Assembly (NCBI GenBank): GCA_019636655.1
Contig: JAHBXB010000001.1
Location: forward strand, 806,001-870,000
Direction: 5' to 3'
Source: Phycisphaeraceae bacterium
GTDB taxonomy: Bacteria; Planctomycetota; Phycisphaerae; Phycisphaerales; UBA1924
DNA: 64,000 bases
Shown here: positions 1-64,000 of the stretch, piece by piece
How the letters are laid out: every line of letters begins with the position of its first letter
Numbering within the stretch: position 1 is the stretch's first letter
Notes under the pieces: model-generated
What the model was told of the DNA's origin: nothing
The model's database searches: none
Seen by the model: the letters and a program-made list of their open reading frames with translations, nothing else
Position numbers and translations under genes: made by a program

Positions 1-479
1 TGCTCTACCGCGGCAAGGCCGGCACGTGCGCGCACGAGTTCATCCTGGATTGCCGCCCGTTCGAGAAGTCGGCGGGCATCAAGGTCGACGATATCGCCAA
101 GCGTTTGATGGACTTCGGATTCCACGCCCCGACCATGTCGTTCCCGGTTCCTGGGACGCTCATGATCGAACCGACCGAGTCGGAGCCGAAGGCCGAACTC
201 GACCGGTTCGTCGAGGCGATGGTCGCGATCCGCGAGGAGATCCGTGCCATCGAACAGGGCCGCATGGACCGGGCCGATAACCCGCTGAAGCACGCACCGC
301 ACACCGCCGCGGCGGTAGCGTCGGACACGTGGCCGCACGGGTATTCGCGCGAACAGGGCGCGTTCCCCGCTCCGTGGGTGCGGGAGCACAAGTTCTGGCC
401 GATCGTCGGGCGCATCGACAACCCGTTCGGCGACCGCAACCTGGTCTGCGTGTGCCCGCCGATGAGCGAGTACGCCTGA
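1..479 (+). CDS. gcvP: Glycine dehydrogenase (decarboxylating), C-terminal part
   Basis: The window opens inside this gene; the frame starts at base 3 and about 158 C-terminal residues are present. The P-protein is the PLP enzyme of the glycine cleavage system, which decarboxylates glycine and passes the aminomethyl group to the lipoyl H-protein. The visible part matches the conserved end of the family: an [10 protein letters not shown] stretch, [23 protein letters not shown], then [10 protein letters not shown] and the closing [19 protein letters not shown] block. The PLP lysine lies upstream and is not seen. The product could be full-length GcvP or the GcvPB subunit; this fragment cannot tell. 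No hairpin terminator is obvious right after the stop. Confidence 0.95.
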
Positions 480-735
480 GGCAGCGGGTCCGAGAACGTT
501 GACAGGCATCTCATCGAGACATCGCCTTGGTGGGGCGATACGTGAAGCCATTCCGCAGAGTCGGATGGGGCGAGTTGCGCAATCTATCTCCGGGCCAATC
601 CCGTCATCCGGCAGGACTCGGCTCCTCCCGTGGCCGATGGTGATAACGGACCTGGTGTCGTTCCCGCATTGCGGCCGCCCTTGAACCAGGCTTCGCAGCG
701 CCGCCGGGAATCGAGACCCCAACGGAGCACACTTC

Positions 736-1410
736 ATGATTCTGAACCGCGCCACGCTTGCCATCGTTCTGGCCGCCGGGCTCGCCGCGACTGCATCGGC
801 CGCCGAACCCCCGGGCTGCAAGAGCCAGGACCAGACGACGGAGCGTCTGCAGCCGTGCAACTCGATGTTCAGCCGCCTCGTCGGCGAATGGGAAGGCCAG
901 ATCCAGACTCGCAACAGCGACGGGCGCGTGTCGACCTCGATGGCCAGCGTTTCGAACCGCCTCGAGAACAACGACAAGTCACTTGTGTCCTGCTTCGAGG
1001 GCTTCGCCTTCGGTCGCCCGGTCCACGGCGCCTCGGTGATCCGCATGAACCCCGGCGCCCAGGCCGAGCGGTCGTGGTACACCAACCTGACGAACGCGAC
1101 CATGACGATGCCAATGAAGGCCTCGAGCAGCGAGAACTCGATCGCGTTCGCCGGCGAGGGCGTTGATCCCTCCACCGGCAAGACGGTGAGCATCGAGCAG
1201 GTGCTCCGCGTTGTCGATAGCAACAACTACGTCTTCGAGTCGTTCTCGATCGAGAGCAGCGGCGAGAAGGTCATGCTGATGCGCCTCGAGATGAGCCGGC
1301 TGCCCGAGGGCCGCCTCGCCCAGGCTGCCGAAAAGTTCAGCGACGCCAAGCTCCTGGCCAAGGTCCGGCTGAACTCGCCGGCGCAGACCGCCGACGCCAA
1401 CGGTCACTGA
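736..1410 (+). CDS. Secreted DUF1579-like protein
   Basis: A 224-residue protein with a clear signal peptide (residues 1 to about 22, ending ASA-AEP), so it is exported. The mature part begins with a small Cys-containing segment and then a lipocalin-like layout: FSRLVGEWEGQIQTRNSDG near residue 45, followed by alternating beta-strand segments. The phrase LVGEWEGQ and the overall size fit the DUF1579 family, whose function is unknown. A GGAG ribosome site lies about 8 bases before the ATG. The gene stands alone: 256 bases separate it from gcvP and a strong terminator follows. The family call is by pattern only and could be another THAP4/lipocalin-type family. Confidence 0.7.
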   Translation: MILNRATLAIVLAAGLAATASAAEPPGCKSQDQTTERLQPCNSMFSRLVGEWEGQIQTRNSDGRVSTSMASVSNRLENNDKSLVSCFEGFAFGRPVHGASVIRMNPGAQAERSWYTNLTNATMTMPMKASSSENSIAFAGEGVDPSTGKTVSIEQVLRVVDSNNYVFESFSIESSGEKVMLMRLEMSRLPEGRLAQAAEKFSDAKLLAKVRLNSPAQTADANGH

Positions 1411-1446
1411 TAACCGCCTCCACTCACGCGGCTCGTCCCTGCTCTG

Positions 1447-1485
1447 AACGGCGGCGCCGGTCTCGACCGGCGCCGCCGTTTTTCT
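1447..1485 (+). terminator. Intrinsic terminator
   Basis: A perfect 12-base stem (1449-1460 pairing with 1467-1478) with a six-base loop is followed by TTTTT. It follows the DUF1579-like gene and sits between two convergent genes. The T-run is on the + side, so termination should be strongest for the + transcript. Confidence 0.9.
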
Positions 1486-1487
1486 CG

Positions 1488-2633
1488 CTACCCCGGCGGA
1501 GGAAGCGGGCGGAGCCGCTCGGGGTGCCTGCTGCGGGCACGGACGAGATACGCCTCCAGCCAGCCGCGGGCGCGATCGGGGCGGCTCCTCGCGGCGAGAA
1601 TCTGCTCGTGGTCCAGAACGCCGATCCAGTCGATCGCCGAGCGGATCGCGTCCATGGAAATCCGGAGGGCCGTCTGCACGGGCATCCGCTCGGGATTGAT
1701 ATCGATCCCGAAGTGCCCGGTGTAGCCGTGCATCGCGAGCGTGTACAGAGCCGCATCAAGCTGCTCGGGCGACACGCTCCCGACGGGGAGGTCCTGGTCA
1801 TAGTTTCCCAGCGGCTGGCTGTTCCAGTGGCTGTGCGCAAGCCGGCCCTCGGAGAGAGGCCAAGAGAACGCGTAGGCCAAGTCCTCAAATCCCATCAGCA
1901 CGTGACCGACCTCGGGGTTCATGCACACCAGGGCGTGACCATCCCCCAGCAGCCGAGTATTGGGTTCCGCCCTGAGCCTGGACTCGACAAGCCGTCCGAG
2001 CAGAACGCCCTCGGCGGTCGTGCCGAAGAGGATGCGGCCACGCGGTTCGTACGGCTTGGGCTCGAAGGCCACCCGCACGCCCGGCACCTCGTCCATCGCC
2101 TCGGCGAGGCCGTCGATAAACCGATCTCTCGCGGCCACGAAGTCCAGGCCAAACGGGTTCTCGTACCCGTCGATTCCCGGCCAGAGAACGGCGAAGTCAC
2201 ACTCCAGTTCACGGTTCATCCGCAGGGCCGCCTTCGTTCGGTCGATCGCGGCCCGCCTTGGGGCCCCGAGCGGATTCGAGAGGCTGCCGAACTCAAACTG
2301 CTCGTCGTAGAACAGGTTCGGGATCACCGTCAGGATCCGTATCCCGGCCTGACGACTCCACGTCCGCCACACATCGATGTTCTGCTCGTTGATCTCATTG
2401 GGGTAGTGCGCCTCCAGCGCCGAAAGCCCGTCGGCCTTGAGCCCCGCCGCGACTTCGAGCCGCTCCTCCAGCGAGAGTTCCTTCTGATACCTCGCGTGAA
2501 ACCGGCTGGCCATCGGCGAGAAGAACCAGACCCCGGCGGAGAACTTCGGCTCAAGCCGGAACGCCCCGAGATGCGCCAGCAACTGCTCCGCAGTGCGGCG
2601 AGTGCCCTGCGATCGAAGGTCCACCAGCCCCAT
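1488..2633 (-). CDS. xylA: Xylose-isomerase-like sugar isomerase
   Basis: A 381-residue TIM-barrel protein that resembles the short (actinobacterial-type) xylose isomerases, which interconvert D-xylose and D-xylulose in the cytoplasm. The metal and substrate residues are seen in VAFEPKPYEPRG (family FEPKPxEP), CMNPEVGH (family NPExGH), and GNYDQDL (family YDQDL). Two positions depart from the classical enzyme: the TFHDxD region reads EAHYPNEI, and the first metal Asp of HIDLN reads HSHWN. It may therefore belong to a sister subgroup with another sugar substrate. An AGGAG site precedes the ATG. It is 23 bases downstream of the xylulokinase gene and probably cotranscribed, which supports a pentose pathway. 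Confidence 0.75.
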   Translation of the reverse strand: MGLVDLRSQGTRRTAEQLLAHLGAFRLEPKFSAGVWFFSPMASRFHARYQKELSLEERLEVAAGLKADGLSALEAHYPNEINEQNIDVWRTWSRQAGIRILTVIPNLFYDEQFEFGSLSNPLGAPRRAAIDRTKAALRMNRELECDFAVLWPGIDGYENPFGLDFVAARDRFIDGLAEAMDEVPGVRVAFEPKPYEPRGRILFGTTAEGVLLGRLVESRLRAEPNTRLLGDGHALVCMNPEVGHVLMGFEDLAYAFSWPLSEGRLAHSHWNSQPLGNYDQDLPVGSVSPEQLDAALYTLAMHGYTGHFGIDINPERMPVQTALRISMDAIRSAIDWIGVLDHEQILAARSRPDRARGWLEAYLVRARSRHPERLRPLPPPG

Positions 2634-2656
2634 TGCTTATCTCCTGACACCCCGCT

Positions 2657-4201
2657 CTACCGTGGCATCGCGGCGAACGTCTCCCGCAGTGCAGGGTACA
2701 CCCGCCCGTACATCCGCAGATGATCCGCGTAGAACCGGCGTGCCTCCTCATCCGGCTCGCGCACCTCAGTGTCCCGGATGACCTGGGCACAGGCCGCCTC
2801 AATGCTGGGCCACGCACCCACCGCAACCCCGGCAAGCAGCGCCGCACCGAGAGCGGGCCCCTCGGCCGTGGTGGGCATCGCCACTTCGCAGCCATAGATG
2901 TCCGCCTGCATCTGCCGCCAGAACGTCGACTTCGCGCCGCCCCCGCCGAGCAGGACCCGCTCGGATTCAATCCCGAGGCGCCGGAAGATACCGATGATCT
3001 GCGCCATCGTGAGGGTTACCCCCTCGATCAAAGCACGGATCATGGAGCCGCGTGTGTGGCGGGCGGTGAGCCCGACCCACGCTCCCCTCGCCGCGGGATC
3101 GGCGTGCGGGCACCGCTCGCCGGTGAGGTGCGGCAGGAACACAAGGCCCCCACATCCAGCGGGCGCCGCCCCGGCCTCCCTCATGAGGTCATCGAATGGA
3201 ACCCCTGGGGCCAGGACGCTCTGCGCCCAAGAGAGGGCCCCCGCGCCGGAGAGCATGCAGCCCGTAGTGCACCATCCGCCGGGTCGAGCGTCGGTTCCCG
3301 TGGCGGAACACATGGCATGCGTCCGACCGCACGCGGCGGCATCGACCAGATCGGGGCGACACGATTTCGTATGGGCGTACACCACTCCGCTCGTCCCGAG
3401 GGTTGCGAGCAGGACCCCCTCGCGCACGACCCCGGCGCCGAGAGCGCCCATCATGTTGTCACCGGATCCCGCCACGACGGCGGTTCCCTCTGCCAGCCCG
3501 GTCTGCGCCGAAGCCCACCGCGTCACCGTGCCCGCGACTTCGCCCGACTCATGCACCCTCGGAAGGATCGCGGGATCGATCTCCGCCGCGTCGCACACCG
3601 TCGGGCTCCACGCCCGCCTGGAGGGGTCATAGAGCAGCGTTCCGGATGCGTCCCCGACATCGGTCGCCGGCTGGCCCGTGAGCCGCCAGCGGACGAAGTC
3701 CTTGGGCATGAGGACACAGCCGACGCGGCCCCACAGTTCGGGCTCGTGCTCCCGGACCCACATCAGTTTCGGCAACGTGAATCCAGGCAGGGCCGCGTTT
3801 CCTGTCTCGCGGACCAGGCTGGCCCGCCCGCCCACGCGGGATTCGATCTGGGCGCACTGTTTCGCCGTCCGCTGATCGTTCCAGAGCAACGCCGTGCGCA
3901 GGGCGGCCCCCGTCCCCCCGCCCGCAAGGGTCTCACGACCGAGCAGGACCGACCCGTGCATCTGCCCGCTGAGTCCGACTGCCGTGATTTCTCGCGACGA
4001 CCGTCCCGATAGCCTCGCGACAGTTGGAACGAGCGATGCCACCCCCTTCCACCACAGTTCGGGATCCTGCTCGCTCCACCCCTCTCGTGGCCGGGTGACC
4101 GCATACTCGACCGACGATGTAGCGAGAACGCCCCCATGCTCATCGCACAGGATCGCCTTCGCCGCGGATGTTCCGATGTCAACTCCCAGCAGCAGGGCCA
4201 C
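2657..4201 (-). CDS. xylB: Xylulokinase (FGGY kinase)
   Basis: A 514-residue FGGY-family sugar kinase, full length for the family. It phosphorylates xylulose (or a related ketose) with ATP. Seen in the sequence: the N-terminal phosphate loop GVDIGTSAAKA, the substrate region GLSGQMHGSVLL, LLWNDQRT, the central SGDNMMGALGAG, LPHLTGERCPH, and the ATP-domain motif LLGGGGAKSTFWRQMQADI. The QMHG signature is typical of xylulokinases rather than glycerol kinases. The start is GTG. It lies 18 bases after the histidine kinase gene and 23 before the isomerase gene, so a sugar kinase and isomerase are tied to a two-component system in one probable operon. Confidence 0.88.
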   Translation of the reverse strand: MALLLGVDIGTSAAKAILCDEHGGVLATSSVEYAVTRPREGWSEQDPELWWKGVASLVPTVARLSGRSSREITAVGLSGQMHGSVLLGRETLAGGGTGAALRTALLWNDQRTAKQCAQIESRVGGRASLVRETGNAALPGFTLPKLMWVREHEPELWGRVGCVLMPKDFVRWRLTGQPATDVGDASGTLLYDPSRRAWSPTVCDAAEIDPAILPRVHESGEVAGTVTRWASAQTGLAEGTAVVAGSGDNMMGALGAGVVREGVLLATLGTSGVVYAHTKSCRPDLVDAAACGRTHAMCSATGTDARPGGWCTTGCMLSGAGALSWAQSVLAPGVPFDDLMREAGAAPAGCGGLVFLPHLTGERCPHADPAARGAWVGLTARHTRGSMIRALIEGVTLTMAQIIGIFRRLGIESERVLLGGGGAKSTFWRQMQADIYGCEVAMPTTAEGPALGAALLAGVAVGAWPSIEAACAQVIRDTEVREPDEEARRFYADHLRMYGRVYPALRETFAAMPR

Positions 4202-4219
4202 GTGCCGAGTGTAACCCCT

Positions 4220-6484
4220 TCAGGCCCCGGGCTGACGGTCGAGGGGCAGCGTCAGCACGAATCTCGCTCCCGGTGACACTCTCGCATCCAGGCGCAAGTC
4301 ACCTCCCAACTGCCGCGCCAGACCCCTGGACAACGCAAGCCCGAGTCCCAGGCCGGAGGCTCCGGCGTCGCCCGCGCCCTTGCCGCGGAAGAACGGCTCG
4401 AAGACATGGGCGCGATCATCAGCGCGAACCCCCTTCCCGAAGTCACGAACCGCGATTTCAAGGTCTCCTCCGGATTCCCGGACATCAACAGCCACCCGCT
4501 TGGAGTCGCCCTCGTGCTGGCCGTACTTGCACGCGTTGTCGATCAGGTTGAACACGATGCGCTCGACGGTCGCCGGGTCGACGCGAAGCCCGGCGCTCGA
4601 ACCGGCATCAAAGTCGACCGTGAGATCCATGCCGCACTGTGCCGCCCGCTCCGCCGCGCCGGGCCTGATGCGGTCGATCAATTCGCTCGCCGTAATCCAC
4701 TCGCGGCTGACCGGGACAGCCCGGCGTGTAATCCTCGCGTATTCGAGCACGTTCTCGACGATCCGCGCAAGCCGCTGGGCCTCCCGCTTGAGGGTGGCAA
4801 GGTACTCCCGCCGGCTGGCTTCCTCCTTGACCATGCCATCCGACAGCATCTGCGAGTACAGACAGAACGTCGTGAGGGGAGTACGAAGTTCGTGCGTCAC
4901 CGCGGAGACGAACCGACCCCGCCGTTCCGCCAGGCCCATCGACGCCCGAAGCACCATTGTGACCACGCCGATCGCTCCGATCGCGGCGATCCAGGAGAGC
5001 AGCAGGGCGGTCCGAAGTGGGGTCCACGCGGCCGCGCCATTCGGACCGACCACCGGGGCCACCGGTATGAGTTCTGCGGGGATTGAGGCCAGCCGCGACG
5101 CCAACCGTTCGGACTCAGGACTCCCACCCGCCACTTCAAGTGCCGGGCGATCCCGAACCGGCACAAGAACAGCCCCCGGAACAAGGTCAGACGCCTCGGC
5201 AACGAGCCACCGCTGCATCGCCGGCCAGTCGAGCCAGATGCCCTGCACAACCTCGTTCGAGCCCACGCGAACCGGACGCGTCAGGATGAGTTCGTCCTCG
5301 CCGCCAACCCCGCGCAGCCAGTTCGGCCGAAACTCCCCGGTCTGGACCGGCGCGGGTGTATTGGGCTCGGCGCCCGCCAACGCGTCCGCCGCGAACATCG
5401 CCGGGTCCAGGGCCCCAACCTGAGCCTCGGACACAACGATCGCCTGATCCGCTGGGCGGATGGGCCCTGCCTCTTCGTAGGCCCGCTCACGGGCGGGCCC
5501 CATGGATGAAGAATCGGCCCGCGACCGAGCGCCCCGATCGGCATCCGCCTCACCCTTCTCCCGCTTGACGCCGGCGCCTGCTGCTGCGGCGTCGCGGGCG
5601 GCGACATCCTTGTCCGCGAGCCTGCCCATTGCATCACCCTGTTCGGCCGGACTGACAGGCCCAGTTGCTGACGCCGGCGGCATCGACGCGGGCGGCGGCT
5701 CCGTGGCGGGAGCCTTAACCCACTGCTGCGGAACAATGTTGGTGGCCCGATCCGCCGCCTGCTTTCTCGCGGCATACTCGACCTCCGACCGCTGCCCGGC
5801 GCCCCGTTGGAGACTCTCATCGCTCAGCGTCTGCTGCGGAACCGACGCCGCAGCGAGGGAACGCCCGGCCCGCTCGGGGAGGTTCGATCGATCGTCCTCC
5901 CGACCCGGATCGCGTGCCTCCCGTTCGACCATGTCGAATCCAATGCCAGCGGCCGCACGCCCGACTTCCTTTGCAAGCCTGGTCGTCCGGCCGACCGCCA
6001 GCATGCGCGTGAGGGCGTCAAGCTGCCTCGTCTGCTCCACCACCTGTTCGCTCGAGACGTACGCGGCCTCCGCAAGGTCCCTCATGTTGCCCGCCGGAGC
6101 CTGCGGGGACGTCACGCTGCCGTCCGCGTTGACCTGGAAGTTCAGCCGCACGAACCGGCTGCCGGTTGTCAGCAGCGGCGAGGGCACCATGACCTCGCCG
6201 GGGCTCACCTCGTTCCACATCCGCGTGTACGCGCGATCGGCGGGGTAGAACGCCTGGTACTCGAAGTACGGCCTCGCCGCTTCGCGCGCAATAATCGGCG
6301 TAACCGCGGCGTCCATGCGCCAGAGCGTCAGCCGCACCGCCTCCTGCTGCTTGGCGTGCTCCCTGGCCCAGCGCTCCTCACGCTCCAGGCGCAGCGCGTG
6401 CGACGTGATCCACCCGAGCGCGGCCACCACCGCTCCGGCGGCGGCGACGAACACCACGACCGCCCGGCTGACCCTTCCCGTCAT
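4220..6484 (-). CDS. Membrane sensor histidine kinase with long extracytoplasmic region
   Basis: A 754-residue histidine kinase. TM1 covers residues about 8-29 and TM2 about 492-512, leaving roughly 460 residues outside the membrane. The middle of that region (about 165-400) is Ala/Arg/Glu/Pro-rich and looks low-complexity; the parts flanking it look folded. No HAMP domain is evident: TM2 is followed closely by the H-box (AVTHELRTPLT, His531). The catalytic domain has the N-box FNLIDNACKYG (about 645-655), DFGKGV, FEPFFRG and GLGLGLALSRGL. Its start overlaps the regulator stop by one base (TGATG), so the two proteins form a translationally coupled pair. The signal sensed is unknown. Confidence 0.92.
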   Translation of the reverse strand: MTGRVSRAVVVFVAAAGAVVAALGWITSHALRLEREERWAREHAKQQEAVRLTLWRMDAAVTPIIAREAARPYFEYQAFYPADRAYTRMWNEVSPGEVMVPSPLLTTGSRFVRLNFQVNADGSVTSPQAPAGNMRDLAEAAYVSSEQVVEQTRQLDALTRMLAVGRTTRLAKEVGRAAAGIGFDMVEREARDPGREDDRSNLPERAGRSLAAASVPQQTLSDESLQRGAGQRSEVEYAARKQAADRATNIVPQQWVKAPATEPPPASMPPASATGPVSPAEQGDAMGRLADKDVAARDAAAAGAGVKREKGEADADRGARSRADSSSMGPARERAYEEAGPIRPADQAIVVSEAQVGALDPAMFAADALAGAEPNTPAPVQTGEFRPNWLRGVGGEDELILTRPVRVGSNEVVQGIWLDWPAMQRWLVAEASDLVPGAVLVPVRDRPALEVAGGSPESERLASRLASIPAELIPVAPVVGPNGAAAWTPLRTALLLSWIAAIGAIGVVTMVLRASMGLAERRGRFVSAVTHELRTPLTTFCLYSQMLSDGMVKEEASRREYLATLKREAQRLARIVENVLEYARITRRAVPVSREWITASELIDRIRPGAAERAAQCGMDLTVDFDAGSSAGLRVDPATVERIVFNLIDNACKYGQHEGDSKRVAVDVRESGGDLEIAVRDFGKGVRADDRAHVFEPFFRGKGAGDAGASGLGLGLALSRGLARQLGGDLRLDARVSPGARFVLTLPLDRQPGA

Positions 6485-7224
6485 CAGCCCCCCTCCCGGT
6501 GCGCGTCGGCCGTGGGGACCGGGTCCGAAGCGTCACCGGCAAGCATGTACCCCTTGGCCCTGACCGTCGTGATGACCCGGGGCTCCGAGGGATCGTCCTT
6601 CAGCACCTCCCGGATTCTCGCCACCGCCATGTCAATCGTCCGCGTCTGCATCCCGCGCGGATCGAGGCCCCACACCCGCTGCAGCAACTCTTCCCGCGAA
6701 ACCGCCCGTCCACGATTCGCCGCGAGATAGGCCAGAAGCTCCGCCTCACGGGGTGTAAGCGATGCCCTTGTGCCATCCTCCAGGACTGCCTCGCGGCGGT
6801 CAAAGTCGATCGTCCTTCCGGCGATGACGATCCGCGGCTGCGCTGCGGGCCGTCCGGGCGAACGCCGCATCACCGCCTCGATTCTCGCGAGCAGTTCGTT
6901 GACGCCGAAGGGCTTGATCACGTAGTCGTCCGCGCCGAGCCGAAGGCCCTGCACCCGGTCTTCCTCCTCCCCGACCGCCGTGAGAAAGATCACCGGCAGC
7001 GAGGCCCGCGACCTGCGGAGCTCCCGCAGCACCTCGGTCCCGTTCATCTTCGGCATCAGGATGTCGAGGAGGACCAGGTCCAGCTCGCCGGCAAGTGCCG
7101 CCTCGAGCCCGGCGCGTCCGTCCGCCGCCTCCCGGACGGAGTATCCGGAACACGCGAGCGCATCGCACACACCTCGGCGGATCGCCGGGTCATCCTCGAT
7201 CACCAGCACGGTTCCCAGTGACAT
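6484..7224 (-). CDS. OmpR/PhoB-family response regulator
   Basis: A 246-residue regulator. The receiver domain (about 1-120) has the acidic pair EDD at 10-12, phospho-acceptor Asp54 in LVLLDILMPKMNG, Thr/Ala in FLTAVG and Lys in DDYVIKPFG. The C-terminal winged helix (about 145-235) contains LTPREAELLAYLAANRGR and RTIDMAVARIREVL, typical of OmpR/PhoB DNA-binding domains. It should be phosphorylated by the kinase encoded immediately downstream. It lies 18 bases after the DUF4139 gene. Direct repeats of the kind this family binds occur upstream of the operon (11363-11381), so autoregulation is plausible but inferred. Confidence 0.95.
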   Translation of the reverse strand: MSLGTVLVIEDDPAIRRGVCDALACSGYSVREAADGRAGLEAALAGELDLVLLDILMPKMNGTEVLRELRRSRASLPVIFLTAVGEEEDRVQGLRLGADDYVIKPFGVNELLARIEAVMRRSPGRPAAQPRIVIAGRTIDFDRREAVLEDGTRASLTPREAELLAYLAANRGRAVSREELLQRVWGLDPRGMQTRTIDMAVARIREVLKDDPSEPRVITTVRAKGYMLAGDASDPVPTADAHREGG

Positions 7225-7242
7225 CCGCGGCTCCTCCCTTCC

Positions 7243-8802
7243 CTACCAACTGTACTTCACCGTATACGTCACGGTCGCCTCGCCGTCAGGGTCCAGCGTC
7301 ACCGGGAAGTACACCGTCCGCGAATCCGCCTTCTCGTACTCGCTCGAGTGCTTGATGATCGCCCAGTTCGCCCACCGGTACATGTTCTCCTTGATGATCA
7401 CGCGCACAGGCTCGGCCTTGTGGTTGCGGACCTTGACCTCAACAGTCTCTTCGATCCAGCGCCGCTTGGAATCGACCTTGAAGTCCACCTGACGCCGCTC
7501 CCCGACGACGTCGAACGCCGAACCCAGCTTGATCAGAACGCTCTCGTCCTTGGCGGTGTGGTCGATGACATTCTCCCCGATGAACTCCATCGATCCGTCA
7601 GCAGGATCGACCTTGTTGACGCGGATGCGCCCGCTCGGCAGCGGCATGCCCATCCGGCTCTCCTTGGAGTTCTTGAAGCGCAGGTAGATGTCGACCTTGC
7701 TGTTGGATTGTGTGCCGAAGTTCCGGTCGACCACCGGATCGGGATGGACCCCGTAATACCCGTCACCGAGCCCGTAGTACACCAGCACCTTCTCGCACGG
7801 GACCCCGTGAACCGGATCGAACAGTTCGATCTGCTTGGTCGCGTTGTCGGGAATCGTCGCCGCCCTGCCGAGCGTGTACAGGTGGTACTCGAAGAACGAC
7901 TTCTCCGCAAAGCCGGCCGATTCGGCCGCAGACGGTGCGGCCACCATGGCGGCCATTCGGCCCCTTCGCTGCGGCGCCCGCTGCACGTCGCCGGCAACCA
8001 GCTTGAGCGTTGCATCCGTGTACGAAGCGCCGGACTTGTTCAGGATGCTGACCCACGCTGAAACATCCAGCGTCCCCGAGTTGGCGTCCTTCCCCTCCGC
8101 GAACACGAGGTTGTAGTCCGCCCACCACGTGATCCCCGAGGTCTGGTAGGTCACCCGCACCGGTGTCGGGCCCCCGGCGTCGCTGGCCACGTCCCAGACA
8201 AGTGTCGGCCGCGTGATGAGCCCATCCGGCAACGCGGGGAACCGGATGTTGCTGTACCCATTCACCACCTGGATCGTGCCGTCGTCGGACCTGAGCACGA
8301 GGTTCCCATAGGCCGAGAGCAGGGTCCCCGCAAGCGTGACCACCTTGTCACCCTGCACCTGATCAACGCTGATCGGCCGATCGATGAACTTGCGGAGCAG
8401 GACCTCGTTGCTCACGAGGTCGAACTGGTAACTCTGCTCCAGGATCGTGGCGCTGCCGTTGCGTGCCGTGAAGGAGACCGTGGTCGGCTCGATCAGCGAC
8501 GCGACATCCGTGTACCGAACGGTGCTGCGACCGCGGGCCAGGTCAAACGTTCGGTCCTCCCGCACCAGCGCGTACCCCGGAATCTCCTCCCAGGGATACC
8601 CCCGCGAGTAGCCGCCTTCCATGGGAACCGGGCGGTACAACTCGGCGGGTATCGCCCCCGGGGTTGCCGACGAATAGATCGTCACCGCCGTCGAGCCCGC
8701 GGCCCCGGCTATGCCCGCCGCGGCGGGCTGGCCGACACGTTCCGGCTGGAGTGCCAGCCCCGCCACCGCCGCCATCACCCATGCTGCAAACGCCATAGTC
8801 AC
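7243..8802 (-). CDS. DUF4139 domain secreted protein
   Basis: A 519-residue protein with an N-terminal signal peptide or anchor (residues 1-20). The C-terminal half fits DUF4139: the KVDIYLRFKNSKE, MPLPSGRIRV and GSAFDVVGER segments and the final VTLDPDGEATVTYTVKYSW. The family is mostly beta, often exported, and of unknown biochemical function. The N-terminal half is beta-rich and includes a PTPVRVTYQTSGITWWADYN stretch typical of these proteins. It sits 43 bases after the VIT-VWA gene and 18 before the response regulator, so it is likely expressed with both. It may act with the VIT-VWA protein at the cell surface (inference from context). Confidence 0.82.
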   Translation of the reverse strand: MTMAFAAWVMAAVAGLALQPERVGQPAAAGIAGAAGSTAVTIYSSATPGAIPAELYRPVPMEGGYSRGYPWEEIPGYALVREDRTFDLARGRSTVRYTDVASLIEPTTVSFTARNGSATILEQSYQFDLVSNEVLLRKFIDRPISVDQVQGDKVVTLAGTLLSAYGNLVLRSDDGTIQVVNGYSNIRFPALPDGLITRPTLVWDVASDAGGPTPVRVTYQTSGITWWADYNLVFAEGKDANSGTLDVSAWVSILNKSGASYTDATLKLVAGDVQRAPQRRGRMAAMVAAPSAAESAGFAEKSFFEYHLYTLGRAATIPDNATKQIELFDPVHGVPCEKVLVYYGLGDGYYGVHPDPVVDRNFGTQSNSKVDIYLRFKNSKESRMGMPLPSGRIRVNKVDPADGSMEFIGENVIDHTAKDESVLIKLGSAFDVVGERRQVDFKVDSKRRWIEETVEVKVRNHKAEPVRVIIKENMYRWANWAIIKHSSEYEKADSRTVYFPVTLDPDGEATVTYTVKYSW

Positions 8803-8845
8803 TCCTTGCTCGCCGCGCGTCCATGGTACAACGCCGATGACAGCG

Positions 8846-11215
8846 CTATTCGGGGTTCTTGAACAGCACCCGCTGGTTGTTGAGCATCAGATACACATCG
8901 CCGCCGAACGCCAGCATCCCCTGCCGATTCTCCTGCACCAACTGGGCCACGCACTGGGTGTACTCCGGCGTGCCGAACTCGACAACCCGATCGGGCTTCT
9001 CCTGCTCGCTTGCCAGCAGGCGGGTGTCCACCCACCGCCCGCCGCGATTCAGGCATGCCTCGCCGCCGACCTGCTGGACACCGGCGATCCGAACCATGTT
9101 CATATCCGCATCCAGGTAGCAGTTCATCGCCTGCGCGCTGGTCTGGCGGAACTGCTCGTCGTTGTTCTTGGCCTGGGCAACGCCGCTCGCTCCAGCACGG
9201 TCGGACGAGATCTTCTTGACTTCCGAGGACAGCCTGTCGCTCGCCGCGCGAGCAGGCACGAACTCAGGCATCGCCAGTCCGCGTTCCCTGCGGTCGGCCA
9301 CTTCCGCTGGGTCGGTGGCCAGGAATGAAGTGTATTCGGTGAGGATGCCAAACCGCGTGCTCAGGCGCACGACCTCATCAACCAACTCCTTGGTCCGCGG
9401 ATCCGTGGCGGTGCTGCCATTCGCTCCGGACTGGCGGATCTCATCCAGAAGGGCCGCGATCTTGCGGCTCGCCCACAGCCGCGGCACGTGCCCGTTCCGG
9501 GTGCTCGCCGCGCCGGGGTCGAGCGTGAACTCGAACGACCGATCCTTCCCGAAGAAACGGCCGTCAAGCCGCATCCTGGTCGGAGCATCGCCCGTGTACT
9601 CGCCGAGCACGACAAGCTGGTCCCCCTCGAACAGGTCCGGCAACTCGCCGCCGGCGCCGCCGATACCCGCCTGAAGATCCCGAACAAGCCGTGTTGACGG
9701 CTTCCCGTCGCCGTCAAGGGCCACGAGCCGCGGCGCCGCAAACGCCGGCCCGCTCAGGCGCCTGAACACCTGCGACACCTTCACCTCGACGTCCTCCTGG
9801 GGAAGCACGAACGTGCTCGCCGCGCGGCTGCCCCGCGCCAGCGCCGACAGCAGCGGCGCGTTGACGTCGAACCCCACCCCGAACGTAAAGATCCGCCGAT
9901 CAAACGTGTTCGCGCGGGCCACGTCCTCGCGGATCTGCACCTCGCTGCGCACCCCCACCGTCGGAAGCCCATCGGTCATGAAGAGCACCATCGGAAGCGC
10001 CTCGGGCGTCGGCGTTACCCGCAGCGATTCGATGGCCGCATCGTGAAGGTTGGTTCCTCCCCCCGCCTCGATCGCCAGCAGGTATTCCCTCGCCTGCTCA
10101 ACTGTCCGAGCGTCCTTCACAACCGGCTTGTCCGCGAACGACCGGATCGAATCGGAGTAGTCGATGATGTTGAACGACTCACCGTTCTCGAGCCCCGCGA
10201 CCACCTGCAGCGCGGCGTTCCTGGCCTGCTCGAGCTTCTCGCCCCGCATCGAACCGGATCGATCAAGAACCATCACGACTTCACGCCGAGTGGCGGTCCG
10301 ATCGGCGGGGCGGTCGGAGGGGAGCCCGGCCAGCAGCAGGAAGTACCCGCCGTGCCCGTCGCCGACACTCGGATCCGGGTACGCGATGATCGTTGTCGAG
10401 AGGCCGTCACCCGCCGACTTCTCCAGCAGGTACGAGAGCCGGTAGGCGCCGGCCGCGCGGGACGCCGCCTCGGGCAGGTTGACCTTGTACTGCGTCGGCG
10501 ACACCCGTTCCGTCGCGAACTCGTGGCTGGGGGAGTAGACGGTTGAGATCGGCCGGCTGCTCTTGATCGTCATCCCCACCGTCCACACCGCATCCCCCCC
10601 ACTGATCGACCCGGCGCCCTCGCTGCGCGGAAGGACAAAGTCGACCCGGTCACCATCCCGCGGCAACACCTGCTCGTACACCAACCGCACCTTCTGGGTG
10701 GCCCCGGCGGGAACCGGGAAGACACTGGACTTGATCAGGTTGTACCCTGCGAACTCGAGCAGCGCCGGGTCGCGCTCCCGATTCACGATGGACTCGTAGA
10801 TCCGCCTCGCCTCGTCGCGGGGGAGCAGCTTGGCGGTCGGCTCCGACCCGGTCCCGTCGTACTGGAACGAGCGGATGGCCACCCCGTCCGGGACCGGGAC
10901 GACCAGTTCCGCCTCCTGGGGTCGATTCGACGGATTGGTCAGCGTGAACTCGAACGACGTCACCGCGACCTGATCGTCGATCGCGACCTCGGCGCCAACC
11001 GCTGAAAGACTCACCGGGGCCGGGACATTCGGCCGCGGCGGCCGCCGCCGGACCTGCGGCACAATAACCGTAGGTCCCGTGGTGGTCGTCACGGTCGTCT
11101 GCGTGGTTGTGCTGGTCACGGTCGTCGTGGTCTGCGCCGAGACCGCCGACCCGAGCGACACCGCGAATCCAGCCGCCGCCACGATCGCCAAAGTCCGATG
11201 CTTGATCGCTTCCAT
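8846..11215 (-). CDS. Secreted VIT and von Willebrand factor A domain protein
   Basis: A 789-residue exported protein. The chosen ATG (codon 36 of the longest frame) gives a signal peptide ending SAVSAQ and has a GGAG site 8 bases upstream. A Thr-rich linker (about 29-46) precedes a VIT domain (about 65-190, with RDEARRIYESIVNRERDPALLE, the typical VIT signature). The VWA domain starts near 310 with the intact MIDAS motif VMVLDRSGSM (Asp318) and continues with MVLFMTDGLPTVG. The C-terminal 200 residues contain paired cysteines. The layout resembles inter-alpha-trypsin-inhibitor heavy-chain and marine-proteobacterial sortase-cluster proteins. It is the probable first gene of a six-gene operon. 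Confidence 0.9.
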   Translation of the reverse strand: MEAIKHRTLAIVAAAGFAVSLGSAVSAQTTTTVTSTTTQTTVTTTTGPTVIVPQVRRRPPRPNVPAPVSLSAVGAEVAIDDQVAVTSFEFTLTNPSNRPQEAELVVPVPDGVAIRSFQYDGTGSEPTAKLLPRDEARRIYESIVNRERDPALLEFAGYNLIKSSVFPVPAGATQKVRLVYEQVLPRDGDRVDFVLPRSEGAGSISGGDAVWTVGMTIKSSRPISTVYSPSHEFATERVSPTQYKVNLPEAASRAAGAYRLSYLLEKSAGDGLSTTIIAYPDPSVGDGHGGYFLLLAGLPSDRPADRTATRREVVMVLDRSGSMRGEKLEQARNAALQVVAGLENGESFNIIDYSDSIRSFADKPVVKDARTVEQAREYLLAIEAGGGTNLHDAAIESLRVTPTPEALPMVLFMTDGLPTVGVRSEVQIREDVARANTFDRRIFTFGVGFDVNAPLLSALARGSRAASTFVLPQEDVEVKVSQVFRRLSGPAFAAPRLVALDGDGKPSTRLVRDLQAGIGGAGGELPDLFEGDQLVVLGEYTGDAPTRMRLDGRFFGKDRSFEFTLDPGAASTRNGHVPRLWASRKIAALLDEIRQSGANGSTATDPRTKELVDEVVRLSTRFGILTEYTSFLATDPAEVADRRERGLAMPEFVPARAASDRLSSEVKKISSDRAGASGVAQAKNNDEQFRQTSAQAMNCYLDADMNMVRIAGVQQVGGEACLNRGGRWVDTRLLASEQEKPDRVVEFGTPEYTQCVAQLVQENRQGMLAFGGDVYLMLNNQRVLFKNPE

Positions 11216-11435
11216 GTCAGGCTCCTGCACCCAGATCAGACCCACGCGTGCCACGGCGCCCAGCCGGGCCAACGTGCATCCCAGGACCGGCTCGTCACCA
11301 ACCAACGACGGCCGGCCCACTGTTTAGTCGTTTATTCCTACCGCCCGGGTCCCCGTGCGGCGGTAACGCCTTTGTAACGCCGCCGCGGCCCGCGCCGGGT
11401 CGTGCATTCTCGGCCTTCCGCCGCCCGCCGCGGGT
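11216..11435 (-). promoter_or_regulatory. Operon leader with 11-base-spaced direct repeats
   Basis: This 220-base gap lies upstream of the VIT-VWA/two-component/xyl operon. GTAACGCC occurs twice on the + strand (11363-11370 and 11374-11381), start to start 11 bases apart, that is GGCGTTAC-AAA-GGCGTTAC on the transcribed strand. OmpR/PhoB regulators bind direct repeats with this spacing. An AT-rich patch (11322-11342, TAGGAATAAACGACTAAACA on the minus strand) follows and may hold the -10 element. The exact promoter is not certain. Confidence 0.45.
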
Positions 11436-14400
11436 CTATTCGGCCACGGACGCGGCCGCCTCGCCCTGTTCCGGAGCCGGCGGCTCCGATGTCGCACCGC
11501 CCGGGGTCATCGTCCGCAGAATGAAGTCGTACATCAATCGCTGATACTGCTTGCCCGTAATCCCATGCCGATTCGTCGGGTACACCGCCTGATCGAACTG
11601 CTTCCCGGCCGACTGCAGCGCCTTCGCCAGCTTCATCGAGTTCTGCGGGTGCACGTTGTCGTCCATGAGGCCGTGGACCAGCAGAAGGCGGCCCCGCAGA
11701 TCCTTCGCGGCCCGAACGACGCTGGACCGGCGGTAGCCGTCCGGGTTTTGCTGCGGCGTCAGCATCAGCCGCTCGGTGTAGATCGAGTCGTAGTCGCGCC
11801 AATCGGTCACCGGCGCCCCCGCAATCCCCGCGGCAAAGAGCGACGAGTGAGTCATTGCGTACGCCGTGAGGAAGCCCCCGTACGAGTGTCCGTGCATCCC
11901 GATGCGGCCCGGGTCCGCCCACGGATGTTCGCCTGTGAACCAGCGGATCCCGTCCTCGACGTCCCGAAGTTCCGGCACCCCAAGTTCCTTGTAACACCGC
12001 CACGCCGACCTGGCGCTGACGCCGCTCGCCGACCGCGGATCGGCACGGAACACCACGATCCCCGCCTGCGCCAGCACCTGCTCCCAGACTCGCCCGTTCG
12101 CCCACGAGTCCGAGATCGTCGGCGCGTGCGGCCCGCCATAGGTCAGGAACCAGACCGGGTATCCCTCGGTCCGAGACGGGTCAAACCGCGGCGGATAGGT
12201 GACCGCTCCCTGCATCGAACCCGAGTCCTCGCCGCTTCCAACAGGGACCCGCACCAGTTCAAAGTCCCCGAAGTCGTACTCGTCCAGAACATGCACGGGA
12301 TTCGTATCGATCGTCCTGACGGCCCCCCCTCCATCCGTCGACCTCAGCACGACCCTCATCGGAGTGGTCACGTTCGACCACGTGTCGACGAAGAGCTCAC
12401 CGGTCGGATTCATCACGATCGAATGCGACCCGGATTCGGTCGTCAGGCTTTGGAACCCGCTGCCGTCGAGCCGCACCCGATACAGCCCCGGCGCAATCGG
12501 ACTCGGCTGCGTGCCCGCAAGGTACACCCATGGAGAGCCGGATGCTGCCGCACCCGCGGGTCCGCTGGAATCCCCGGCCCGTTCCTCACCCTGCCCCTCG
12601 ATCAGCACGATCTGCCGATCCTCCCAATCCCCGTTCAGAATCGGCCTCGGCCCCTCGTCGCCCGATGCAGGCGCCGAAGCCCCCGTCGGGTGTCCTTCAC
12701 GATCAAAGTGATACGGATGCTTGTACCCGGAACGCTCCAGCAGGACGAGAAACGACCCATCTCTCATGAACTTGGGCTCATCCAGCTGCTCAACCCAGGC
12801 ATCGGTCGTCTCACGGAACAGCTTCTTTGTGCTCCCGTTCTCCGCATCCACAGCGCACACATCCAGCCAGGTTTGCGTCCTGTCCTGAACACCGACCATC
12901 GCCGCCCTGCTGTCGGGCCACCAGAAGACGCCAGTAATGAGGAACGCCCCAGGGTCATAGTCGGGCATCTCGGCCCACGTCACGTCGCCGCCCGCAGCGC
13001 TCACCACGCCCAGGCGAACGACGGGGTTCGGCTGCCCGGGCTTCGGGTAGGGAGTCACCTCGACCCGCTGCGGATCCGTGGTCTCGTTCACAACCGTGAA
13101 CGTCGGCACCTGCCGCGAATCCACCTCGAGCAGCGCAATCCGGGAAGAGTCCGGCGCCCACCAGTACGCCCGCCAGTTCCTGCCGAAGACTTCCTCAAAG
13201 TAGACCCAGTCGTTCTTGCCGTGGCGCAGCAGGTCCGTGCCGCCCGTGGTGAGCTGCCGGCTCGTCCTGGTCGCCCGGTCGACGACCCAGAGGTCATTGT
13301 CCCGCACAAAGGCAACCATCGCGCCATCCGGGCTGAACGATGCGAGTTCCTCCTTCTCCGGCGAACTGGTCAGGCGTTCAGCCGCCGAGCCGTCAACTAC
13401 CGCGTAATACAGATCGTTCTCGTGTTCGAACAGCAGACCCGTGAAGTCCTCCGTCATCGTGAACGACGTCCGCTCGCTGATCTTCTTGGCCTGCTTCGCA
13501 TCGATCGAAGGAACACCCTCCAGCGCCCGCGCCAGCACCTCAGGGTCGATGAACCGCTCCATGCGCCCCGTGTCGGCCGCCACTTTCCACAACGACCTGT
13601 CCTTGGCCTGGAGAAAGTGCTTGCCGTCCTTCATCCACTTGATGCCGCCGACCGGATCTCCGCCAAAGTCGGGCGCCTTCTCCGCGCCGTAGATCGCCTC
13701 GAACGTCAACGGCTGGTTGACCTTCCGATCCTCCGGGAGCGGTCGCACCGCACACGTCGTCAGCCCGACCGGCGCGTCCAGCCGCACCACCGGCGTCTCG
13801 GCCCCGACCGCGAGCGAATCGCCGAGGAACCCCCACGCGCCCAGCCCGTCCTCGCACGCCGGCTCCAGCAGGTACGACGCCAGCCGCCCTCGCTTCTGAC
13901 CAGTCCGCACCACGATCGTGCCCGGCGGGAACGACCTCGCCTCCTGTGTCTTCCGGACCTCAAGGTCGACGAGCCGCCGACCCTGGAATGGCCGCTCCGA
14001 CCGCGTGATCCCCCCGACGGAATACACGCCGACATCCAGCTCGACATCCTCCCGCAACTCCTCGACCTCGATCCCGTGACGCTGCAGCACCTCGACAATC
14101 GCCGTCTCGGAAGCGGGCATCATGTACGCCCAGGCCATCGGAACATCCAGGGTCGATTCGAAGCGGTCCCGGAGTTCCACCTCGTACTCCCGCGGCCGGT
14201 CAGTCGGCGTAACCACCCCGTCAACCTCGACCTCCTCCCACCCAAGCACCGTTACCTTCTGCGGCCTCGACGCGGCCTTGGTGCGCAGCGCCACCACGTC
14301 ATCCGGCGCCGGCCGGCGCCCTCCATCGATGGCCCGTTGATCCGCCTCCCTCTCCAGATCCCAAATCGCCTCCCGATTCTCCGCGGCGTACTCCAGCACC

Positions 14401-15401
14401 TCGCGGCAGAACTCCAGTGTTCCCCGGACACGCTCCCGGTACGGTGCGTGAGAGTACGACTCGACCAGGATCCCCACCCGGTTCCTCAGCCCCACGTACG
14501 ACGTCCCGTACCTCGCTTCGGCCGGAAACGTCTCCCACGCACCGCGATCTTTCGAGAAGTTCCCGTAGAAAAACGACTTGATGCCGGTCCTTGCTTCGAG
14601 CCGCCGCGAGATCTCCGGCAGCAGCGTCCCGTTGACATAGTCGCCCATCGCCGAATCGCCGGCCGGCACCTTCGGCCCCGCGTACGTGATCAGGTACTGG
14701 TGAAACGAACCATCGGTCGTGTGCGTGTCCACCACAACCGCGGGATCCCACTCGTTGATGAACTTCACGAGCGCCCGGGTCTCGGGCGCGGCGAGCTTGA
14801 CGAAGTCCCGGTTCAGGTCCAGGCCCTGCGCGTTCTCCCTCGTTCCTACCCCGCCCTCGGGCCCCACCTGCTCCGGGCGACGCTCTCTCACATCCCCCAC
14901 ATCCTCGTTGCCGTCCGCGTTGTACACCGGGGCGATCACGACAACCAGGTCCTCAAGAACCCGCTTCGAGAACGCCTCCTCCGCCTCCGTCGGGTGGAGA
15001 ATCTGGCGTGCCAGCATCGGCAGCGCCTCTTTCCCATCGACTTCCCCCGCGTGAATCCCCCCAAGCAGGAGCACCACCGGCTTCTTCAGTTTCCGCGCGT
15101 CCCTCGCCGACTTCACGGGCTTGTCGGAGATCACCAGCAGCGGGATCGCTCGATCCTGGTGAGTCCGGCCCATCTCCAGTCGTGTGGCCTTCGGCGAAGA
15201 GGCCGCGATGGCGTCCAGCAGCCCGACCACGTCCGCATACCGCGATGTCTTCGTGTAGTCGGACGACTCGGCAACCGTCCGCAGGCCCGCCGCGGCGTGT
15301 TCGACCGGTTGATCAGGCTGGCGCCCCTGCGCCGTCGGCTGGGCGCACGCCCCCGGGACGGCCAGAACCACGGCGACGAAAACCCACACCACTTTCGACA
15401 T
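11436..15401 (-). CDS. M14 zinc carboxypeptidase fused to DPP-IV-like S9 peptidase
   Basis: A 1321-residue exported protein with two complete peptidase units. The ATG at 15401 gives a signal peptide ending ACAQ and has a GGAG site; the longer upstream frame is not convincing. The M14 domain (about 45-330) has zinc ligands HAGE (His117, Glu120) and His227 in VVVDTHTTDG, DLNRDF, and general base Glu314 in ILVESYSH. The S9B part (about 610-1300) has a beta-propeller with the double-Glu region WVYFEEVF that reads the substrate N-terminus in DPP-IV, then the hydrolase triad Ser1173 (GHSYGG), Asp1247 (MDDNVH) and His1279 (NRHG). It may trim peptides from both ends. No gene partner is close enough to be surely cotranscribed. 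Confidence 0.9.
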   Translation of the reverse strand: MSKVVWVFVAVVLAVPGACAQPTAQGRQPDQPVEHAAAGLRTVAESSDYTKTSRYADVVGLLDAIAASSPKATRLEMGRTHQDRAIPLLVISDKPVKSARDARKLKKPVVLLLGGIHAGEVDGKEALPMLARQILHPTEAEEAFSKRVLEDLVVVIAPVYNADGNEDVGDVRERRPEQVGPEGGVGTRENAQGLDLNRDFVKLAAPETRALVKFINEWDPAVVVDTHTTDGSFHQYLITYAGPKVPAGDSAMGDYVNGTLLPEISRRLEARTGIKSFFYGNFSKDRGAWETFPAEARYGTSYVGLRNRVGILVESYSHAPYRERVRGTLEFCREVLEYAAENREAIWDLEREADQRAIDGGRRPAPDDVVALRTKAASRPQKVTVLGWEEVEVDGVVTPTDRPREYEVELRDRFESTLDVPMAWAYMMPASETAIVEVLQRHGIEVEELREDVELDVGVYSVGGITRSERPFQGRRLVDLEVRKTQEARSFPPGTIVVRTGQKRGRLASYLLEPACEDGLGAWGFLGDSLAVGAETPVVRLDAPVGLTTCAVRPLPEDRKVNQPLTFEAIYGAEKAPDFGGDPVGGIKWMKDGKHFLQAKDRSLWKVAADTGRMERFIDPEVLARALEGVPSIDAKQAKKISERTSFTMTEDFTGLLFEHENDLYYAVVDGSAAERLTSSPEKEELASFSPDGAMVAFVRDNDLWVVDRATRTSRQLTTGGTDLLRHGKNDWVYFEEVFGRNWRAYWWAPDSSRIALLEVDSRQVPTFTVVNETTDPQRVEVTPYPKPGQPNPVVRLGVVSAAGGDVTWAEMPDYDPGAFLITGVFWWPDSRAAMVGVQDRTQTWLDVCAVDAENGSTKKLFRETTDAWVEQLDEPKFMRDGSFLVLLERSGYKHPYHFDREGHPTGASAPASGDEGPRPILNGDWEDRQIVLIEGQGEERAGDSSGPAGAAASGSPWVYLAGTQPSPIAPGLYRVRLDGSGFQSLTTESGSHSIVMNPTGELFVDTWSNVTTPMRVVLRSTDGGGAVRTIDTNPVHVLDEYDFGDFELVRVPVGSGEDSGSMQGAVTYPPRFDPSRTEGYPVWFLTYGGPHAPTISDSWANGRVWEQVLAQAGIVVFRADPRSASGVSARSAWRCYKELGVPELRDVEDGIRWFTGEHPWADPGRIGMHGHSYGGFLTAYAMTHSSLFAAGIAGAPVTDWRDYDSIYTERLMLTPQQNPDGYRRSSVVRAAKDLRGRLLLVHGLMDDNVHPQNSMKLAKALQSAGKQFDQAVYPTNRHGITGKQYQRLMYDFILRTMTPGGATSEPPAPEQGEAAASVAE

Positions 15402-15469
15402 GATCGACCGCTCCAGTCGCCCGCCGCTCCGGCACGGGTTCAACACCGAACTCATCACACGAGGAGTCC

Positions 15470-16036
15470 TCACGGGTCCACGACGAGCATCTTCGCCGCC
15501 TTCCCGTCGTTCCCGAAGACCACCACCCGGCTGGCGCCCTCGGCCCACCCCAGCACCGCCGACGGCCTCGCCTCGCTCGTATACGCGCTCACCGACCCGT
15601 TCCCAGCCTCCGCCGCAAGCGTCACCGACGGCGACGCACCAGTCCCGCCGAACACGTTCACGACGCCCCCGCCACCATCGGGCCTCCCCGAGATCTCAAC
15701 AAGCCTGCCCCCCTTCGCATCAGCCAGCGCCAGCGCCCCGCTCCCGCTTCGTGTTGCCGCCAGCGTGGCCACCAGCGCCCCATCCACTCCCTGCACCGCC
15801 ACCACCCCACCCGAAGCCGTTCCACCGATGGTCACGAGCGTCCGCCCCGCCTCGTCCACGACGTGCAGGCGGAGCACCCTCAACTCGTCGATCGGCGCCG
15901 GCGGCCCGCCCTCCGAACCACGGGCATAGCCCATGGCGGCTGCCCCCGCGGCGACCACCACCACGGCCAGCGACAGGGCGCGAAACCGGCCAACCGATCT
16001 CTCCAGCCGCTCGATCCGTCGTTCTGTCTCATCCAT
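15470..16036 (-). CDS. Membrane-anchored beta-repeat protein, unknown
   Basis: A 188-residue protein not recognised as a named family. The ATG at 16036 has a GGGAG site 9 bases upstream. Residues 1-20 are charged and helical (MDETERRIERLERSVGRF, coiled-coil-like), followed by a single membrane segment (about 21-38), so it is probably anchored with a short cytoplasmic tail. The outer part is made of short Gly/Val/Ala-rich repeats such as VVAVQGVDGALVATLAA and VVNVFGGTGASPSVTLAA, resembling beta-helix-like repeats. It ends 68 bases before the start of the M14-S9 peptidase and may be in the same transcript. Confidence 0.7.
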   Translation of the reverse strand: MDETERRIERLERSVGRFRALSLAVVVVAAGAAAMGYARGSEGGPPAPIDELRVLRLHVVDEAGRTLVTIGGTASGGVVAVQGVDGALVATLAATRSGSGALALADAKGGRLVEISGRPDGGGGVVNVFGGTGASPSVTLAAEAGNGSVSAYTSEARPSAVLGWAEGASRVVVFGNDGKAAKMLVVDP

Positions 16037-16134
16037 CGCCCGGCTCCCGTAGCAAACCAACCTCTCCGCCGCGGACTCAGCCGCAACGGTCGATCGCATT
16101 ATGCCACGGATTGCGGCGAGCGTCCTACGCGGTC

Positions 16135-16356
16135 CTAACGACCACTAAGCTCACGCTCCGCCTGCAGCCAGTCCGATTCCGGCGTGCCGTTCACGCCGCG
16201 CCGGCTTAGGTACAGCTCGTAGGCCCGCTTGCGAACCTCTTCCAGGGTCGGTCGGCGGGGCGCCGGCGAGGGCTGATTGGGCGGCGTCGGACGCACGCTC
16301 GGCGTGCTCTGAGCGACTGCCTTGGGTGTTGTCATCCGGGTGCTGGTACGTGCCAT
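16135..16356 (-). CDS. DUF2934 small protein
   Basis: A 73-residue protein. The first 35 residues are Pro/Thr/Ser-rich and probably disordered. The C-terminal half is a DUF2934 motif: VRKRAYELYLSRRGVNG, then DWLQAERELSGR. The family is short and widespread, with no known function. A GGGAGG site lies about 8 bases before the ATG. No partner gene is implied by position: it is separated by about 100 bases on one side and 155 on the other. Confidence 0.85.
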   Translation of the reverse strand: MARTSTRMTTPKAVAQSTPSVRPTPPNQPSPAPRRPTLEEVRKRAYELYLSRRGVNGTPESDWLQAERELSGR

Positions 16357-16511
16357 GACCTGAAAGCCTCCCTTGCTGTGTCAGTCGACGGGTGAAGGAG
16401 ACGTCTCGGCGGCGCACAGATCCATCCGCGGTATTCACCGCGAGATCAACGGACTGTAGGCAGCAGCGGTCACTCGCCTGCCATAGACGATTCCGCTCTC
16501 GAAAAAGCAGC

Positions 16512-17564
16512 CTACTTCACCCCCACCACCATCGAATCAGGGCCACAGAGGTGCTCAACGCGGATCGACCGAAACCCGACTTCCTCCATCCAGCCGCGGC
16601 AGTCCGCCCCGCTGTAATCGAACCCGCCCGTCGTCTCGATGAGCATGTTCAGGCTCATCAGCAGCCCGAACGCGCTCTTTCGGCGTTCATCGTCGATGAG
16701 CGCCTCATACACAATCAGCGTCCCCCCCTTCGACAGCGCCGCGTAGCACTTCGCAAGGATCGCCTTCTTCTGCTCAAGGTCCCAGTCATGCAGGATGTGC
16801 CCCATGATCAGCACGTCCGCACCGGGCAGGGGATCCTTGAAGAAGTCCCCCGGATAGAACGCAAGCCTCTCGGCAAGCCCGAAGGATCTGGCGTACTCCT
16901 CAAAGATCGGGCCGACGACCGGCAGATCAAAGTTGCCGCCGGTCAGATGCCCGTGCGCCAGAGCCACTTGAACCGGCACGGCTCCCTGCGCTCCCCCGAT
17001 GTCCACGAACGTGCGATGGTCGCGCCACGGGAACTTCTCCGCGATCGCTCTCGCGGCGCCCAGGCTGATCCCCGTCATCCCCGAGAGGAACTGCCGCAGC
17101 CGGGAAGGCTCGCTGTACAACTCCTCGAAGAGGTTCTGGCCGGACTTGGCCTCGTTCTGCGGCTGCCCGGTCCGGAGCGCCTCGCCGAGGGAACCCCAGT
17201 ACGGATACAGCCGCGCCCCCGCCATCTCCAGGATCCCACCGACATACGACGGCTTCGCCCGGTCCAGGAACAAGTCCGTTTCCGGTGTATTCCGGTACTC
17301 GCGCTGCGGTTGATCGTCCCGATCGAGCATCCCAAGGGCCACCAGCGCATCAAAGAAGTCCGCCGCGCCCCTCGGATGCAGCCCAAGCCGGGTCCGCAAC
17401 TCCTCGGCGCCGAGCGCCCCGCGGGCGAGGGTCGAAAACACGCCGAGTTCGATCGCTGTCAGCAGCGTCTTCGATCCCCAGAAGCCGAGCCCCAACTGCA
17501 TAATGGAATCCGGCGTAGGTGCCGGCACGGGTCCGACCGATGGCGCAACGTGGCTCTCAATCAT
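16512..17564 (-). CDS. SAM-dependent O-methyltransferase (COMT-like)
   Basis: A 350-residue methyltransferase of the plant-COMT/acetylserotonin type. An N-terminal winged-helix dimerisation domain (about 20-110, with [20 protein letters not shown]) precedes the SAM domain. The latter has motif [10 protein letters not shown], acidic DLPVV at the end of the second strand, [14 protein letters not shown], and [11 protein letters not shown], which carries the family catalytic-region His-Asp. The substrate is unknown. It is divergent from hutG with 78 bases between the starts. No biosynthetic cluster surrounds it, so the methylated compound cannot be guessed. Confidence 0.85.
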
Positions 17565-17642
17565 GCCGGCAGGGTACCCGGCATCCCAAGCCCGAACTCA
17601 ACGGCTCCGCCGCCCCCAACCATCCGGCGGTAACCTACCTGC

Positions 17643-18596
17643 GTGATCCCCCATGTCGCCCCCCCATTCTGGCCCGAGACCCCGCCCGGCAGGCTCGCCG
17701 CGGCGATCTACCGGAACTCCACCGATCTCATCGATCGGCCCGAGGCCCTCCAGGAAGCCGCGGCCAAGTGCCGGATCGGGCTCATCGGCCTCCCTGACGA
17801 CACCGGAATCGAACTCAATCACGGCCGGCCCGGGGCCCGCACCGGACCGCACGCCCTCCGCGCAGCGCTCGCCAGGTACGGCGTGGCCACTCCAATGCCC
17901 GATCCGGCCCGCGCCTCGATCGACCCGCCCTCTTTCCCGCGACTCTTCGACGTCGGCGACATCATCCCGGCGGAGACGCTCGCCGAGACCCACGACCGCG
18001 TCTCCGCGGCCGTCGCCGCCGTACTCGATCTCGGCCTGTTCCCCATCGCGATCGGCGGGGGCCACGACCTCACCTTCCCGTTTGTCCGCGCCGTGGCCCG
18101 CCGGCACGGGCCGCTCCGCGGCATCTATTTCGATGCGCACCTCGATGTCCGCCCCACCGAAGGATCGGGCATGCCGTTCCACCGGCTGCTGAGCGAGGGG
18201 CACGCCGCCGCCCTCACCTGCATCGGCATCAATCCGCTCGCCAACTCCCGTGAGCACTTCGATTGGTACACCGCCAACGGCGGCAACTTCGAAGTCTTTG
18301 CTCCCGATCAGTGGCCCCGTTCCGGAAGCGCCGGCCAGTTCGTGAGCCTTGATCTCGACGTGATCGACTCATCGCAGGCCCCCGGCGTCAGCGCAATGAA
18401 CCCGTGCGGCCTCTCGGCACGAGAGATTGCAGACTACGTCCGCTCGGCCGGTCGATGCCCGAGCGTCGCCTGCTTCGACATCATGGAACTCTCCCCGCCC
18501 CACGACGAGAACTCCCGCACCGCCCGCCTTGCGGCGCACCTGCTCCTCCAGTTCCTCCTCGGTTTCGCCGAGCGGCCCGCAACGGAGACGCCATGA
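17643..18596 (+). CDS. hutG: Arginase-family formimidoylglutamase
   Basis: A 317-residue ureohydrolase-fold protein starting at GTG. Metal-binding motifs are intact: GGGHD (about 137-141), DAHLD (about 164-168) and SLDLDVID (about 236-243). The fold includes agmatinase and arginase, but the stop overlaps the start of hutI by four bases (ATGA), which points to formimidoylglutamase, the last step of histidine breakdown to glutamate. The other histidine-degradation genes (hutH, hutU) are not in the window. No strong Shine-Dalgarno is visible before the GTG, so the start is the least certain part. Confidence 0.8.
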   Translation: MIPHVAPPFWPETPPGRLAAAIYRNSTDLIDRPEALQEAAAKCRIGLIGLPDDTGIELNHGRPGARTGPHALRAALARYGVATPMPDPARASIDPPSFPRLFDVGDIIPAETLAETHDRVSAAVAAVLDLGLFPIAIGGGHDLTFPFVRAVARRHGPLRGIYFDAHLDVRPTEGSGMPFHRLLSEGHAAALTCIGINPLANSREHFDWYTANGGNFEVFAPDQWPRSGSAGQFVSLDLDVIDSSQAPGVSAMNPCGLSAREIADYVRSAGRCPSVACFDIMELSPPHDENSRTARLAAHLLLQFLLGFAERPATETP

Positions 18597-19816
18597 AGAT
18601 CGTCATCCGCAACGCCAGGGTCGTGACGACCGACGGCTCCGACCCCGCCGCCCGCCGCGGCGGCGAAATGTCCGGCCTCCGGGTCCTCCCCTGCGCTCGC
18701 GTATGGATCAAGGACGGCCTTATCGACTCGATCGATGCGGACCCCGGCGAAGATTCGCCCGAAGACTGGCGTGACCTCGACGCCGCCGGCAGGGTCGTCA
18801 TGCCCGCGTTCATCGATTGCCACACCCACGCGTGCTTCGCCGGCGACCGCCTCGACGAGTGGGAAATGAAGCGCCGCGGCGCGGCCTACCTCGACATCCT
18901 GCGCGCCGGCGGCGGGATCATGTCGACCGTTCGGGCCGTCCGGGCCGCGTCACAGGAGCAACTCGCGGAACTGCTCCTCGTCCGGCTAACCGCCATGCTC
19001 AACCACGGCACGGGCACCGCCGAGGTCAAGTCGGGATACGGCCTCACGACCGGGGACGAACTCAAGATGCTCCGCGCGATCCGCGACGCCGGAGCCCTCT
19101 GGCCGGGGACCGTCGTCCCCACCGCGCTGCTCGGCCACGCGATCGACCCCGACCAGCCCGACTTCGTCGACCGCACGATCCGCGAGACCCTCCCCGCCGT
19201 CTCCGCGGAGTTCCCGGGCATCACCATCGACGCCTTCTGCGAGGCCGGCGCCTGGACACTCGCCGACACCCTGCGCCTCTTCGAGCGGGCGCTCGAACTC
19301 GGACACCCCCTCCGCGTCCACGCCGACCAGTTCAACTCGCTCGGGCTCATCGGCCACGCCGCCCGTCTCGGCCTCCGCTCGATCGACCACCTGGAGGCGA
19401 GCGACGCAAGGGCGCTCACGGAGCTCGCCGCATCCGGCGCTGCGGGCGTCGTGCTCCCCTGCTGCGGCCTCCACGTCGACGGCCGGTACGCCGATGCTCG
19501 ATCCCTGATCGATCGCGGCGGCGCCGTCGCCGTGGCGACCAACTTCAACCCGGGGTCCGCGCCCTGCTACGCCGTGCCGATGGCCGTCGCCCTCGCCGTT
19601 CGATTCAACCGCCTGACCCCCGCCGAGGCGATCACGGCCACCACCGCCAACGCCGCCGCCATCCTCGACTTCACCGATCGCGGCCGGCTCGAAGCCGGCC
19701 TCCGGGCCGACATCATCATGCTGCGCCACCGCGATGAACGACTGCTCGCCCACGACTTCGGCGACAACCCCGTCGACGCGGTGATCGTCGGAGGCCGGAT
19801 CATCAGGCACGCCTGA
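18593..19816 (+). CDS. hutI: Imidazolonepropionase
   Basis: A 407-residue amidohydrolase that opens imidazolone-5-propionate to formiminoglutamate, the third step of histidine degradation. The metal site is seen in CHTHACF (about 75), with further motifs EVKSGYGLT, HADQFNS (about 241) and DHLEA (about 264), and the C-terminal GLRADIIMLRH. Length is normal. The start was set at the ATG that overlaps the hutG stop, not at the longer upstream frame. The last 14 bases overlap the end of the convergent zinc-ribbon gene. Confidence 0.93.
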   Translation: MKIVIRNARVVTTDGSDPAARRGGEMSGLRVLPCARVWIKDGLIDSIDADPGEDSPEDWRDLDAAGRVVMPAFIDCHTHACFAGDRLDEWEMKRRGAAYLDILRAGGGIMSTVRAVRAASQEQLAELLLVRLTAMLNHGTGTAEVKSGYGLTTGDELKMLRAIRDAGALWPGTVVPTALLGHAIDPDQPDFVDRTIRETLPAVSAEFPGITIDAFCEAGAWTLADTLRLFERALELGHPLRVHADQFNSLGLIGHAARLGLRSIDHLEASDARALTELAASGAAGVVLPCCGLHVDGRYADARSLIDRGGAVAVATNFNPGSAPCYAVPMAVALAVRFNRLTPAEAITATTANAAAILDFTDRGRLEAGLRADIIMLRHRDERLLAHDFGDNPVDAVIVGGRIIRHA

Positions 19817-20351
19817 TGACGATGACCTCCGGGTCGCTCGACCCCTCCAGCCCGATGCGGCCCGCCCGCCACGCCGCCCCGCACTCGGGACACTCGACTC
19901 TCAAGTCCGCCTGCGCCTCGAGCCCGGCAAGGTCATAGCCGCACGCCGGGCATCGCCCGCGCCGCAGCAGCGCCTCCTCCGCCATGTCCGACGCCCTCCC
20001 CGCGATCAGCACCCCCGCCCGCACCGCGACAATGCCGACCATGAGCAGCGGGGCCGCAACCGGGCCGAGAACCAGCACGCCCAGCCCGATCGCCCCATCG
20101 TGCACGAAGACCGCCGCCAGCACCCCGATCAGCAGCGCCGCCGCGAAGACCAGCCACGTTGACGGCCGCCTCGCCACGCCCACAACCACCCTGAAGTTCT
20201 CTCGTCGAGTTCTCGCCCGGACCTGCTCCCACCACAGCGCGGCCGCCGGCCTGAGCCCGGAGAACCGCACCCACACCGGCCGGTCGCGGTCATCGGTGGA
20301 TCGGATGAACAGCACGCACCCGAATCGTGCCCGGACCCCCGCGCGTTTCAA
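19803..20351 (-). CDS. Membrane protein with C-terminal zinc ribbon
   Basis: A 182-residue protein of unknown role. Two adjacent membrane segments (about 64-85 and 88-112) are followed by a C4 zinc ribbon, CPACGYDL...CPECGAAW (about 133-160). The CxxCGYDL form is common in small planctomycete proteins. The N-terminal part is basic and Trp-containing. It lies 12 bases after the methionine aminopeptidase gene, so the two are probably one transcript. Its 3' end overlaps hutI on the other strand by 14 bases. Confidence 0.75.
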   Translation of the reverse strand: MKRAGVRARFGCVLFIRSTDDRDRPVWVRFSGLRPAAALWWEQVRARTRRENFRVVVGVARRPSTWLVFAAALLIGVLAAVFVHDGAIGLGVLVLGPVAAPLLMVGIVAVRAGVLIAGRASDMAEEALLRRGRCPACGYDLAGLEAQADLRVECPECGAAWRAGRIGLEGSSDPEVIVIRRA

Positions 20352-20363
20352 GCGGCCCCCGCC

Positions 20364-21182
20364 TTACCCGACGAGGTCCGGCAGGTCGTCGAGCCCCTCC
20401 GTCAGCACGCGCGGGCCCGTGTTCGTAATCAACACATCGTGCTCGTAGTGAACCGCCAAGGACCTGTCCGCGGTATAGATCGGCCATTCCCGCGAAGGCT
20501 GGTTGATCTGCGATGTGCCGATCGCGATCATCGGCTCCACCGCCAGCAACATCCCCGGCTCGCACGCCCGCGACGAATCGGGCCACTCCCCCGCATACGT
20601 CGAGACCACGTTGCTCACAAACGGCGATTCGTGGAGCCGCCGCCCGTAGCCATGCCCCCCTAGCCCGCGGACGAGGTGAAACCCGTACTGCTTCTCCACC
20701 ACCGCCTGCACCGCCCTCGCCCAGTGCAGCAGCGTGTTCCCCGGACGAAGCTCGGCAACCCCCGCCCGGAGCGATTCCCGCCCGGACGCCATCAGCCGCC
20801 GGGCCTGCTCCGACGGGTACTCCTTGAACGCATAGGTCCACGCCGCGTCGCCGATCCACCCAGCCTTGACCACCCCGATGTCGATCTTGAGCACGTCCCC
20901 CACCCCCATCGGCTTCTCGTAGTAGCCCGCCGTGCCGTGGACGATGCACTCATTCACGCTCAGGCAGGCGTGCGACGGAAACGCCGGCGACTTGGGCACC
21001 CGGTACCCCAGGAAGCACGACCGAGCCCCAAGGTCCGCGAGCGTCGTCGCTACAAACTGGTCGATCTCCGGCAGCCGCTGGCCAACCCGCAGAAACCCAA
21101 CCAACCGGCGGTGCGTCTCGACAACGCACTGGGCCGCGGCAAACGCCGCCTCAACTTCCTGGGCCGTCGGACACTTCGCCAT
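20364..21182 (-). CDS. map: Type I methionine aminopeptidase
   Basis: A 272-residue enzyme that removes the initiator Met from new proteins. Metal ligands are all present: Asp in KIDIGVV, Asp in WIGDAAW, His in GLGGHGYGRRLHE, Glu in LAVEPM, and Glu in VHYEHDVLI. The substrate-side His (LSVNECIVHG) is also kept. It lacks the zinc-finger N-terminal extension of some type I enzymes. Length fits the family. It is divergent from glnN and probably transcribed with the downstream zinc-ribbon gene. Confidence 0.95.
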   Translation of the reverse strand: MAKCPTAQEVEAAFAAAQCVVETHRRLVGFLRVGQRLPEIDQFVATTLADLGARSCFLGYRVPKSPAFPSHACLSVNECIVHGTAGYYEKPMGVGDVLKIDIGVVKAGWIGDAAWTYAFKEYPSEQARRLMASGRESLRAGVAELRPGNTLLHWARAVQAVVEKQYGFHLVRGLGGHGYGRRLHESPFVSNVVSTYAGEWPDSSRACEPGMLLAVEPMIAIGTSQINQPSREWPIYTADRSLAVHYEHDVLITNTGPRVLTEGLDDLPDLVG

Positions 21183-21506
21183 AACGTCCCGCCATGGTAC
21201 GCGGAGGCGACCCGCGTCACCGGTGCGATCCTCCGCTCAGTCCGTTCGCGTATCGATGCAAGCCGGACCATCCCTCCAGCGTCACCACGATTCCCAGCCT
21301 TTTCCCTAGCGCGAAACCTCTGCGCCGCGCCAAGCGAGCATCACCTCGCTTTCGCCAACATTCCCATTCCACCAATCCTTGTGAACGCCACTCGACCCTC
21401 CTATGGTTGATCCCGTTCGCGGCCCCGGCCTCTCGAACGCCGGGCCGATTCGCACATCGCGCCCTGGTGTTGAGGCGCGCAGAGCCTACGAAAGGGGTTC
21501 AGAACC
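21183..21506 (+). promoter_or_regulatory. Divergent map/glnN intergenic region with glnN promoter
   Basis: This 324-base region contains no convincing gene. TTGTGA (21379-21384), a 17-base spacer, and TATGGT (21402-21407) form a reasonable sigma-70-type promoter, which would give a leader of about 90 bases. A purine-rich GAAAGGGG ribosome site (21490-21497) precedes the glnN ATG. No clear NtrC or GlnR-type palindrome was found. Confidence 0.5.
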
Positions 21507-23756
<2,250 letters not shown>

Positions 23757-23777
23757 CCGCGGCGAACCATCGATGCT

Positions 23778-23815
23778 TGCGGGCGGCCGGTTCATCACCG
23801 ACCGCCCGTTTTCTT
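23778..23815 (+). terminator. Intrinsic terminator after glnN
   Basis: CGGGCGG (23780-23786) pairs with CCGCCCG (23802-23808), and the stem is followed by TTTTCTTT. It lies between convergent glnN and the SUI1/YciH gene. Confidence 0.8.
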
Positions 23816-23833
23816 TGCGTGCAACGACCCCGC

Positions 23834-24199
23834 CTACCCCCCAGCCGCCTTCGCCGGATACCCAAGCGACTTCAGGTGCTCGATCACCCGGTCCCGGTGA
23901 TCCCCCTGCAACTCAATCGTCGAGCCCGAGACCGTCCCGCCGGTTCCGAACGTCGTGCGGAAGTGCTTCAGCAGCGCCGGCAGGTCATCCGTCCGCGCCG
24001 ATCTCACCGCAAACCCCGCAGCCACCGTGACCACCTTCCCCGATCGCTTCTCCCGCCGAACCCGCACGGCCTGGTCTTTCGGATCCAGCACCCGTCCCGT
24101 CCCCCGGTCCCGCGGGCACACGCACGCCCCCAGCGCCAGCCCACACCGCTCACACGTCACCGGCTGCTCCAACGGTGTTCCCGCAAAGAGTCCCGACAT
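23834..24199 (-). CDS. yciH: SUI1/YciH-family translation factor
   Basis: A 121-residue protein of the bacterial SUI1/eIF1 family. The N-terminus has a short Cys cluster (CERCGLALGACVCP) and the C-terminal 60 residues form the eIF1-like domain, with FRTTFGTGGTVSGSTIELQGDH, closely matching the family signature. The family helps start-codon selection in archaea and eukaryotes; the bacterial role is less clear. A GGAG site precedes the ATG. Together with the leaderless-looking promoters elsewhere in the window, an initiation-fidelity factor is worth noting, but no link is shown. Confidence 0.9.
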   Translation of the reverse strand: MSGLFAGTPLEQPVTCERCGLALGACVCPRDRGTGRVLDPKDQAVRVRREKRSGKVVTVAAGFAVRSARTDDLPALLKHFRTTFGTGGTVSGSTIELQGDHRDRVIEHLKSLGYPAKAAGG

Positions 24200-24278
24200 C
24201 GCCGCTCCACCTCATCTCATACGTGATCACCGCACCCCATCGCGGGCACCCCGCCCAACCCTCCATGCAGGTGACGAC

Positions 24279-24289
24279 GGTACTGTACC
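24279..24289. promoter_or_regulatory. Palindrome in divergent promoter region
   Basis: GGTACTGTACC is a perfect 11-base palindrome in the 125-base gap between the divergent SUI1 and HAD genes. It could be an operator for either, but a chance match is also possible. Confidence 0.25.
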
Positions 24290-24324
24290 CATGACGCCCT
24301 CAGCAACGGGCCGTGGAGCTCGCC

Positions 24325-25338
24325 ATGAACCGCACCGCTGTCGCCATGCTCGCCTGCCTTCTCCTCGCCACCACCCTCCTCGGCCTCGCCTCGCCGCGCG
24401 CCGTCGACCCCCTTCCCTCATGGAACGACGGCCCAGCCAAGCAGGCCATCATCACCTTTGTCACGAACACCACCTCCCGCGGCAACCCGGACTTCGTCCC
24501 CGCCCCCGAGCGCATCGCCACCTTCGATCAGGACGGCACCCTCTGGGTCGAGCACCCCGTCTACACCCAACTCGCCTACTGCTTCGACCGCGTTCCCATC
24601 GTCGCACAGCAGCGCCCCGAGCTCCGCGACCGCGAACCCTTCAAGACCGTCCTCTCCGGAGACCGCAAGGCCATTGCCGCCCTCTCCATGGACGCCCTCA
24701 TGGAGATCCTCGCCGCCACCCTCACCGGCATGACCGTCGACCAGTTCCGCGAGGATGTCGATCACTGGCTCACGACCGCCCGCCATCCGCGCTGGAACCG
24801 CCCCTACACCGACCTCGCCTACCAGCCGATGAAGGAAGTTCTCACCTACCTCCGCGACAACGGCTACAAGACCTTCATTGTCACCGGCGGCGGGCAGGAC
24901 TTCGTCCGCGTCTTCGCCGAGCGCGTCTACGGCATCCCGCCCGAACAAGTCGTCGGCTCCATCGCCGCGACCAAGTTCGGCTATGACGCGGCGGGCGCCC
25001 CCATCCTCACCAAAGAGCCGCACCTCCTCCTCAACGACAACGACGGCGGCAAGCCAGAGGGCATCCACCTCATGATCGGCCGCCGCCCTCACGCCGCCTT
25101 CGGCAACTCCGACGGTGACCGCCAGATGCTCGAGTACACCACCGCCGGCCCCGGCGCCCGCCTCGGCATGCTCCTCCTCCACAACGACGCCGACCGCGAG
25201 TACGCCTACGGGCCCGCCCTCGGCCTTCCCGAGACCCACATCGGCGAGTTCCCCCAATCCCTCTACGACGAGGCCCAGAAGCGCGGCTGGACCGTTATCC
25301 GCATGAAAGAGGACTGGAACCGCATCTTCTCCTTCTGA
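24325..25338 (+). CDS. Exported HAD-superfamily phosphatase
   Basis: A 337-residue haloacid-dehalogenase hydrolase with a signal peptide (residues 1-24). The ATG at 24325 is preferred over the GTG 12 bases upstream because GGAG lies 7 bases before it. Motif I is ATFDQDGTLW (nucleophile Asp and general acid Asp), motif II FIVTGGGQDFVR, and motif IV AFGNSDGDRQML. These are a complete active site, as in phosphoserine-phosphatase-like members. The cap region is inserted after motif I. An exported phosphatase could release phosphate from extracellular esters. The substrate is unknown. Confidence 0.85.
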   Translation: MNRTAVAMLACLLLATTLLGLASPRAVDPLPSWNDGPAKQAIITFVTNTTSRGNPDFVPAPERIATFDQDGTLWVEHPVYTQLAYCFDRVPIVAQQRPELRDREPFKTVLSGDRKAIAALSMDALMEILAATLTGMTVDQFREDVDHWLTTARHPRWNRPYTDLAYQPMKEVLTYLRDNGYKTFIVTGGGQDFVRVFAERVYGIPPEQVVGSIAATKFGYDAAGAPILTKEPHLLLNDNDGGKPEGIHLMIGRRPHAAFGNSDGDRQMLEYTTAGPGARLGMLLLHNDADREYAYGPALGLPETHIGEFPQSLYDEAQKRGWTVIRMKEDWNRIFSF

Positions 25339-25400
25339 TCCGCCCCTTGCACCCCGCTCCCCCTACTCTTCCCCGCGGCAAGGCCCGCAGGGAATCTCCA

Positions 25401-25844
25401 ATGCCCCAACGATCCTCCCCACTCGCCAGATCCCCCGACTCCACCCGTCTGGGCTCGGACACCACCACGCGCGGCATCCGCATCACCGTTACCCCTCGAT
25501 TCCTCCCCGAACAGTCCGGTGAAGGCGAATCTTGGCAGGGCCGCCGCTGGGTCTTCGCCTACGACATCCGCATCACCAACGACGGCGCCATCCGCGCCAA
25601 ACTCCTTTCCCGCCATTGGCTTATCGTCGACTCCGACGGCGAACGCCACGAGGTCCGCGGCGAAGGTGTCGTCGGCCACCAGCCCGACCTCGCCCCCGGC
25701 GAGTTCTTCGAGTACACCAGTTCCTGCCCCCTGGGAACCCCCTGGGGAACCATGGAAGGTGAGTACCAGTTCGAGGACGCCCACGGCGAAAAATTCGACG
25801 CCATCGTCGGCCGTTTCTTCCTGGTCTCACCTCCCGACGCCTGA
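25401..25844 (+). CDS. apaG: ApaG domain protein
   Basis: A 147-residue ApaG/DUF525 protein of the fibronectin-like fold. Typical motifs are seen: GIRITVTPRFLPEQS, FAYDIRITNDG, LLSRHWLIVDSDG, EVRGEGVVGHQPDLAPGE, FEYTS and GTMEGEYQFED. Loss of ApaG affects Mg/Co tolerance in enterobacteria, but its molecular role is unknown. The ATG at 25401 was chosen because a GGGAA site precedes it and the conserved domain begins soon after. It follows the HAD gene by 62 bases in the same direction. Confidence 0.92.
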   Translation: MPQRSSPLARSPDSTRLGSDTTTRGIRITVTPRFLPEQSGEGESWQGRRWVFAYDIRITNDGAIRAKLLSRHWLIVDSDGERHEVRGEGVVGHQPDLAPGEFFEYTSSCPLGTPWGTMEGEYQFEDAHGEKFDAIVGRFFLVSPPDA

Positions 25845-25873
25845 GCGCACCTGCCAGTACCCGGATCGCGCCA

Positions 25874-26026
25874 ATGAAGAACGGGAGCGAGAACGTCACC
25901 CGCCTCAACGCCAGTTGGGGCGACAGCCTGATGAACAAACTCCCCTCGCGCAGCCGCAAACGCCGCAAGCGGGAAGCCAGCAAGAAGCGGCGCGTGCGGT
26001 CACGCCAATCGCTCTCGGCTGAATAA
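25874..26026 (+). CDS. Small, very basic protein (50 residues)
   Basis: A 50-codon frame below the usual length cutoff. The C-terminal 30 residues carry long runs of Arg and Lys (SRSRKRRKREASKKRRVRSR), with an N-terminal segment containing DSLMNKLPS. It begins 30 bases after apaG and its TAA ends exactly one base before the end of the convergent PEP-CTERM-like gene, so no sequence is left over. This fits a real gene, possibly RNA or ribosome binding. It could also be chance in GC-rich DNA. No Shine-Dalgarno stands out. Confidence 0.45.
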   Translation: MKNGSENVTRLNASWGDSLMNKLPSRSRKRRKREASKKRRVRSRQSLSAE

Positions 26027-26776
26027 TCACCGCCTCCGACGCGCCGCCATCACCCCGCCCGCGGCGAGCAGCCCGAGCACGCCGGGTGCCGGCACCGCGG
26101 GGATCCGCGGCTCCGAAACATCCGTCCCGTACTGCAGAAGCACGTTCGAGATCGAGTCGAGCGAGAAGTTGGCCGGCAGCCCCGTCAGCGTGAACACCAC
26201 GGCGTTCTTGATGAGCCCCCCGCTCCCCGTGATACCGCCGTTCCCCGTCGCCGTGTTGTCGCCGGCGGAAAGCAACCCGTACTGCAGCCCGTCGGGGCTC
26301 GTGGGCGGCGCCAGGTCCGGGCCCGGGAACAAATCGCCCGGCCCAAACAGGTCGATGCCCGTAGAACTGATCCCGAAAGAGGCGCCGTTGAACGACAGGC
26401 CGGACCTGTACGCCCACTCGCCGCCGATGACGCCCCCCGCCGGCTGGCCATCCGGATCATAAAACACCGTGGACCCCGGCGCCAGCAGCCCGCTCGTTCG
26501 CGTAAGCGACGAGGCGCCGATGTTCATCGACCAGAACACCGCCGTCAGCACGTCCGAAGGCACGGTGACGTCGCTCGTCGCCGTGTTGGTCAGCGTCACG
26601 ATCAGCGCGTTGCCGCTGATCGCGAACTCAACACTCCCCGCGATTGGGTTGTTGTTGTTGATGGGATTCACCCCCGACCCGGTGAACGTCACGCTCCCTT
26701 CCGCCACCGACACCACAGCCCCCGCGGCCCAAAGAACGGCAGCGCAGCCGAACGAACGCAACAACATGGAACGCAT
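26027..26776 (-). CDS. Secreted protein with PEP-CTERM-like sorting tail
   Basis: A 249-residue exported protein. A signal peptide (about 1-27) is followed by a beta-rich body with many Asn, Ser and Thr residues. The C-terminus has VPAPGVLGLLAAGGVMAARRRR: a VPxPG motif, a hydrophobic helix and an Arg cluster, the tripartite pattern of PEP-CTERM-type tails. These are recognised by an exosortase, which is not in this window. The body is not a recognised domain; phrases such as LQYGTDVSEPR before the tail are shared by planctomycete PEP-CTERM proteins. The gene sits alone on the minus strand. Confidence 0.8.
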   Translation of the reverse strand: MRSMLLRSFGCAAVLWAAGAVVSVAEGSVTFTGSGVNPINNNNPIAGSVEFAISGNALIVTLTNTATSDVTVPSDVLTAVFWSMNIGASSLTRTSGLLAPGSTVFYDPDGQPAGGVIGGEWAYRSGLSFNGASFGISSTGIDLFGPGDLFPGPDLAPPTSPDGLQYGLLSAGDNTATGNGGITGSGGLIKNAVVFTLTGLPANFSLDSISNVLLQYGTDVSEPRIPAVPAPGVLGLLAAGGVMAARRRR

Positions 26777-26993
26777 GTCTCTCTCCCTCTCTCAATCATG
26801 ACGGCCAGTCCGCACCCGAGGAAAACCCCGAGCGCTGTAGTAAATGTGCCCCAAAATCAGCGAGCAGAATAGAGAAATCCAGCATTTGTACTAAACGGGC
26901 AACAACTCTGGAAGTCTGGGCAATCTGCCCACCAATCACACACCGGTTATCGCACCCACCAGCGGCTCAGCCCGACACCCACACGAGCCGCCG

Positions 26994-27311
26994 TCAGATC
27001 CCCCACTCCGCCCGAAGCCGTTGGCAACGGCGGAGCAACTGGTGCCTTCGGTAGCGAACGAAGAGCGGAATCACCGCGACACCGACCGGGATCACCGCCC
27101 AGCGCGAGAGCCTGTACACCTCGGGCTCCCGAGTGGGAACCAGCCTCCAACGCTGAATCGCCCCCTCCATCTCCGTGGCATCCAAATCAACCAGGTGCCG
27201 CTCCCATCCATGCCGCACCTGCCCGCGAAGCACGATGGATGGAGCAAACCGTCGGAGTATCCCGCACACACCGACCCATGTCATCTCAGCGCGCGTCTGA
27301 CCTGCACGCAC
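26994..27311 (-). CDS. Small hypothetical protein with one membrane segment
   Basis: A 105-residue frame with a GTG start, or 96 residues from an internal ATG at 27284. The C-terminal third has a membrane segment (RWAVIPVGVAVIPLFV) followed by a basic tail (RYRRHQLLRRCQRLR). No family is recognised and no Shine-Dalgarno is clear. It lies in an otherwise gene-free stretch between two divergent genes. It may not be real. Confidence 0.35.
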   Translation of the reverse strand: MRAGQTRAEMTWVGVCGILRRFAPSIVLRGQVRHGWERHLVDLDATEMEGAIQRWRLVPTREPEVYRLSRWAVIPVGVAVIPLFVRYRRHQLLRRCQRLRAEWGI

Positions 27312-27351
27312 ACCTGTGCACGCTCACTTCGCTTGTTACATTCTCGTAGTC

Positions 27352-27381
27352 TTGACACGAATTCCCTGCCTCGGGTACACT
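27352..27381 (+). promoter_or_regulatory. Consensus promoter for a leaderless transcript
   Basis: TTGACA (27352-27357), an 18-base spacer and TACACT (27376-27381) form the best sigma-70-type promoter in the window. The ATG of the next gene begins 7 bases after the -10 element, so transcription would start at or next to the start codon. Confidence 0.7.
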
Positions 27382-27388
27382 GCCCTGC

Positions 27389-28531
27389 ATGGTCGGGGGA
27401 CACCACATTCCATCGCCCCGCACGCCTTCCGGCAGTGCTGCCGCGTGGCTTGCAGTCGCAATCCTTGCGATCGCCTCCGCCATCGCACCGGCCCCGCCGA
27501 TCGAACCCGCGCCGCTCGGCAGCACGCCCCAGTCCCCAGCCCTTGGCCCCGAGCCCCGCGTATTCACCTCATCCGTCCTCGGCGTCTCGCTTCAATACCC
27601 AGGCTCTTGGCCCCGCTTCTACGGGACGTGCACCTCGGTCGACTCCTCGTACCACCCCCGTGCAGGCCCTGCCACCAACGACACTAATCACTGGATACTC
27701 AGTATCTACCCGCCCGAAGATGCTCCCGCTCCACATCCCGGCGCGGAGCCGCGCTGCACTCTGAACCTCTCTGTCGTCGAATCGCCATCCCCCTCCGCCC
27801 GCCGCTACCTCGCGGAGCACAACAACAACATCCTGCTCACAACGGACTTTGAGTTCGCCGACGGTCGCCGCGGCAAACGATTCCTTGCGCCCGATTCCTC
27901 GCATGTCATCTATCTTCTCGAGGCCTTTCCCGACCGCCTTATCGTCATCAGCGCCTACAGCGTTGCACCCTCGCGACTGCCCGATGTCGACGCGATCGCC
28001 GCGACAGCCCGTGCCTTCCCCGTCGTCCGCGAGCGACCGACCCCGGGTGTCTGGAAGACCTTCCGCGGCGAGGACGCCCACTTCGATTACCCCGGCGAAT
28101 GGCTCCGTTCGGCATCGCTCGACGACGAGAAACCCAGCGGCCGCTTGATCTCACCCCCACTCCTTCCCTCACGTCCCGGCATCAGGCCCCAGCCACGGCC
28201 GTCGCTCTTCTTTGGATCTTCATCGATCGGCGTTCCCGACAACCAGTCCATCACGCCCGAGCAACTCATCGCAATCCCTGATTTCTGGAGGGCGACGAAC
28301 GAGTATGAGATCGACGCCCGCCCCTTCACTAATGCCCGCGGCCAGCAGGGCCTCCGGATTGACCGCACCAGGATCCCCAAGGCCGGGCGCGCACCTGTTA
28401 CCTCCTCCGAGGCCATCTTCATCTTTCACGTCAAGGATGGCACCCTGCGCGTGCTCACCGTCCGCACCACCCCGAACGAGCCTCCCAACCTCGTCCCGCG
28501 CATCGAACAATCATTCGAGTTCGACGAGTGA
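27389..28531 (+). CDS. Secreted two-lobed protein, unknown
   Basis: A 380-residue protein with an N-terminal membrane or signal segment (about 17-35). The mature part has two similar halves, each opening with a PsbP-like phrase: GVSLQYPGSWPRF near residue 68 and DAHFDYPGEWLRS near 228. Such Y-P-G-x-W motifs mark small alpha/beta proteins of the PsbP/DUF1795 kind, so an internal duplication is likely. Function unknown. No Shine-Dalgarno precedes the ATG, which lies 7 bases after a -10 element, suggesting a leaderless mRNA. It ends 14 bases from the convergent DUF72 gene. Confidence 0.75.
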   Translation: MVGGHHIPSPRTPSGSAAAWLAVAILAIASAIAPAPPIEPAPLGSTPQSPALGPEPRVFTSSVLGVSLQYPGSWPRFYGTCTSVDSSYHPRAGPATNDTNHWILSIYPPEDAPAPHPGAEPRCTLNLSVVESPSPSARRYLAEHNNNILLTTDFEFADGRRGKRFLAPDSSHVIYLLEAFPDRLIVISAYSVAPSRLPDVDAIAATARAFPVVRERPTPGVWKTFRGEDAHFDYPGEWLRSASLDDEKPSGRLISPPLLPSRPGIRPQPRPSLFFGSSSIGVPDNQSITPEQLIAIPDFWRATNEYEIDARPFTNARGQQGLRIDRTRIPKAGRAPVTSSEAIFIFHVKDGTLRVLTVRTTPNEPPNLVPRIEQSFEFDE

Positions 28532-28545
28532 CCCGCCCCGCGTCA

Positions 28546-29283
28546 CTACACCCTTCGCCGCGTCGTTTTCTTCGCCGCCCCACCCTCCCCCGCCAAGTCC
28601 AGGAGCTTCGCCGCCAGTTTCGGCCCCGTTCCCTCATCCTCGTGCTTGAAGAACACGAACACATCGCTCCAATCCGTTCCCTGCACCCTCGCGAGCCAAG
28701 CCTTGAGTTCCTTCGGGCCGTAATCCGGCCGCCGCAGCCGCAGGTAGCCGAATCCCGACGTCGACACGAAGGGCGGCTCCACGCCGTCCTCGGCCTCCGC
28801 CAGGCACAACGCCGTGTTGTGCTCGCGCAGCAGCCCGAGCACCTCGTCATCAAACCACGAGGCATGGCGGAACTCGACGGCCGTTTGCCGACCCCGCGGC
28901 AGCAGCGCCAGGAAGTCCCGCAGACGAGGCACATCCTTTTTCATATTTGGCGGCAACTGGAACAGCACCGGGCCCAACCGATCGCCCAGCACCGCGGCGA
29001 CCTTGAACAGATCTGTCACCGTTTCCTCGGACCCCTTGAGCCGCTGGAAGTGCGTGATCCGCTGCGGAGCCTTCAGCACAAACCGAAACCCGGGCGGCAC
29101 CTCCGCGGCCCACGATTCGAGCACCGACACTGTCGGCATCCGGTAGAACGAGTTGTTGATCTCGACGGCGCGGAATCGCTCGCCGTAGAAGCGCAGCATC
29201 GCCTTGGCCGGCAGGTCCTCGGGATAGAACGAGCCCTTCCATTCCTTGTACGCGAACCCGCTGGTGCCGACGTAGAAGTTCAT
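28546..29283 (-). CDS. DUF72 family protein
   Basis: A 245-residue TIM-barrel-like DUF72 (YecE-type) protein. Family motifs: YVGTSGFAYKEWKGSFYP at the N-terminus, FRAVEINNSFYRMP, FVLKAPQRITHF, VLFQLPPNM, AVEFRHASWF, and GYLRLRRPDYG. Function is unknown; the fold resembles sugar-phosphate isomerases. The long upstream continuation of the frame is a shadow of the neighbouring gene. The start overlaps that gene's stop by four bases (ATGA), so translation is probably coupled. A Lys/Arg-rich tail (KKTTRRRV) ends the protein. Confidence 0.93.
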   Translation of the reverse strand: MNFYVGTSGFAYKEWKGSFYPEDLPAKAMLRFYGERFRAVEINNSFYRMPTVSVLESWAAEVPPGFRFVLKAPQRITHFQRLKGSEETVTDLFKVAAVLGDRLGPVLFQLPPNMKKDVPRLRDFLALLPRGRQTAVEFRHASWFDDEVLGLLREHNTALCLAEAEDGVEPPFVSTSGFGYLRLRRPDYGPKELKAWLARVQGTDWSDVFVFFKHEDEGTGPKLAAKLLDLAGEGGAAKKTTRRRV

Positions 29284-30698
29284 GGGTCGCGGGAGTCTAC
29301 CACCGGTGGATTCAGGGCCGCGGCGAGCCGGGCGCGCAGGTCGTTGTCGGCCTCGCCAAGGATCGCCGCGTGCCGCTGCCGCGGCTGGCCGGCGACGAGG
29401 GCGGTGGTCACGAGCGACCGGCGTGCGAGCGGGGTGCCGGCCTGCTTGAGCAGCAGGTCCGCGATCTGCCATGCGTCGCCCTCGCGCCCGGCGCGGAGGC
29501 AGGCGGCGTGCAGGCGGCAGGCCTCGTCGACGAGGTACGTCCGGACGAACGCCTGCAGGCCGGGCCAGTCCTCCGGCTGGACGTTCCGGGGGCGGGCGCC
29601 CGCCGCGATAGCGGCGATCCGGGAGATGCGGCCGACGGGGTCCTTGCCGAGTTCGTAGCTGTCGGCCAGGCGCTCTCGCGCGAGCATGAGGTTGTACGCG
29701 ATCTTGTCGGCGCGCGGCATCATCGCGGCTTCGGCGTCGCTGTTGATGACCATGTTGAACCACTCGACGACGAGTTCGTCGTCGGCGACCATCGAACCCA
29801 GGACGCCCCACTCGACCATCTCGTCGTAGTCGGCCCAGAGCATGCGGGCGCTGCGGGCATCGCGGATCTGGGTGAATCGCTCCTTGGCGCCGGGGCGGCG
29901 GGAGGCGAGGTCGGCGATCTCGGAAGCCAGGGCGCCGCGGCGGGCGGGGCCGAAGGCGGGGTCGAGTTCGGCGGCGCGTTCCCAGAGCCAGGTGTAGAGG
30001 CCGGTCGCCGCGTAGAGGTTGCCGACGCGGACGGCGCGGCGGGCGTCGTCGAGACGCTGCCAGAGATCGACGGGGCCGTCTTCGGGGCCGGGGTCGCGGA
30101 CGGACTCGCCGAGGCCGTCGTCCATGGCGTAGAAGCCGGTGGGCATCGGCGGGGGCTCGGGGGGCGGGTTCTTCAGGTTGTGGAACTCGTACCAGACGGG
30201 GTCGGTGGAACGGATCCGCTCCATGGCGAAGTCGGATTGGAAGAGGATGCTGACGGCGCCGGGGCAGATCTTCGGCGGCTTTGGGATCTTGCGGCCGCTG
30301 GTGAGTGCCGAGGGGAGCATCCCCTCGTTCGCCGCGTAGGGCGATTCCTCGCAGTACAGACGCTTCATGCACTTCTTGCCCTTGAAGATGGAGACGCCAG
30401 TGCATGGCGCCGGCACCTTGACGGCGATGCAGTGCCAGCGGATGTACGCGGCGAGGGTGGGGTTTCGCCACGTGTACTGCTCCATCCATGCCGCGTCGGC
30501 GCTGTTGGGCTCGTATTGGTAGAGGACCAGGAGGCGGTTTTGGCGGGCGGCTTCCTCCGCGGCTTCGGTCGGACCGAGGGTGGACCACTCCACAGCGGGC
30601 GCCATCTCAGCGAGGCGGTCCTGTGCGGAGGCCGGGGCGGGGGATGCAAAAATGACAGCGGCGCAGGTGAGTGCGAGGGCGGCGGCTGCGAATCGCAT
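29280..30698 (-). CDS. Exported protein with thioredoxin-like N-terminus
   Basis: A 472-residue exported protein; the signal peptide ends ASPAPASAQ. Residues 45-95 (RLLVLYQYEPNSADAAWMEQYTWRNPTLAAYIRWHCIAVKV) look like the start of a thioredoxin-fold domain of the DUF255/Thio_7 kind, but no CxxC motif is present. Several Cys and Lys follow (FKGKKCMKRLYCEE). The C-terminal 250 residues are helical and repeat-like, possibly TPR-type. Function unknown. A GGAGG site precedes the ATG. It is transcribed with DUF72 by a 4-base overlap. The change in strand composition (G-rich + strand from here rightward) begins in this gene. Confidence 0.7.
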   Translation of the reverse strand: MRFAAAALALTCAAVIFASPAPASAQDRLAEMAPAVEWSTLGPTEAAEEAARQNRLLVLYQYEPNSADAAWMEQYTWRNPTLAAYIRWHCIAVKVPAPCTGVSIFKGKKCMKRLYCEESPYAANEGMLPSALTSGRKIPKPPKICPGAVSILFQSDFAMERIRSTDPVWYEFHNLKNPPPEPPPMPTGFYAMDDGLGESVRDPGPEDGPVDLWQRLDDARRAVRVGNLYAATGLYTWLWERAAELDPAFGPARRGALASEIADLASRRPGAKERFTQIRDARSARMLWADYDEMVEWGVLGSMVADDELVVEWFNMVINSDAEAAMMPRADKIAYNLMLARERLADSYELGKDPVGRISRIAAIAAGARPRNVQPEDWPGLQAFVRTYLVDEACRLHAACLRAGREGDAWQIADLLLKQAGTPLARRSLVTTALVAGQPRQRHAAILGEADNDLRARLAAALNPPVVDSRDP

Positions 30699-30725
30699 GC
30701 TGCAAAGCCTCCGACTGAGGCCGCT

Positions 30726-31382
30726 TCAAGGGGGCCGTGGCCTGTAACGCGCCGATGGTTGGACGCACAGGGCCCGGTCTGGTTCCCATGGGCGTCCGTA
30801 CGGCTCGGTCCGCGGGCGGGCGCCGTCGCAGGCCGGCAGGGGCGTGGCCGCTTGGACGGTTGCCGGGATGGGGGACGGCACGGGGTTCGGATTGGGTGGT
30901 GGGTCCGCCACGGGAGCGGGTGGGGGCGGCGGGGCATGAGAGGGTGGTCGGGGCGCCGGGGACGCGGAGTAGGACGTGCCGCGGCGCGGGCCTGGGGTGA
31001 AGTTGGCGAGGCGCAGGAGGAGGGCGGCGGCGCGGCGGGCGGTTTCGCGGGAGCGGCGGCGGAGTTCGAGGCCGCGCTGGTCGCCGGGACGGACGGGGAA
31101 GTGGGATTCGTCTGAGTTGTGCTCGTCAATGGAACGGCCGAGCGCGATGGTCGCCGCGGGGAGGAAGTTGCTGGCGACGATGCGGGTGCGGCGGGCGATG
31201 GTGGATTCGATGTGATCTAATCGCTCGGCGATCTCGGGCTCGGCGAACCAGAGGACGAGGGCTTCGACGGTGGTGTTATGGAGATCGGCGACGTCGCGGA
31301 GGGTGAGGGTGGGGTCGGTGACGGAGTCGAGGATCTTGGCCGCGAGGTCGGGGGAGGGGTTGAAGGAGGGGAGGCTGAGCAT
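30726..31382 (-). CDS. HTH-like protein with Pro-rich tail
   Basis: A 218-residue protein. The N-terminal 70 residues include a helix-turn-helix-like run (LTLRDVADLHNTTVEALVLWFAEPEIAERL), followed by a helical Arg-rich region and a long Pro-rich tail from about residue 140. Family not recognised. It may be a DNA-binding or scaffold protein. The ATG has no Shine-Dalgarno. A promoter lies immediately before it (TTGACG, 16 bases, TATTCT, then 8 bases to the ATG), which suggests a leaderless mRNA. The Pro-rich tail could partly be a compositional artefact, and no other start is better. Confidence 0.6.
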   Translation of the reverse strand: MLSLPSFNPSPDLAAKILDSVTDPTLTLRDVADLHNTTVEALVLWFAEPEIAERLDHIESTIARRTRIVASNFLPAATIALGRSIDEHNSDESHFPVRPGDQRGLELRRRSRETARRAAALLLRLANFTPGPRRGTSYSASPAPRPPSHAPPPPPAPVADPPPNPNPVPSPIPATVQAATPLPACDGARPRTEPYGRPWEPDRALCVQPSARYRPRPP

Positions 31383-31390
31383 GACCGACC

Positions 31391-31418
31391 AGAATACGGG
31401 TTTTTAACGGTGCGTCAA
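31391..31418 (-). promoter_or_regulatory. Promoter abutting the HTH-like gene start
   Basis: On the minus strand TTGACG (31418-31413), a 16-base spacer and TATTCT (31396-31391) are followed after 8 bases by the ATG at 31382. No Shine-Dalgarno fits in that space, so the transcript would be leaderless. Confidence 0.6.
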
Positions 31419-31509
31419 TAGGGTTTTGATAGGAATGTGAAAAAGCCCGCAAGTGGTGACTTGGTGAGGAGTTGCGCGAGGGCCTTGCGGTGGGCGGAGG
31501 GTTGTGGGT

Positions 31510-31555
31510 GCAAAGGGAACCATGCTGACTCCCTCTGCGACTCCCTCCGGCGGGG
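31510..31555 (+). repeat. Hairpin repeat copy 1 (degenerate)
   Basis: GCAAAGGGAACC...GACTCCCTCTGC is a weakened form of the 12-base stem seen in the other two copies. The same conserved tail follows (CTCCCTCCGGCGGG). Same orientation as copies 2 and 3. Confidence 0.65.
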
Positions 31556-31756
31556 AGTGGGTGTTGGGTTCGGTGGAGGGGGCAAAGCCGCGTTCCTGCA
31601 TGTTTGCCTTGCTTCATCAATGAAACGCCGCGCCTTACCAGTTGAAGAGGCCCGGCAGACGAGATGGGTCAGTCGCCCCGCTAGTGTCCTGATCTGGGAA
31701 GTCGCAACTGTTCGGGGGAGGCGCGAATCGACTCCGGGGTATTCTGGAGTCGAGCG

Positions 31757-31882
31757 ATGAGCACACGGAAGCCGTTGAACCTGACCGCAGTGGAACGGGA
31801 GGAACTGCGGGCCCTGGTCCGCCGCGGCGTGTTCACCAGCGTGGCGGCCCATCGTGCGGCTTCCTTCGGTTCACGACACTAG
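31757..31882 (+). pseudogene. IS630-like transposase N-terminal remnant
   Basis: A 41-residue frame, MSTRKPLNLTAVEREELRAL and VRRGVFTSVAAHRAASFGSRH. The LTxxEREELRALVRRG phrase is typical of the first helix of IS630-family transposases. The frame then diverges and stops early, so only the start of the gene remains. It ends 18 bases before the AT-rich immunity-like gene. The match is short, so the family call is tentative. Confidence 0.4.
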
Positions 31883-31899
31883 GCGAGAGGTCTCGAGTA

Positions 31900-32388
31900 A
31901 TGACCATTGGTCTTCGCAGCGCATCTGAGTCGCGATGGAAGCCAAGCAGAGGCGATATCATGGCGATGTCTCTGCGGGACAACGAGTGGTTGTTCTCTAG
32001 AGTAATCAACACATCGGCTGTCGCTAGTCCGCTTGCCAATGATTGGCTTGGCACTTTACTGTATGTTTTTAAATACAAAAATAATCGACCATTGCCGCCA
32101 CAAAGGCTTTTTGTCAACGACTTGCTGATGCCACCGGTGATTGTTTCAGGCGAACTTTGGCATCACAGATTGGTAGAATTAATTGACAACAGGGGGTTTT
32201 TTGATGGCGAATTATTTGATATACATTGCTTTCGATCATTAGTATTTACGACTCAGAGATACTATGACGAGCATGGGGTTGAGCTCGCATCGCGTGTGGA
32301 ACCGTGTGGCCTCCAGGTATTGTACACTGCGCAGGGGCTTGCAAAGGAGATCACCAACGCGATCGGAGGCTTGCGCGGGCTGAAGTAG
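31900..32388 (+). CDS. Imm26-like immunity protein (orphan)
   Basis: A 162-residue protein whose sequence is clearly AT-richer than everything around it, with many ATT, TTT and AAT codons. The pattern GDIMAMSLRDNEWLFSRVI near residue 18 and LPPQRLFVNDLLMPPVIVSGELW in the middle resemble the Imm26 family, whose members are immunity proteins of polymorphic toxin systems. GAGAGG before the ATG may serve as a ribosome site. No toxin gene is adjacent; an IS630-like remnant precedes it. It was probably acquired by transfer and retained as an orphan. The Imm26 call is by pattern only. Confidence 0.6.
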   Translation: MTIGLRSASESRWKPSRGDIMAMSLRDNEWLFSRVINTSAVASPLANDWLGTLLYVFKYKNNRPLPPQRLFVNDLLMPPVIVSGELWHHRLVELIDNRGFFDGELFDIHCFRSLVFTTQRYYDEHGVELASRVEPCGLQVLYTAQGLAKEITNAIGGLRGLK

Positions 32389-32969
32389 CCCAGTTGGAGG
32401 GGCGAGGTCTTCGATGGTCTCGTGCGGTGTGGTTGACCGTCACGTTGGCGTGGAGCTCGCGGCACACAGGTCGCCGAGTTGGGCAACAAGCTGCCCCCCG
32501 ATTGGCAGGCTTTGATACGCCGACACCGCCGCCGCGGGCAATCTCCGCTCCGACCGCTTCTAGTACAACGATATCCGCCGCCTCCTGATCTACGTAGAGC
32601 TTGCACATGAAGGCGTTCGCCGTGTGCGTCCTGTGATCGCAGAGCACATGGGCAACGATGAATATCGGCTGATTGCGGCCGAGGGGGTGCAGCGGATGAC
32701 GTCTGGGAGCTTACGGCTGGCAGTGTTGTTCGATGCCGGATGGAATCCTGGGAAGGTGGAGAGATCCGAGTTGCTCGTGAGTTGGTGCGCGGCGAGTGAC
32801 GGCGGGCCGGTCGCCGCGCGAGCGGGCAACTCTGTGGTGAGTGGATGCGAGGCGACGGGTCGCGGATGCAGAGGGAACCCGCTGGTTCCCTCTGCAACTC
32901 CCTCCGGCGGGAAAGGCAGGCGTGCGGGGTTGGTCGGGTTCCGGGCCGCTGCCGGTGCGCCTTGCACGC
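32389..32969. other. Gene-poor stretch with hairpin repeat copy 2 and possible gene remnant
   Basis: No complete gene was found. A + frame opened after a stop at 32561 reads protein-like for about 75 codons (YNDIRRLLIYVELAHEG, later VIAEHMGNDEYRLIAAEGV) before becoming low-complexity near 32790. This may be the tail of a decayed gene. Repeat copy 2 lies at 32868-32911. Confidence 0.35.
32868..32911 (+). repeat. Hairpin repeat copy 2
   Basis: GCAGAGGGAACC (32868-32879) and GGTTCCCTCTGC (32884-32895) form a perfect 12-base stem with the loop CGCT, followed by AACTCCCTCCGGCGGG. Identical over at least 45 bases to copy 3, including the CGGAT before the stem. Confidence 0.9.
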
Positions 32970-33941
32970 TTAGCTTGTCCGCACAAAGACGGTGTGCTGG
33001 CGGCAGCCGTCGGGGCGGTCGCAGTCGCGGTAGAACTCGGCACCTCTCTTGCGGATCTTGGCGTGCTTGCCGCAGAGGGGGCAGGTGTAGGCGAGCGGAG
33101 AGTACTTGCCGCAGTCGGCGCACTTGAGGCAGTAGTCGCGTCTGTATTCCACCTGGACGTTGATGCTGCGGCACTTCGCGCAGGAGAGGGCTTCGAGGCG
33201 GTCGATGCGGATTGACGCGGCGGGAGTGGGCTGGGACGGGGCGCGGGTGGAGGTCGCTGGCGGGGTGTGCTGTTTCATCAGGTAGTCGGCGATGCGGGAG
33301 AGTTCCGCATCAGAGAGGGTGAAGTCCGTGGCCTCGTCGCCAATCCCTGCGCGGAGCATGCCCTTGAAGCCGCTGCCGCGGAGGTGGGTTGCGATCTGCT
33401 CGTTGATTCGCTTGGTGATCTGGTCGGCCTTGAGGACGCTTGTCTCGTAGGGCTTGGTGTGGCCTGCGAATCGGCCGTTGGTGCTGATGGCGACGAAGGT
33501 GAGGATGGGGAACGCGCCGAATCTCGTCTGCAGCAGGCCGAGCGTCTTGCTCATGAGTGGCGGCTCTGCCGTGTCCAAGAGGACTCGGAGCGAGCGGGCC
33601 TGGCGGTCTGCCTGTGCGAGGGGATCGGCGATGTTCTCGGGCTTGCCCGGGTTGGATCGCCACGTGCGCTGCCACTGGCCGAGGCGGTCGACGGTGAGTT
33701 TGCCGGAGACGCTCTTGGACTCGATGATGGCGATGCCGTGGCGGTAGAGGATGAGGTGGTCGATCTGGGTGAAGCCGCCCGCGCGGTCGGGGACACGCAG
33801 GCCATTGAAGACGTAGATGTCGACGGCGGTGTGGTACTCACGGGCGAGGAAGTGGGCGAGATCTTTCTCCGCTGTCCAGCCGGCGTGGTTGAGAATGTCG
33901 GTGGACCTGGGTTCGTGCTGGTCGAAGGGTTTCCGGATCAT
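32970..33941 (-). CDS. NERD-domain nuclease-like protein with zinc ribbons
   Basis: A 323-residue protein. The NERD domain (about 20-130) includes GGFTQIDHLILYRHGIAIIESKSVSGKLTV, where the Asp and the E-x-K pair match the restriction-endonuclease-like core. A linker (about 225-250) leads to C-terminal Cys clusters: CAKC, CLKCADCGKY, CPLCGK and a last Cys near DRPDGC. These resemble zinc ribbons or a topoisomerase-type finger. The ATG at 33941 is preferred over the TTG at 33977: that TTG sits in the -35 element TTGCAT, which is 16 bases from TAGTCT, itself 8 bases before the ATG. It may act on foreign DNA or in DNA processing; substrate unknown. Confidence 0.8.
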   Translation of the reverse strand: MIRKPFDQHEPRSTDILNHAGWTAEKDLAHFLAREYHTAVDIYVFNGLRVPDRAGGFTQIDHLILYRHGIAIIESKSVSGKLTVDRLGQWQRTWRSNPGKPENIADPLAQADRQARSLRVLLDTAEPPLMSKTLGLLQTRFGAFPILTFVAISTNGRFAGHTKPYETSVLKADQITKRINEQIATHLRGSGFKGMLRAGIGDEATDFTLSDAELSRIADYLMKQHTPPATSTRAPSQPTPAASIRIDRLEALSCAKCRSINVQVEYRRDYCLKCADCGKYSPLAYTCPLCGKHAKIRKRGAEFYRDCDRPDGCRQHTVFVRTS

Positions 33942-33949
33942 GGGCGACG

Positions 33950-33977
33950 AGACTAACGAACTCTCGAAGGGATGCAA
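33950..33977 (-). promoter_or_regulatory. Promoter abutting the NERD gene start
   Basis: Minus-strand TTGCAT, a 16-base spacer and TAGTCT end 8 bases before the ATG at 33941. No Shine-Dalgarno is present, which again suggests a leaderless transcript. Confidence 0.5.
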
Positions 33978-34053
33978 GGGCGGGGGTGGGGGCCACAGAT
34001 CTGTGGTGGTGGGTGGGGTTGGCGCGGGGTTAGTACGCGTGGCTGTTGCGGAT

Positions 34054-34097
34054 GCAGAGGGAACCCGCTGGTTCCCTCTGCAACTCCCTCCGGCGAG
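34054..34097 (+). repeat. Hairpin repeat copy 3
   Basis: The same perfect 12-base stem (34054-34065 with 34070-34081), CGCT loop and AACTCCCTCCGGCG tail as copy 2, with the same GCGGAT before the stem. Orientation is the same in all three copies. Confidence 0.9.
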
Positions 34098-34576
34098 GGG
34101 ATCGTTGGGCGCTGCGCGGTGGTGCGGGGGGCGGGATGCACTGGCTCAACCGCAGAGCCGGTTGAGTCGGTGGCACGATGTCGGCGTCAACTGCCGGCCC
34201 TGGTCCAAGCCGCCCCCTCTCCTCCGGCTCACCGTCCGGCCGGTTCCGGAGAGCTGTGACGCGTTGGTGCTAACCCTGCCGCAGATTCGGGGCCCGCGCA
34301 ATCGGAGGTCGATCGCGCTGGGGTCCGGCAGCGCCTGGTGGTCTTGCCGTTTACTTGGGGAGTGGCGGGGCCTGGGCGACGGCCCGGCTCGGAGATCCGG
34401 GCCACCAAGAGGGGAGGCCGAGGGCGGGGGTCAGCCGCAGGACCAGGCAAATGCGAGGGTGTCGGGGTGCCGCGAGCTGATGGTGAGCAGTATGTGGGCG
34501 GCTGGAGTGTGATCGTGCAGTGGGCTCTTGTGACCGATCTCCACGGCTGCATCTGCAGGAAGCGCAGACGCTGAAA

Positions 34577-34616
34577 CACCAAGGCCCGGGTGCGACGCAC
34601 ACCGGGCCTCGTGTGT
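34577..34616 (-). terminator. Terminator-like hairpin
   Basis: AGGCCCGG (34582-34589) pairs with CCGGGCCT (34602-34609), and the loop can pair further (TGC/GCA). It lies about 70 bases beyond the end of the minus-strand membrane-protein gene. No good T-run follows on either side, so function is uncertain. Confidence 0.4.
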
Positions 34617-34684
34617 TGCCATCCCCCCACTGCACCCCTGCCCCAAGGCTCCGCGCCCACACGCGGCGAACGTCGTTGAGGATA

Positions 34685-35269
34685 TCAGCCTGCGAGGGGG
34701 ACGAAGGTGCGGGGCCAGAGCCAGAGGAAGATGCCGGCGGTGATCGCCGCGTAGACGACGCCGTCGAAGACCTTGACGACGGCGTGGCGCCAGGACTGGC
34801 CGAGCCAGATGGTGTTCTGCGCGGCCATGCCGACGTAAGGGAGGAGGGCGATCGCAGCGAGGCCGTAGAAGAGGATCTGGTTGCTGGGGGAGTTGGGGCC
34901 GTGTGGGATGGTCCAGCGGGCGGCGACGCCGATGAGGATGGAGACGACGAGGAGATTGAGCATCCAGAGGGTGAGGCAGCGGCCCATGCTGGGCTTGCCG
35001 GACATGACGGTGAGGAGGGCCCAGGGGCCGCGGTTGAAGCGTTCAAGGAAGGCGGGGTCCTTCATGTTCTGGCCCTGGCACCAGGGGACGTAATAGACGC
35101 CCGGTGCATGGGGGTTCTGCTGGAGGTAGGCCATGAGGCCGGCCTCATCGGGCGGGGCCTTGAAGTCCGCCTTGTGGATGGGGGTGGCCATCCAGATGAT
35201 CGACGACGCGATGAACACAGCGACGGCGGACAGCACGATCGGCATCCACATTTCCGTGATGAAATACAT
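34685..35269 (-). CDS. Integral membrane protein, unknown
   Basis: A 194-residue protein with about four membrane segments (near 9-27, 98-117, 130-152 and 170-187). The ATG at 35269 has a GAGGG site 7 bases upstream. Between TM1 and TM2 there is a soluble loop (about 30-95) with KAPPDEAGLMAYLQQN and an APGVYYVPWCQG phrase. The family is seen in several planctomycetes and other bacteria, but its function is not known to me. The divergent DUF1015 gene begins about 210 bases away. Confidence 0.75.
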   Translation of the reverse strand: MYFITEMWMPIVLSAVAVFIASSIIWMATPIHKADFKAPPDEAGLMAYLQQNPHAPGVYYVPWCQGQNMKDPAFLERFNRGPWALLTVMSGKPSMGRCLTLWMLNLLVVSILIGVAARWTIPHGPNSPSNQILFYGLAAIALLPYVGMAAQNTIWLGQSWRHAVVKVFDGVVYAAITAGIFLWLWPRTFVPLAG

Positions 35270-35455
35270 GCGTTGCCCTCGGTGACCCCCCACCGCCCCA
35301 GACATTTCAATACCAGCATATCGGAATAGCGTGCAGATACAGTGAAAACTCGGGAATTCAGAGGGTTGGGCGGCGCGGGGCGGGATCGTCGCAACTGGTG
35401 ATTGCTGGCGGACTTGTGGGATAGCGCGGGGGTGCGTGAGGGGAGCTCAACCTCT

Positions 35456-35461
35456 TATACT
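35456..35461 (+). promoter_or_regulatory. -10 element before DUF1015
   Basis: TATACT matches the -10 consensus well and lies 19-34 bases before the two possible starts of the DUF1015 gene. No matching -35 element is obvious. Confidence 0.3.
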
Positions 35462-35479
35462 CGCGCGGCGGGGGAAGGG

Positions 35480-36871
35480 ATGAAGGACGACGCCATGCCC
35501 GAGGTTTTTCCGTTTCGCGCGGTGCAGTACACGACGATGACCAGGGGACGATCCGGGGCGCCCGCGGATGTGAGCGCGGTGATCGCGCCGCCGTACGACG
35601 TGCTGGATGCGGGGTCGAAGGGGGCGCTGCTGCGGCAGAGTGCGAAGAACATCGTGGCGATCGACCTGCCGCACTTGCCGGCGAAGCAGCGCGGGCCGGA
35701 TGCTGTGTACGAGAGGGCAGCCGCGGCGCTGCGGGGATGGCTGGGGGATGGGACGCTGACGCAGCGGTCGGCGCCGGCGATGTTTGTGTACCGGGAGCGG
35801 TTCACATTCGCGGGGTCGCTGCACGAACGGACGGGGATGGCGTGCACGCTGGAGGTGGTGCCGTTCGGGCCGAGGCCTGGCGCGGGCGGGGTGCTGCCGC
35901 ACGAGGAGACGTTCTCGGGTCCGAAGGAGGACCGGATGGCGCTGATGGGGGCGACGCGGGCGCAGCTGTCGCCGATCTTCGGGCTGCACCAGGATGAGCG
36001 AGGGGAGGCGACGGGGCTGCTGAAGCGGATCATGTCGTCGCGCGGGCCTGATGCGACGGCGCGGACGGAGGCTGGGTTTGGCGGGGAGGTGACTCACGAG
36101 GCGTGGACGGTGGACGAGACGCCGATGATCGAGGCGTACCAGGCGGCGCTGCGGGGAGAGGATGTGTTCATTGCGGATGGGCACCACCGGTACACGACGG
36201 CGCTGAACTATCTCACGGGGCTCGAGGCGGAGGGGGCGGTGGGGCGCGATCATCCGGCGCGGCGGTGCATGTTTGTGCTGGTCTCGATGAGCGACCCGGG
36301 GATGGTGATCGGGCCGACGCACCGGGTGCTGGGAGGGATGAAGGAGTGGTCGTTCGAGCGGTTCGCCGCGGCGGCGAAGGGGGTGCTGGAGATCCGCGAG
36401 TGCGGGGGCGATGTGGGGAAGATCGAGGGGGAGATGGCGAAGCGAGGGGGCGAGGCGGGGGTGCTGGGGCTGTACGACTTCGCGGCGGGGCGGTGCTACG
36501 TGTGCAGCCCGGCGGCGGCGGACCCGCTGGCGAAGAGGTTTCCGGATCGCGTGCCGGCGTGGCGGAACCTTGATGTGGCGATCGTGCAGTACGTGATCGT
36601 GGAGGGGATCTGCCAGCCGGCGCTCAACGGCGGCGAGGCGGTGAAGTGGGCGTTCCCGCATTCGATCGAGGAGATGATCGAGATCGGGGAGGGGAAGGAG
36701 AAGGGGAGCGGCGGCGGAGGCGCGGGGGATGCGCAGTTGGCAGTGATTGTGAGGCCGACGCCGCTGGAGGCGGTGCGGGAGATCAGCCGCGCGGGGGAAC
36801 TGATGCCGCAGAAGAGCACGTTTTTCTATCCGAAGCTGGCGACGGGGCTGTTTGTCAACCCGCTGGCGTAG
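35480..36871 (+). CDS. DUF1015 family protein
   Basis: A 463-residue cytoplasmic protein of the DUF1015 family (function unknown). Conserved phrases include FPFRAVQYTT, VIAPPYDVL, LPHEETFSGPKEDRMALM, LSPIFGLHQDE and IADGHHRYTTALNY, the last being the family hallmark. The start is either 35480, with a GGGGAAGGG run directly before it, or 35495, with AAGGA 7 bases upstream; the conserved domain starts after both. The last 17 bases overlap the convergent thioredoxin gene. Members of this family often lie near 3-phosphoglycerate dehydrogenase, which is not present here. Confidence 0.9.
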   Translation: MKDDAMPEVFPFRAVQYTTMTRGRSGAPADVSAVIAPPYDVLDAGSKGALLRQSAKNIVAIDLPHLPAKQRGPDAVYERAAAALRGWLGDGTLTQRSAPAMFVYRERFTFAGSLHERTGMACTLEVVPFGPRPGAGGVLPHEETFSGPKEDRMALMGATRAQLSPIFGLHQDERGEATGLLKRIMSSRGPDATARTEAGFGGEVTHEAWTVDETPMIEAYQAALRGEDVFIADGHHRYTTALNYLTGLEAEGAVGRDHPARRCMFVLVSMSDPGMVIGPTHRVLGGMKEWSFERFAAAAKGVLEIRECGGDVGKIEGEMAKRGGEAGVLGLYDFAAGRCYVCSPAAADPLAKRFPDRVPAWRNLDVAIVQYVIVEGICQPALNGGEAVKWAFPHSIEEMIEIGEGKEKGSGGGGAGDAQLAVIVRPTPLEAVREISRAGELMPQKSTFFYPKLATGLFVNPLA

Positions 36872-37346
36872 GGATGGCAGGGGCGGGAGCAGCCGCGGCG
36901 GACTCTTCGAGCCAGGAGCGAAGGGCCGGGGCGCCCATCACGCCGCTGTGGGAGGCGACGATTGAGTCGCCTCGGAGGACGACGAGGGCGGGGATGGAGC
37001 GGATACCGAGTTCGGCGGCGTCCTGCGGGTGCTTGTCGACATCGAGGTAGACGGGCTCGGTGTGGTCGGTGATCCACTTGTTGATGCCGGCGTCGGCGAG
37101 GGCGCCGCGCTTGAAGACCTGGCAGGGACCGCACCAGGAGGCGGTGGCGAAGACGAGGACGGGGCGGTTGGACTCCGTGGCGTGCGAGGCGGCCTCGGCG
37201 AGGGTGGTGGTGACGCGGAAGGCGGGCGGGGTTTCGGCGCTGCGGCCGGCCCACCACTGCAGCCCCATGAGCAGGGCGATGATCGCGAGGATGGGGATCA
37301 GGAAGGAGAATCGGCGGGGGCGGCGGCGGGATGGTGTGTCGTTCAT
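36855..37346 (-). CDS. Membrane-anchored thioredoxin-like protein
   Basis: A 163-residue thioredoxin-fold protein with one N-terminal membrane segment (about 14-32) after a basic stretch, so the domain faces the periplasm. The active site is intact: FATASWCGPCQVFKRG, followed by the cis-Pro in GIRSIPALVVL. The ATG at 37346 has an AAGGA site 9 bases upstream. It lies 10 bases after the second CNNM gene and completes a likely four-gene operon with hscB and both CNNM genes. An oxidoreductase or cytochrome-maturation role is possible, but no partner is visible. Confidence 0.9.
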   Translation of the reverse strand: MNDTPSRRRPRRFSFLIPILAIIALLMGLQWWAGRSAETPPAFRVTTTLAEAASHATESNRPVLVFATASWCGPCQVFKRGALADAGINKWITDHTEPVYLDVDKHPQDAAELGIRSIPALVVLRGDSIVASHSGVMGAPALRSWLEESAAAAPAPAIPTPAG

Positions 37347-37356
37347 GGGTGGTCCT

Positions 37357-38346
37357 TTACCAGGCGCCGAGTTCGCCGATGAGGGGCTCAACGAGATCCT
37401 TGGCGGTGACAATGCCCAGGGGGCGGGCGGTGCTGCCGACGACGGCGAGTTTGCCGCCGTGCTCGCCCATGAGGCGGAGGGCCTCCCTAACGGTGATGTG
37501 CGGGGGGAGGACGAGAACAGGTCGCATGAGATCCTGCAGCGGGCGCTTGGGGTAGAGCGAGATATCGAGGTGCTCGACGACGCCGACGACGCGGCCGGAG
37601 GGATCCACGACGGGGAAGCGCGAGAAGGTGCTCTGCGTCAGGAACTGGAGGAGTCGCGAACGGTCGAGGTGCTGCTCGATGGTGCGGGCGCGCGGCCAGC
37701 GGACCATCTCGTCGCCGACGGTGGTGGTTCGCATCGCGAGGGCGCGATCGAGCAGGCTGGTCTGGGACTCGGAGAGAAGGCCGTGGCGGGCGCCTTCCTT
37801 GAGGAGGTTGGCGACGGCCTCGCGGCCGCTGCTGATCCGGGCCTGCTCGCCGAGACGCAGGGCTCGCTTGGACGCCTGCATCAGGAGGAGGATGAGGGGG
37901 ATGATGCCGAGGATGGTGAAGAGGAGGCGCATGCCGACGAGGAAGGGGACGAGTGCGGGGGTCCAGCGGTCGGCCTCGAGCCGGAAGAGCTCCTTGGGCA
38001 TGATCTCGGCGAGGATGATGATCGTCGGTGTGAGGATGAGGATGTTGAGGAGGACCGCCGCGGGTTCGCTGTATCCGGCGAGAGTGAGGAGGATGCCGAC
38101 ACCGGTCGCGGCGAGGCTGCCGAAGAGGGTGTTGCCGATGAGCAGGACGGCGAGGGCCCGCTCGGGCTTGTCGAGTTCGTTCTTGAGAGCGCGGGCGCGG
38201 CGGTTGGCGGGGGCGCCGGGGGCGGTCTGGACGCTGAGACGAACGCGGTTGAGCGTGTAGAGACCGGTCTCGGTGCCGCTGCACAGGGCCGAGCCGACGA
38301 GGCCCACGATAACCATGATCCATCCGAGCATGGTGTCGGTGATCAT
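37357..38346 (-). CDS. CNNM/CBS-domain membrane protein (second of pair)
   Basis: A 329-residue HlyC/CorC-type protein. The DUF21/CNNM membrane domain (about 1-150) has SALCSGTETGLYTLNRVRL and LAEIMPKELFRLEADRW, the conserved transmembrane ion-site region. Two CBS domains follow (about 190-325). It lacks the C-terminal CorC_HlyC domain carried by its neighbour. Such proteins are linked to Mg/Co export or ion homeostasis. Its start overlaps the stop of the upstream paralogue by four bases (ATGA), so the two are probably coexpressed and may act as a heteromer. Confidence 0.88.
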   Translation of the reverse strand: MITDTMLGWIMVIVGLVGSALCSGTETGLYTLNRVRLSVQTAPGAPANRRARALKNELDKPERALAVLLIGNTLFGSLAATGVGILLTLAGYSEPAAVLLNILILTPTIIILAEIMPKELFRLEADRWTPALVPFLVGMRLLFTILGIIPLILLLMQASKRALRLGEQARISSGREAVANLLKEGARHGLLSESQTSLLDRALAMRTTTVGDEMVRWPRARTIEQHLDRSRLLQFLTQSTFSRFPVVDPSGRVVGVVEHLDISLYPKRPLQDLMRPVLVLPPHITVREALRLMGEHGGKLAVVGSTARPLGIVTAKDLVEPLIGELGAW

Positions 38347-39641
38347 CGGGATGGCTCCGTGCTCGCGGCGGGGGCGGCCAGCGAGACGAGGACGCGGTCG
38401 GCGACCTTGCCGACGACCGAATCGACCTCGATGGAGATGTTGCCGATCTCGACCGTGTCGCCCTTGGCCGGGATGCGGCCGAGGCGGGCCTGGACGAGGC
38501 CGGCGACGGTGGTGACCCTGGTGTCGGCGACCTGCCCGAAGAGTTCGGCCCAGTCGCGGGCGCTGAGGCGGCCGGGAACAAGCCAGCGGCCCGGGGCGAT
38601 CTGCACGATGTCGTCGGTGTCCGGGGCGCCGTGCTCATCGACCGGGAGTTCGGCAACGAGGCGTTCGGCGACGTCCTCGATCTTGACGGAGCCGACGACA
38701 TCGCCGTGTTCACTGACACACAAGGCGAACTGGGTCCCGCTGGTGCGGAAGTGCTCCAGGAGCTGGTCGAGGCGGGCGGTCTGGGGGACGTAGCGGACGG
38801 GCTCGATGAAATCAGTGGTACGGGGGACTGAGATGCCGGCGGCCGCGGCGGCGAGGTACCGCTTGGTGTTGAGCAGGCCGATGACGTGGACGGCGGCGGG
38901 GCCGGTCAGGTTGTGGCGGCGGCGGACGGGGATCTTGGTCAGGCGGGTTGAAGCGACGACGACGGCGACTCGTTCGGGGCTCAGCGGGAGGTCGAGCCAG
39001 ATGACGCGGGTGCGCGGCGTCATGACGTCGCGGACGCGGAGGGTGCCGAGCTGGAGGACCTGAGCGAGCACCTCCTGCTCGCCGGGATCGATGGCCCCCT
39101 GGCGCCGGCCGAGTTCGACGAGGGCGGAGAGTTCCTGGACGGTGAGCGTGTTGTCCTGGTCGTGGGGGCGGGCCAGGCGGGTCAGCGGTGCGATGATGAA
39201 CCGCTCGATGGCGACCCGAACCGGGCGGAGCAGGCGGAACGCTGCGCTGACCGGGACCGCGAGCAGGGCGCAGGCGCCGGCGCGCGCCGACGAGGCGAAC
39301 AGCTTGGGCAGAACCTCGCCGAAGGCGACGAGGGAGATCACGGCGACCGCATTGATCGCCGCGGCAAGGAGGTGGTTCGGGGCGCGGAGCACGAGGGCCG
39401 AGGTGAGGGAGTAGTAGGAGATGTTGATGATGTTGTTGACCAGCAGGATGACAATGATCAGGCCGCGCGGCTGGGCCACAAGGCCGGCGACGACGCGGTC
39501 GATGCGCGGCGCCGCGCGCCGGAGTCGGATCCGATCGGCGTGGTTGAGGCCAAAGAGAGCGGTCTCCGAGGCGGAACTCGCCGCGGAGGCGGCGGTGAGG
39601 GCCAGGAGCGCGAGCACGATGGGCAGTGAAGTCAGGTCCAT
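38343..39641 (-). CDS. CNNM/CBS/CorC-HlyC membrane protein (first of pair)
   Basis: A 432-residue protein of the same family as the next gene: membrane CNNM domain with SSASETALFGLNHADRIRL and VAFGEVLPKLFASSARAG, a CBS pair with DVMTPRTRVIWLDL, and a C-terminal CorC_HlyC domain (about 345-425, with GRWLVPGRLSARDWAELF and GNISIEVDSVVGKVADRVLVSL). It lies 37 bases after hscB. Two tandem paralogues of different length suggest a heteromeric transporter or regulator. Confidence 0.9.
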   Translation of the reverse strand: MDLTSLPIVLALLALTAASAASSASETALFGLNHADRIRLRRAAPRIDRVVAGLVAQPRGLIIVILLVNNIINISYYSLTSALVLRAPNHLLAAAINAVAVISLVAFGEVLPKLFASSARAGACALLAVPVSAAFRLLRPVRVAIERFIIAPLTRLARPHDQDNTLTVQELSALVELGRRQGAIDPGEQEVLAQVLQLGTLRVRDVMTPRTRVIWLDLPLSPERVAVVVASTRLTKIPVRRRHNLTGPAAVHVIGLLNTKRYLAAAAAGISVPRTTDFIEPVRYVPQTARLDQLLEHFRTSGTQFALCVSEHGDVVGSVKIEDVAERLVAELPVDEHGAPDTDDIVQIAPGRWLVPGRLSARDWAELFGQVADTRVTTVAGLVQARLGRIPAKGDTVEIGNISIEVDSVVGKVADRVLVSLAAPAASTEPSR

Positions 39642-39678
39642 CGAGCGCCCACGGGTTGTCGGGGGGCGGTGGCGGGGG

Positions 39679-40245
39679 TCACGTCCGCGCGGCTCCAGGG
39701 CCGGACCGGGTCTCGCCCCCGTCGAGCTGCTCGAGAAGCCGCTCGGTGTAGCGCCAGACGTTCAACTCCAGGCGGATGGCGTGGAGGTGCTTGGAAGCAA
39801 GGTCGGCGGCGTGGCGGGCAAAGTGATCAGCGACCGCCCGGATGTGCGACCGGCGCCGATCGGCGGCCCAGTCCTCCCAGCGCTCAAAGGCGGCGGCATC
39901 GCGGTTCGCGGCGGCCTGCTCGATCTGCTCTCGCACATCGAGCATCTCGGACAGGAACTGCGGGGGGAGGGTGCGGTCCTGACCGGCGGCGGGACCTCCG
40001 AGCCGCTTCAAGAGCGCCTCGGCCCGCTGCTCGGGGTCGTCGAGAACCCGCTTGGCCGCGTTGAGCCGGGAGATCTCGGCGTGGTCATCGGGCTGGGACA
40101 ACCCGCTCGTCGCATCCCCCCGGTTCCCGGCGGCGCGATCGGGATGGAAGCGGGCGGAGAGCGCCAGGTACTTTCGCTGCACCTCGGAGGGGTCCAGGTC
40201 GAACCGGGCCGGAAGTTCGAGAGTATCGAAGGGGTCGTCGGGCAC
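39679..40245 (-). CDS. hscB: Fe-S cluster co-chaperone HscB
   Basis: A 188-residue J-domain protein with a GTG start. The J domain (about 1-80) has the HPD motif (ARFHPDRA), and the C-terminal part (about 95-175) is the HscB oligomerisation domain (LSEMLDVREQIEQAA). HscB delivers the scaffold IscU to the Hsp70 HscA in iron-sulfur cluster assembly. The rest of the isc set is not in the window; the downstream genes are CNNM proteins and a thioredoxin. A TACAGT -10-like element lies six bases before the GTG, with no Shine-Dalgarno seen. Confidence 0.9.
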   Translation of the reverse strand: MPDDPFDTLELPARFDLDPSEVQRKYLALSARFHPDRAAGNRGDATSGLSQPDDHAEISRLNAAKRVLDDPEQRAEALLKRLGGPAAGQDRTLPPQFLSEMLDVREQIEQAAANRDAAAFERWEDWAADRRRSHIRAVADHFARHAADLASKHLHAIRLELNVWRYTERLLEQLDGGETRSGPGAART

Positions 40246-40278
40246 AGGGAAACTGTACGCGAACCGCCCGCGGCTGCG

Positions 40279-40307
40279 TTGACTCGGGGACCGCGGGGCG
40301 AGACTAT
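40279..40307 (+). promoter_or_regulatory. Promoter for the Asp/Glu racemase homologue
   Basis: TTGACT (40279-40284), a 17-base spacer and GACTAT (40302-40307) precede the gene, giving a leader of about 45 bases with GGAGG (40345-40349) 8 bases before the GTG. Confidence 0.45.
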
Positions 40308-40357
40308 GGGTTGTTCAATGCCGATGCTGGGCGGGGCCATGGCCGGAGGTCTTCAGA

Positions 40358-41065
40358 GTGGGCAAGCACATCGGCATCGTCGCGGTCAGCCCGGAAGGGT
40401 CGGCGCTGTGCTATCGCCAGATCTTCCGGTCTGCGACGCGGCTGGTGGGCGATGCGGGTCACCCGATCGTCACGCTCCACAACGAGCCGTTTGAGCTTTA
40501 TATAGAGGCGGTCGTCCGGGACGACTGGCACGCGGTGGGGATGCTGCTGCGACGGTCGGCTACGGTGCTCGCGCAGGCGGGGGCTGACTTCTGCATCATC
40601 CCGGACAACCTGATGCAGCACGCGGTGCACCTGGCCGAGGTCGGCTCGCCGATTCCCTGGCTGACGATGACCGATCTGGTCGCGGATGCCGTGACCGCGG
40701 ATGGGCGGAAGGTCGTTGGCCTTATCGGGACGCGGATGGTGATGCTCGGATCGACCTACCAGACCCACCTTGGTCTGCGGGGGGTGCAGGTGCTGGTCCC
40801 CCGTGAGGAGGAGGCGCACCTCGTCGATTCGATCGTGTTCCGGGAACTTGTCTACGGGGTGAGCAAGCCAGAGTCGCAGCGGAAGGTGCTGGAGGTCATC
40901 CGCCACCTCGCGGACAACGGGTGCGAAGGGGTGATCCTTGGATGTACCGAGGCACCGCTGCTGGTGACGGCGGAGAACTCGCCCTTGCCGGTGTACGACT
41001 CGACGTCGCTGCTGGCCGAGGGGGCTGTCCGACGGGCCCTGGGGTTGCCCATGGTGCCACGGTGA
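40358..41065 (+). CDS. Aspartate/glutamate racemase-family protein
   Basis: A 235-residue member of the Asp/Glu racemase superfamily. Racemases use two cysteines, one at each side of the substrate. The second is present in VILGCTEAPLL (Cys196), but the first position (normally CNT or similar) reads IIPDNLMQHA, with Asp83 in place of Cys. Such one-cysteine members include other racemases with a substituted residue and decarboxylases. A cytoplasmic amino-acid-derived substrate is likely; a second reaction type is possible. It is not in a gene cluster that reveals the substrate. GTG start with a good GGAGG site. Confidence 0.8.
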   Translation: MGKHIGIVAVSPEGSALCYRQIFRSATRLVGDAGHPIVTLHNEPFELYIEAVVRDDWHAVGMLLRRSATVLAQAGADFCIIPDNLMQHAVHLAEVGSPIPWLTMTDLVADAVTADGRKVVGLIGTRMVMLGSTYQTHLGLRGVQVLVPREEEAHLVDSIVFRELVYGVSKPESQRKVLEVIRHLADNGCEGVILGCTEAPLLVTAENSPLPVYDSTSLLAEGAVRRALGLPMVPR

Positions 41066-41338
41066 ATGAAACCGGTGCCGGAGCGACCCTCCCCTGATCT
41101 GGATAGTGACCACTAGCCTTGGTGAGAACCGAGGGGATCAGAAAAGCCACTTGTGGGCGGGCCAGGTGGACTCGTGAGGGAACCGGTTGGAGCCGCTGGA
41201 CGAATGTCCCCTGGTTCCGTTACACTGGCGTCGGGCGGTACACAACCGCTTGCGACCAACCTGTTTACGGAAGACGCCCGCGTCGAAACGCCCACTCTTT
41301 CGACGCACGGGGGAGTGTCAAACCGCTTGGAGTCTGGC

Positions 41339-44300
41339 ATGAGCACTCACAATCGTTCGCTGCTTGACCTTTTGACTGGTCGAGCGGGCTCGCGGTCCGC
41401 GCGTTCACTGGTGACCCGTGCGGGGCGGAGCGTTGCCGCCGCGGATCCCGAAGCGCATCCGATGTTCGAGCAACTCGAAGCGCGCGTGCTGCTCGCGGGT
41501 GATCACCCGAGTTTCGCGCTGCCGCTGACTCCGACGTCGGGCACGCAGGTCACGCTGGACGGCGGCGGGAGTGGGACCGCCACCGGCGTCATCGGAGGGA
41601 TCTCGGACGATGACTTGTTCCGATTCACACCGACGACGACCGACTTTGTGCGCGTGCTGGCGGACACGATCCCGTCGGGCGGCTCGCTCAACTCGCGGAT
41701 CCGGATTTACAACGCGGCAGGGCAGGTGCTGACTCGCGACGGCACGTTCGTCGCGCCTGGCTCGGTGACGCCGGCCAACCCGGCACAGGGGGACGACAAC
41801 GGGATTCTCTCGACCACGCGTCCGAACCCGGCGCCGGATGGATGGGCGGGCTTCATCGCGACGGCGGGCCAGACGTACTACGTGAACGTGGTGGGGCAGA
41901 ACTCGACGAGCGGCGGGTACACGGTGCGGGTGGCAACGCAGACGACGGCGCTGGCGCTGGATGGGAGTGGGTCCGCTGATCTGATGCCGGACCCGCCGAA
42001 TCCTCCCGGGGGCGAGCCTAACCCGGCAACGGATCCGATCATCGCGTTCCGGCAGGACGAGCAGGTTTATAGGGTTACCACGGGTGCAGGGATCGAGCAT
42101 GACAGCCTCGCGACCATCACCGCCCGGTCTCGCCGGAATGCCCCAGCGCTTCCGGGGGGACCGGTCGACACGCACCTCGAGGTGTACGACTCGGCTGGCA
42201 GGTTAATCTCGTCGGACATCGAGGCGGGATTCCTGAACGACGCGTTCGCAACGTTCAAGTCCGCACCCAACTCGACGTACTACATCCGCGTCCGTAGCGA
42301 CGATCTGCGAGACAGTGCGCTGTTCCCGTCCGTCGGCCGCTACCAGTTGCGGGTGCGGATGGTGGCGAATGAACTCGACACCCCGATGGACCCCGTGGTC
42401 CGTCGGGGCGAAGCGCATAATGCGCTGGCGAATCATGCGGACAGCGTGCTGTACCGGTTCGTGGCCCAGGGAACAGGCCTCTCGTTCATTACCGCTCGCG
42501 ACGAGGGAGGCCCGATCCCGCAGGATGTATCGATCCGGGTTTTCAATAACTCGGGCAGTTTTATCGGATTCAACGACGATTTCGGCCTGTCACTTGATGC
42601 GCAGGTCGAAATCCAGCTCGTGGGCGGCCAGACGTACTTCGTTGTGGTCGACGGGTTCGACGACGTCACCTCGGACGCATTTGGGCTCTACATCGAGGCC
42701 CATCACACGTTCGATCCGAACATCCCGGTTGACGACGGCGTGCCGTTGCCTCCGGCCGGATTCACCACCGAGGCCGCGACTCCGATTACGTTCAACGGGG
42801 TGACGACCTTATTTGACGGCTTCGACGGCAACCCAATCCTAGACCACCCGTATGTCATCCAGGGAACCGCCGATGGCCGAATCTATGAGGGTGCCGACAG
42901 CGACCTGTACCAGTTCACTCCTCCTGTGGATATGCTCGGTGGCTATGCGGGCAACAACGACGATGTCGGTACCGCTCTGTATATCGGGGGAGCGTTCAGC
43001 CAGGGCGATCCGCAGGCCACGAACTTCAGGCCGGTTAACTCGCGTGGGGTCACTGCGTGGGACGCAGGCGACTACTGGGCCATCGGCCGGCAGGGCCTGA
43101 CGGGGCAGCCGGCACCGCTCGATCGGTTCGGATTCGTAGACAACCCCGCGACGCCCGGCACACCGACGGCCGAGATCTACACCATGCAGGTGTACACGCC
43201 GCCGCTGATTGGGCAGCCGTTCCTCTTCGTCGGCGGAGATTTCAACTTGGTGGTCCCCGGGCCGTTCGGTCCGGTCGCGATCCAGAACTTCGCCGTGTGG
43301 GGGTTCAGTGCCCTGCTCAACCACTACACCTGGTTCGATGTTGGCGGCGCGGACCAGCCAGTGCGGGCGATGACAGTGTTCGATCCTGAGGCGTGGGACC
43401 CGGATGGCCCGACTGAGCCGGCGGTGTTGCGGCCGGATCCCTCCGGCTCGGTTCTCGTCGTTGGCGGCGACTTTGCGAATATCGGTGGAACGGCAGCAAA
43501 CGCGATCGCAACATTCGACGGCGCTGCGTTTGCGCCGATTACAACCGGTGTTACAGGCGGTTCGGTACGGGCACTGGCGGTGTACAAGCCGCAAGACGCT
43601 GGAGACCGGCGCGAGGCAAGCGCTGGCCCTCCGGCGCTCCCGTTGGTGCGCGATGTGCCGGCGCCGGCGAACACCCTGTGGGTGGGCGGCAACTTCACTG
43701 ACGCGGGCGGCACAGGCCAGGGTGTACTCGCAACGTGGAACGGGCACTTCTGGGGCAAGCCGGACTTCGCACCCAACGGCACCAATCCAACAGTCACCTT
43801 CAGCGCTGGAGCCTCGGTCAACGCGCTGACGGTGTACGACCCACCGGACGTTGAAGGACTGAACAATGCGCCCGAACTGATCATCGGCGGTCAGTTCACG
43901 AGTGTCACCGTCAACTCGGCCGCTTCATATACGATCAACACGCTGAATATCATCAAGTACGGCCGCAAGGCATCGACCGACTTTGGCGACGCCAACGCCG
44001 ACCCGGCGCTGGCGGCATTCGCTCCGCGGTTGTTGTACGAAGCGATGGGGACCGGCGTGAACAATGTGGTCCACGCGCTCACGGTATGGGACCCGCCGGA
44101 TGTGTTCGGACAAGACTCGTTCCGACCGGTGGTCGTCGCCGGCGGCGACTTTACGACCGCCGGGGGCATCGGGGCCCAGCGAATCTCGGCGTGGGGGCTC
44201 AACCTCGCCGGCTCGGCTTATGCCTGGGGCGTGATGGACTTCCGGGGCGGATTCAACGCCTCGGTACGCGCTCTTACCGTGGTGCGGAACGATGGCCAGG

Positions 44301-47300
44301 AACCGGGCATTCCGCGGCTCGGCAGCGACTTCCCGCCGGCGAACGACGTGCAGGAAGTGTTGTATGCGGGCGGTCTGTTTACGACGGCGGGCGGCCAGCC
44401 GGCGGCTCATGTGGCGCAGTTTGCGTTCGAACCCAATCCGCAAGTCCTTGCATTTGTTTGGACGTCCCTGCGATCGGGCGTTGACGGCAATGTCTTTGCG
44501 CTTACCGAGTTTGACGATCAGAATCCGGCTGTCGACAACAGCGAGAACGAGTGGGACCGAAACGACCGACCGTCAACTCGCTTGAACATCATCGTTACCC
44601 CCACTGCGGATGCCTTCCTCGACGTTGGGTTCCGTGTCTACGACTCCAACTTCAACCAGATCTATCCGACCTCGGCCGCTGCACCGTACCACGTTGACCG
44701 TGGGGATGGGCTCGGCCCGGTCGCGACGACAATCAACCCCCTGACTACCGATCCCGCGGGAATGTTTGATCCGTCCATCGCTCCTGGCACAGAACAGGCG
44801 CTGATTGGCGTTCCGGTGTGGGGCGGTGAGGTGTTGTACATCGAGGTGGTCGGCCTCGGCGGGACTGGGAGATACGAACTCGTCATCCAGACCGAGGGCT
44901 TGCCCCCAGATCTGAACGGCGACGGACTGCCGGATGACCTGCGAGCAAACTACCGAGAGGTGCAAGGCGCTCCGGCATTCGGAGCCGCACCAGCAATCGA
45001 GCGGAATCTCGCGAGCGGAGACGGGCGGAACTTCCGTGCCGGCAACCTGAACGCCTACGGCATCCGGGACTGGCGTCAGACCCCAACGTACAGGACCCTG
45101 ATTCAGCGGAGCGAGTTGCAGGCCATCGAGCACATCACCGACTCGGACCTGTATTCGTTTATCGCCGAGGAGACCGGAACGATCCTGGTCCGCGTAAACA
45201 CGACCGACCTTGTCGACGAGTTCTTTGAGCGGGAGACCGATGCGTCGAATGACCTGCCGCAGCAAACAGATCGCCTGCAAACCAAGACGTACAGCAGCAA
45301 ACTGGACTCGGTCCTGCGTGTGTTCAGCAACGACTTCATCCAGATCGGTATCTCCGACAACGATCCTTCGGTGCTTGGCAACGCCCAGGCGCAGGTAACC
45401 GGCTCCTTCGTACGCACGGCCACTCGCCGTGACGCGGTCGTGGCGGTGAACGTCCGCCGTGGCGAGAAGTACTACATCCAAGTCGAGAGCAGCCAGAGGG
45501 CCATGTTCGGGACCGCGATGGAGAGTCTGATCGACTGGCGGTTCGCAACCGGCGCGTATGAGCTGCTGCTTGACAGCCCGCCGCAGCTCAACTTCGACGA
45601 CGACCACTCCAACGGCGCCTTCCCGTCCCCGATCCCGATCGGGACGCGCGACCCGATCCTTATCACCGACCCGCCGAACGGCGGCGGCTCAATCACGGGT
45701 GTCATCGATAACACGGCGGCAAACCCGGACGACATCGACACCTTCTACTTCACCTCGGTCGCGCGTGGGCCGACGACCCTGACATTCACGGCAGACCCCA
45801 CGAGCACCCTGCGTGTCGGCGTGAACGTCACCAACCTCCGGACCGGGCAGGCGATCGCACAGGGCGGCACCAACGCCGGCGGCGCCGTCACGCTGCAGTG
45901 GTTCGCCACGAAGGGCGATGTATATCTGGTCGTGGTCGACGGTGTGGGTACCTCGGAGGGCAGCTACACGCTCGCCGTGCAGGGCCAGCCCGCGGTGGAC
46001 GACTTCGCGCGCACGGCGTTCGATCCATCGCCGTCACCGAACGGTTCTTTCATTGGCAGCCAGTGGGCGAACGCAAGCCCGCTGACCGTAAACCGGTACT
46101 TCGGCACCGCGGTGGTGAACGGCCTGATCGAGGACGCAGGCGACAGCGATGTGTTCGTGTACACGTCGGAGACCTACGAGGTCGCAACGATCACCCTCAA
46201 CTCGCAGGCGGCGACGCTCGATCCGTTTGTTCAGGTGTACGAGGTTGGTCGAGATCCCTCGGGCAACCCGGTCTTCAAGCGCATCGCTTTCAACGACGAC
46301 GGCGCCAACCTCGGAAACGATTCCCGCGTTTCCTTCTCGATGACCGCGGGGCGGCCGTACTACTTCATTGCTTCGGGCATCAATGCGGGCGTGGACTTCG
46401 GCGCCTACCGCCTGACACTGCAGATCCTCCCGACCGACGACCACCCCAACCTGACCGACAGGCCGGTGGCGACGCAGATCCCCGTCTCGTACGACCCGTC
46501 GTCGGGCATCGGCACGGGCTCGCGGGCCGGTGTGATCGAGCGGGCGACGGACAACGATTTGTTCGTCTTCACCGCGGCGGCGACCGGCGGCTACTTCATC
46601 CAGGTCCGAACGCCGGTCAGCAACCTGGCTCCCAAGGTTGAACTCCGGGACTTCAACGGGGTGCTGATCGCCACGGCGAACAGCGACGGCTTCGGGACGG
46701 CGTTCCTCAGCGGCGAAACGGGCCTGCTCGCGGGCCAGAAGTACTACGTCGTGGTCGCGCCGGAGAATCCGGCCGATGCGGGGACCAGCGCTGGCGCGTA
46801 CTCGGTCGACCTGACCACGCTGCCCTTCGACGACCATCCCGACGAAGGTGAATACGGCCTGGTGGGACCGGGCGACACGATCGTGCTCGCCGCGGGAACC
46901 GGCATCGGCACCGGGAGCGGCGTGATCGTTCCGTTCTCGGATACCGACCTGTTCGCGTTCACCTCACTCGCCTCCGGGCCGATGGTGGTGCAGCTCACCA
47001 CGCCCCAGAGCACGCTCGATGCGAAGATCACCATCATCGATGGTTCGACCTTTGTCGCGATCGGCTCGTCCTCGGGCGACGGGGACACGGCCACGTTCTC
47101 CTTCAACGCCGCGGCGGCGGGGAGGACGTACTTCCTGCTTGTCCAGCCTGAGCCCGGCGCTCCGCTGGTGAACCTCACCGGCTCGTACTCCATCAAGATC
47201 ACCGGCTCGGTCAGCGGTGGTGGTGGCGGAGGAGGAGGTGGCGGCGGCGGCGGTGGTGGCGGCGGTCCGGACGATCACGCCAACTCCGGCGACTTCGCCA

Positions 47301-48970
47301 ACGCCACGACCGTCCTGCTGGATGCCCGGACCGGCGAGGGAGATCGCGCCGGCGTGATCAACTTCCTGGGCGATACCGACCTGTTCACGTTCCATGCCGC
47401 GCCGTTCTCCACAGCGCGAAACGGGAACGTGTTCGTGCAGGTCGTGACCCCGGCGGGCGGCACGCTCGACGCCTCGGTCCGCGTGTTCGACAAGCACTTC
47501 AACCAGATCCACTTCGACGCCCTGGGGATCCCCGGAGCGACGGCGTCCACGTCGTTCACCACGACGGGCGACGAGGACTTCTACCTGCTCGTGGAGCAGG
47601 TGGGCTCCAACACCGGTTCGTACACGCTCCGCGTGAGCGCCGAGCCGACCGTGTCGTACCTGTACTTCCCCGAGGGCTTCGCCGGCAGCACCATCAAGGA
47701 GTACGTGCCGCTGGTCAACCCGAACCCCTACCCGGTCACCTACACCGCGTACGCGAGGTACGAGGTGGGCGACCGCGACCAGGTGCTCATCACCGAGACG
47801 ATCCCCGCGAACTCCCGCGGCGGGTTCACCGTCAGCGACTATCAAGATCCGTCGTCGACCCTCGTCCGCGTCGGCTCGCCGTACGCCCTGGAGATCCAGG
47901 CCAGCGGTCCGCTGGGCGGGACGTTCAGCCACTACGACTTCGGTGTCACGGTGGGCGAGTCGTTCACGAACAAGACGTCGACGGTCTGGACGTTCGCCGA
48001 GGCCCACAAGGACCCGGCGGTGTTCCGCGACTTCCTGACGTTCTACAACCCCAACAGCGTCGACGCCAACGTCACGATCACGCTGACGTACAACGACGGG
48101 ACGACCACGTCCTTCAACCGCACCGTCGAGGCCCTGCGTCGAAACGGCATCAACTTCACGGATGACACGGCCATCCCGGCCAACGGCGTGTTCGCCGTGA
48201 AGGTGCAGTCGGATGTCGGCATCGTCGCGTCGCTCTCGTCCTACGACTTTGTCCGAGGACGCGGCGACGGCTGGCTGGGCGATTCCCGCGGCGGCGCCAC
48301 CGAGGGCGTCATCCCGGCGATCCGCACTGGCAGCGGCACCGAGTCGACACTGTCGTTCTTCAACGACAACTCGACCGCGGCGACGATCATGATCAAGGCG
48401 GACTACAACCGCGTCGACCTGCCGGACCTGAACCGGACGGTGACCGTCGCGGCCCATTCCCGCGCCACGTTCACCCTGAGCGCCTTGGGGCTCCTGGACA
48501 GCCAGATCGCCGGCCTGCACTTCCAGTCGACCCAGACGGTTACGGTGCACGCCATCGAGTACCGCAACGGCGACGGCAACGGAGCGGTGACGCCGGTCAA
48601 CGCCGTGACCACCGGGATCATCGGGGATGCCTTCGTCAACCCGGCGACCGCGGGCATCGACTACATCGAGGAACTCTCGCTGTACAACCCGGCGGGTGTC
48701 GATGTCAACGTGACGATCACCTTCCTGTTCGCCGACGGCTCCGCGTCGTCGTCGATCGTGGTGAACGTCCAGCCCGGCGCGTTCGGGTATGTCAGGATCG
48801 ACCAGCAGTCGGCGATCCTCAACCGCGTTGCCCCGACGGCGTTCTCGCTGCGGCTCGATGCCCCGACGCCGTTCGCCTCGATGTTCTCCCACTACGACCT
48901 GTTCCTGCAGGGCGGATGGAGCGCAGAGCCGACCCCGATCGGCCTTGCGAATCCGATCGCGTCGATCTGA
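41339..48970 (+). CDS. Giant LEPR-XLL surface protein with propeller and repeated beta domains
   Basis: A 2543-residue protein. The ATG at 41339 has a TTGGAG site 5 bases upstream; FEQLEARVLLAG (43-54) is the LEPR-XLL-like motif that many planctomycete surface proteins carry. It is followed by about three pre-peptidase C-terminal-like (PPC) modules, each with DxDLFRF/YRF and LTGGQTYYVNV-type strands; then seven repeats of the form xxxGGxF (about 535-1065), which may form a seven-bladed propeller; then about six further PPC modules, a run of 17 glycines (about 1960-1977), one more PPC module and four beta repeats to the end. It lacks a PEP-CTERM tail. It is probably anchored or secreted by the LEPR-XLL route and may bind surfaces or polysaccharide. 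Confidence 0.85.
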   Translation: MSTHNRSLLDLLTGRAGSRSARSLVTRAGRSVAAADPEAHPMFEQLEARVLLAGDHPSFALPLTPTSGTQVTLDGGGSGTATGVIGGISDDDLFRFTPTTTDFVRVLADTIPSGGSLNSRIRIYNAAGQVLTRDGTFVAPGSVTPANPAQGDDNGILSTTRPNPAPDGWAGFIATAGQTYYVNVVGQNSTSGGYTVRVATQTTALALDGSGSADLMPDPPNPPGGEPNPATDPIIAFRQDEQVYRVTTGAGIEHDSLATITARSRRNAPALPGGPVDTHLEVYDSAGRLISSDIEAGFLNDAFATFKSAPNSTYYIRVRSDDLRDSALFPSVGRYQLRVRMVANELDTPMDPVVRRGEAHNALANHADSVLYRFVAQGTGLSFITARDEGGPIPQDVSIRVFNNSGSFIGFNDDFGLSLDAQVEIQLVGGQTYFVVVDGFDDVTSDAFGLYIEAHHTFDPNIPVDDGVPLPPAGFTTEAATPITFNGVTTLFDGFDGNPILDHPYVIQGTADGRIYEGADSDLYQFTPPVDMLGGYAGNNDDVGTALYIGGAFSQGDPQATNFRPVNSRGVTAWDAGDYWAIGRQGLTGQPAPLDRFGFVDNPATPGTPTAEIYTMQVYTPPLIGQPFLFVGGDFNLVVPGPFGPVAIQNFAVWGFSALLNHYTWFDVGGADQPVRAMTVFDPEAWDPDGPTEPAVLRPDPSGSVLVVGGDFANIGGTAANAIATFDGAAFAPITTGVTGGSVRALAVYKPQDAGDRREASAGPPALPLVRDVPAPANTLWVGGNFTDAGGTGQGVLATWNGHFWGKPDFAPNGTNPTVTFSAGASVNALTVYDPPDVEGLNNAPELIIGGQFTSVTVNSAASYTINTLNIIKYGRKASTDFGDANADPALAAFAPRLLYEAMGTGVNNVVHALTVWDPPDVFGQDSFRPVVVAGGDFTTAGGIGAQRISAWGLNLAGSAYAWGVMDFRGGFNASVRALTVVRNDGQEPGIPRLGSDFPPANDVQEVLYAGGLFTTAGGQPAAHVAQFAFEPNPQVLAFVWTSLRSGVDGNVFALTEFDDQNPAVDNSENEWDRNDRPSTRLNIIVTPTADAFLDVGFRVYDSNFNQIYPTSAAAPYHVDRGDGLGPVATTINPLTTDPAGMFDPSIAPGTEQALIGVPVWGGEVLYIEVVGLGGTGRYELVIQTEGLPPDLNGDGLPDDLRANYREVQGAPAFGAAPAIERNLASGDGRNFRAGNLNAYGIRDWRQTPTYRTLIQRSELQAIEHITDSDLYSFIAEETGTILVRVNTTDLVDEFFERETDASNDLPQQTDRLQTKTYSSKLDSVLRVFSNDFIQIGISDNDPSVLGNAQAQVTGSFVRTATRRDAVVAVNVRRGEKYYIQVESSQRAMFGTAMESLIDWRFATGAYELLLDSPPQLNFDDDHSNGAFPSPIPIGTRDPILITDPPNGGGSITGVIDNTAANPDDIDTFYFTSVARGPTTLTFTADPTSTLRVGVNVTNLRTGQAIAQGGTNAGGAVTLQWFATKGDVYLVVVDGVGTSEGSYTLAVQGQPAVDDFARTAFDPSPSPNGSFIGSQWANASPLTVNRYFGTAVVNGLIEDAGDSDVFVYTSETYEVATITLNSQAATLDPFVQVYEVGRDPSGNPVFKRIAFNDDGANLGNDSRVSFSMTAGRPYYFIASGINAGVDFGAYRLTLQILPTDDHPNLTDRPVATQIPVSYDPSSGIGTGSRAGVIERATDNDLFVFTAAATGGYFIQVRTPVSNLAPKVELRDFNGVLIATANSDGFGTAFLSGETGLLAGQKYYVVVAPENPADAGTSAGAYSVDLTTLPFDDHPDEGEYGLVGPGDTIVLAAGTGIGTGSGVIVPFSDTDLFAFTSLASGPMVVQLTTPQSTLDAKITIIDGSTFVAIGSSSGDGDTATFSFNAAAAGRTYFLLVQPEPGAPLVNLTGSYSIKITGSVSGGGGGGGGGGGGGGGGGPDDHANSGDFANATTVLLDARTGEGDRAGVINFLGDTDLFTFHAAPFSTARNGNVFVQVVTPAGGTLDASVRVFDKHFNQIHFDALGIPGATASTSFTTTGDEDFYLLVEQVGSNTGSYTLRVSAEPTVSYLYFPEGFAGSTIKEYVPLVNPNPYPVTYTAYARYEVGDRDQVLITETIPANSRGGFTVSDYQDPSSTLVRVGSPYALEIQASGPLGGTFSHYDFGVTVGESFTNKTSTVWTFAEAHKDPAVFRDFLTFYNPNSVDANVTITLTYNDGTTTSFNRTVEALRRNGINFTDDTAIPANGVFAVKVQSDVGIVASLSSYDFVRGRGDGWLGDSRGGATEGVIPAIRTGSGTESTLSFFNDNSTAATIMIKADYNRVDLPDLNRTVTVAAHSRATFTLSALGLLDSQIAGLHFQSTQTVTVHAIEYRNGDGNGAVTPVNAVTTGIIGDAFVNPATAGIDYIEELSLYNPAGVDVNVTITFLFADGSASSSIVVNVQPGAFGYVRIDQQSAILNRVAPTAFSLRLDAPTPFASMFSHYDLFLQGGWSAEPTPIGLANPIASI

Positions 48971-48992
48971 GTTCGTTTTAGATCAAGCGACA

Positions 48993-49026
48993 GGGGCCGT
49001 GATCACCGGATCACGGCCCTTTTTTC
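48993..49026 (+). terminator. Intrinsic terminator after the giant gene
   Basis: A perfect 11-base stem (48994-49004 with 49009-49019), loop ACCG, and a T-run of six. It is the cleanest terminator in the window and ends an unusually long transcript. Confidence 0.95.
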
Positions 49027-49073
49027 TTCAGTTCAGCAAATCGACTATCGCCAAGCCCCCCGTAACCACCAGG

Positions 49074-49565
49074 TTACTGCCCGGTGGCCGCGGCGGCATC
49101 GCCCCAGGGCTTCGGACCGGTTTCCGTGGGGTAGCCCAGCCTGTTCCACTCGACGAGCCCGCCGAAGTACATCCGGACGTTTTCGTAGCCGGTGGCGAGC
49201 ATTCGCTTGGTCATGGCACGGGCCGGGGGGCTGGCGGGATCATGTCCGTAGACAACGATCTGGGGGAACTTGGTGATCGCAGGGTCGGTGTCCTTCGGAA
49301 CGCCGCTTACGTCTGTGAGTGGCATGTTCACCGCACCGGCAATGTGGAGGGCCTGGTACTCCTGGGGCGGACGGGGGTCCACCAGCAGCAGGGTGGTTGC
49401 CCGCTCCGGGCTGTCCGTCAGGGCCTTGAGTTCGCCGATGCTGATTGGCTTGATGTCCTTGTCGCTGATGCTGGGGGTGCAGCCAACCCCTCCGACCGCC
49501 ATACAAAGGAGTGCGGCAATGCCGGTTTGGAGCCGGTTCGATCGGATTCGCCTGGTTCTTGTCAT
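49074..49565 (-). CDS. Rhodanese-fold lipoprotein lacking the catalytic cysteine
   Basis: A 163-residue exported lipoprotein: basic N-terminus, hydrophobic core and lipobox GGVGC (Cys29). The rhodanese domain follows, with LLLVDPRPPQEYQALHIAGAVNMPL, typical of the family. The active loop, normally with a catalytic Cys after IVVYC, reads IVVYGHDPASPPARAM, so no cysteine is there. It is probably not a sulfurtransferase; it may bind another protein or act as a structural homologue. Divergent from the DsbD-alpha-like gene with about 75 bases between the starts. Confidence 0.8.
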   Translation of the reverse strand: MTRTRRIRSNRLQTGIAALLCMAVGGVGCTPSISDKDIKPISIGELKALTDSPERATTLLLVDPRPPQEYQALHIAGAVNMPLTDVSGVPKDTDPAITKFPQIVVYGHDPASPPARAMTKRMLATGYENVRMYFGGLVEWNRLGYPTETGPKPWGDAAAATGQ

Positions 49566-49641
49566 ATCGAGAGAATAGCAGACCCGGTCGGGACGTTCAC
49601 CTTGGGACGCCGCCGCGCGAGCCGTGGAGACTCAAGTCACG

Positions 49642-50532
49642 ATGCTGACGCCCGGACCGTTCATCACACTCGCCGTTGTCATTGCCCCGTTGGCCGGGAT
49701 CGCCGCGGCTGGCGGAGCGTGTCGGGCCGACCGCCTGTCTCCCGTGCAGGCACGCTTGGTTGCGGAGCAGTCTGCCCTGGTCCCCGGGACCACTGGCTAC
49801 CTTGGCGTCGTGATCGAGCCGGAGGACGGCTGGCATGTCTACTGGCCGGGGCTGTCCGAGGCCGGGATGCAGGTGACCTACTCGATCAAGGGGCCCGAGG
49901 GGTACCAGACCGGCCAGGCCCAGTGGCCGGCCCCGGAGCGGTACGAAGAGACCGGCGGCATCATCAACAGCGTCTATCACGGACCGACGGTCCTGATCAT
50001 TCCCGTGCAGGTTCCGGCCTCGGCGCCCCCCGGGGAGTCCGTGGCGTTCGAGGCCACGGTCGGCTACTTTGCCTGCCGGGACGTGTGCGTCCCGGGAGAG
50101 ACAACCGCCTCCCTCAGCGTTCAAGTCGGTGCGCCGTCGGCCGACGCGAAGCCCTCGGCCGACGCAGGCCTGTTTGCCGCGGCACGACGCCGCCACCCGG
50201 TTGCCCCGCCAAAGGGGACAGTCGAGTCGGCTTGGAAGGGGCAGGAACTGACGCTCCGGGTTCCCGGCGCGGCCTCGTTGCTCTTTCACCCGTCGATCGG
50301 CTCTGCGGATCCAGTCGAATCTCCAGTGCCGTGGGAGAAATCGGGAGACACTCTGGCGGTCCGATTCCAGCCCAACCCGGCGACGCCGGCGGGCGAGGGG
50401 AATCGCGTCGTCGGTGTCCTGAGCGTCGGGGGATCGGGCGGCAAGGCCGACCGCTTTTTCCAGATTGACCTGCCTATGCCGGGGGGCGCGAGTCCCGGCA
50501 ATACAGGCGAGAACAACGGCCCGGGCCACTAA
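49642..50532 (+). CDS. Exported DsbD-alpha-like protein
   Basis: A 296-residue exported protein with signal peptide (about 1-22). The body (about 30-165) resembles the N-terminal domain of DsbD, which accepts reducing power from the membrane domain and passes it to periplasmic partners: GYLGVVIEPEDGWHVYWPG, EETGGIINSVYHGPTVLIIPVQV and YFACRDVCVPGE, with a Cys-x3-Cys pair. The rest (about 180-296) is a second beta domain. The DsbD membrane domain is missing, so its reductant is unknown. Start: ATG at 49642 (GGAG 12 bases upstream) or the GTG at 49624. A redoxin gene follows 73 bases later. Confidence 0.8.
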   Translation: MLTPGPFITLAVVIAPLAGIAAAGGACRADRLSPVQARLVAEQSALVPGTTGYLGVVIEPEDGWHVYWPGLSEAGMQVTYSIKGPEGYQTGQAQWPAPERYEETGGIINSVYHGPTVLIIPVQVPASAPPGESVAFEATVGYFACRDVCVPGETTASLSVQVGAPSADAKPSADAGLFAAARRRHPVAPPKGTVESAWKGQELTLRVPGAASLLFHPSIGSADPVESPVPWEKSGDTLAVRFQPNPATPAGEGNRVVGVLSVGGSGGKADRFFQIDLPMPGGASPGNTGENNGPGH

Positions 50533-50605
50533 GGCTGTCGCCACGGCGGATGGACGGACCCAGCAGCGTCGTCGCCGACACGGGCACGCAACAGGAGTTT
50601 CGAGC

Positions 50606-51307
50606 ATGAGCAAGTCAACCAACGTTCTGAGCCTTCTTGTCGCCGCCGGCGCCCTCGCGTTCGCGGCCACCGTCACTCCGGGAACTGCCGCGTTCGCCCA
50701 AGGGCAGCCCGCCAAGTCTCCGCAGCAGGCCACCGAGAAGGCCCCGAAGCACGCCGAGGGCGCCCACAAGCACGCCGCGGCGAAAGTGGGCGAGACGGCG
50801 CCCGAGTTCTCCTTGACGGGCGTCGACGGCAAGACGTACGCGCTGTCGGACTTCAAGGGCAAGATCGTGGTGCTCGAGTGGTTCAACCCCGAGTGCCCGG
50901 TCATCGTGATGCACCACAAGAAGCACAAGACCTTCGCCGACCTCCAGACCGCGTACCAGGGCAAGGACGTCGTCTTCCTCGCCATCAACTCGTCCGCGGC
51001 CGGCAAGGAGGGCGCGGGCAAGGACTTGAACGCCAAGTACGCCAAGGAGTGGAACCTGGGCTACCCCGTCCTGCTCGATGAGAGCGGCGACGTCGGTCAC
51101 CAGTACGGCGCGCAGCGGACGCCGCACGTGTTCATCGTCGATGCCACGGGCACGCTCGCCTATGCCGGCGCGATCGACAACGGGAACCCGTCCGAGCCCG
51201 GCACGACCAACTATGCCAAGCAGGCGATCGACGAGATGCTCGCCGGCAAGAAGGTCTCGACCCCCGAGACCAAGGCCTACGGCTGCTCGGTGAAGTACTC
51301 CAAGTAA
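50606..51307 (+). CDS. Exported AhpC/TSA-family redoxin
   Basis: A 233-residue protein with a signal peptide and a mature redoxin domain (about 60-225). The peroxidatic-type Cys97 is in EWFNPECPVIV, and Cys228 near the end (AYGCSVKY) could be the resolving residue. ETAPEFSLTGVDGKTYALSDFKGK is the standard opening of the family; RTPHVFIVDATG provides the cis-Pro. It may detoxify peroxides or act as a TlpA-like oxidoreductase. The ATG has AGGAG 8 bases upstream. Its place after the DsbD-alpha-like gene suggests a shared periplasmic redox role. Confidence 0.88.
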   Translation: MSKSTNVLSLLVAAGALAFAATVTPGTAAFAQGQPAKSPQQATEKAPKHAEGAHKHAAAKVGETAPEFSLTGVDGKTYALSDFKGKIVVLEWFNPECPVIVMHHKKHKTFADLQTAYQGKDVVFLAINSSAAGKEGAGKDLNAKYAKEWNLGYPVLLDESGDVGHQYGAQRTPHVFIVDATGTLAYAGAIDNGNPSEPGTTNYAKQAIDEMLAGKKVSTPETKAYGCSVKYSK

Positions 51308-51339
51308 GCCGACCGATAGAAATGGTGATCCGCCTCAAG

Positions 51340-51370
51340 GGGCCCGGCCAGATGGCCGGGCCCTTCTTGT
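51340..51370 (+). terminator. Intrinsic terminator after the redoxin gene
   Basis: GGGCCCGGCCA (51340-51350) pairs perfectly with TGGCCGGGCCC (51353-51363), with a short loop, followed by TTCTTGTT. Confidence 0.9.
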
Positions 51371-51411
51371 TGCCCGCACGGATGCTCCCGGCCCGCGTAT
51401 AGACTCTGACA

Positions 51412-53490
51412 ATGATGGACCTGCTGTCATACTTCCGTACGGCGTTCGACCTGCTTCTGGTGCTCGGGGGCTTCAGCCTAATCATCGTGGCCCACGAACT
51501 GGGGCACTTTGCCGCGGCCCGGTGGGCTGGGATCCGGGTGCTGGCCTTCGCCGTCGGGTTCGGACCCGCGATGGTGTCGTTCCGCAAGGGCCTGGGATGG
51601 CGGAGAGGTTCGAGCGAGGCGGAGTACAACCGTCTCATCGGCAAGGCAAGAGCGTCAAGCGACCCTCAGGCCGCGGAGATGAGCCCGACGGAGTATCGGC
51701 TCAACGTGCTCCCTTTCGGTGGGTACGTGAAGATGCTCGGCCAGGACGATGCCGCTCCGACGGCCATCAGCGACGCCCCGGATGGCTACCAGCGCTGCCC
51801 GGTGTGGAAGCGGATGATCGTGATCTCGGCGGGCGTCGTGATGAACATGATTGTCGCGGCGGTTCTGTTCGTGATCGTCTTCATGATCGGGCTGCGCACC
51901 GAGGCCCCGATGGTCGGGGATGTCCTGCCCGGCTCTCCCGCCGCGGCCGCGGGGCTGCTTCCGGGGGACGTGGTCCTTTCGATCGACGGCTCGACGCCGT
52001 CGTCGTTCACGGACGTGATGGTGGCGAGTGCGATGGCCAGGAAGGGCCGGCCGATTGACATCACCGTCCAGCGCCGCGGCCGGCCGGAGCCGCTGCGGGT
52101 CACGGTGGAGCCGAAGGAGGATCCCGAAACCCGCATGCTGCAGGTGGGGATTGCGCCGGCGAGTTCGACCACAGTGATCACGCCCAAGGGAGCGGAGAAT
52201 CTGAAGCAGTTCCGTCGCATCGCCGAGGATTCGGAACTGCCGGGCCTTGAGCCGGGCATGGTGCTCAAGTCGATCGATGGCAGCCCGGCGCACTCGCTGG
52301 CGGACCTCTCGCTGGCCGCCCGGAACAGCAACGGCAGACCGATCACCGTCGCCTTTGAGGACGCCCGCGGCGGTGCGCCGCTGACGTTCACGCTCAACCC
52401 GAGTCCCCAGTCGCAGACCGCGAGTGTTCCACCTCCAGACCGTGGTGAGCAGGAGACCATCGTGCCTCATGTGCTGGGGCTGATGCCGGTCATGCAGGTG
52501 TCGTACGTCACGGATGCGGGCGAGCGGGCGGGCCTGCGCGCCGGGGACCTCCTGGAGCGCATCGGCGGGCTCGAATGGCCCAATCCGCTTGATGGGCAGC
52601 GGGAGATCCGTGCCAACGCCCGGAAGACCCTGGCGATTTCAGTGCTGCGTCCCGCGGGCAGTTCATACGAACGGATCGACCTGCCGGCAGTGCCCGTTGG
52701 GCGGGACAAGACGATTGGTTTTGGATATCGCCTCGGCTCACGCGCTCCGGCACGCGTCGCCTCGTGGCCCGAGGGGTCGCAGCCCGAGGGCACGCCGCGG
52801 CTGATCCGGGGCACTCGCATCGTCGCCGTGAATGGGCACCCCGTCTCCGACATGGGCGACATTCAACGCCAGGTACGGCGGATGATCGCCGCCGGCGGCG
52901 GGCAGGATGCTCCGGTCATGCTCGATGTCGAACTCCCGCCGACGGCCATGTCGCCGGAGCCCGCAACGGAAAAGATTGAGTGGCGACTCACGCCCGAGCA
53001 GTACAGAGCGGTCGCTGATGCCGGCTGGGAGAGTCCTATCCCTGGCGCGCTGTTCGAGCCCGAGTACATCCTGGACAAGGCGGAGTCGCCGATTGGTGCG
53101 CTGCGGAAGGGGCTCGAACGGACTCGAACGGTCATGCTCAGCACGTACATCACGTTCGCGCGATTGTTCCAGGGCTCGATCAAGGTTCAGCACCTGAAGG
53201 GTCCCGTTGGCATCGCGCACGTCGGCACGCTCCTGGCTCAAAAGGGCTTTGTGTGGCTGCTGTTCTTCCTCGGGTTGATCAGCGTCAACCTCGCGGTGGT
53301 GAACTTCCTGCCCATCCCGATCGCCGACGGCGGGCAGTTTGTATTCCTGCTCTACGAGGCGATCTTCCGAAGGCCGGCGTCGGTCGCTGTGCAGAACTTC
53401 GCTGCGATCACCGGGTTGGTGCTGATTGTCGGCTTGTTCGTAGTCGTCACGTTCAATGACGTCGTGAACCTCTTCGCCAGCGGTCGCTAG
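51412..53490 (+). CDS. rseP: Enlarged site-2 protease (RseP-type)
   Basis: A 692-residue M50 metalloprotease, about 240 residues longer than E. coli RseP. The zinc motif AHELGHF (HExxH, His28-Glu29-His32) lies in TM1; the second motif NFLPIPIADGGQF holds the Asp ligand in a C-terminal segment. Between them are three or four PDZ-like segments, the clearest APMVGDVLPGSPAAAAGLLPGD, SYVTDAGERAGLRAGD and LIRGTRIVAVNGHPV. The family cuts membrane-bound anti-sigma factors and other single-pass proteins. No Shine-Dalgarno precedes the ATG; TAGACT (51400-51405) lies six bases upstream. An alpha/beta hydrolase follows in the same direction. Confidence 0.93.
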   Translation: MMDLLSYFRTAFDLLLVLGGFSLIIVAHELGHFAAARWAGIRVLAFAVGFGPAMVSFRKGLGWRRGSSEAEYNRLIGKARASSDPQAAEMSPTEYRLNVLPFGGYVKMLGQDDAAPTAISDAPDGYQRCPVWKRMIVISAGVVMNMIVAAVLFVIVFMIGLRTEAPMVGDVLPGSPAAAAGLLPGDVVLSIDGSTPSSFTDVMVASAMARKGRPIDITVQRRGRPEPLRVTVEPKEDPETRMLQVGIAPASSTTVITPKGAENLKQFRRIAEDSELPGLEPGMVLKSIDGSPAHSLADLSLAARNSNGRPITVAFEDARGGAPLTFTLNPSPQSQTASVPPPDRGEQETIVPHVLGLMPVMQVSYVTDAGERAGLRAGDLLERIGGLEWPNPLDGQREIRANARKTLAISVLRPAGSSYERIDLPAVPVGRDKTIGFGYRLGSRAPARVASWPEGSQPEGTPRLIRGTRIVAVNGHPVSDMGDIQRQVRRMIAAGGGQDAPVMLDVELPPTAMSPEPATEKIEWRLTPEQYRAVADAGWESPIPGALFEPEYILDKAESPIGALRKGLERTRTVMLSTYITFARLFQGSIKVQHLKGPVGIAHVGTLLAQKGFVWLLFFLGLISVNLAVVNFLPIPIADGGQFVFLLYEAIFRRPASVAVQNFAAITGLVLIVGLFVVVTFNDVVNLFASGR

Positions 53491-53552
53491 TCCCCCACTC
53501 GCCGCTGCCACGCGCCCGCCCCACGCCAACAAACGCTGGAGGATTGAGTCTG

Positions 53553-54509
53553 ATGGACGTCGGCGGCCTGGCACTGCTCCTGCTGCTCGGCCTGGCGATC
53601 ATGTGGGCCCTGGTCGTGTGGTTCACGGTGCACGCGCTCACGCACCCGCCGCGGCGGGGCCTCGCATGGGCCCTTGCGCGATCCCGACCGGCGGACCCCG
53701 CGGCATTTGCCACTCCCGAGGGCACGGCCCGGCCTTATGAAACGTGGTCGTTTCGCTCTCGCTGTATGGAGTTCCCCGTGTGGGATGTGCCCGGCGACGA
53801 TGAGTCGGGCCCGGTCCTGATCGTCACACCGGGGTGGGGCGACTCGCGGGTGGTCATGCTCTCCCGGCTGCCGGCGCTTCTGCCGGTGTCCCGCCGCGTG
53901 GTCATGTGGGACCTTGCCGGGCAGGGTGACAGCCCCGGAATCGGCGCGCTCGGCACCCGCGACGTGGAAGACCTGTGCCGACTCATCGAGACCGTTGCAG
54001 AGCGGGGCCTGGAGGCAAGGGTTCTCCTGTACGGGTATTCGCTCGGCGCCGGCGTCTCCATCGCCGCCGCGGCGGCCAGCGAGTTGGTCGCCGGGGTCAT
54101 CGCCGAGGCGCCGTACCGGGTGCCGATTGACCCGGCAAGGAATGTCCTCCGCAACGCCGCGCTGCCGCACGCGGCGACGCTCCGCCCGGCGCTGGCCCTG
54201 CTCGGAGTCCGGCTTGGGCGGGGGCTGACGTGGGCGTTCGATCCGGCGTACGGCGGGTTTGATCGCGCACGACTGGCGGAACGGCTGCGATGCCCGCTGC
54301 TGGTCCTGCATGGGAGCGACGACGAGGTGTGCCCGGTGGAGGATGCCCGGGAGGTCACGCGTGCAGCGCCGAAGTCTCGCTTGGTCGAGCTGCCCGGGGC
54401 CGGGCACCTGGACCTGTGGGAGCACCCGCCGAGCGCCGCCGCGGCGACCTCAGCGATCGCGCTGTTCACGGCCTCGCTCAGCGAGGCTTGGTCGCCTGCG
54501 GATAGATAA
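53553..54509 (+). CDS. Membrane-anchored alpha/beta hydrolase
   Basis: A 318-residue hydrolase with an N-terminal membrane segment (about 5-26). The core is complete: nucleophile elbow GYSLGAG (Ser), then LVLHGSDDEVCP (Asp) and LPGAGHLDLWE (His). VTPGWGDSRVVM may be the oxyanion region. A lipase or acyl-transfer role is possible; no specific family is clear. The ATG has GGAGG 10 bases upstream. The 3' end overlaps the FG-GAP gene on the other strand by 32 bases. Confidence 0.85.
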   Translation: MDVGGLALLLLLGLAIMWALVVWFTVHALTHPPRRGLAWALARSRPADPAAFATPEGTARPYETWSFRSRCMEFPVWDVPGDDESGPVLIVTPGWGDSRVVMLSRLPALLPVSRRVVMWDLAGQGDSPGIGALGTRDVEDLCRLIETVAERGLEARVLLYGYSLGAGVSIAAAAASELVAGVIAEAPYRVPIDPARNVLRNAALPHAATLRPALALLGVRLGRGLTWAFDPAYGGFDRARLAERLRCPLLVLHGSDDEVCPVEDAREVTRAAPKSRLVELPGAGHLDLWEHPPSAAAATSAIALFTASLSEAWSPADR

Positions 54510-56886
54510 TGACCCGGTCGTGGACCTGGATGATCACATCGGGCTTGCCGTCGCCGGTCGCATCGGCGACCGTCGCGCCGCGGGGCTCGCCCTCCTGGGG
54601 CCTGCCGCGGGTAAACAGCCGCGACTGGAAGACCTCGAACTCGGTTCCCGGCAGTATCTTCCGGGCGTCGCTGATCGAGAAGATCTCGCACATGCGCTCG
54701 GCGCCATCAAGGACGACAAGGTCGATCTTGCCGTCGGAGTTAATGTCGCCGACCTCGATCTCGTGCTCGACGCGGTCGTCGTCGTCGGCCCGTCTCGCGG
54801 CGAAGGCGTCGAGTTCGGCTCGCTGGCCACCGAGGCGAACCAGCGCAAAGCCGTCATCGGAGACACAGAGGATGCTGGGCTCGCCATCGCCGGCGAAGCT
54901 GCCGGCGAAGATCGGTCCGAGCGGAAAGCCCATGAGTTTGAGCTGGTCCCTGACCCGCCACGGACCGGGCTTTCCGTTGAGTTCCGCGCCGCGGCCGACG
55001 AGCACGAGGCGGCCGTTGCCCTTGTCCGCGGCAACAACCAGGTCGTCTCCATTGGCCTTGAGCGTGGAGAGCCCGGCGAACTTGGTGCCCGGCTCGGCCA
55101 TCGTGATCTGGTCGACGACACTCCAGCCTCTCTGGGCGTTGTACTTGCAGGCGCGGATGAAGTTCTCATCGGCGATCAGCAGTTCGGGCTTGCCGTCGCC
55201 GTCCATGTCGATGAGTTCGGTGTTGTCAGGGCCGGCGGCCTGCACCAGGCCGAACTGCGACATCTGCTTGTCGGTGAGCACCTCGTAGGCAACGCTCCCG
55301 TCGCCGGACTTTCCTGTAGCGCGGACGAGCACCATCGGCTCGCTGGGGGTGAAGAGCATGAGGTCGGTGTGGCCGTCCTGGTCGGCATCGGCGGCCAGGA
55401 GCGACTGGGGCGGCCGGGAGACACCCTTGAGCTCGATGCTGGTCACCTCGTCGGTCACCGCACCATCGGCGCCGAGCACGGGCTTGTGGAGTTCCAGCGT
55501 GTGGTCCCGCTTGTCCTTGACGACGACGGCGAGCATGCCTTCGCCGCCGAGCGTGACGTAGTTCATGGCCACGGGGACGGCGCCAGGCGTCTTGACTGAG
55601 ATAGGAACCGGGAAGGAAAGACGGCCGGTCACTGCGTCGTACTGCGAGACGCCGACGGTCTTCTCCTCTTCCGACAGCACGAACACCTCGGGGGGGCCGC
55701 CGGTGGTGGCCCAGCGCCCGGTGGCGATCGACTTCGGCTTCTTGAGGGCGCTGAAGGGCTCGGCGGCGCCGAGGCCGACCTTCTCCGCTTGCCGGTAGTA
55801 GTCGATCGTGTTGGACTTCTGGTTGGTTGCGAGCAGGTCGAGCCTGCCGTCGGCGTCGAGGTCGACGACTCGCACCGCGCGGTCCTTGTTGCTGCCCTCA
55901 TCGAACGCCCAGACCTCGGCGCGGACCCGTCGCTCACCCCCCGTGGACTGCAGCGACGCGGCGGGCTCGATGGCGGAGTTGATCAGGTCATAGAGAACCA
56001 TCCTCTTGGAAACACGTTCGATCACCGCGATCGACGCGGCCGCGCGCCCGGGGAGGCGGACGTTCTCGACCTCGCGGAGCGACGGCATCTCGAAGCGGAG
56101 TTCGCTGGCAAGCAGGCCGCTCTTGCCGACCCGCCTGGGATCCTGGCGCTGGAGCCACAGGCGAAGGGGTGTCGAGGCCTCGGGGACGACGCCCAGCACG
56201 TCCTGCAGGCCGTCGCCGTTGTAGTCCTCGACAAAGAACGCCGCGAACGGGGCGCTGGTCCCGATGCGCGAGGGCTGGCCGATCGTGCCCGTCCGGCTCA
56301 GCGGGAAGACCTGGATCCGGTCATCGGCGATGGCGATGATCTCGGGAGCCTCGTCGCCGATCACGTCGGCAATCGCCAGGCCCTGCTGACGGGAGGCGAG
56401 CCCCTTGACTTCTCGCTTGGAGACCGTCGTGAACTTCGAGGGGCTCTCCTGGCGCATGACCACCAGTTCGTTGGGGCTGGCGCCGGCGTAGACGATATCG
56501 AGTTTGCCGTCACCATCCACATCGAACGAACGGATCGCCTGAACGCGGTGCGCGACGCTGATGTCCTCGCGGTCGTACCAGGGGCTCGGCGGGAGTTCGT
56601 TGGCCTTCATGACCCGTTCACGCTCGGCCTCGGTGCGCTCCTTGTCGCGAAGGTAGTAAACCTCGATCCGGCTCTTGCGGTTGTTCACGATGGCAAGATC
56701 GGGCCGGCCGTCGCCATTGAAGTCCCCCACCACCATCGGACCGAATCCGTCATCGACGACGATCGTGCGCATCGGATCGAACCCGAAGTAGCGTCCAAGG
56801 CCCTCGGCGGGCTGAGCGGCGGCCGAGCCGGCCCCGGTTGCAACAAGCACGGAGCACGCCACAACGCACATCGGACCGTTCCGCAT
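54478..56886 (-). CDS. Exported FG-GAP/VCBS repeat protein
   Basis: An 802-residue exported protein; the ATG at 56886 has GGAGG 9 bases upstream and gives a signal peptide ending SAAAQP. About ten calcium-binding-like loops of the D-x-N/D-x-D-G form are spread along it, for example VVGDFNGDGRPDLAIV, RSFDVDGDGKLDIV and EVGDINSDGKIDLVVL. They suggest a beta-propeller, perhaps two. Function unknown; such proteins often bind sugars or act as adhesins. It runs divergently from the DegP-like protease, with 114 bases between. Confidence 0.85.
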   Translation of the reverse strand: MRNGPMCVVACSVLVATGAGSAAAQPAEGLGRYFGFDPMRTIVVDDGFGPMVVGDFNGDGRPDLAIVNNRKSRIEVYYLRDKERTEAERERVMKANELPPSPWYDREDISVAHRVQAIRSFDVDGDGKLDIVYAGASPNELVVMRQESPSKFTTVSKREVKGLASRQQGLAIADVIGDEAPEIIAIADDRIQVFPLSRTGTIGQPSRIGTSAPFAAFFVEDYNGDGLQDVLGVVPEASTPLRLWLQRQDPRRVGKSGLLASELRFEMPSLREVENVRLPGRAAASIAVIERVSKRMVLYDLINSAIEPAASLQSTGGERRVRAEVWAFDEGSNKDRAVRVVDLDADGRLDLLATNQKSNTIDYYRQAEKVGLGAAEPFSALKKPKSIATGRWATTGGPPEVFVLSEEEKTVGVSQYDAVTGRLSFPVPISVKTPGAVPVAMNYVTLGGEGMLAVVVKDKRDHTLELHKPVLGADGAVTDEVTSIELKGVSRPPQSLLAADADQDGHTDLMLFTPSEPMVLVRATGKSGDGSVAYEVLTDKQMSQFGLVQAAGPDNTELIDMDGDGKPELLIADENFIRACKYNAQRGWSVVDQITMAEPGTKFAGLSTLKANGDDLVVAADKGNGRLVLVGRGAELNGKPGPWRVRDQLKLMGFPLGPIFAGSFAGDGEPSILCVSDDGFALVRLGGQRAELDAFAARRADDDDRVEHEIEVGDINSDGKIDLVVLDGAERMCEIFSISDARKILPGTEFEVFQSRLFTRGRPQEGEPRGATVADATGDGKPDVIIQVHDRVIIYPQATKPR

Positions 56887-57000
56887 GATCTTCGCCTCCA
56901 AATCGGCCGACCCCAAAGCCCCGGGAGTCGCGTCCCGGCTCCTGCTAGACTGTAGCGGCGAGGGCGCGGGGAACGCACCTTTGACGGACAGGAGTTCATC

Positions 57001-58050
57001 GTGACACGACGGTTACGGGAATGTTCCACGCGGCTGGTCGTGCTCGCCGCGTGCCTTGTTGCCGCGCCCGTCGCGGCGGGCCAGACCGAACCGGCGTCTG
57101 GCGGGGGGGCACCGTCGCCGGGTTCGGAGTCGGCGACAGCGGCCCCGCCCAAGGGCGACACGATCGTTCTGACCGACGGCTCGACCCTGGTCGCTCCCAT
57201 TCTCAAGGAAACCGCGGACGCCCTCTGGATTGATCTTGGATACGAGGTCATCATGGTTCCGCGGGCACGGATCACGCTGATCGACCGGGCGGAGCCCGAT
57301 CAGACCAAGGCACAGGTGGCCTCTGACGGGCTGTTCCAGACCGCGTCCGACCTTCCTGAGAAGTCGCCGCAGGAGCTGGCCCAGGAGTTCGGCGAGGCGG
57401 TGATCATGGTCCAGACTCCGTCTGGGCTGGGGTCTGGCTTCATCATCCAGCGCGATGGGTACGCGATCACCAACGCGCACGTCGTGCAGGGCGAACGCAA
57501 GATCAAGTGCACGGTGTACCAGAAGGTCGGCAAGGACTTCCGGCGCAAGCTCGTGGAGGACGTCGAGTTGATCGCGGTGAACAACCACCTCGACATGGCG
57601 CTGATCAAGATGAAAGACCCCGAGGGCAAGCCATTTCCCACGGTCTACCTGCAGGGGCGTGAGGATCTGGCGTCGGGGCAGGATGTCTTCGCCATCGGGG
57701 CCCCGCTGGGCCTGGAGCGGACGCTCTCCCGTGGGGTGATCTCGACGACGCAGCGGAACTTCGAGGGGATCACGTACATCCAGACGGATACGCAGATCAA
57801 CCCGGGGAACTCCGGCGGTCCGCTGTTCAACCTCCAGGGCGAGGTCATCGGCGTGACGAACATGAAGATACCCCTCGGGGAGGGGCTGAACTTCGCGATT
57901 CCTGTCCGGTACCTGCGGGACTTTATCCGCAACCGGGAAGCGTTTGCCTACGACAAGGACAACCCGAACTCCGGCTACAACTACAACGAGCCGCCGGTCC
58001 GGACCAACTTCGATCGTCCGGCGATTCTTGATGACTCCTCGGGCGGGTGA
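57001..58050 (+). CDS. Exported DegP-like serine protease without PDZ
   Basis: A 349-residue trypsin-fold protease starting at GTG, with AGGAG 6 bases upstream and a signal peptide (about 1-27). A ~100-residue N-terminal region precedes the protease domain. The triad is complete: NAHVVQGE (His), LDMALIKMK (Asp) and NPGNSGGPLF (Ser). No PDZ domain follows, unlike DegP/DegQ. The N-terminal LTDGSTLVAPILKE phrase resembles planctomycete small beta domains. Likely a periplasmic quality-control or processing protease. Confidence 0.93.
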   Translation: MTRRLRECSTRLVVLAACLVAAPVAAGQTEPASGGGAPSPGSESATAAPPKGDTIVLTDGSTLVAPILKETADALWIDLGYEVIMVPRARITLIDRAEPDQTKAQVASDGLFQTASDLPEKSPQELAQEFGEAVIMVQTPSGLGSGFIIQRDGYAITNAHVVQGERKIKCTVYQKVGKDFRRKLVEDVELIAVNNHLDMALIKMKDPEGKPFPTVYLQGREDLASGQDVFAIGAPLGLERTLSRGVISTTQRNFEGITYIQTDTQINPGNSGGPLFNLQGEVIGVTNMKIPLGEGLNFAIPVRYLRDFIRNREAFAYDKDNPNSGYNYNEPPVRTNFDRPAILDDSSGG

Positions 58051-58135
58051 TCATCCCGCCGTCCGCGTGCCGGGCCGCTTCCCGGCCTCGACTCGTCACC
58101 CGATAGACTGATCGAACCTCCCGTTTGGAGCCGTT

Positions 58136-60028
58136 ATGCACCGTCTCAGCCGCTTCGCCCCCGTTGTCGTTGCTCTTGCCACGGTGCTGGCCGTCGCACG
58201 CGGGTTGGTCGCCGAGCCCCCGGCGTGGACCGGCATCGCCGAGTTGGCGCCGAGGTCGACGTTTGTGGTGGTGTCGGTCGAGGACTGGAGCGCCGCGAGG
58301 GCCGCGTTCGACCGGTCGTCGCCGGGGCGCCTGTGGGCCGAGCCCGAGTTCAGGACGTTCGTCCATCTGTTCGCCAAGGACACGATCACCGGGATGGCGG
58401 ACTCCCAGGGCGAGGACTGGCTGGCCGAGAGCCTGAAGGAGGTCGGTATCGACCCGGACGACCTTGCCGAGCCGACGGGCCCGGCGGGGTTCGCCGTGTT
58501 CCTGGAGCCGAGCGCCGCGCCCAACGACGGAAAGAAGTCCAAGCTCACTCACGAGGTTCACTTTCTCGGTGTGGCCGAGTTCGGCGACAAGGCCGAGTCC
58601 ATGGAGCGAGTGGTTGACCAGCTCATCAAGGAATCCGTCAAGAACGGCGCGAAGGAGACTGAAGAGTTCTACGAAGGGAAGGTCATCCGGGTGATCACCC
58701 GGACCACCGTCGATAGCGACGCCGCGGCCCCGGACGGCATGAACGACGACGAGGGGTTTGATGCCGATGGCGGGAGCGGGCCGTGGAGCATGGATTCGCT
58801 GCGATCGGTCCGTTTCTGCCGTGTGGGCGGGACGCTCTGCCTTGGCACCAGCAAGGCAGCCATGGAATCGACGATCGGCCGGCTGGCGGGCGAGGCGACC
58901 CGCGAGGGCCGATCGCTGGCATCATCGCCCCTGTACACGGCGGCCATTGACCAGCACCCCGCCGGGAGCCACGCGATCGCGGCGCTGCTGGTGACCGACG
59001 AGGTCCGCACGTCGTTCACCTCGCTGGCGACGTCGGGCTTGCCGCTGCTGGGCGATGAGAACCAGATCCGGGCGGTGCTCGACTCCCTGGGGCTCGGAGC
59101 ACTCGACTCGGTCAGTCTCGGTCTGCGATTCGACGCGGACCAGGCGGCGGTCGAGCAGACCGTAGGGGTCGCGATTAAGGAGAAGTCGGGCCTCTTTTCG
59201 CTGCTCGACGCGGTCGGCACGTTCACCGCTCCCCCCTTTATCGGGCGCGAAGTGGCCTCGCTCCGCAGCGTCGGCGTCAGGTTCGATCGGGTCATCCCCC
59301 TTGCTCGTTCGGTTTTCCAGTCGCTCCCCAAGTCGATCCAGCAGGATGGCGCGGGTTACCTGGCGGCGTTTGAAGCATCGGCGGCACCGTTCCTGGGCGC
59401 CCTGTCGAACGAGGTCTGCGTCGTGACCCACGTGAAGAGGCCCTACGGCCCGGACAGCGATCGCACGCTCCTCGCGATCAAGACGAAGGATGTGCTGGCG
59501 CTGGCGAATCAGCTCAACGCGCTTTCGGCAGGGTTCGGCATGGAGCCCCGGGACTTCCAGGGCGGACAGATCTTTGAAAGTGGCGACGGCGATGGGCCAT
59601 CGATCGGGCTCGGTCTCGGCTATGCCTTCGTCGGCAGGAGCGAGGACATCGAGAACGCGATGCGACTCGCGTCCGATGCGGCTCTGCCGCGGCTGGCCGA
59701 TTCCGATCGGTTCAAGGCCGGCGCTTCGCTCCTGCCCGATGGCGCGGTCGTGTACTCCTACGAGAACTTCGCGGAGGCGATAGGATTTGCTTATTGGTCC
59801 ATCGAGAACGCGGAGACCATCTACAAGGCCCAACTGGCCGAGTGGGGCATGGACGCGGCCTCGATCGACGAGGAAGTGGCCGATTTCCGCGAGCACATGC
59901 CGGAATGGCACAAGCACCTGCCGCCGGTGAGGCTCATCCTCGAACACCTCGGTGACAACGTGTCCAGCCTCAGCCCAACGCCCGATGGCTTCCGCGGCCG
60001 CTCGCTCATGCTCAAGCCTCAGAAGTAG
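58136..60028 (+). CDS. Exported protein of unknown function (DUF3352-like)
   Basis: A 630-residue exported protein with a signal peptide (about 1-27). The body starts with AELAPRSTFVVVSVEDWSAARAAF, a phrase and fold pattern seen in DUF3352-type proteins, which are common in planctomycetes and cyanobacteria but have no known role. The rest alternates strands and helices; no catalytic motif is seen. TGGAG lies 5 bases before the ATG and TAGACT (58104-58109) further upstream. The following sugar genes begin 63 bases later, possibly with their own promoter. Confidence 0.6.
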   Translation: MHRLSRFAPVVVALATVLAVARGLVAEPPAWTGIAELAPRSTFVVVSVEDWSAARAAFDRSSPGRLWAEPEFRTFVHLFAKDTITGMADSQGEDWLAESLKEVGIDPDDLAEPTGPAGFAVFLEPSAAPNDGKKSKLTHEVHFLGVAEFGDKAESMERVVDQLIKESVKNGAKETEEFYEGKVIRVITRTTVDSDAAAPDGMNDDEGFDADGGSGPWSMDSLRSVRFCRVGGTLCLGTSKAAMESTIGRLAGEATREGRSLASSPLYTAAIDQHPAGSHAIAALLVTDEVRTSFTSLATSGLPLLGDENQIRAVLDSLGLGALDSVSLGLRFDADQAAVEQTVGVAIKEKSGLFSLLDAVGTFTAPPFIGREVASLRSVGVRFDRVIPLARSVFQSLPKSIQQDGAGYLAAFEASAAPFLGALSNEVCVVTHVKRPYGPDSDRTLLAIKTKDVLALANQLNALSAGFGMEPRDFQGGQIFESGDGDGPSIGLGLGYAFVGRSEDIENAMRLASDAALPRLADSDRFKAGASLLPDGAVVYSYENFAEAIGFAYWSIENAETIYKAQLAEWGMDAASIDEEVADFREHMPEWHKHLPPVRLILEHLGDNVSSLSPTPDGFRGRSLMLKPQK

Positions 60029-60091
60029 CGGGAGGCCGTCCGGCGGATCGGGTAGACTGCGTTCCGACGACCCCTCCCGGGAGACGGAACC

Positions 60092-61111
60092 GTGCCGCGC
60101 CCTGTCACCTTGTTTACCGGCCAATGGGCTGATTTACCCCTCGCAACGCTCGCGCCCAAGGCAGCCTTGTGGGGTTACGACGGCCTGGAACTGGCCTGCT
60201 GGGGCGACCACTTCGACGTTGGAGCGGCCCTGCGTGACGCGGGGTACGCCCGCCGCCAGCGGGACCTGCTCGCCGGGCATGGCCTGAAGTGCTGGGCGAT
60301 CTCGAACCATCTCGCGGGGCAGGCCGTCTGCGACCGGATTGATGAGCGCCACAAGGCCATCCTCCCGCCGCATGTGTGGGGCGATGGCGACCCCGAGGGC
60401 GTTCGCCGGCGCGCGGCGGAGGAACTCAAGAACACGGCGAGGGCGGCGGCACGACTTGGAGTGGCCGTGGTCAATGGGTTCACCGGCAGCGCCGTGTGGG
60501 ACAAGCTCTACTTCTTCCCCCCCACTCCACCGGACATGATCGAAGCGGGCTATCGCGACTTTGCCGAGCGATGGGGGCCGATCCTGGACGTGTTCGAACG
60601 GGAGGGCGTGCGGTTTGCGCTGGAGGTGCACCCGGGGGAGATCGCGTACGACACGCACACGGCCGTCGCCGCGCTCGCGGCGGTGGGCGGCCACGCGGCG
60701 TTCGGGTTCAACTTTGATCCGAGCCACCTCCATTGGCAGTCGGTCTGCCCGGCGAGGTTCATCGACCGGTTCCGCGATCGCATCTTCCACGTCCACATCA
60801 AAGATTGCGCTAGGACGCTCGACGGCGATTCGGGCATCCTCGGCTCGCACCTCGGTTTCGGAGACCCGCGTCGAGGGTGGGACTTCCGGTCCCCGGGGCG
60901 GGGCCAGGTGAACTTCGAGGAGATCATCCGTTCGCTCAACCGTGCCGCGTACACGGGCCCCTTGAGCGTGGAATGGGAGGACGGCGCGATGGACCGCGAG
61001 CACGGCGCGAAGGAGTCATGCGAGTTTGTGCGGAGGCTGGATTTCTCCCCTGCGGGATCGGCGTTCGATGCGGCGTTTGATCGCGGATCGCAAGCGGGTG
61101 GGCAGGCATGA
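60092..61111 (+). CDS. Sugar-phosphate isomerase/epimerase-like TIM-barrel protein
   Basis: A 339-residue AP-endonuclease-2/xylose-isomerase-like TIM barrel starting at GTG (GGGAG 8 bases upstream). Metal-site motifs: [27 protein letters not shown] (Glu), [11 protein letters not shown] (Asp, His), FHVHIKDCA (His) and [11 protein letters not shown] (Glu). These fit the sugar isomerase/epimerase family that works with Gfo/Idh/MocA dehydrogenases. The next gene is such a dehydrogenase, 31 bases later. The substrate is probably an unusual sugar or inositol derivative. Confidence 0.88.
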
Positions 61112-61142
61112 GCCACTCGAGCACACCAACCGGAGCCCGCGA

Positions 61143-62333
61143 GTGACCCCCCCGCTCCGCATCGGCATGGTCGGCGGCGGCAAGGACTCCTTCATCGGCG
61201 GTGTCCACCGCATGGCCATGCGACTCGACGACACCGCATCCGTAGTGGCCGGCGCCCTGTCCTCTTCGCCGGAGCGATCGAGGGCCTCCGGCCTTGGAAT
61301 CGGCCTCGATCCGGATCGGGCGTACGGCTCGTGGCAGGAGATGCTGGATGGTGAACTCTCGCGGGACCCCGCTGATCGCATTGAGGCGGTTTCCATTGTC
61401 ACGCCCAACAACGCGCACCACGCGCCCGCCACCGCCTTTGCTCGGGCGGGCTTCCATGTCATCGTCGACAAGCCGCTGACGAGCACGCTTGATGATGCAA
61501 TCGACCTTGTTCGGGTAATCGACCACTCCGGCGTAGTCTGCTGCGTCACGTACAACTACTCCGGGTATCCGATGGTTCGGTTGGCGAGAGAGATGGTCGC
61601 CGCGGGCGATCTGGGCGACATCCGCAAGGTGGTTGTCGAGTACCACCAGGGGTGGCTCGCGGCGGATCTGGAGGGCTCCGGGCAGAAGCAGGCCTCGTGG
61701 CGCACGGATCCGGCGCGCTCCGGGCGCGGCGGCGCAATCGGTGACATCGGCTCCCACGCCGAGCACCTGGCCCGGTTCATCACAGGGCTCGATATCGAGG
61801 CCGTGTCCGCCGACCTCTCCACCTTCGTCGCCAGCCGGCGTCTGGACGACGATGCGAGCGTGCTTCTGCGGTTCGCGGCCCGGGGCGGCGTCGCGGCCCG
61901 CGGGGTGCTCACGGCGTCACAGGTGTGCGTGGGCCAGGAGAACGACCTGAGCATCCGCATCTGGGGCACGAGGGCCGGGCTGATGTGGCGGCAGGAAGAG
62001 CCCAATCACCTCGTCCTCCGGCCAGACGCCGCGCCGGAACGGGTCTATCGGCGTGGCAACGAGTCCCTCGGTGCGGCGGCAGCGTGGGCATCGCGGCTCC
62101 CGGCGGGCCACCCGGAGGCGTTCATCGAAGCGTTTGCGAACCTCTACCGTGCCGCCGCGGGGGAGATCAGGAGCCGCACCACGGGCGGCCGATTGTCGGG
62201 ACAGGCGAGCATCGAGCGGCAGTTCCCGACAGCTGTGGAGGGCGCCCGGGGCGTCGAGTTCATCGATCGCGTTGTTGAGAGCAGTCAGCGCGGGGGCGGG
62301 TGGACGCCGCTGCGGCCGGTGACAGGCGGATGA
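61143..62333 (+). CDS. Gfo/Idh/MocA-family oxidoreductase
   Basis: A 396-residue NAD(P)-dependent sugar dehydrogenase starting at GTG with GGAG 7 bases upstream. The Rossmann motif is RIGMVGGGKDSFIGGVHRMA; SIVTPNNAHH and HVIVDKPLT (Lys of the E/D-K-P motif) follow. The C-terminal catalytic domain has RGGGAIGDIGSHAEHLARF, with the catalytic His region. It lies between an isomerase-like gene and a DUF1080 protein; together they resemble planctomycete catabolic sets for 3-keto-sugars. Confidence 0.93.
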   Translation: MTPPLRIGMVGGGKDSFIGGVHRMAMRLDDTASVVAGALSSSPERSRASGLGIGLDPDRAYGSWQEMLDGELSRDPADRIEAVSIVTPNNAHHAPATAFARAGFHVIVDKPLTSTLDDAIDLVRVIDHSGVVCCVTYNYSGYPMVRLAREMVAAGDLGDIRKVVVEYHQGWLAADLEGSGQKQASWRTDPARSGRGGAIGDIGSHAEHLARFITGLDIEAVSADLSTFVASRRLDDDASVLLRFAARGGVAARGVLTASQVCVGQENDLSIRIWGTRAGLMWRQEEPNHLVLRPDAAPERVYRRGNESLGAAAAWASRLPAGHPEAFIEAFANLYRAAAGEIRSRTTGGRLSGQASIERQFPTAVEGARGVEFIDRVVESSQRGGGWTPLRPVTGG

Positions 62334-62360
62334 CACGTCGAGATCCATCCATGGCGGGGC

Positions 62361-62390
62361 TTGTCCGCGGGGAGGCCCTCGTGGTATTCT
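62361..62390 (+). promoter_or_regulatory. Promoter for the DUF1080-ThuA gene
   Basis: TTGTCC (62361-62366), an 18-base spacer and TATTCT (62385-62390) lie 46 bases before the GTG. The gene may also be reached from the upstream operon. Confidence 0.45.
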
Positions 62391-62436
62391 GCCGTAAGTT
62401 CCTGATTTCGTGGGATGTTGCGACCGGAGGCGAGGC

Positions 62437-64000
62437 GTGGCGACCGGCCTGATTCGCGTGTGCGGCGTGCTTCTCGCCACGGCAGTTCTGGTGGCCACCG
62501 GTGGTACGACGGCCGTGGACAACGAGCCCGAGGGCGTGCTCTCGGCGGCCGAGCGTGCGGCGGGATGGGCCCCCTTGTTCAACGGCTCGGACCTCTCAGG
62601 ATGGACCACGTCCGGGCATGCTGGCGTGTGGGGTGTTGAGGATGGCCAGATTGTGACGCGGCCCGGCGAAGGAGACGGGTGGTGGCTCCGCACAACGCGG
62701 CAGTACCGTGATTTCGAACTCAAGCTCGACTTCCAACTTACCCCGGGCGCCAACTCGGGAATCGGCCTGCGCGGTTCCTCCATGGGGGATCCTGCGTTCA
62801 CCGGGCTTGAGGTGCAGGTTCTCGACTCGGCGGGCGAGGCGCCGAGCATCACGAACTGCGGGGCTGTCTATGACGCGATCGCGCCGACCGCTATGGCGGT
62901 CAGGCCCGCGGGAGAATGGAACACCTACCGGATCCACCTTGTCGGTGACACGCTCAACATCTGGCTGAACGGCGAGCAGATTCACAAGGACCAGCGGCTG
63001 GACGGCCGCGGCTTTGTCCACAGCCCGGATCACCCGAGCCCGCTTCAGGATCGCCTGACCACGGGATTCATCTCGCTGCAGTGCCACGGCGACGTTGTGC
63101 GTTTCCGTAATCTCAAGGTCCTTGATCTCTCTCCCGATCCAGATCCCGGCGACTTCGCGCCGATGTTCAACGGGAAGGATCTCACGGGCTGGCAGGGCAA
63201 GGGGAACGCGACGTGGACCGTCGAGGACGGCGTCGTCGTCGGGCAGAACGGGCCCGGGCACCTGTACGGTGACCCGGTCTTCACGGATCTGGAACTGCGT
63301 GCCCAGGTGCGGATCAACAGCGGCGGCAACTCGGGGCTGTACTTTCGCGCCGTCCCCCGGGGGGATGAGCCCGATGGCTGGCCGCTCGGGTTCGAGGCGC
63401 AGATCGACAACCACGATCCGAAGAACTTTACCGGATGCATCTACGCCAAAGCGTGGCCGGCCACCCGGAGCAGCCCGGTCTCGCGCGACGGCGCGTGGTT
63501 CGATCTTCGGGTACGGGCGACAGGCGGCCGAATCCAGACCTGGGTCAACGGCGAACCCATGGCCGATGCGAGCCTGCTCGACTTTGACATCGGCCGCGTC
63601 GCGCTCCAGAGCCACCATATGGGAAACAGAGTTGAATGGAAGGACCTCCAGGTGCGGGACCTCTCGGCCGGTTCCCACCCTGCCGGTCGGCAGAGTACAC
63701 CCCTGCGAGTCTTCTACTGCACCCATTCCGCGGGCTATCGGCACGAGGTGCTCCCGGAGACGCGGCAGATCCTGAACGACCTTGGGCGCAGACTGGATTG
63801 GCTGAGCGTGACGGTTTCCGATGACGTTCGTGACCTGACGCCCGAGCGCCTGGCCCAAACTGACGTGGTCATGTTCTATACGACGGGCTCGCTGCCGATG
63901 GGGCGGATGCGCGCGATACTGCTCGAATGGGTGGTCGCCGGCGGGGCGCTCGTCGGCGTTCATTCAGCGACGGATACCTTCGCCGATGAGCCGGAGTATG
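62437..64000 (+). CDS. Exported DUF1080-DUF1080-ThuA protein (cut by window end)
   Basis: At least 521 residues, open at the window end. GTG start with GGAGG 6 bases upstream and a signal peptide (about 1-27). Two DUF1080 (3-keto-disaccharide hydrolase) domains follow in tandem: APLFNGSDLSGW (about 46) and FAPMFNGKDLTGW (about 240), each with a GxNSGI/GLYFR strand (TPGANSGIGLRG, NSGGNSGLYFRA) and a DNHDP or QVLDSAG region. From about 421 a ThuA domain begins (LRVFYCTHSAGYRHEVLPE, later VMFYTTGSLPMG and GGALVGVHSATDTF). It likely binds or cleaves oxidised disaccharides in the periplasm, with the upstream isomerase and oxidoreductase acting on the products. Confidence 0.88.
   Translation, partial: MATGLIRVCGVLLATAVLVATGGTTAVDNEPEGVLSAAERAAGWAPLFNGSDLSGWTTSGHAGVWGVEDGQIVTRPGEGDGWWLRTTRQYRDFELKLDFQLTPGANSGIGLRGSSMGDPAFTGLEVQVLDSAGEAPSITNCGAVYDAIAPTAMAVRPAGEWNTYRIHLVGDTLNIWLNGEQIHKDQRLDGRGFVHSPDHPSPLQDRLTTGFISLQCHGDVVRFRNLKVLDLSPDPDPGDFAPMFNGKDLTGWQGKGNATWTVEDGVVVGQNGPGHLYGDPVFTDLELRAQVRINSGGNSGLYFRAVPRGDEPDGWPLGFEAQIDNHDPKNFTGCIYAKAWPATRSSPVSRDGAWFDLRVRATGGRIQTWVNGEPMADASLLDFDIGRVALQSHHMGNRVEWKDLQVRDLSAGSHPAGRQSTPLRVFYCTHSAGYRHEVLPETRQILNDLGRRLDWLSVTVSDDVRDLTPERLAQTDVVMFYTTGSLPMGRMRAILLEWVVAGGALVGVHSATDTFADEPEY

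Follow-up and report, generated by a model that had tools for sequence, protein, structure and literature searches.

A planctomycete protein joins an M14 peptidase and a DPP-IV-type S9B peptidase in one chain and may shorten peptides from both ends

The whole 64,000-nucleotide stretch of planctomycete DNA analysed here (the window) encodes a protein of 1321 amino acids (11436..15401, minus strand) in which an M14 zinc peptidase and a DPP-IV-type S9B peptidase are joined, and its sequence suggests that it is, on balance, an exported bifunctional exopeptidase that could shorten peptides from both ends. The reading frame of this M14-S9B fusion protein comprises 1321 codons, running from 15401 to 11436 with its sole stop codon at the end, and was recognised from Pfam matches and from the same frame in relatives. 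A preliminary description had placed one polypeptide with complete M14 and complete DPP-IV-type residue sets at these coordinates without giving the strand; the coordinates are right, and both residue sets are real and conserved in relatives. Indeed, every residue that it named (His117, Glu120, His227, Glu314, Ser1173, Asp1247 and His1279) lies at the given position, and the motif WVYFEEVF containing Glu736-Glu737 is also present.

The two-domain architecture, for which the preliminary description proposed a search in other genomes, does recur. The fused chain, with 41-53% identity, is unbroken in at least 12 of the 392 phylum genomes and in no fewer than 34 of the 163 family genomes, and the frame was also found in five named records by a genome contig scan in which one of six exact peptide patterns was required. 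Recurrence was sampled in Planctomycetota, with other phyla thinly covered, and absence from the latter is not claimed. Of the 219 plasmid records that matched, not one spanned 80% of the query, and the 22 stretches of viral contigs that fitted a pattern included no relative. Duplicates (L009, L038, L039, L040, L059, L098, L101, L102 and L110), judged by identical match scores rather than letter by letter, were removed before counting. The sets of 44 or 45 fused rows used below leave out L058 (two in-frame TAG codons) and L100 (M14 core missing), count four genes cut by contig ends (L106, L107, L108 and L109) only at the residues reached, and are not independent, with L002, L003, L004 and L037 near-identical. 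The M14 residues are intact in 43 of the 44 fused proteins and the S9 triad in all 42 reaching it. In addition, both halves are under purifying selection, with dN/dS of 0.04-0.33 in 12 of 12 close pairs, some of which share members.

All features of the protein lie on the minus strand. Its N-terminus, read by eye, contains a hydrophobic stretch ending in ACA-QP, a probable Sec signal peptide (residues 1-20; 15342..15401), and on this reading the protein is likely exported. The M14 zinc-peptidase domain (residues about 40-345; 14367..15284) was identified by Pfam, with Peptidase_M14 matching residues 61-228 (E 1.7e-21, 77.5 bits versus a cut-off of 21.6), and by fold, the model of this half (pLDDT 69.5) matching human carboxypeptidase B with Z 20.6 over 235 aligned residues at 3.1 Å (model residues 2-305). 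The domain contains the zinc motif His117-Ala-Gly-Glu120 (15042..15053; 43 of 44 fused and 49 of 49 M14-only rows), the zinc ligand His227 (14721..14723; 43 of 44 fused rows) and Glu314 (14460..14462; 44 of 44 fused rows), the counterpart of Glu270 of carboxypeptidase A. This HxxE motif with a later His and a catalytic Glu, the Pfam score and the fold all fit peptidase family M14. The conserved stretch from Arg188 to Asn197-Arg198 (14808..14840) was aligned to the CPD/CPN sequence, and Arg188, Asn197 and Arg198, which by motif we take to be the counterparts of Arg127, Asn144 and Arg145 of carboxypeptidase A, are kept in 43, 43 and 44 of the 44 fused rows, respectively. These data support their candidacy as the residues holding the substrate C-terminus, in a loop that is a low-confidence part of the M14 model (pLDDT near 33). 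The domain is followed by an accessory region of about 180 residues (residues about 362-545; 13767..14318) that is common to stand-alone M14 relatives, gave no match in a Pfam search and lies outside the fold search, which covers model residues 1-308. A short variable junction (residues about 546-570; 13692..13766), seen in the alignment of 45 fused rows, leads towards the S9B half.

This half comprises a DPP-IV N-terminal beta-propeller (residues 664-1015; 12357..13412), which matches DPPIV_N (E 1.6e-73, 248 bits versus a cut-off of 22) and has the PDB relatives 2ecf and 5yp1, and an S9 catalytic alpha/beta-hydrolase domain (residues 1108-1296; 11514..12080), which matches Peptidase_S9 (E 4e-45, 154.4 bits versus 22.6). 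Glu736-Glu737 (13191..13196), the N-terminus-reading pair of DPP-IV enzymes, is present in 45 of 45 fused and 19 of 19 S9-only rows. Among the fused rows reaching each position, the nucleophile Ser1173 in GHSYGG (11883..11885) is kept in 43 of 43, and Asp1247 in DDN (11661..11663) and His1279 (11565..11567) each in 42 of 42. Y1088, Y1204, Y1208 and N1249, presumably the counterparts by motif of Tyr547, Tyr662, Tyr666 and Asn710, are likewise kept in every fused row reaching them. The Pfam scores, the Ser-Asp-His order and the Glu-Glu pair fit family S9, subfamily B (DPP-IV). None of the eight NCBIfam families of named S9 enzymes listed (Dpp5, lasso isopeptidase and others) passed its cut-off, the best reaching 54.1 bits versus 900, and a PDB search matched the S9 half to both DPP IV and prolyl tripeptidyl aminopeptidase structures.

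We propose that, after export by Sec, the N-terminal M14 domain would bind zinc via His117, Glu120 and His227, Arg198, Asn197 and Arg188 would grip the substrate C-terminus, and Glu314 would act as the general base for the removal of C-terminal residues. The beta-propeller and hydrolase of the C-terminal half would grip the substrate N-terminus via Glu736-Glu737, and Ser1173, Asp1247 and His1279 would cleave off dipeptides. In the simplest working, two independent active sites would be tethered by the short junction, and a single secreted molecule could supply nutrients by degrading oligopeptides from both ends, outside the cell or in the periplasm. A more speculative and rather doubtful extension is a class of bidirectional exopeptidases in which the sites are arranged for attack on both ends, possibly with hand-over, the pairing having been assembled at least twice in planctomycetes (the main lineage and G186). 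A full-length AlphaFold2 prediction of the relative L006 (1200 aa, alignment of six sequences) had a mean pLDDT of 54.1 and a pTM of 0.47, with 549 of 1200 residues below 50, and was thus too poor for any conclusion on the relative placing of the M14 and S9 sites; Foldseek with this model returned S9B structures in its best 50 matches and therefore added nothing on the M14 half.

Among the alternatives, the one that survives best, with a minor yet appreciable probability, is that two peptidases are merely carried together, with equal export and dose, acting on different substrates and never trimming one peptide from both ends. The occurrence of separate halves favours it. In the family sample, at least 32 genomes contain an M14 protein and no listed fused gene, indicating that the halves work apart; all seven M14 residues tested are kept in 49 of 49 M14-only proteins, and S9-only proteins keep every residue tested. 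The separate halves are mostly unlinked, an S9 gene having been found close to the M14 gene at 3 of the 50 M14-only loci, and in one genome the two are neighbouring genes (L094 and L124). Also in line with mere co-carriage, no conserved neighbourhood was found among the window (1001-26000), L005, L006 and the L002/L003 pair (segments of at least 120 aa, E <= 1e-8; L004 left out). The near-identical L002 and L003 have neighbours in common with each other.

The history of the fusion also bears on this alternative. The S9 tree is consistent with a single principal fusion lineage, from which G186 stands apart: a single clade of all fused rows was rejected (26 versus 15, p-AU 5.8e-08), also with the S9-only L024 admitted (p-AU 0.0137), and a single fused clade without L018 was not rejected (p-AU 0.62), in tests on 41 of 64 rows after 23 near-copies and long branches were dropped. 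L018 is probably a second joining of the M14 and S9 families, separate from the main lineage. For the M14 half, one clade of all 44 fused rows was rejected (p-AU 0.0129). The tree used was a quick one, its backbone is weak and it contains the long branch L015; the result would be explained equally well by several fusions or by M14-only genes having lost an S9 half later on. The N-terminal extensions of S9-only frames were considered as further fusions and rejected, among them those of L019 and L022, which gave S9-type Pfam matches only, and those of L027 and L028, read on inspection as non-coding open frame. The second joining, together with the neighbouring genes L094/L124, suggests that the pairing is useful. 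Repeated joining with both sites retained points to some coupling and speaks against mere co-carriage, although it is compatible with the latter too.

It is less likely that the M14 domain has another M14 activity, as an amidase or peptidoglycan-peptide hydrolase, beside a true DPP-IV. Members of family M14 are not all carboxypeptidases, and this domain is distant from the solved ones (best E 6.5e-05 in a single-sequence search); the accessory region lacking a Pfam match and the candidates for the Tyr248 counterpart (F292, Y298 and Y302), which differ between rows of the fused alignment, point the same way. However, the retention of Arg188, Asn197 and Arg198 argues for C-terminal trimming, and the listed PDB profile matches are carboxypeptidases D, N, B and A (best E 1.5e-10), as is the fold match, while the murein amidase MpaA was matched only at E 0.094.

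It is improbable that the M14 half serves the DPP-IV half chiefly through binding or regulation and could do without its own catalysis. Loss of a site in related proteins, which the preliminary description had named as an objection, does occur in two fused genes, L015 (genome G235), in which His117, Glu120 and His227 are replaced, and L100 (G497), in which the M14 catalytic domain is gone, both with S9 kept, and this also speaks in part against the bifunctional reading. However, the M14 residues persist in all but one of the 44 fused rows, and the M14 half alone has a dN/dS of 0.08-0.33 in the 12 pairs. Finally, a frameshift or assembly error joining two genes, as the preliminary description had also considered, or a set of chance motifs, is effectively excluded since the same frame recurs unbroken in the family genomes and named records, so the window gene is neither a chance nor an assembly join; L058 (G488), with its two in-frame TAG codons, illustrates that an individual genome may contain errors or a broken gene, and has nothing comparable in the window gene.

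If both activities are true, the window protein would be a natural single-chain enzyme attacking peptides from both ends, which would bear on the use of surrounding protein by planctomycetes and on peptide-hydrolysis technology. Related genomes contain versions that are fused, separate, placed side by side as neighbouring genes or dead at one site, and these allow a clean test of whether the fusion is more than the sum of its parts.

M14 and S9B are each a known family, and literature searches turned up no description of their pairing in one chain. DPP domains joined to an S41 peptidase and PDZ have been reported in a bacterial protein (PMC4522959), which, like the window protein, combines an S9-type half with another peptidase family; its partner is S41 instead of M14, and the main text of that source is silent on M14 or carboxypeptidase. 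The S9 half resembles the bacterial S9B enzymes DPP IV of Stenotrophomonas (2ecf, E 7.5e-85) and Pseudoxanthomonas (5yp1, E 3.2e-83) in its propeller and hydrolase, its Ser-Asp-His order and its aligned Glu pair, whereas the solved bacterial DPP IV enzymes are without an M14 domain and the window protein has about 550 residues before this half. The S9B prolyl tripeptidyl aminopeptidase (2d5l and 2eep, E about 1e-71), which takes off tripeptides, has the same fold and family. The M14 half is like the metallocarboxypeptidases (A/B/N/D and bacterial carboxypeptidase T) in its zinc motif, Glu270 and Asn-Arg counterparts and fold, but differs in having its own accessory region, a distant sequence and no solved close relative. 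Stand-alone planctomycete M14 relatives (such as L067 and L076) are 35-52% identical to it across the M14 and accessory parts, and stop just past the accessory region, without an S9 half.

The M14-S9B fusion gene, which runs on the minus strand from 15401 down to 11436, reads from ATG to stop through 1321 residues with zero internal stops, and a Pfam scan of its product returned Peptidase_M14, DPPIV_N and Peptidase_S9, all above their respective cut-offs. Among the matches listed in the NCBIfam scan of the same protein, none of the 8 families reached its cut-off. The preliminary description had credited the protein with complete M14 and S9 catalytic residues and the double Glu of the S9 half. 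Indeed, these residues are present and near-universal across 44-45 fused rows (aligned proteins with both halves in one chain). His117, Glu120, His227, Arg188 and Asn197 of the M14 half are each found in 43/44 fused rows, and Glu314 and Arg198 in 44/44; one row, L015, is the exception at each non-conserved position, and all seven residues are conserved in 49/49 M14-only relatives. In the S9 half, Glu736 and Glu737 occur in 45/45 fused rows, Ser1173 in 43/43 and Asp1247, Asn1249 and His1279 each in 42/42 of those reaching the position, and all six are present in 19/19 S9-only rows. Their counterparts in carboxypeptidase A and human DPP-IV numbering are presumed ones, backed by alignments to CPN/CPD and to 2ecf, respectively. 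When the M14 half was modelled alone (506 residues, six sequences; pLDDT 69.5, pTM 0.71, 122 residues below 50), residues 1-308 of this model matched carboxypeptidases, with human carboxypeptidase B at the top (Z 20.6). Because the loop Arg188-Arg198 and the loop with residues 279-305 have low confidence, the M14 active-site geometry is unconfirmed by the model.

A search of its own genome (G000) found the fusion protein in single copy, together with 2 additional DPPIV_N matches, both weak, and one other M14 match (C2:332882-333718) with a higher Pfam score than that of the fusion protein. Its closest named records are MAGs of Phycisphaerae and other Planctomycetota, which makes the host a probable member of this group; in five, the full-length protein is present with 46-49% of residues identical, and three of these five are near-copies of one another. 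Both halves lie in one unbroken frame in at least 12/392 genomes of the phylum sample, from seven family codes (G000, G384, G064, G002, G037, G095, G034, G377, G235, G372, G303 and G186; frames of G372 and G303 checked separately). The family sample contains at least 34/163 genomes with the unbroken fusion, apart from five further fusions cut by contig ends (G426, G465, G427, G412 and G468). At E <= 1e-160, at least 46/400 genomes of the order sample match the protein, cut, broken and truncated genes included (40 in its own family, 6 in family code f5). The same unbroken frame in so many genomes rules out a frameshift or an assembly error joining two genes. In one family-sample genome, G488 (L058/L125), two in-frame TAG codons break the fused frame, which may reflect a broken gene, an assembly fault or recoding.

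A 1454-aa open frame at 11565-15929 on the plus strand lies antisense to the entire fusion gene; its only matches are antisense frames of relatives, so it is probably a side effect of codon use with high G+C. On the same strand as the fusion gene, 4220-11320 encodes consecutively a histidine kinase, a response regulator, a DUF4139-like protein (match below cut-off) and a VIT/VWA protein. A 2605-aa frame at 41153-48970 on the plus strand has ASRT as its sole, weak Pfam match (30.6 bits vs cut-off 25).

The halves also occur separately. At least 32 family-sample genomes have an M14 protein and no fused gene among the matches listed, and G499 and G497 carry a separate M14 protein alongside a fused (or truncated) gene. 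In most of 50 M14-only loci (one a duplicate), the frame stops directly past the accessory region, and an S9 relative lies within the fetched flanks of three (L094, L095 and L097). At L094/L124 (G188), M14 and S9 relatives are encoded one after the other, as two genes on the same strand; taking the first in-frame ATG seen as the start, the gap between them is under 150 bases. At L084 (G128), 2797-5238 encodes the M14 unit of the fusion joined to a different domain, PF06439 (3-keto-disaccharide hydrolase; E 9.7e-37); therefore, this unit pairs with other partners too.

Closely related fused genes were compared in 12 pairs, some overlapping: dN/dS by a simple Nei-Gojobori count was 0.08-0.33 for the M14 half and 0.04-0.32 for the S9 half, and neither half is decaying within these pairs. 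Loss of a site in relatives, which would weaken the proposed dual action, was found in part: L015 and L100 have lost the M14 site, but both keep S9, and 43/44 fused rows keep the M14 site. In L015 (G235, frame 1345-5094), His117 is replaced by Arg, Glu120 by Asp and His227 by Arg, Asn197 is absent and the S9 residues are whole; its M14 branch is very long (1.48), and judged by its residues it is a natural M14-dead version of the fused protein. L100 (G497, frame 2971-5769, minus strand) is a fused-type gene without the M14 catalytic part; in its M14 match, position 385 is the first of the 506 query residues to be covered. G497 also carries a separate M14 gene (L078).

In the S9 tree, 44/45 fused rows cluster together with strong support. 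Nested within this cluster is the S9-only row L024 (G361); no M14 was found in the 5.3 kb preceding its gene. Fused L018 (G186) falls outside, among S9-only proteins. Forcing L018 into one clade was rejected whether L024 was allowed (p-AU 0.0137) or excluded (p-AU 5.8e-08), and one clade without L018 was not rejected (p-AU 0.62). In the M14 tree, whose backbone is weak, the fused rows do not come together (p-AU 0.0129). This history is most plainly read as one main fusion, probably followed by another in the lineage of G186, with the S9 half lost later in some cases; several fusions are possible.

Given what is established about M14 and S9B enzymes and which residues are conserved, the activities most to be expected are trimming of peptides at the C-terminus and release of dipeptides from the N-terminus. 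According to PMC6411800, planctomycetes are enriched in secreted peptidases, in keeping with a nutritional role of the predicted exopeptidase. The literature searched for the M14-S9B pairing yielded no description; the main text of a prokaryotic prolyl oligopeptidase survey (PMC4522959) mentions neither M14 nor carboxypeptidase, and the 105 bacterial architectures of its supplement may include the pairing. Taken together, the sequences point to a real, conserved peptidase from two known families that is probably exported and bifunctional. Its component families are ordinary, and their combination is unusual and testable.
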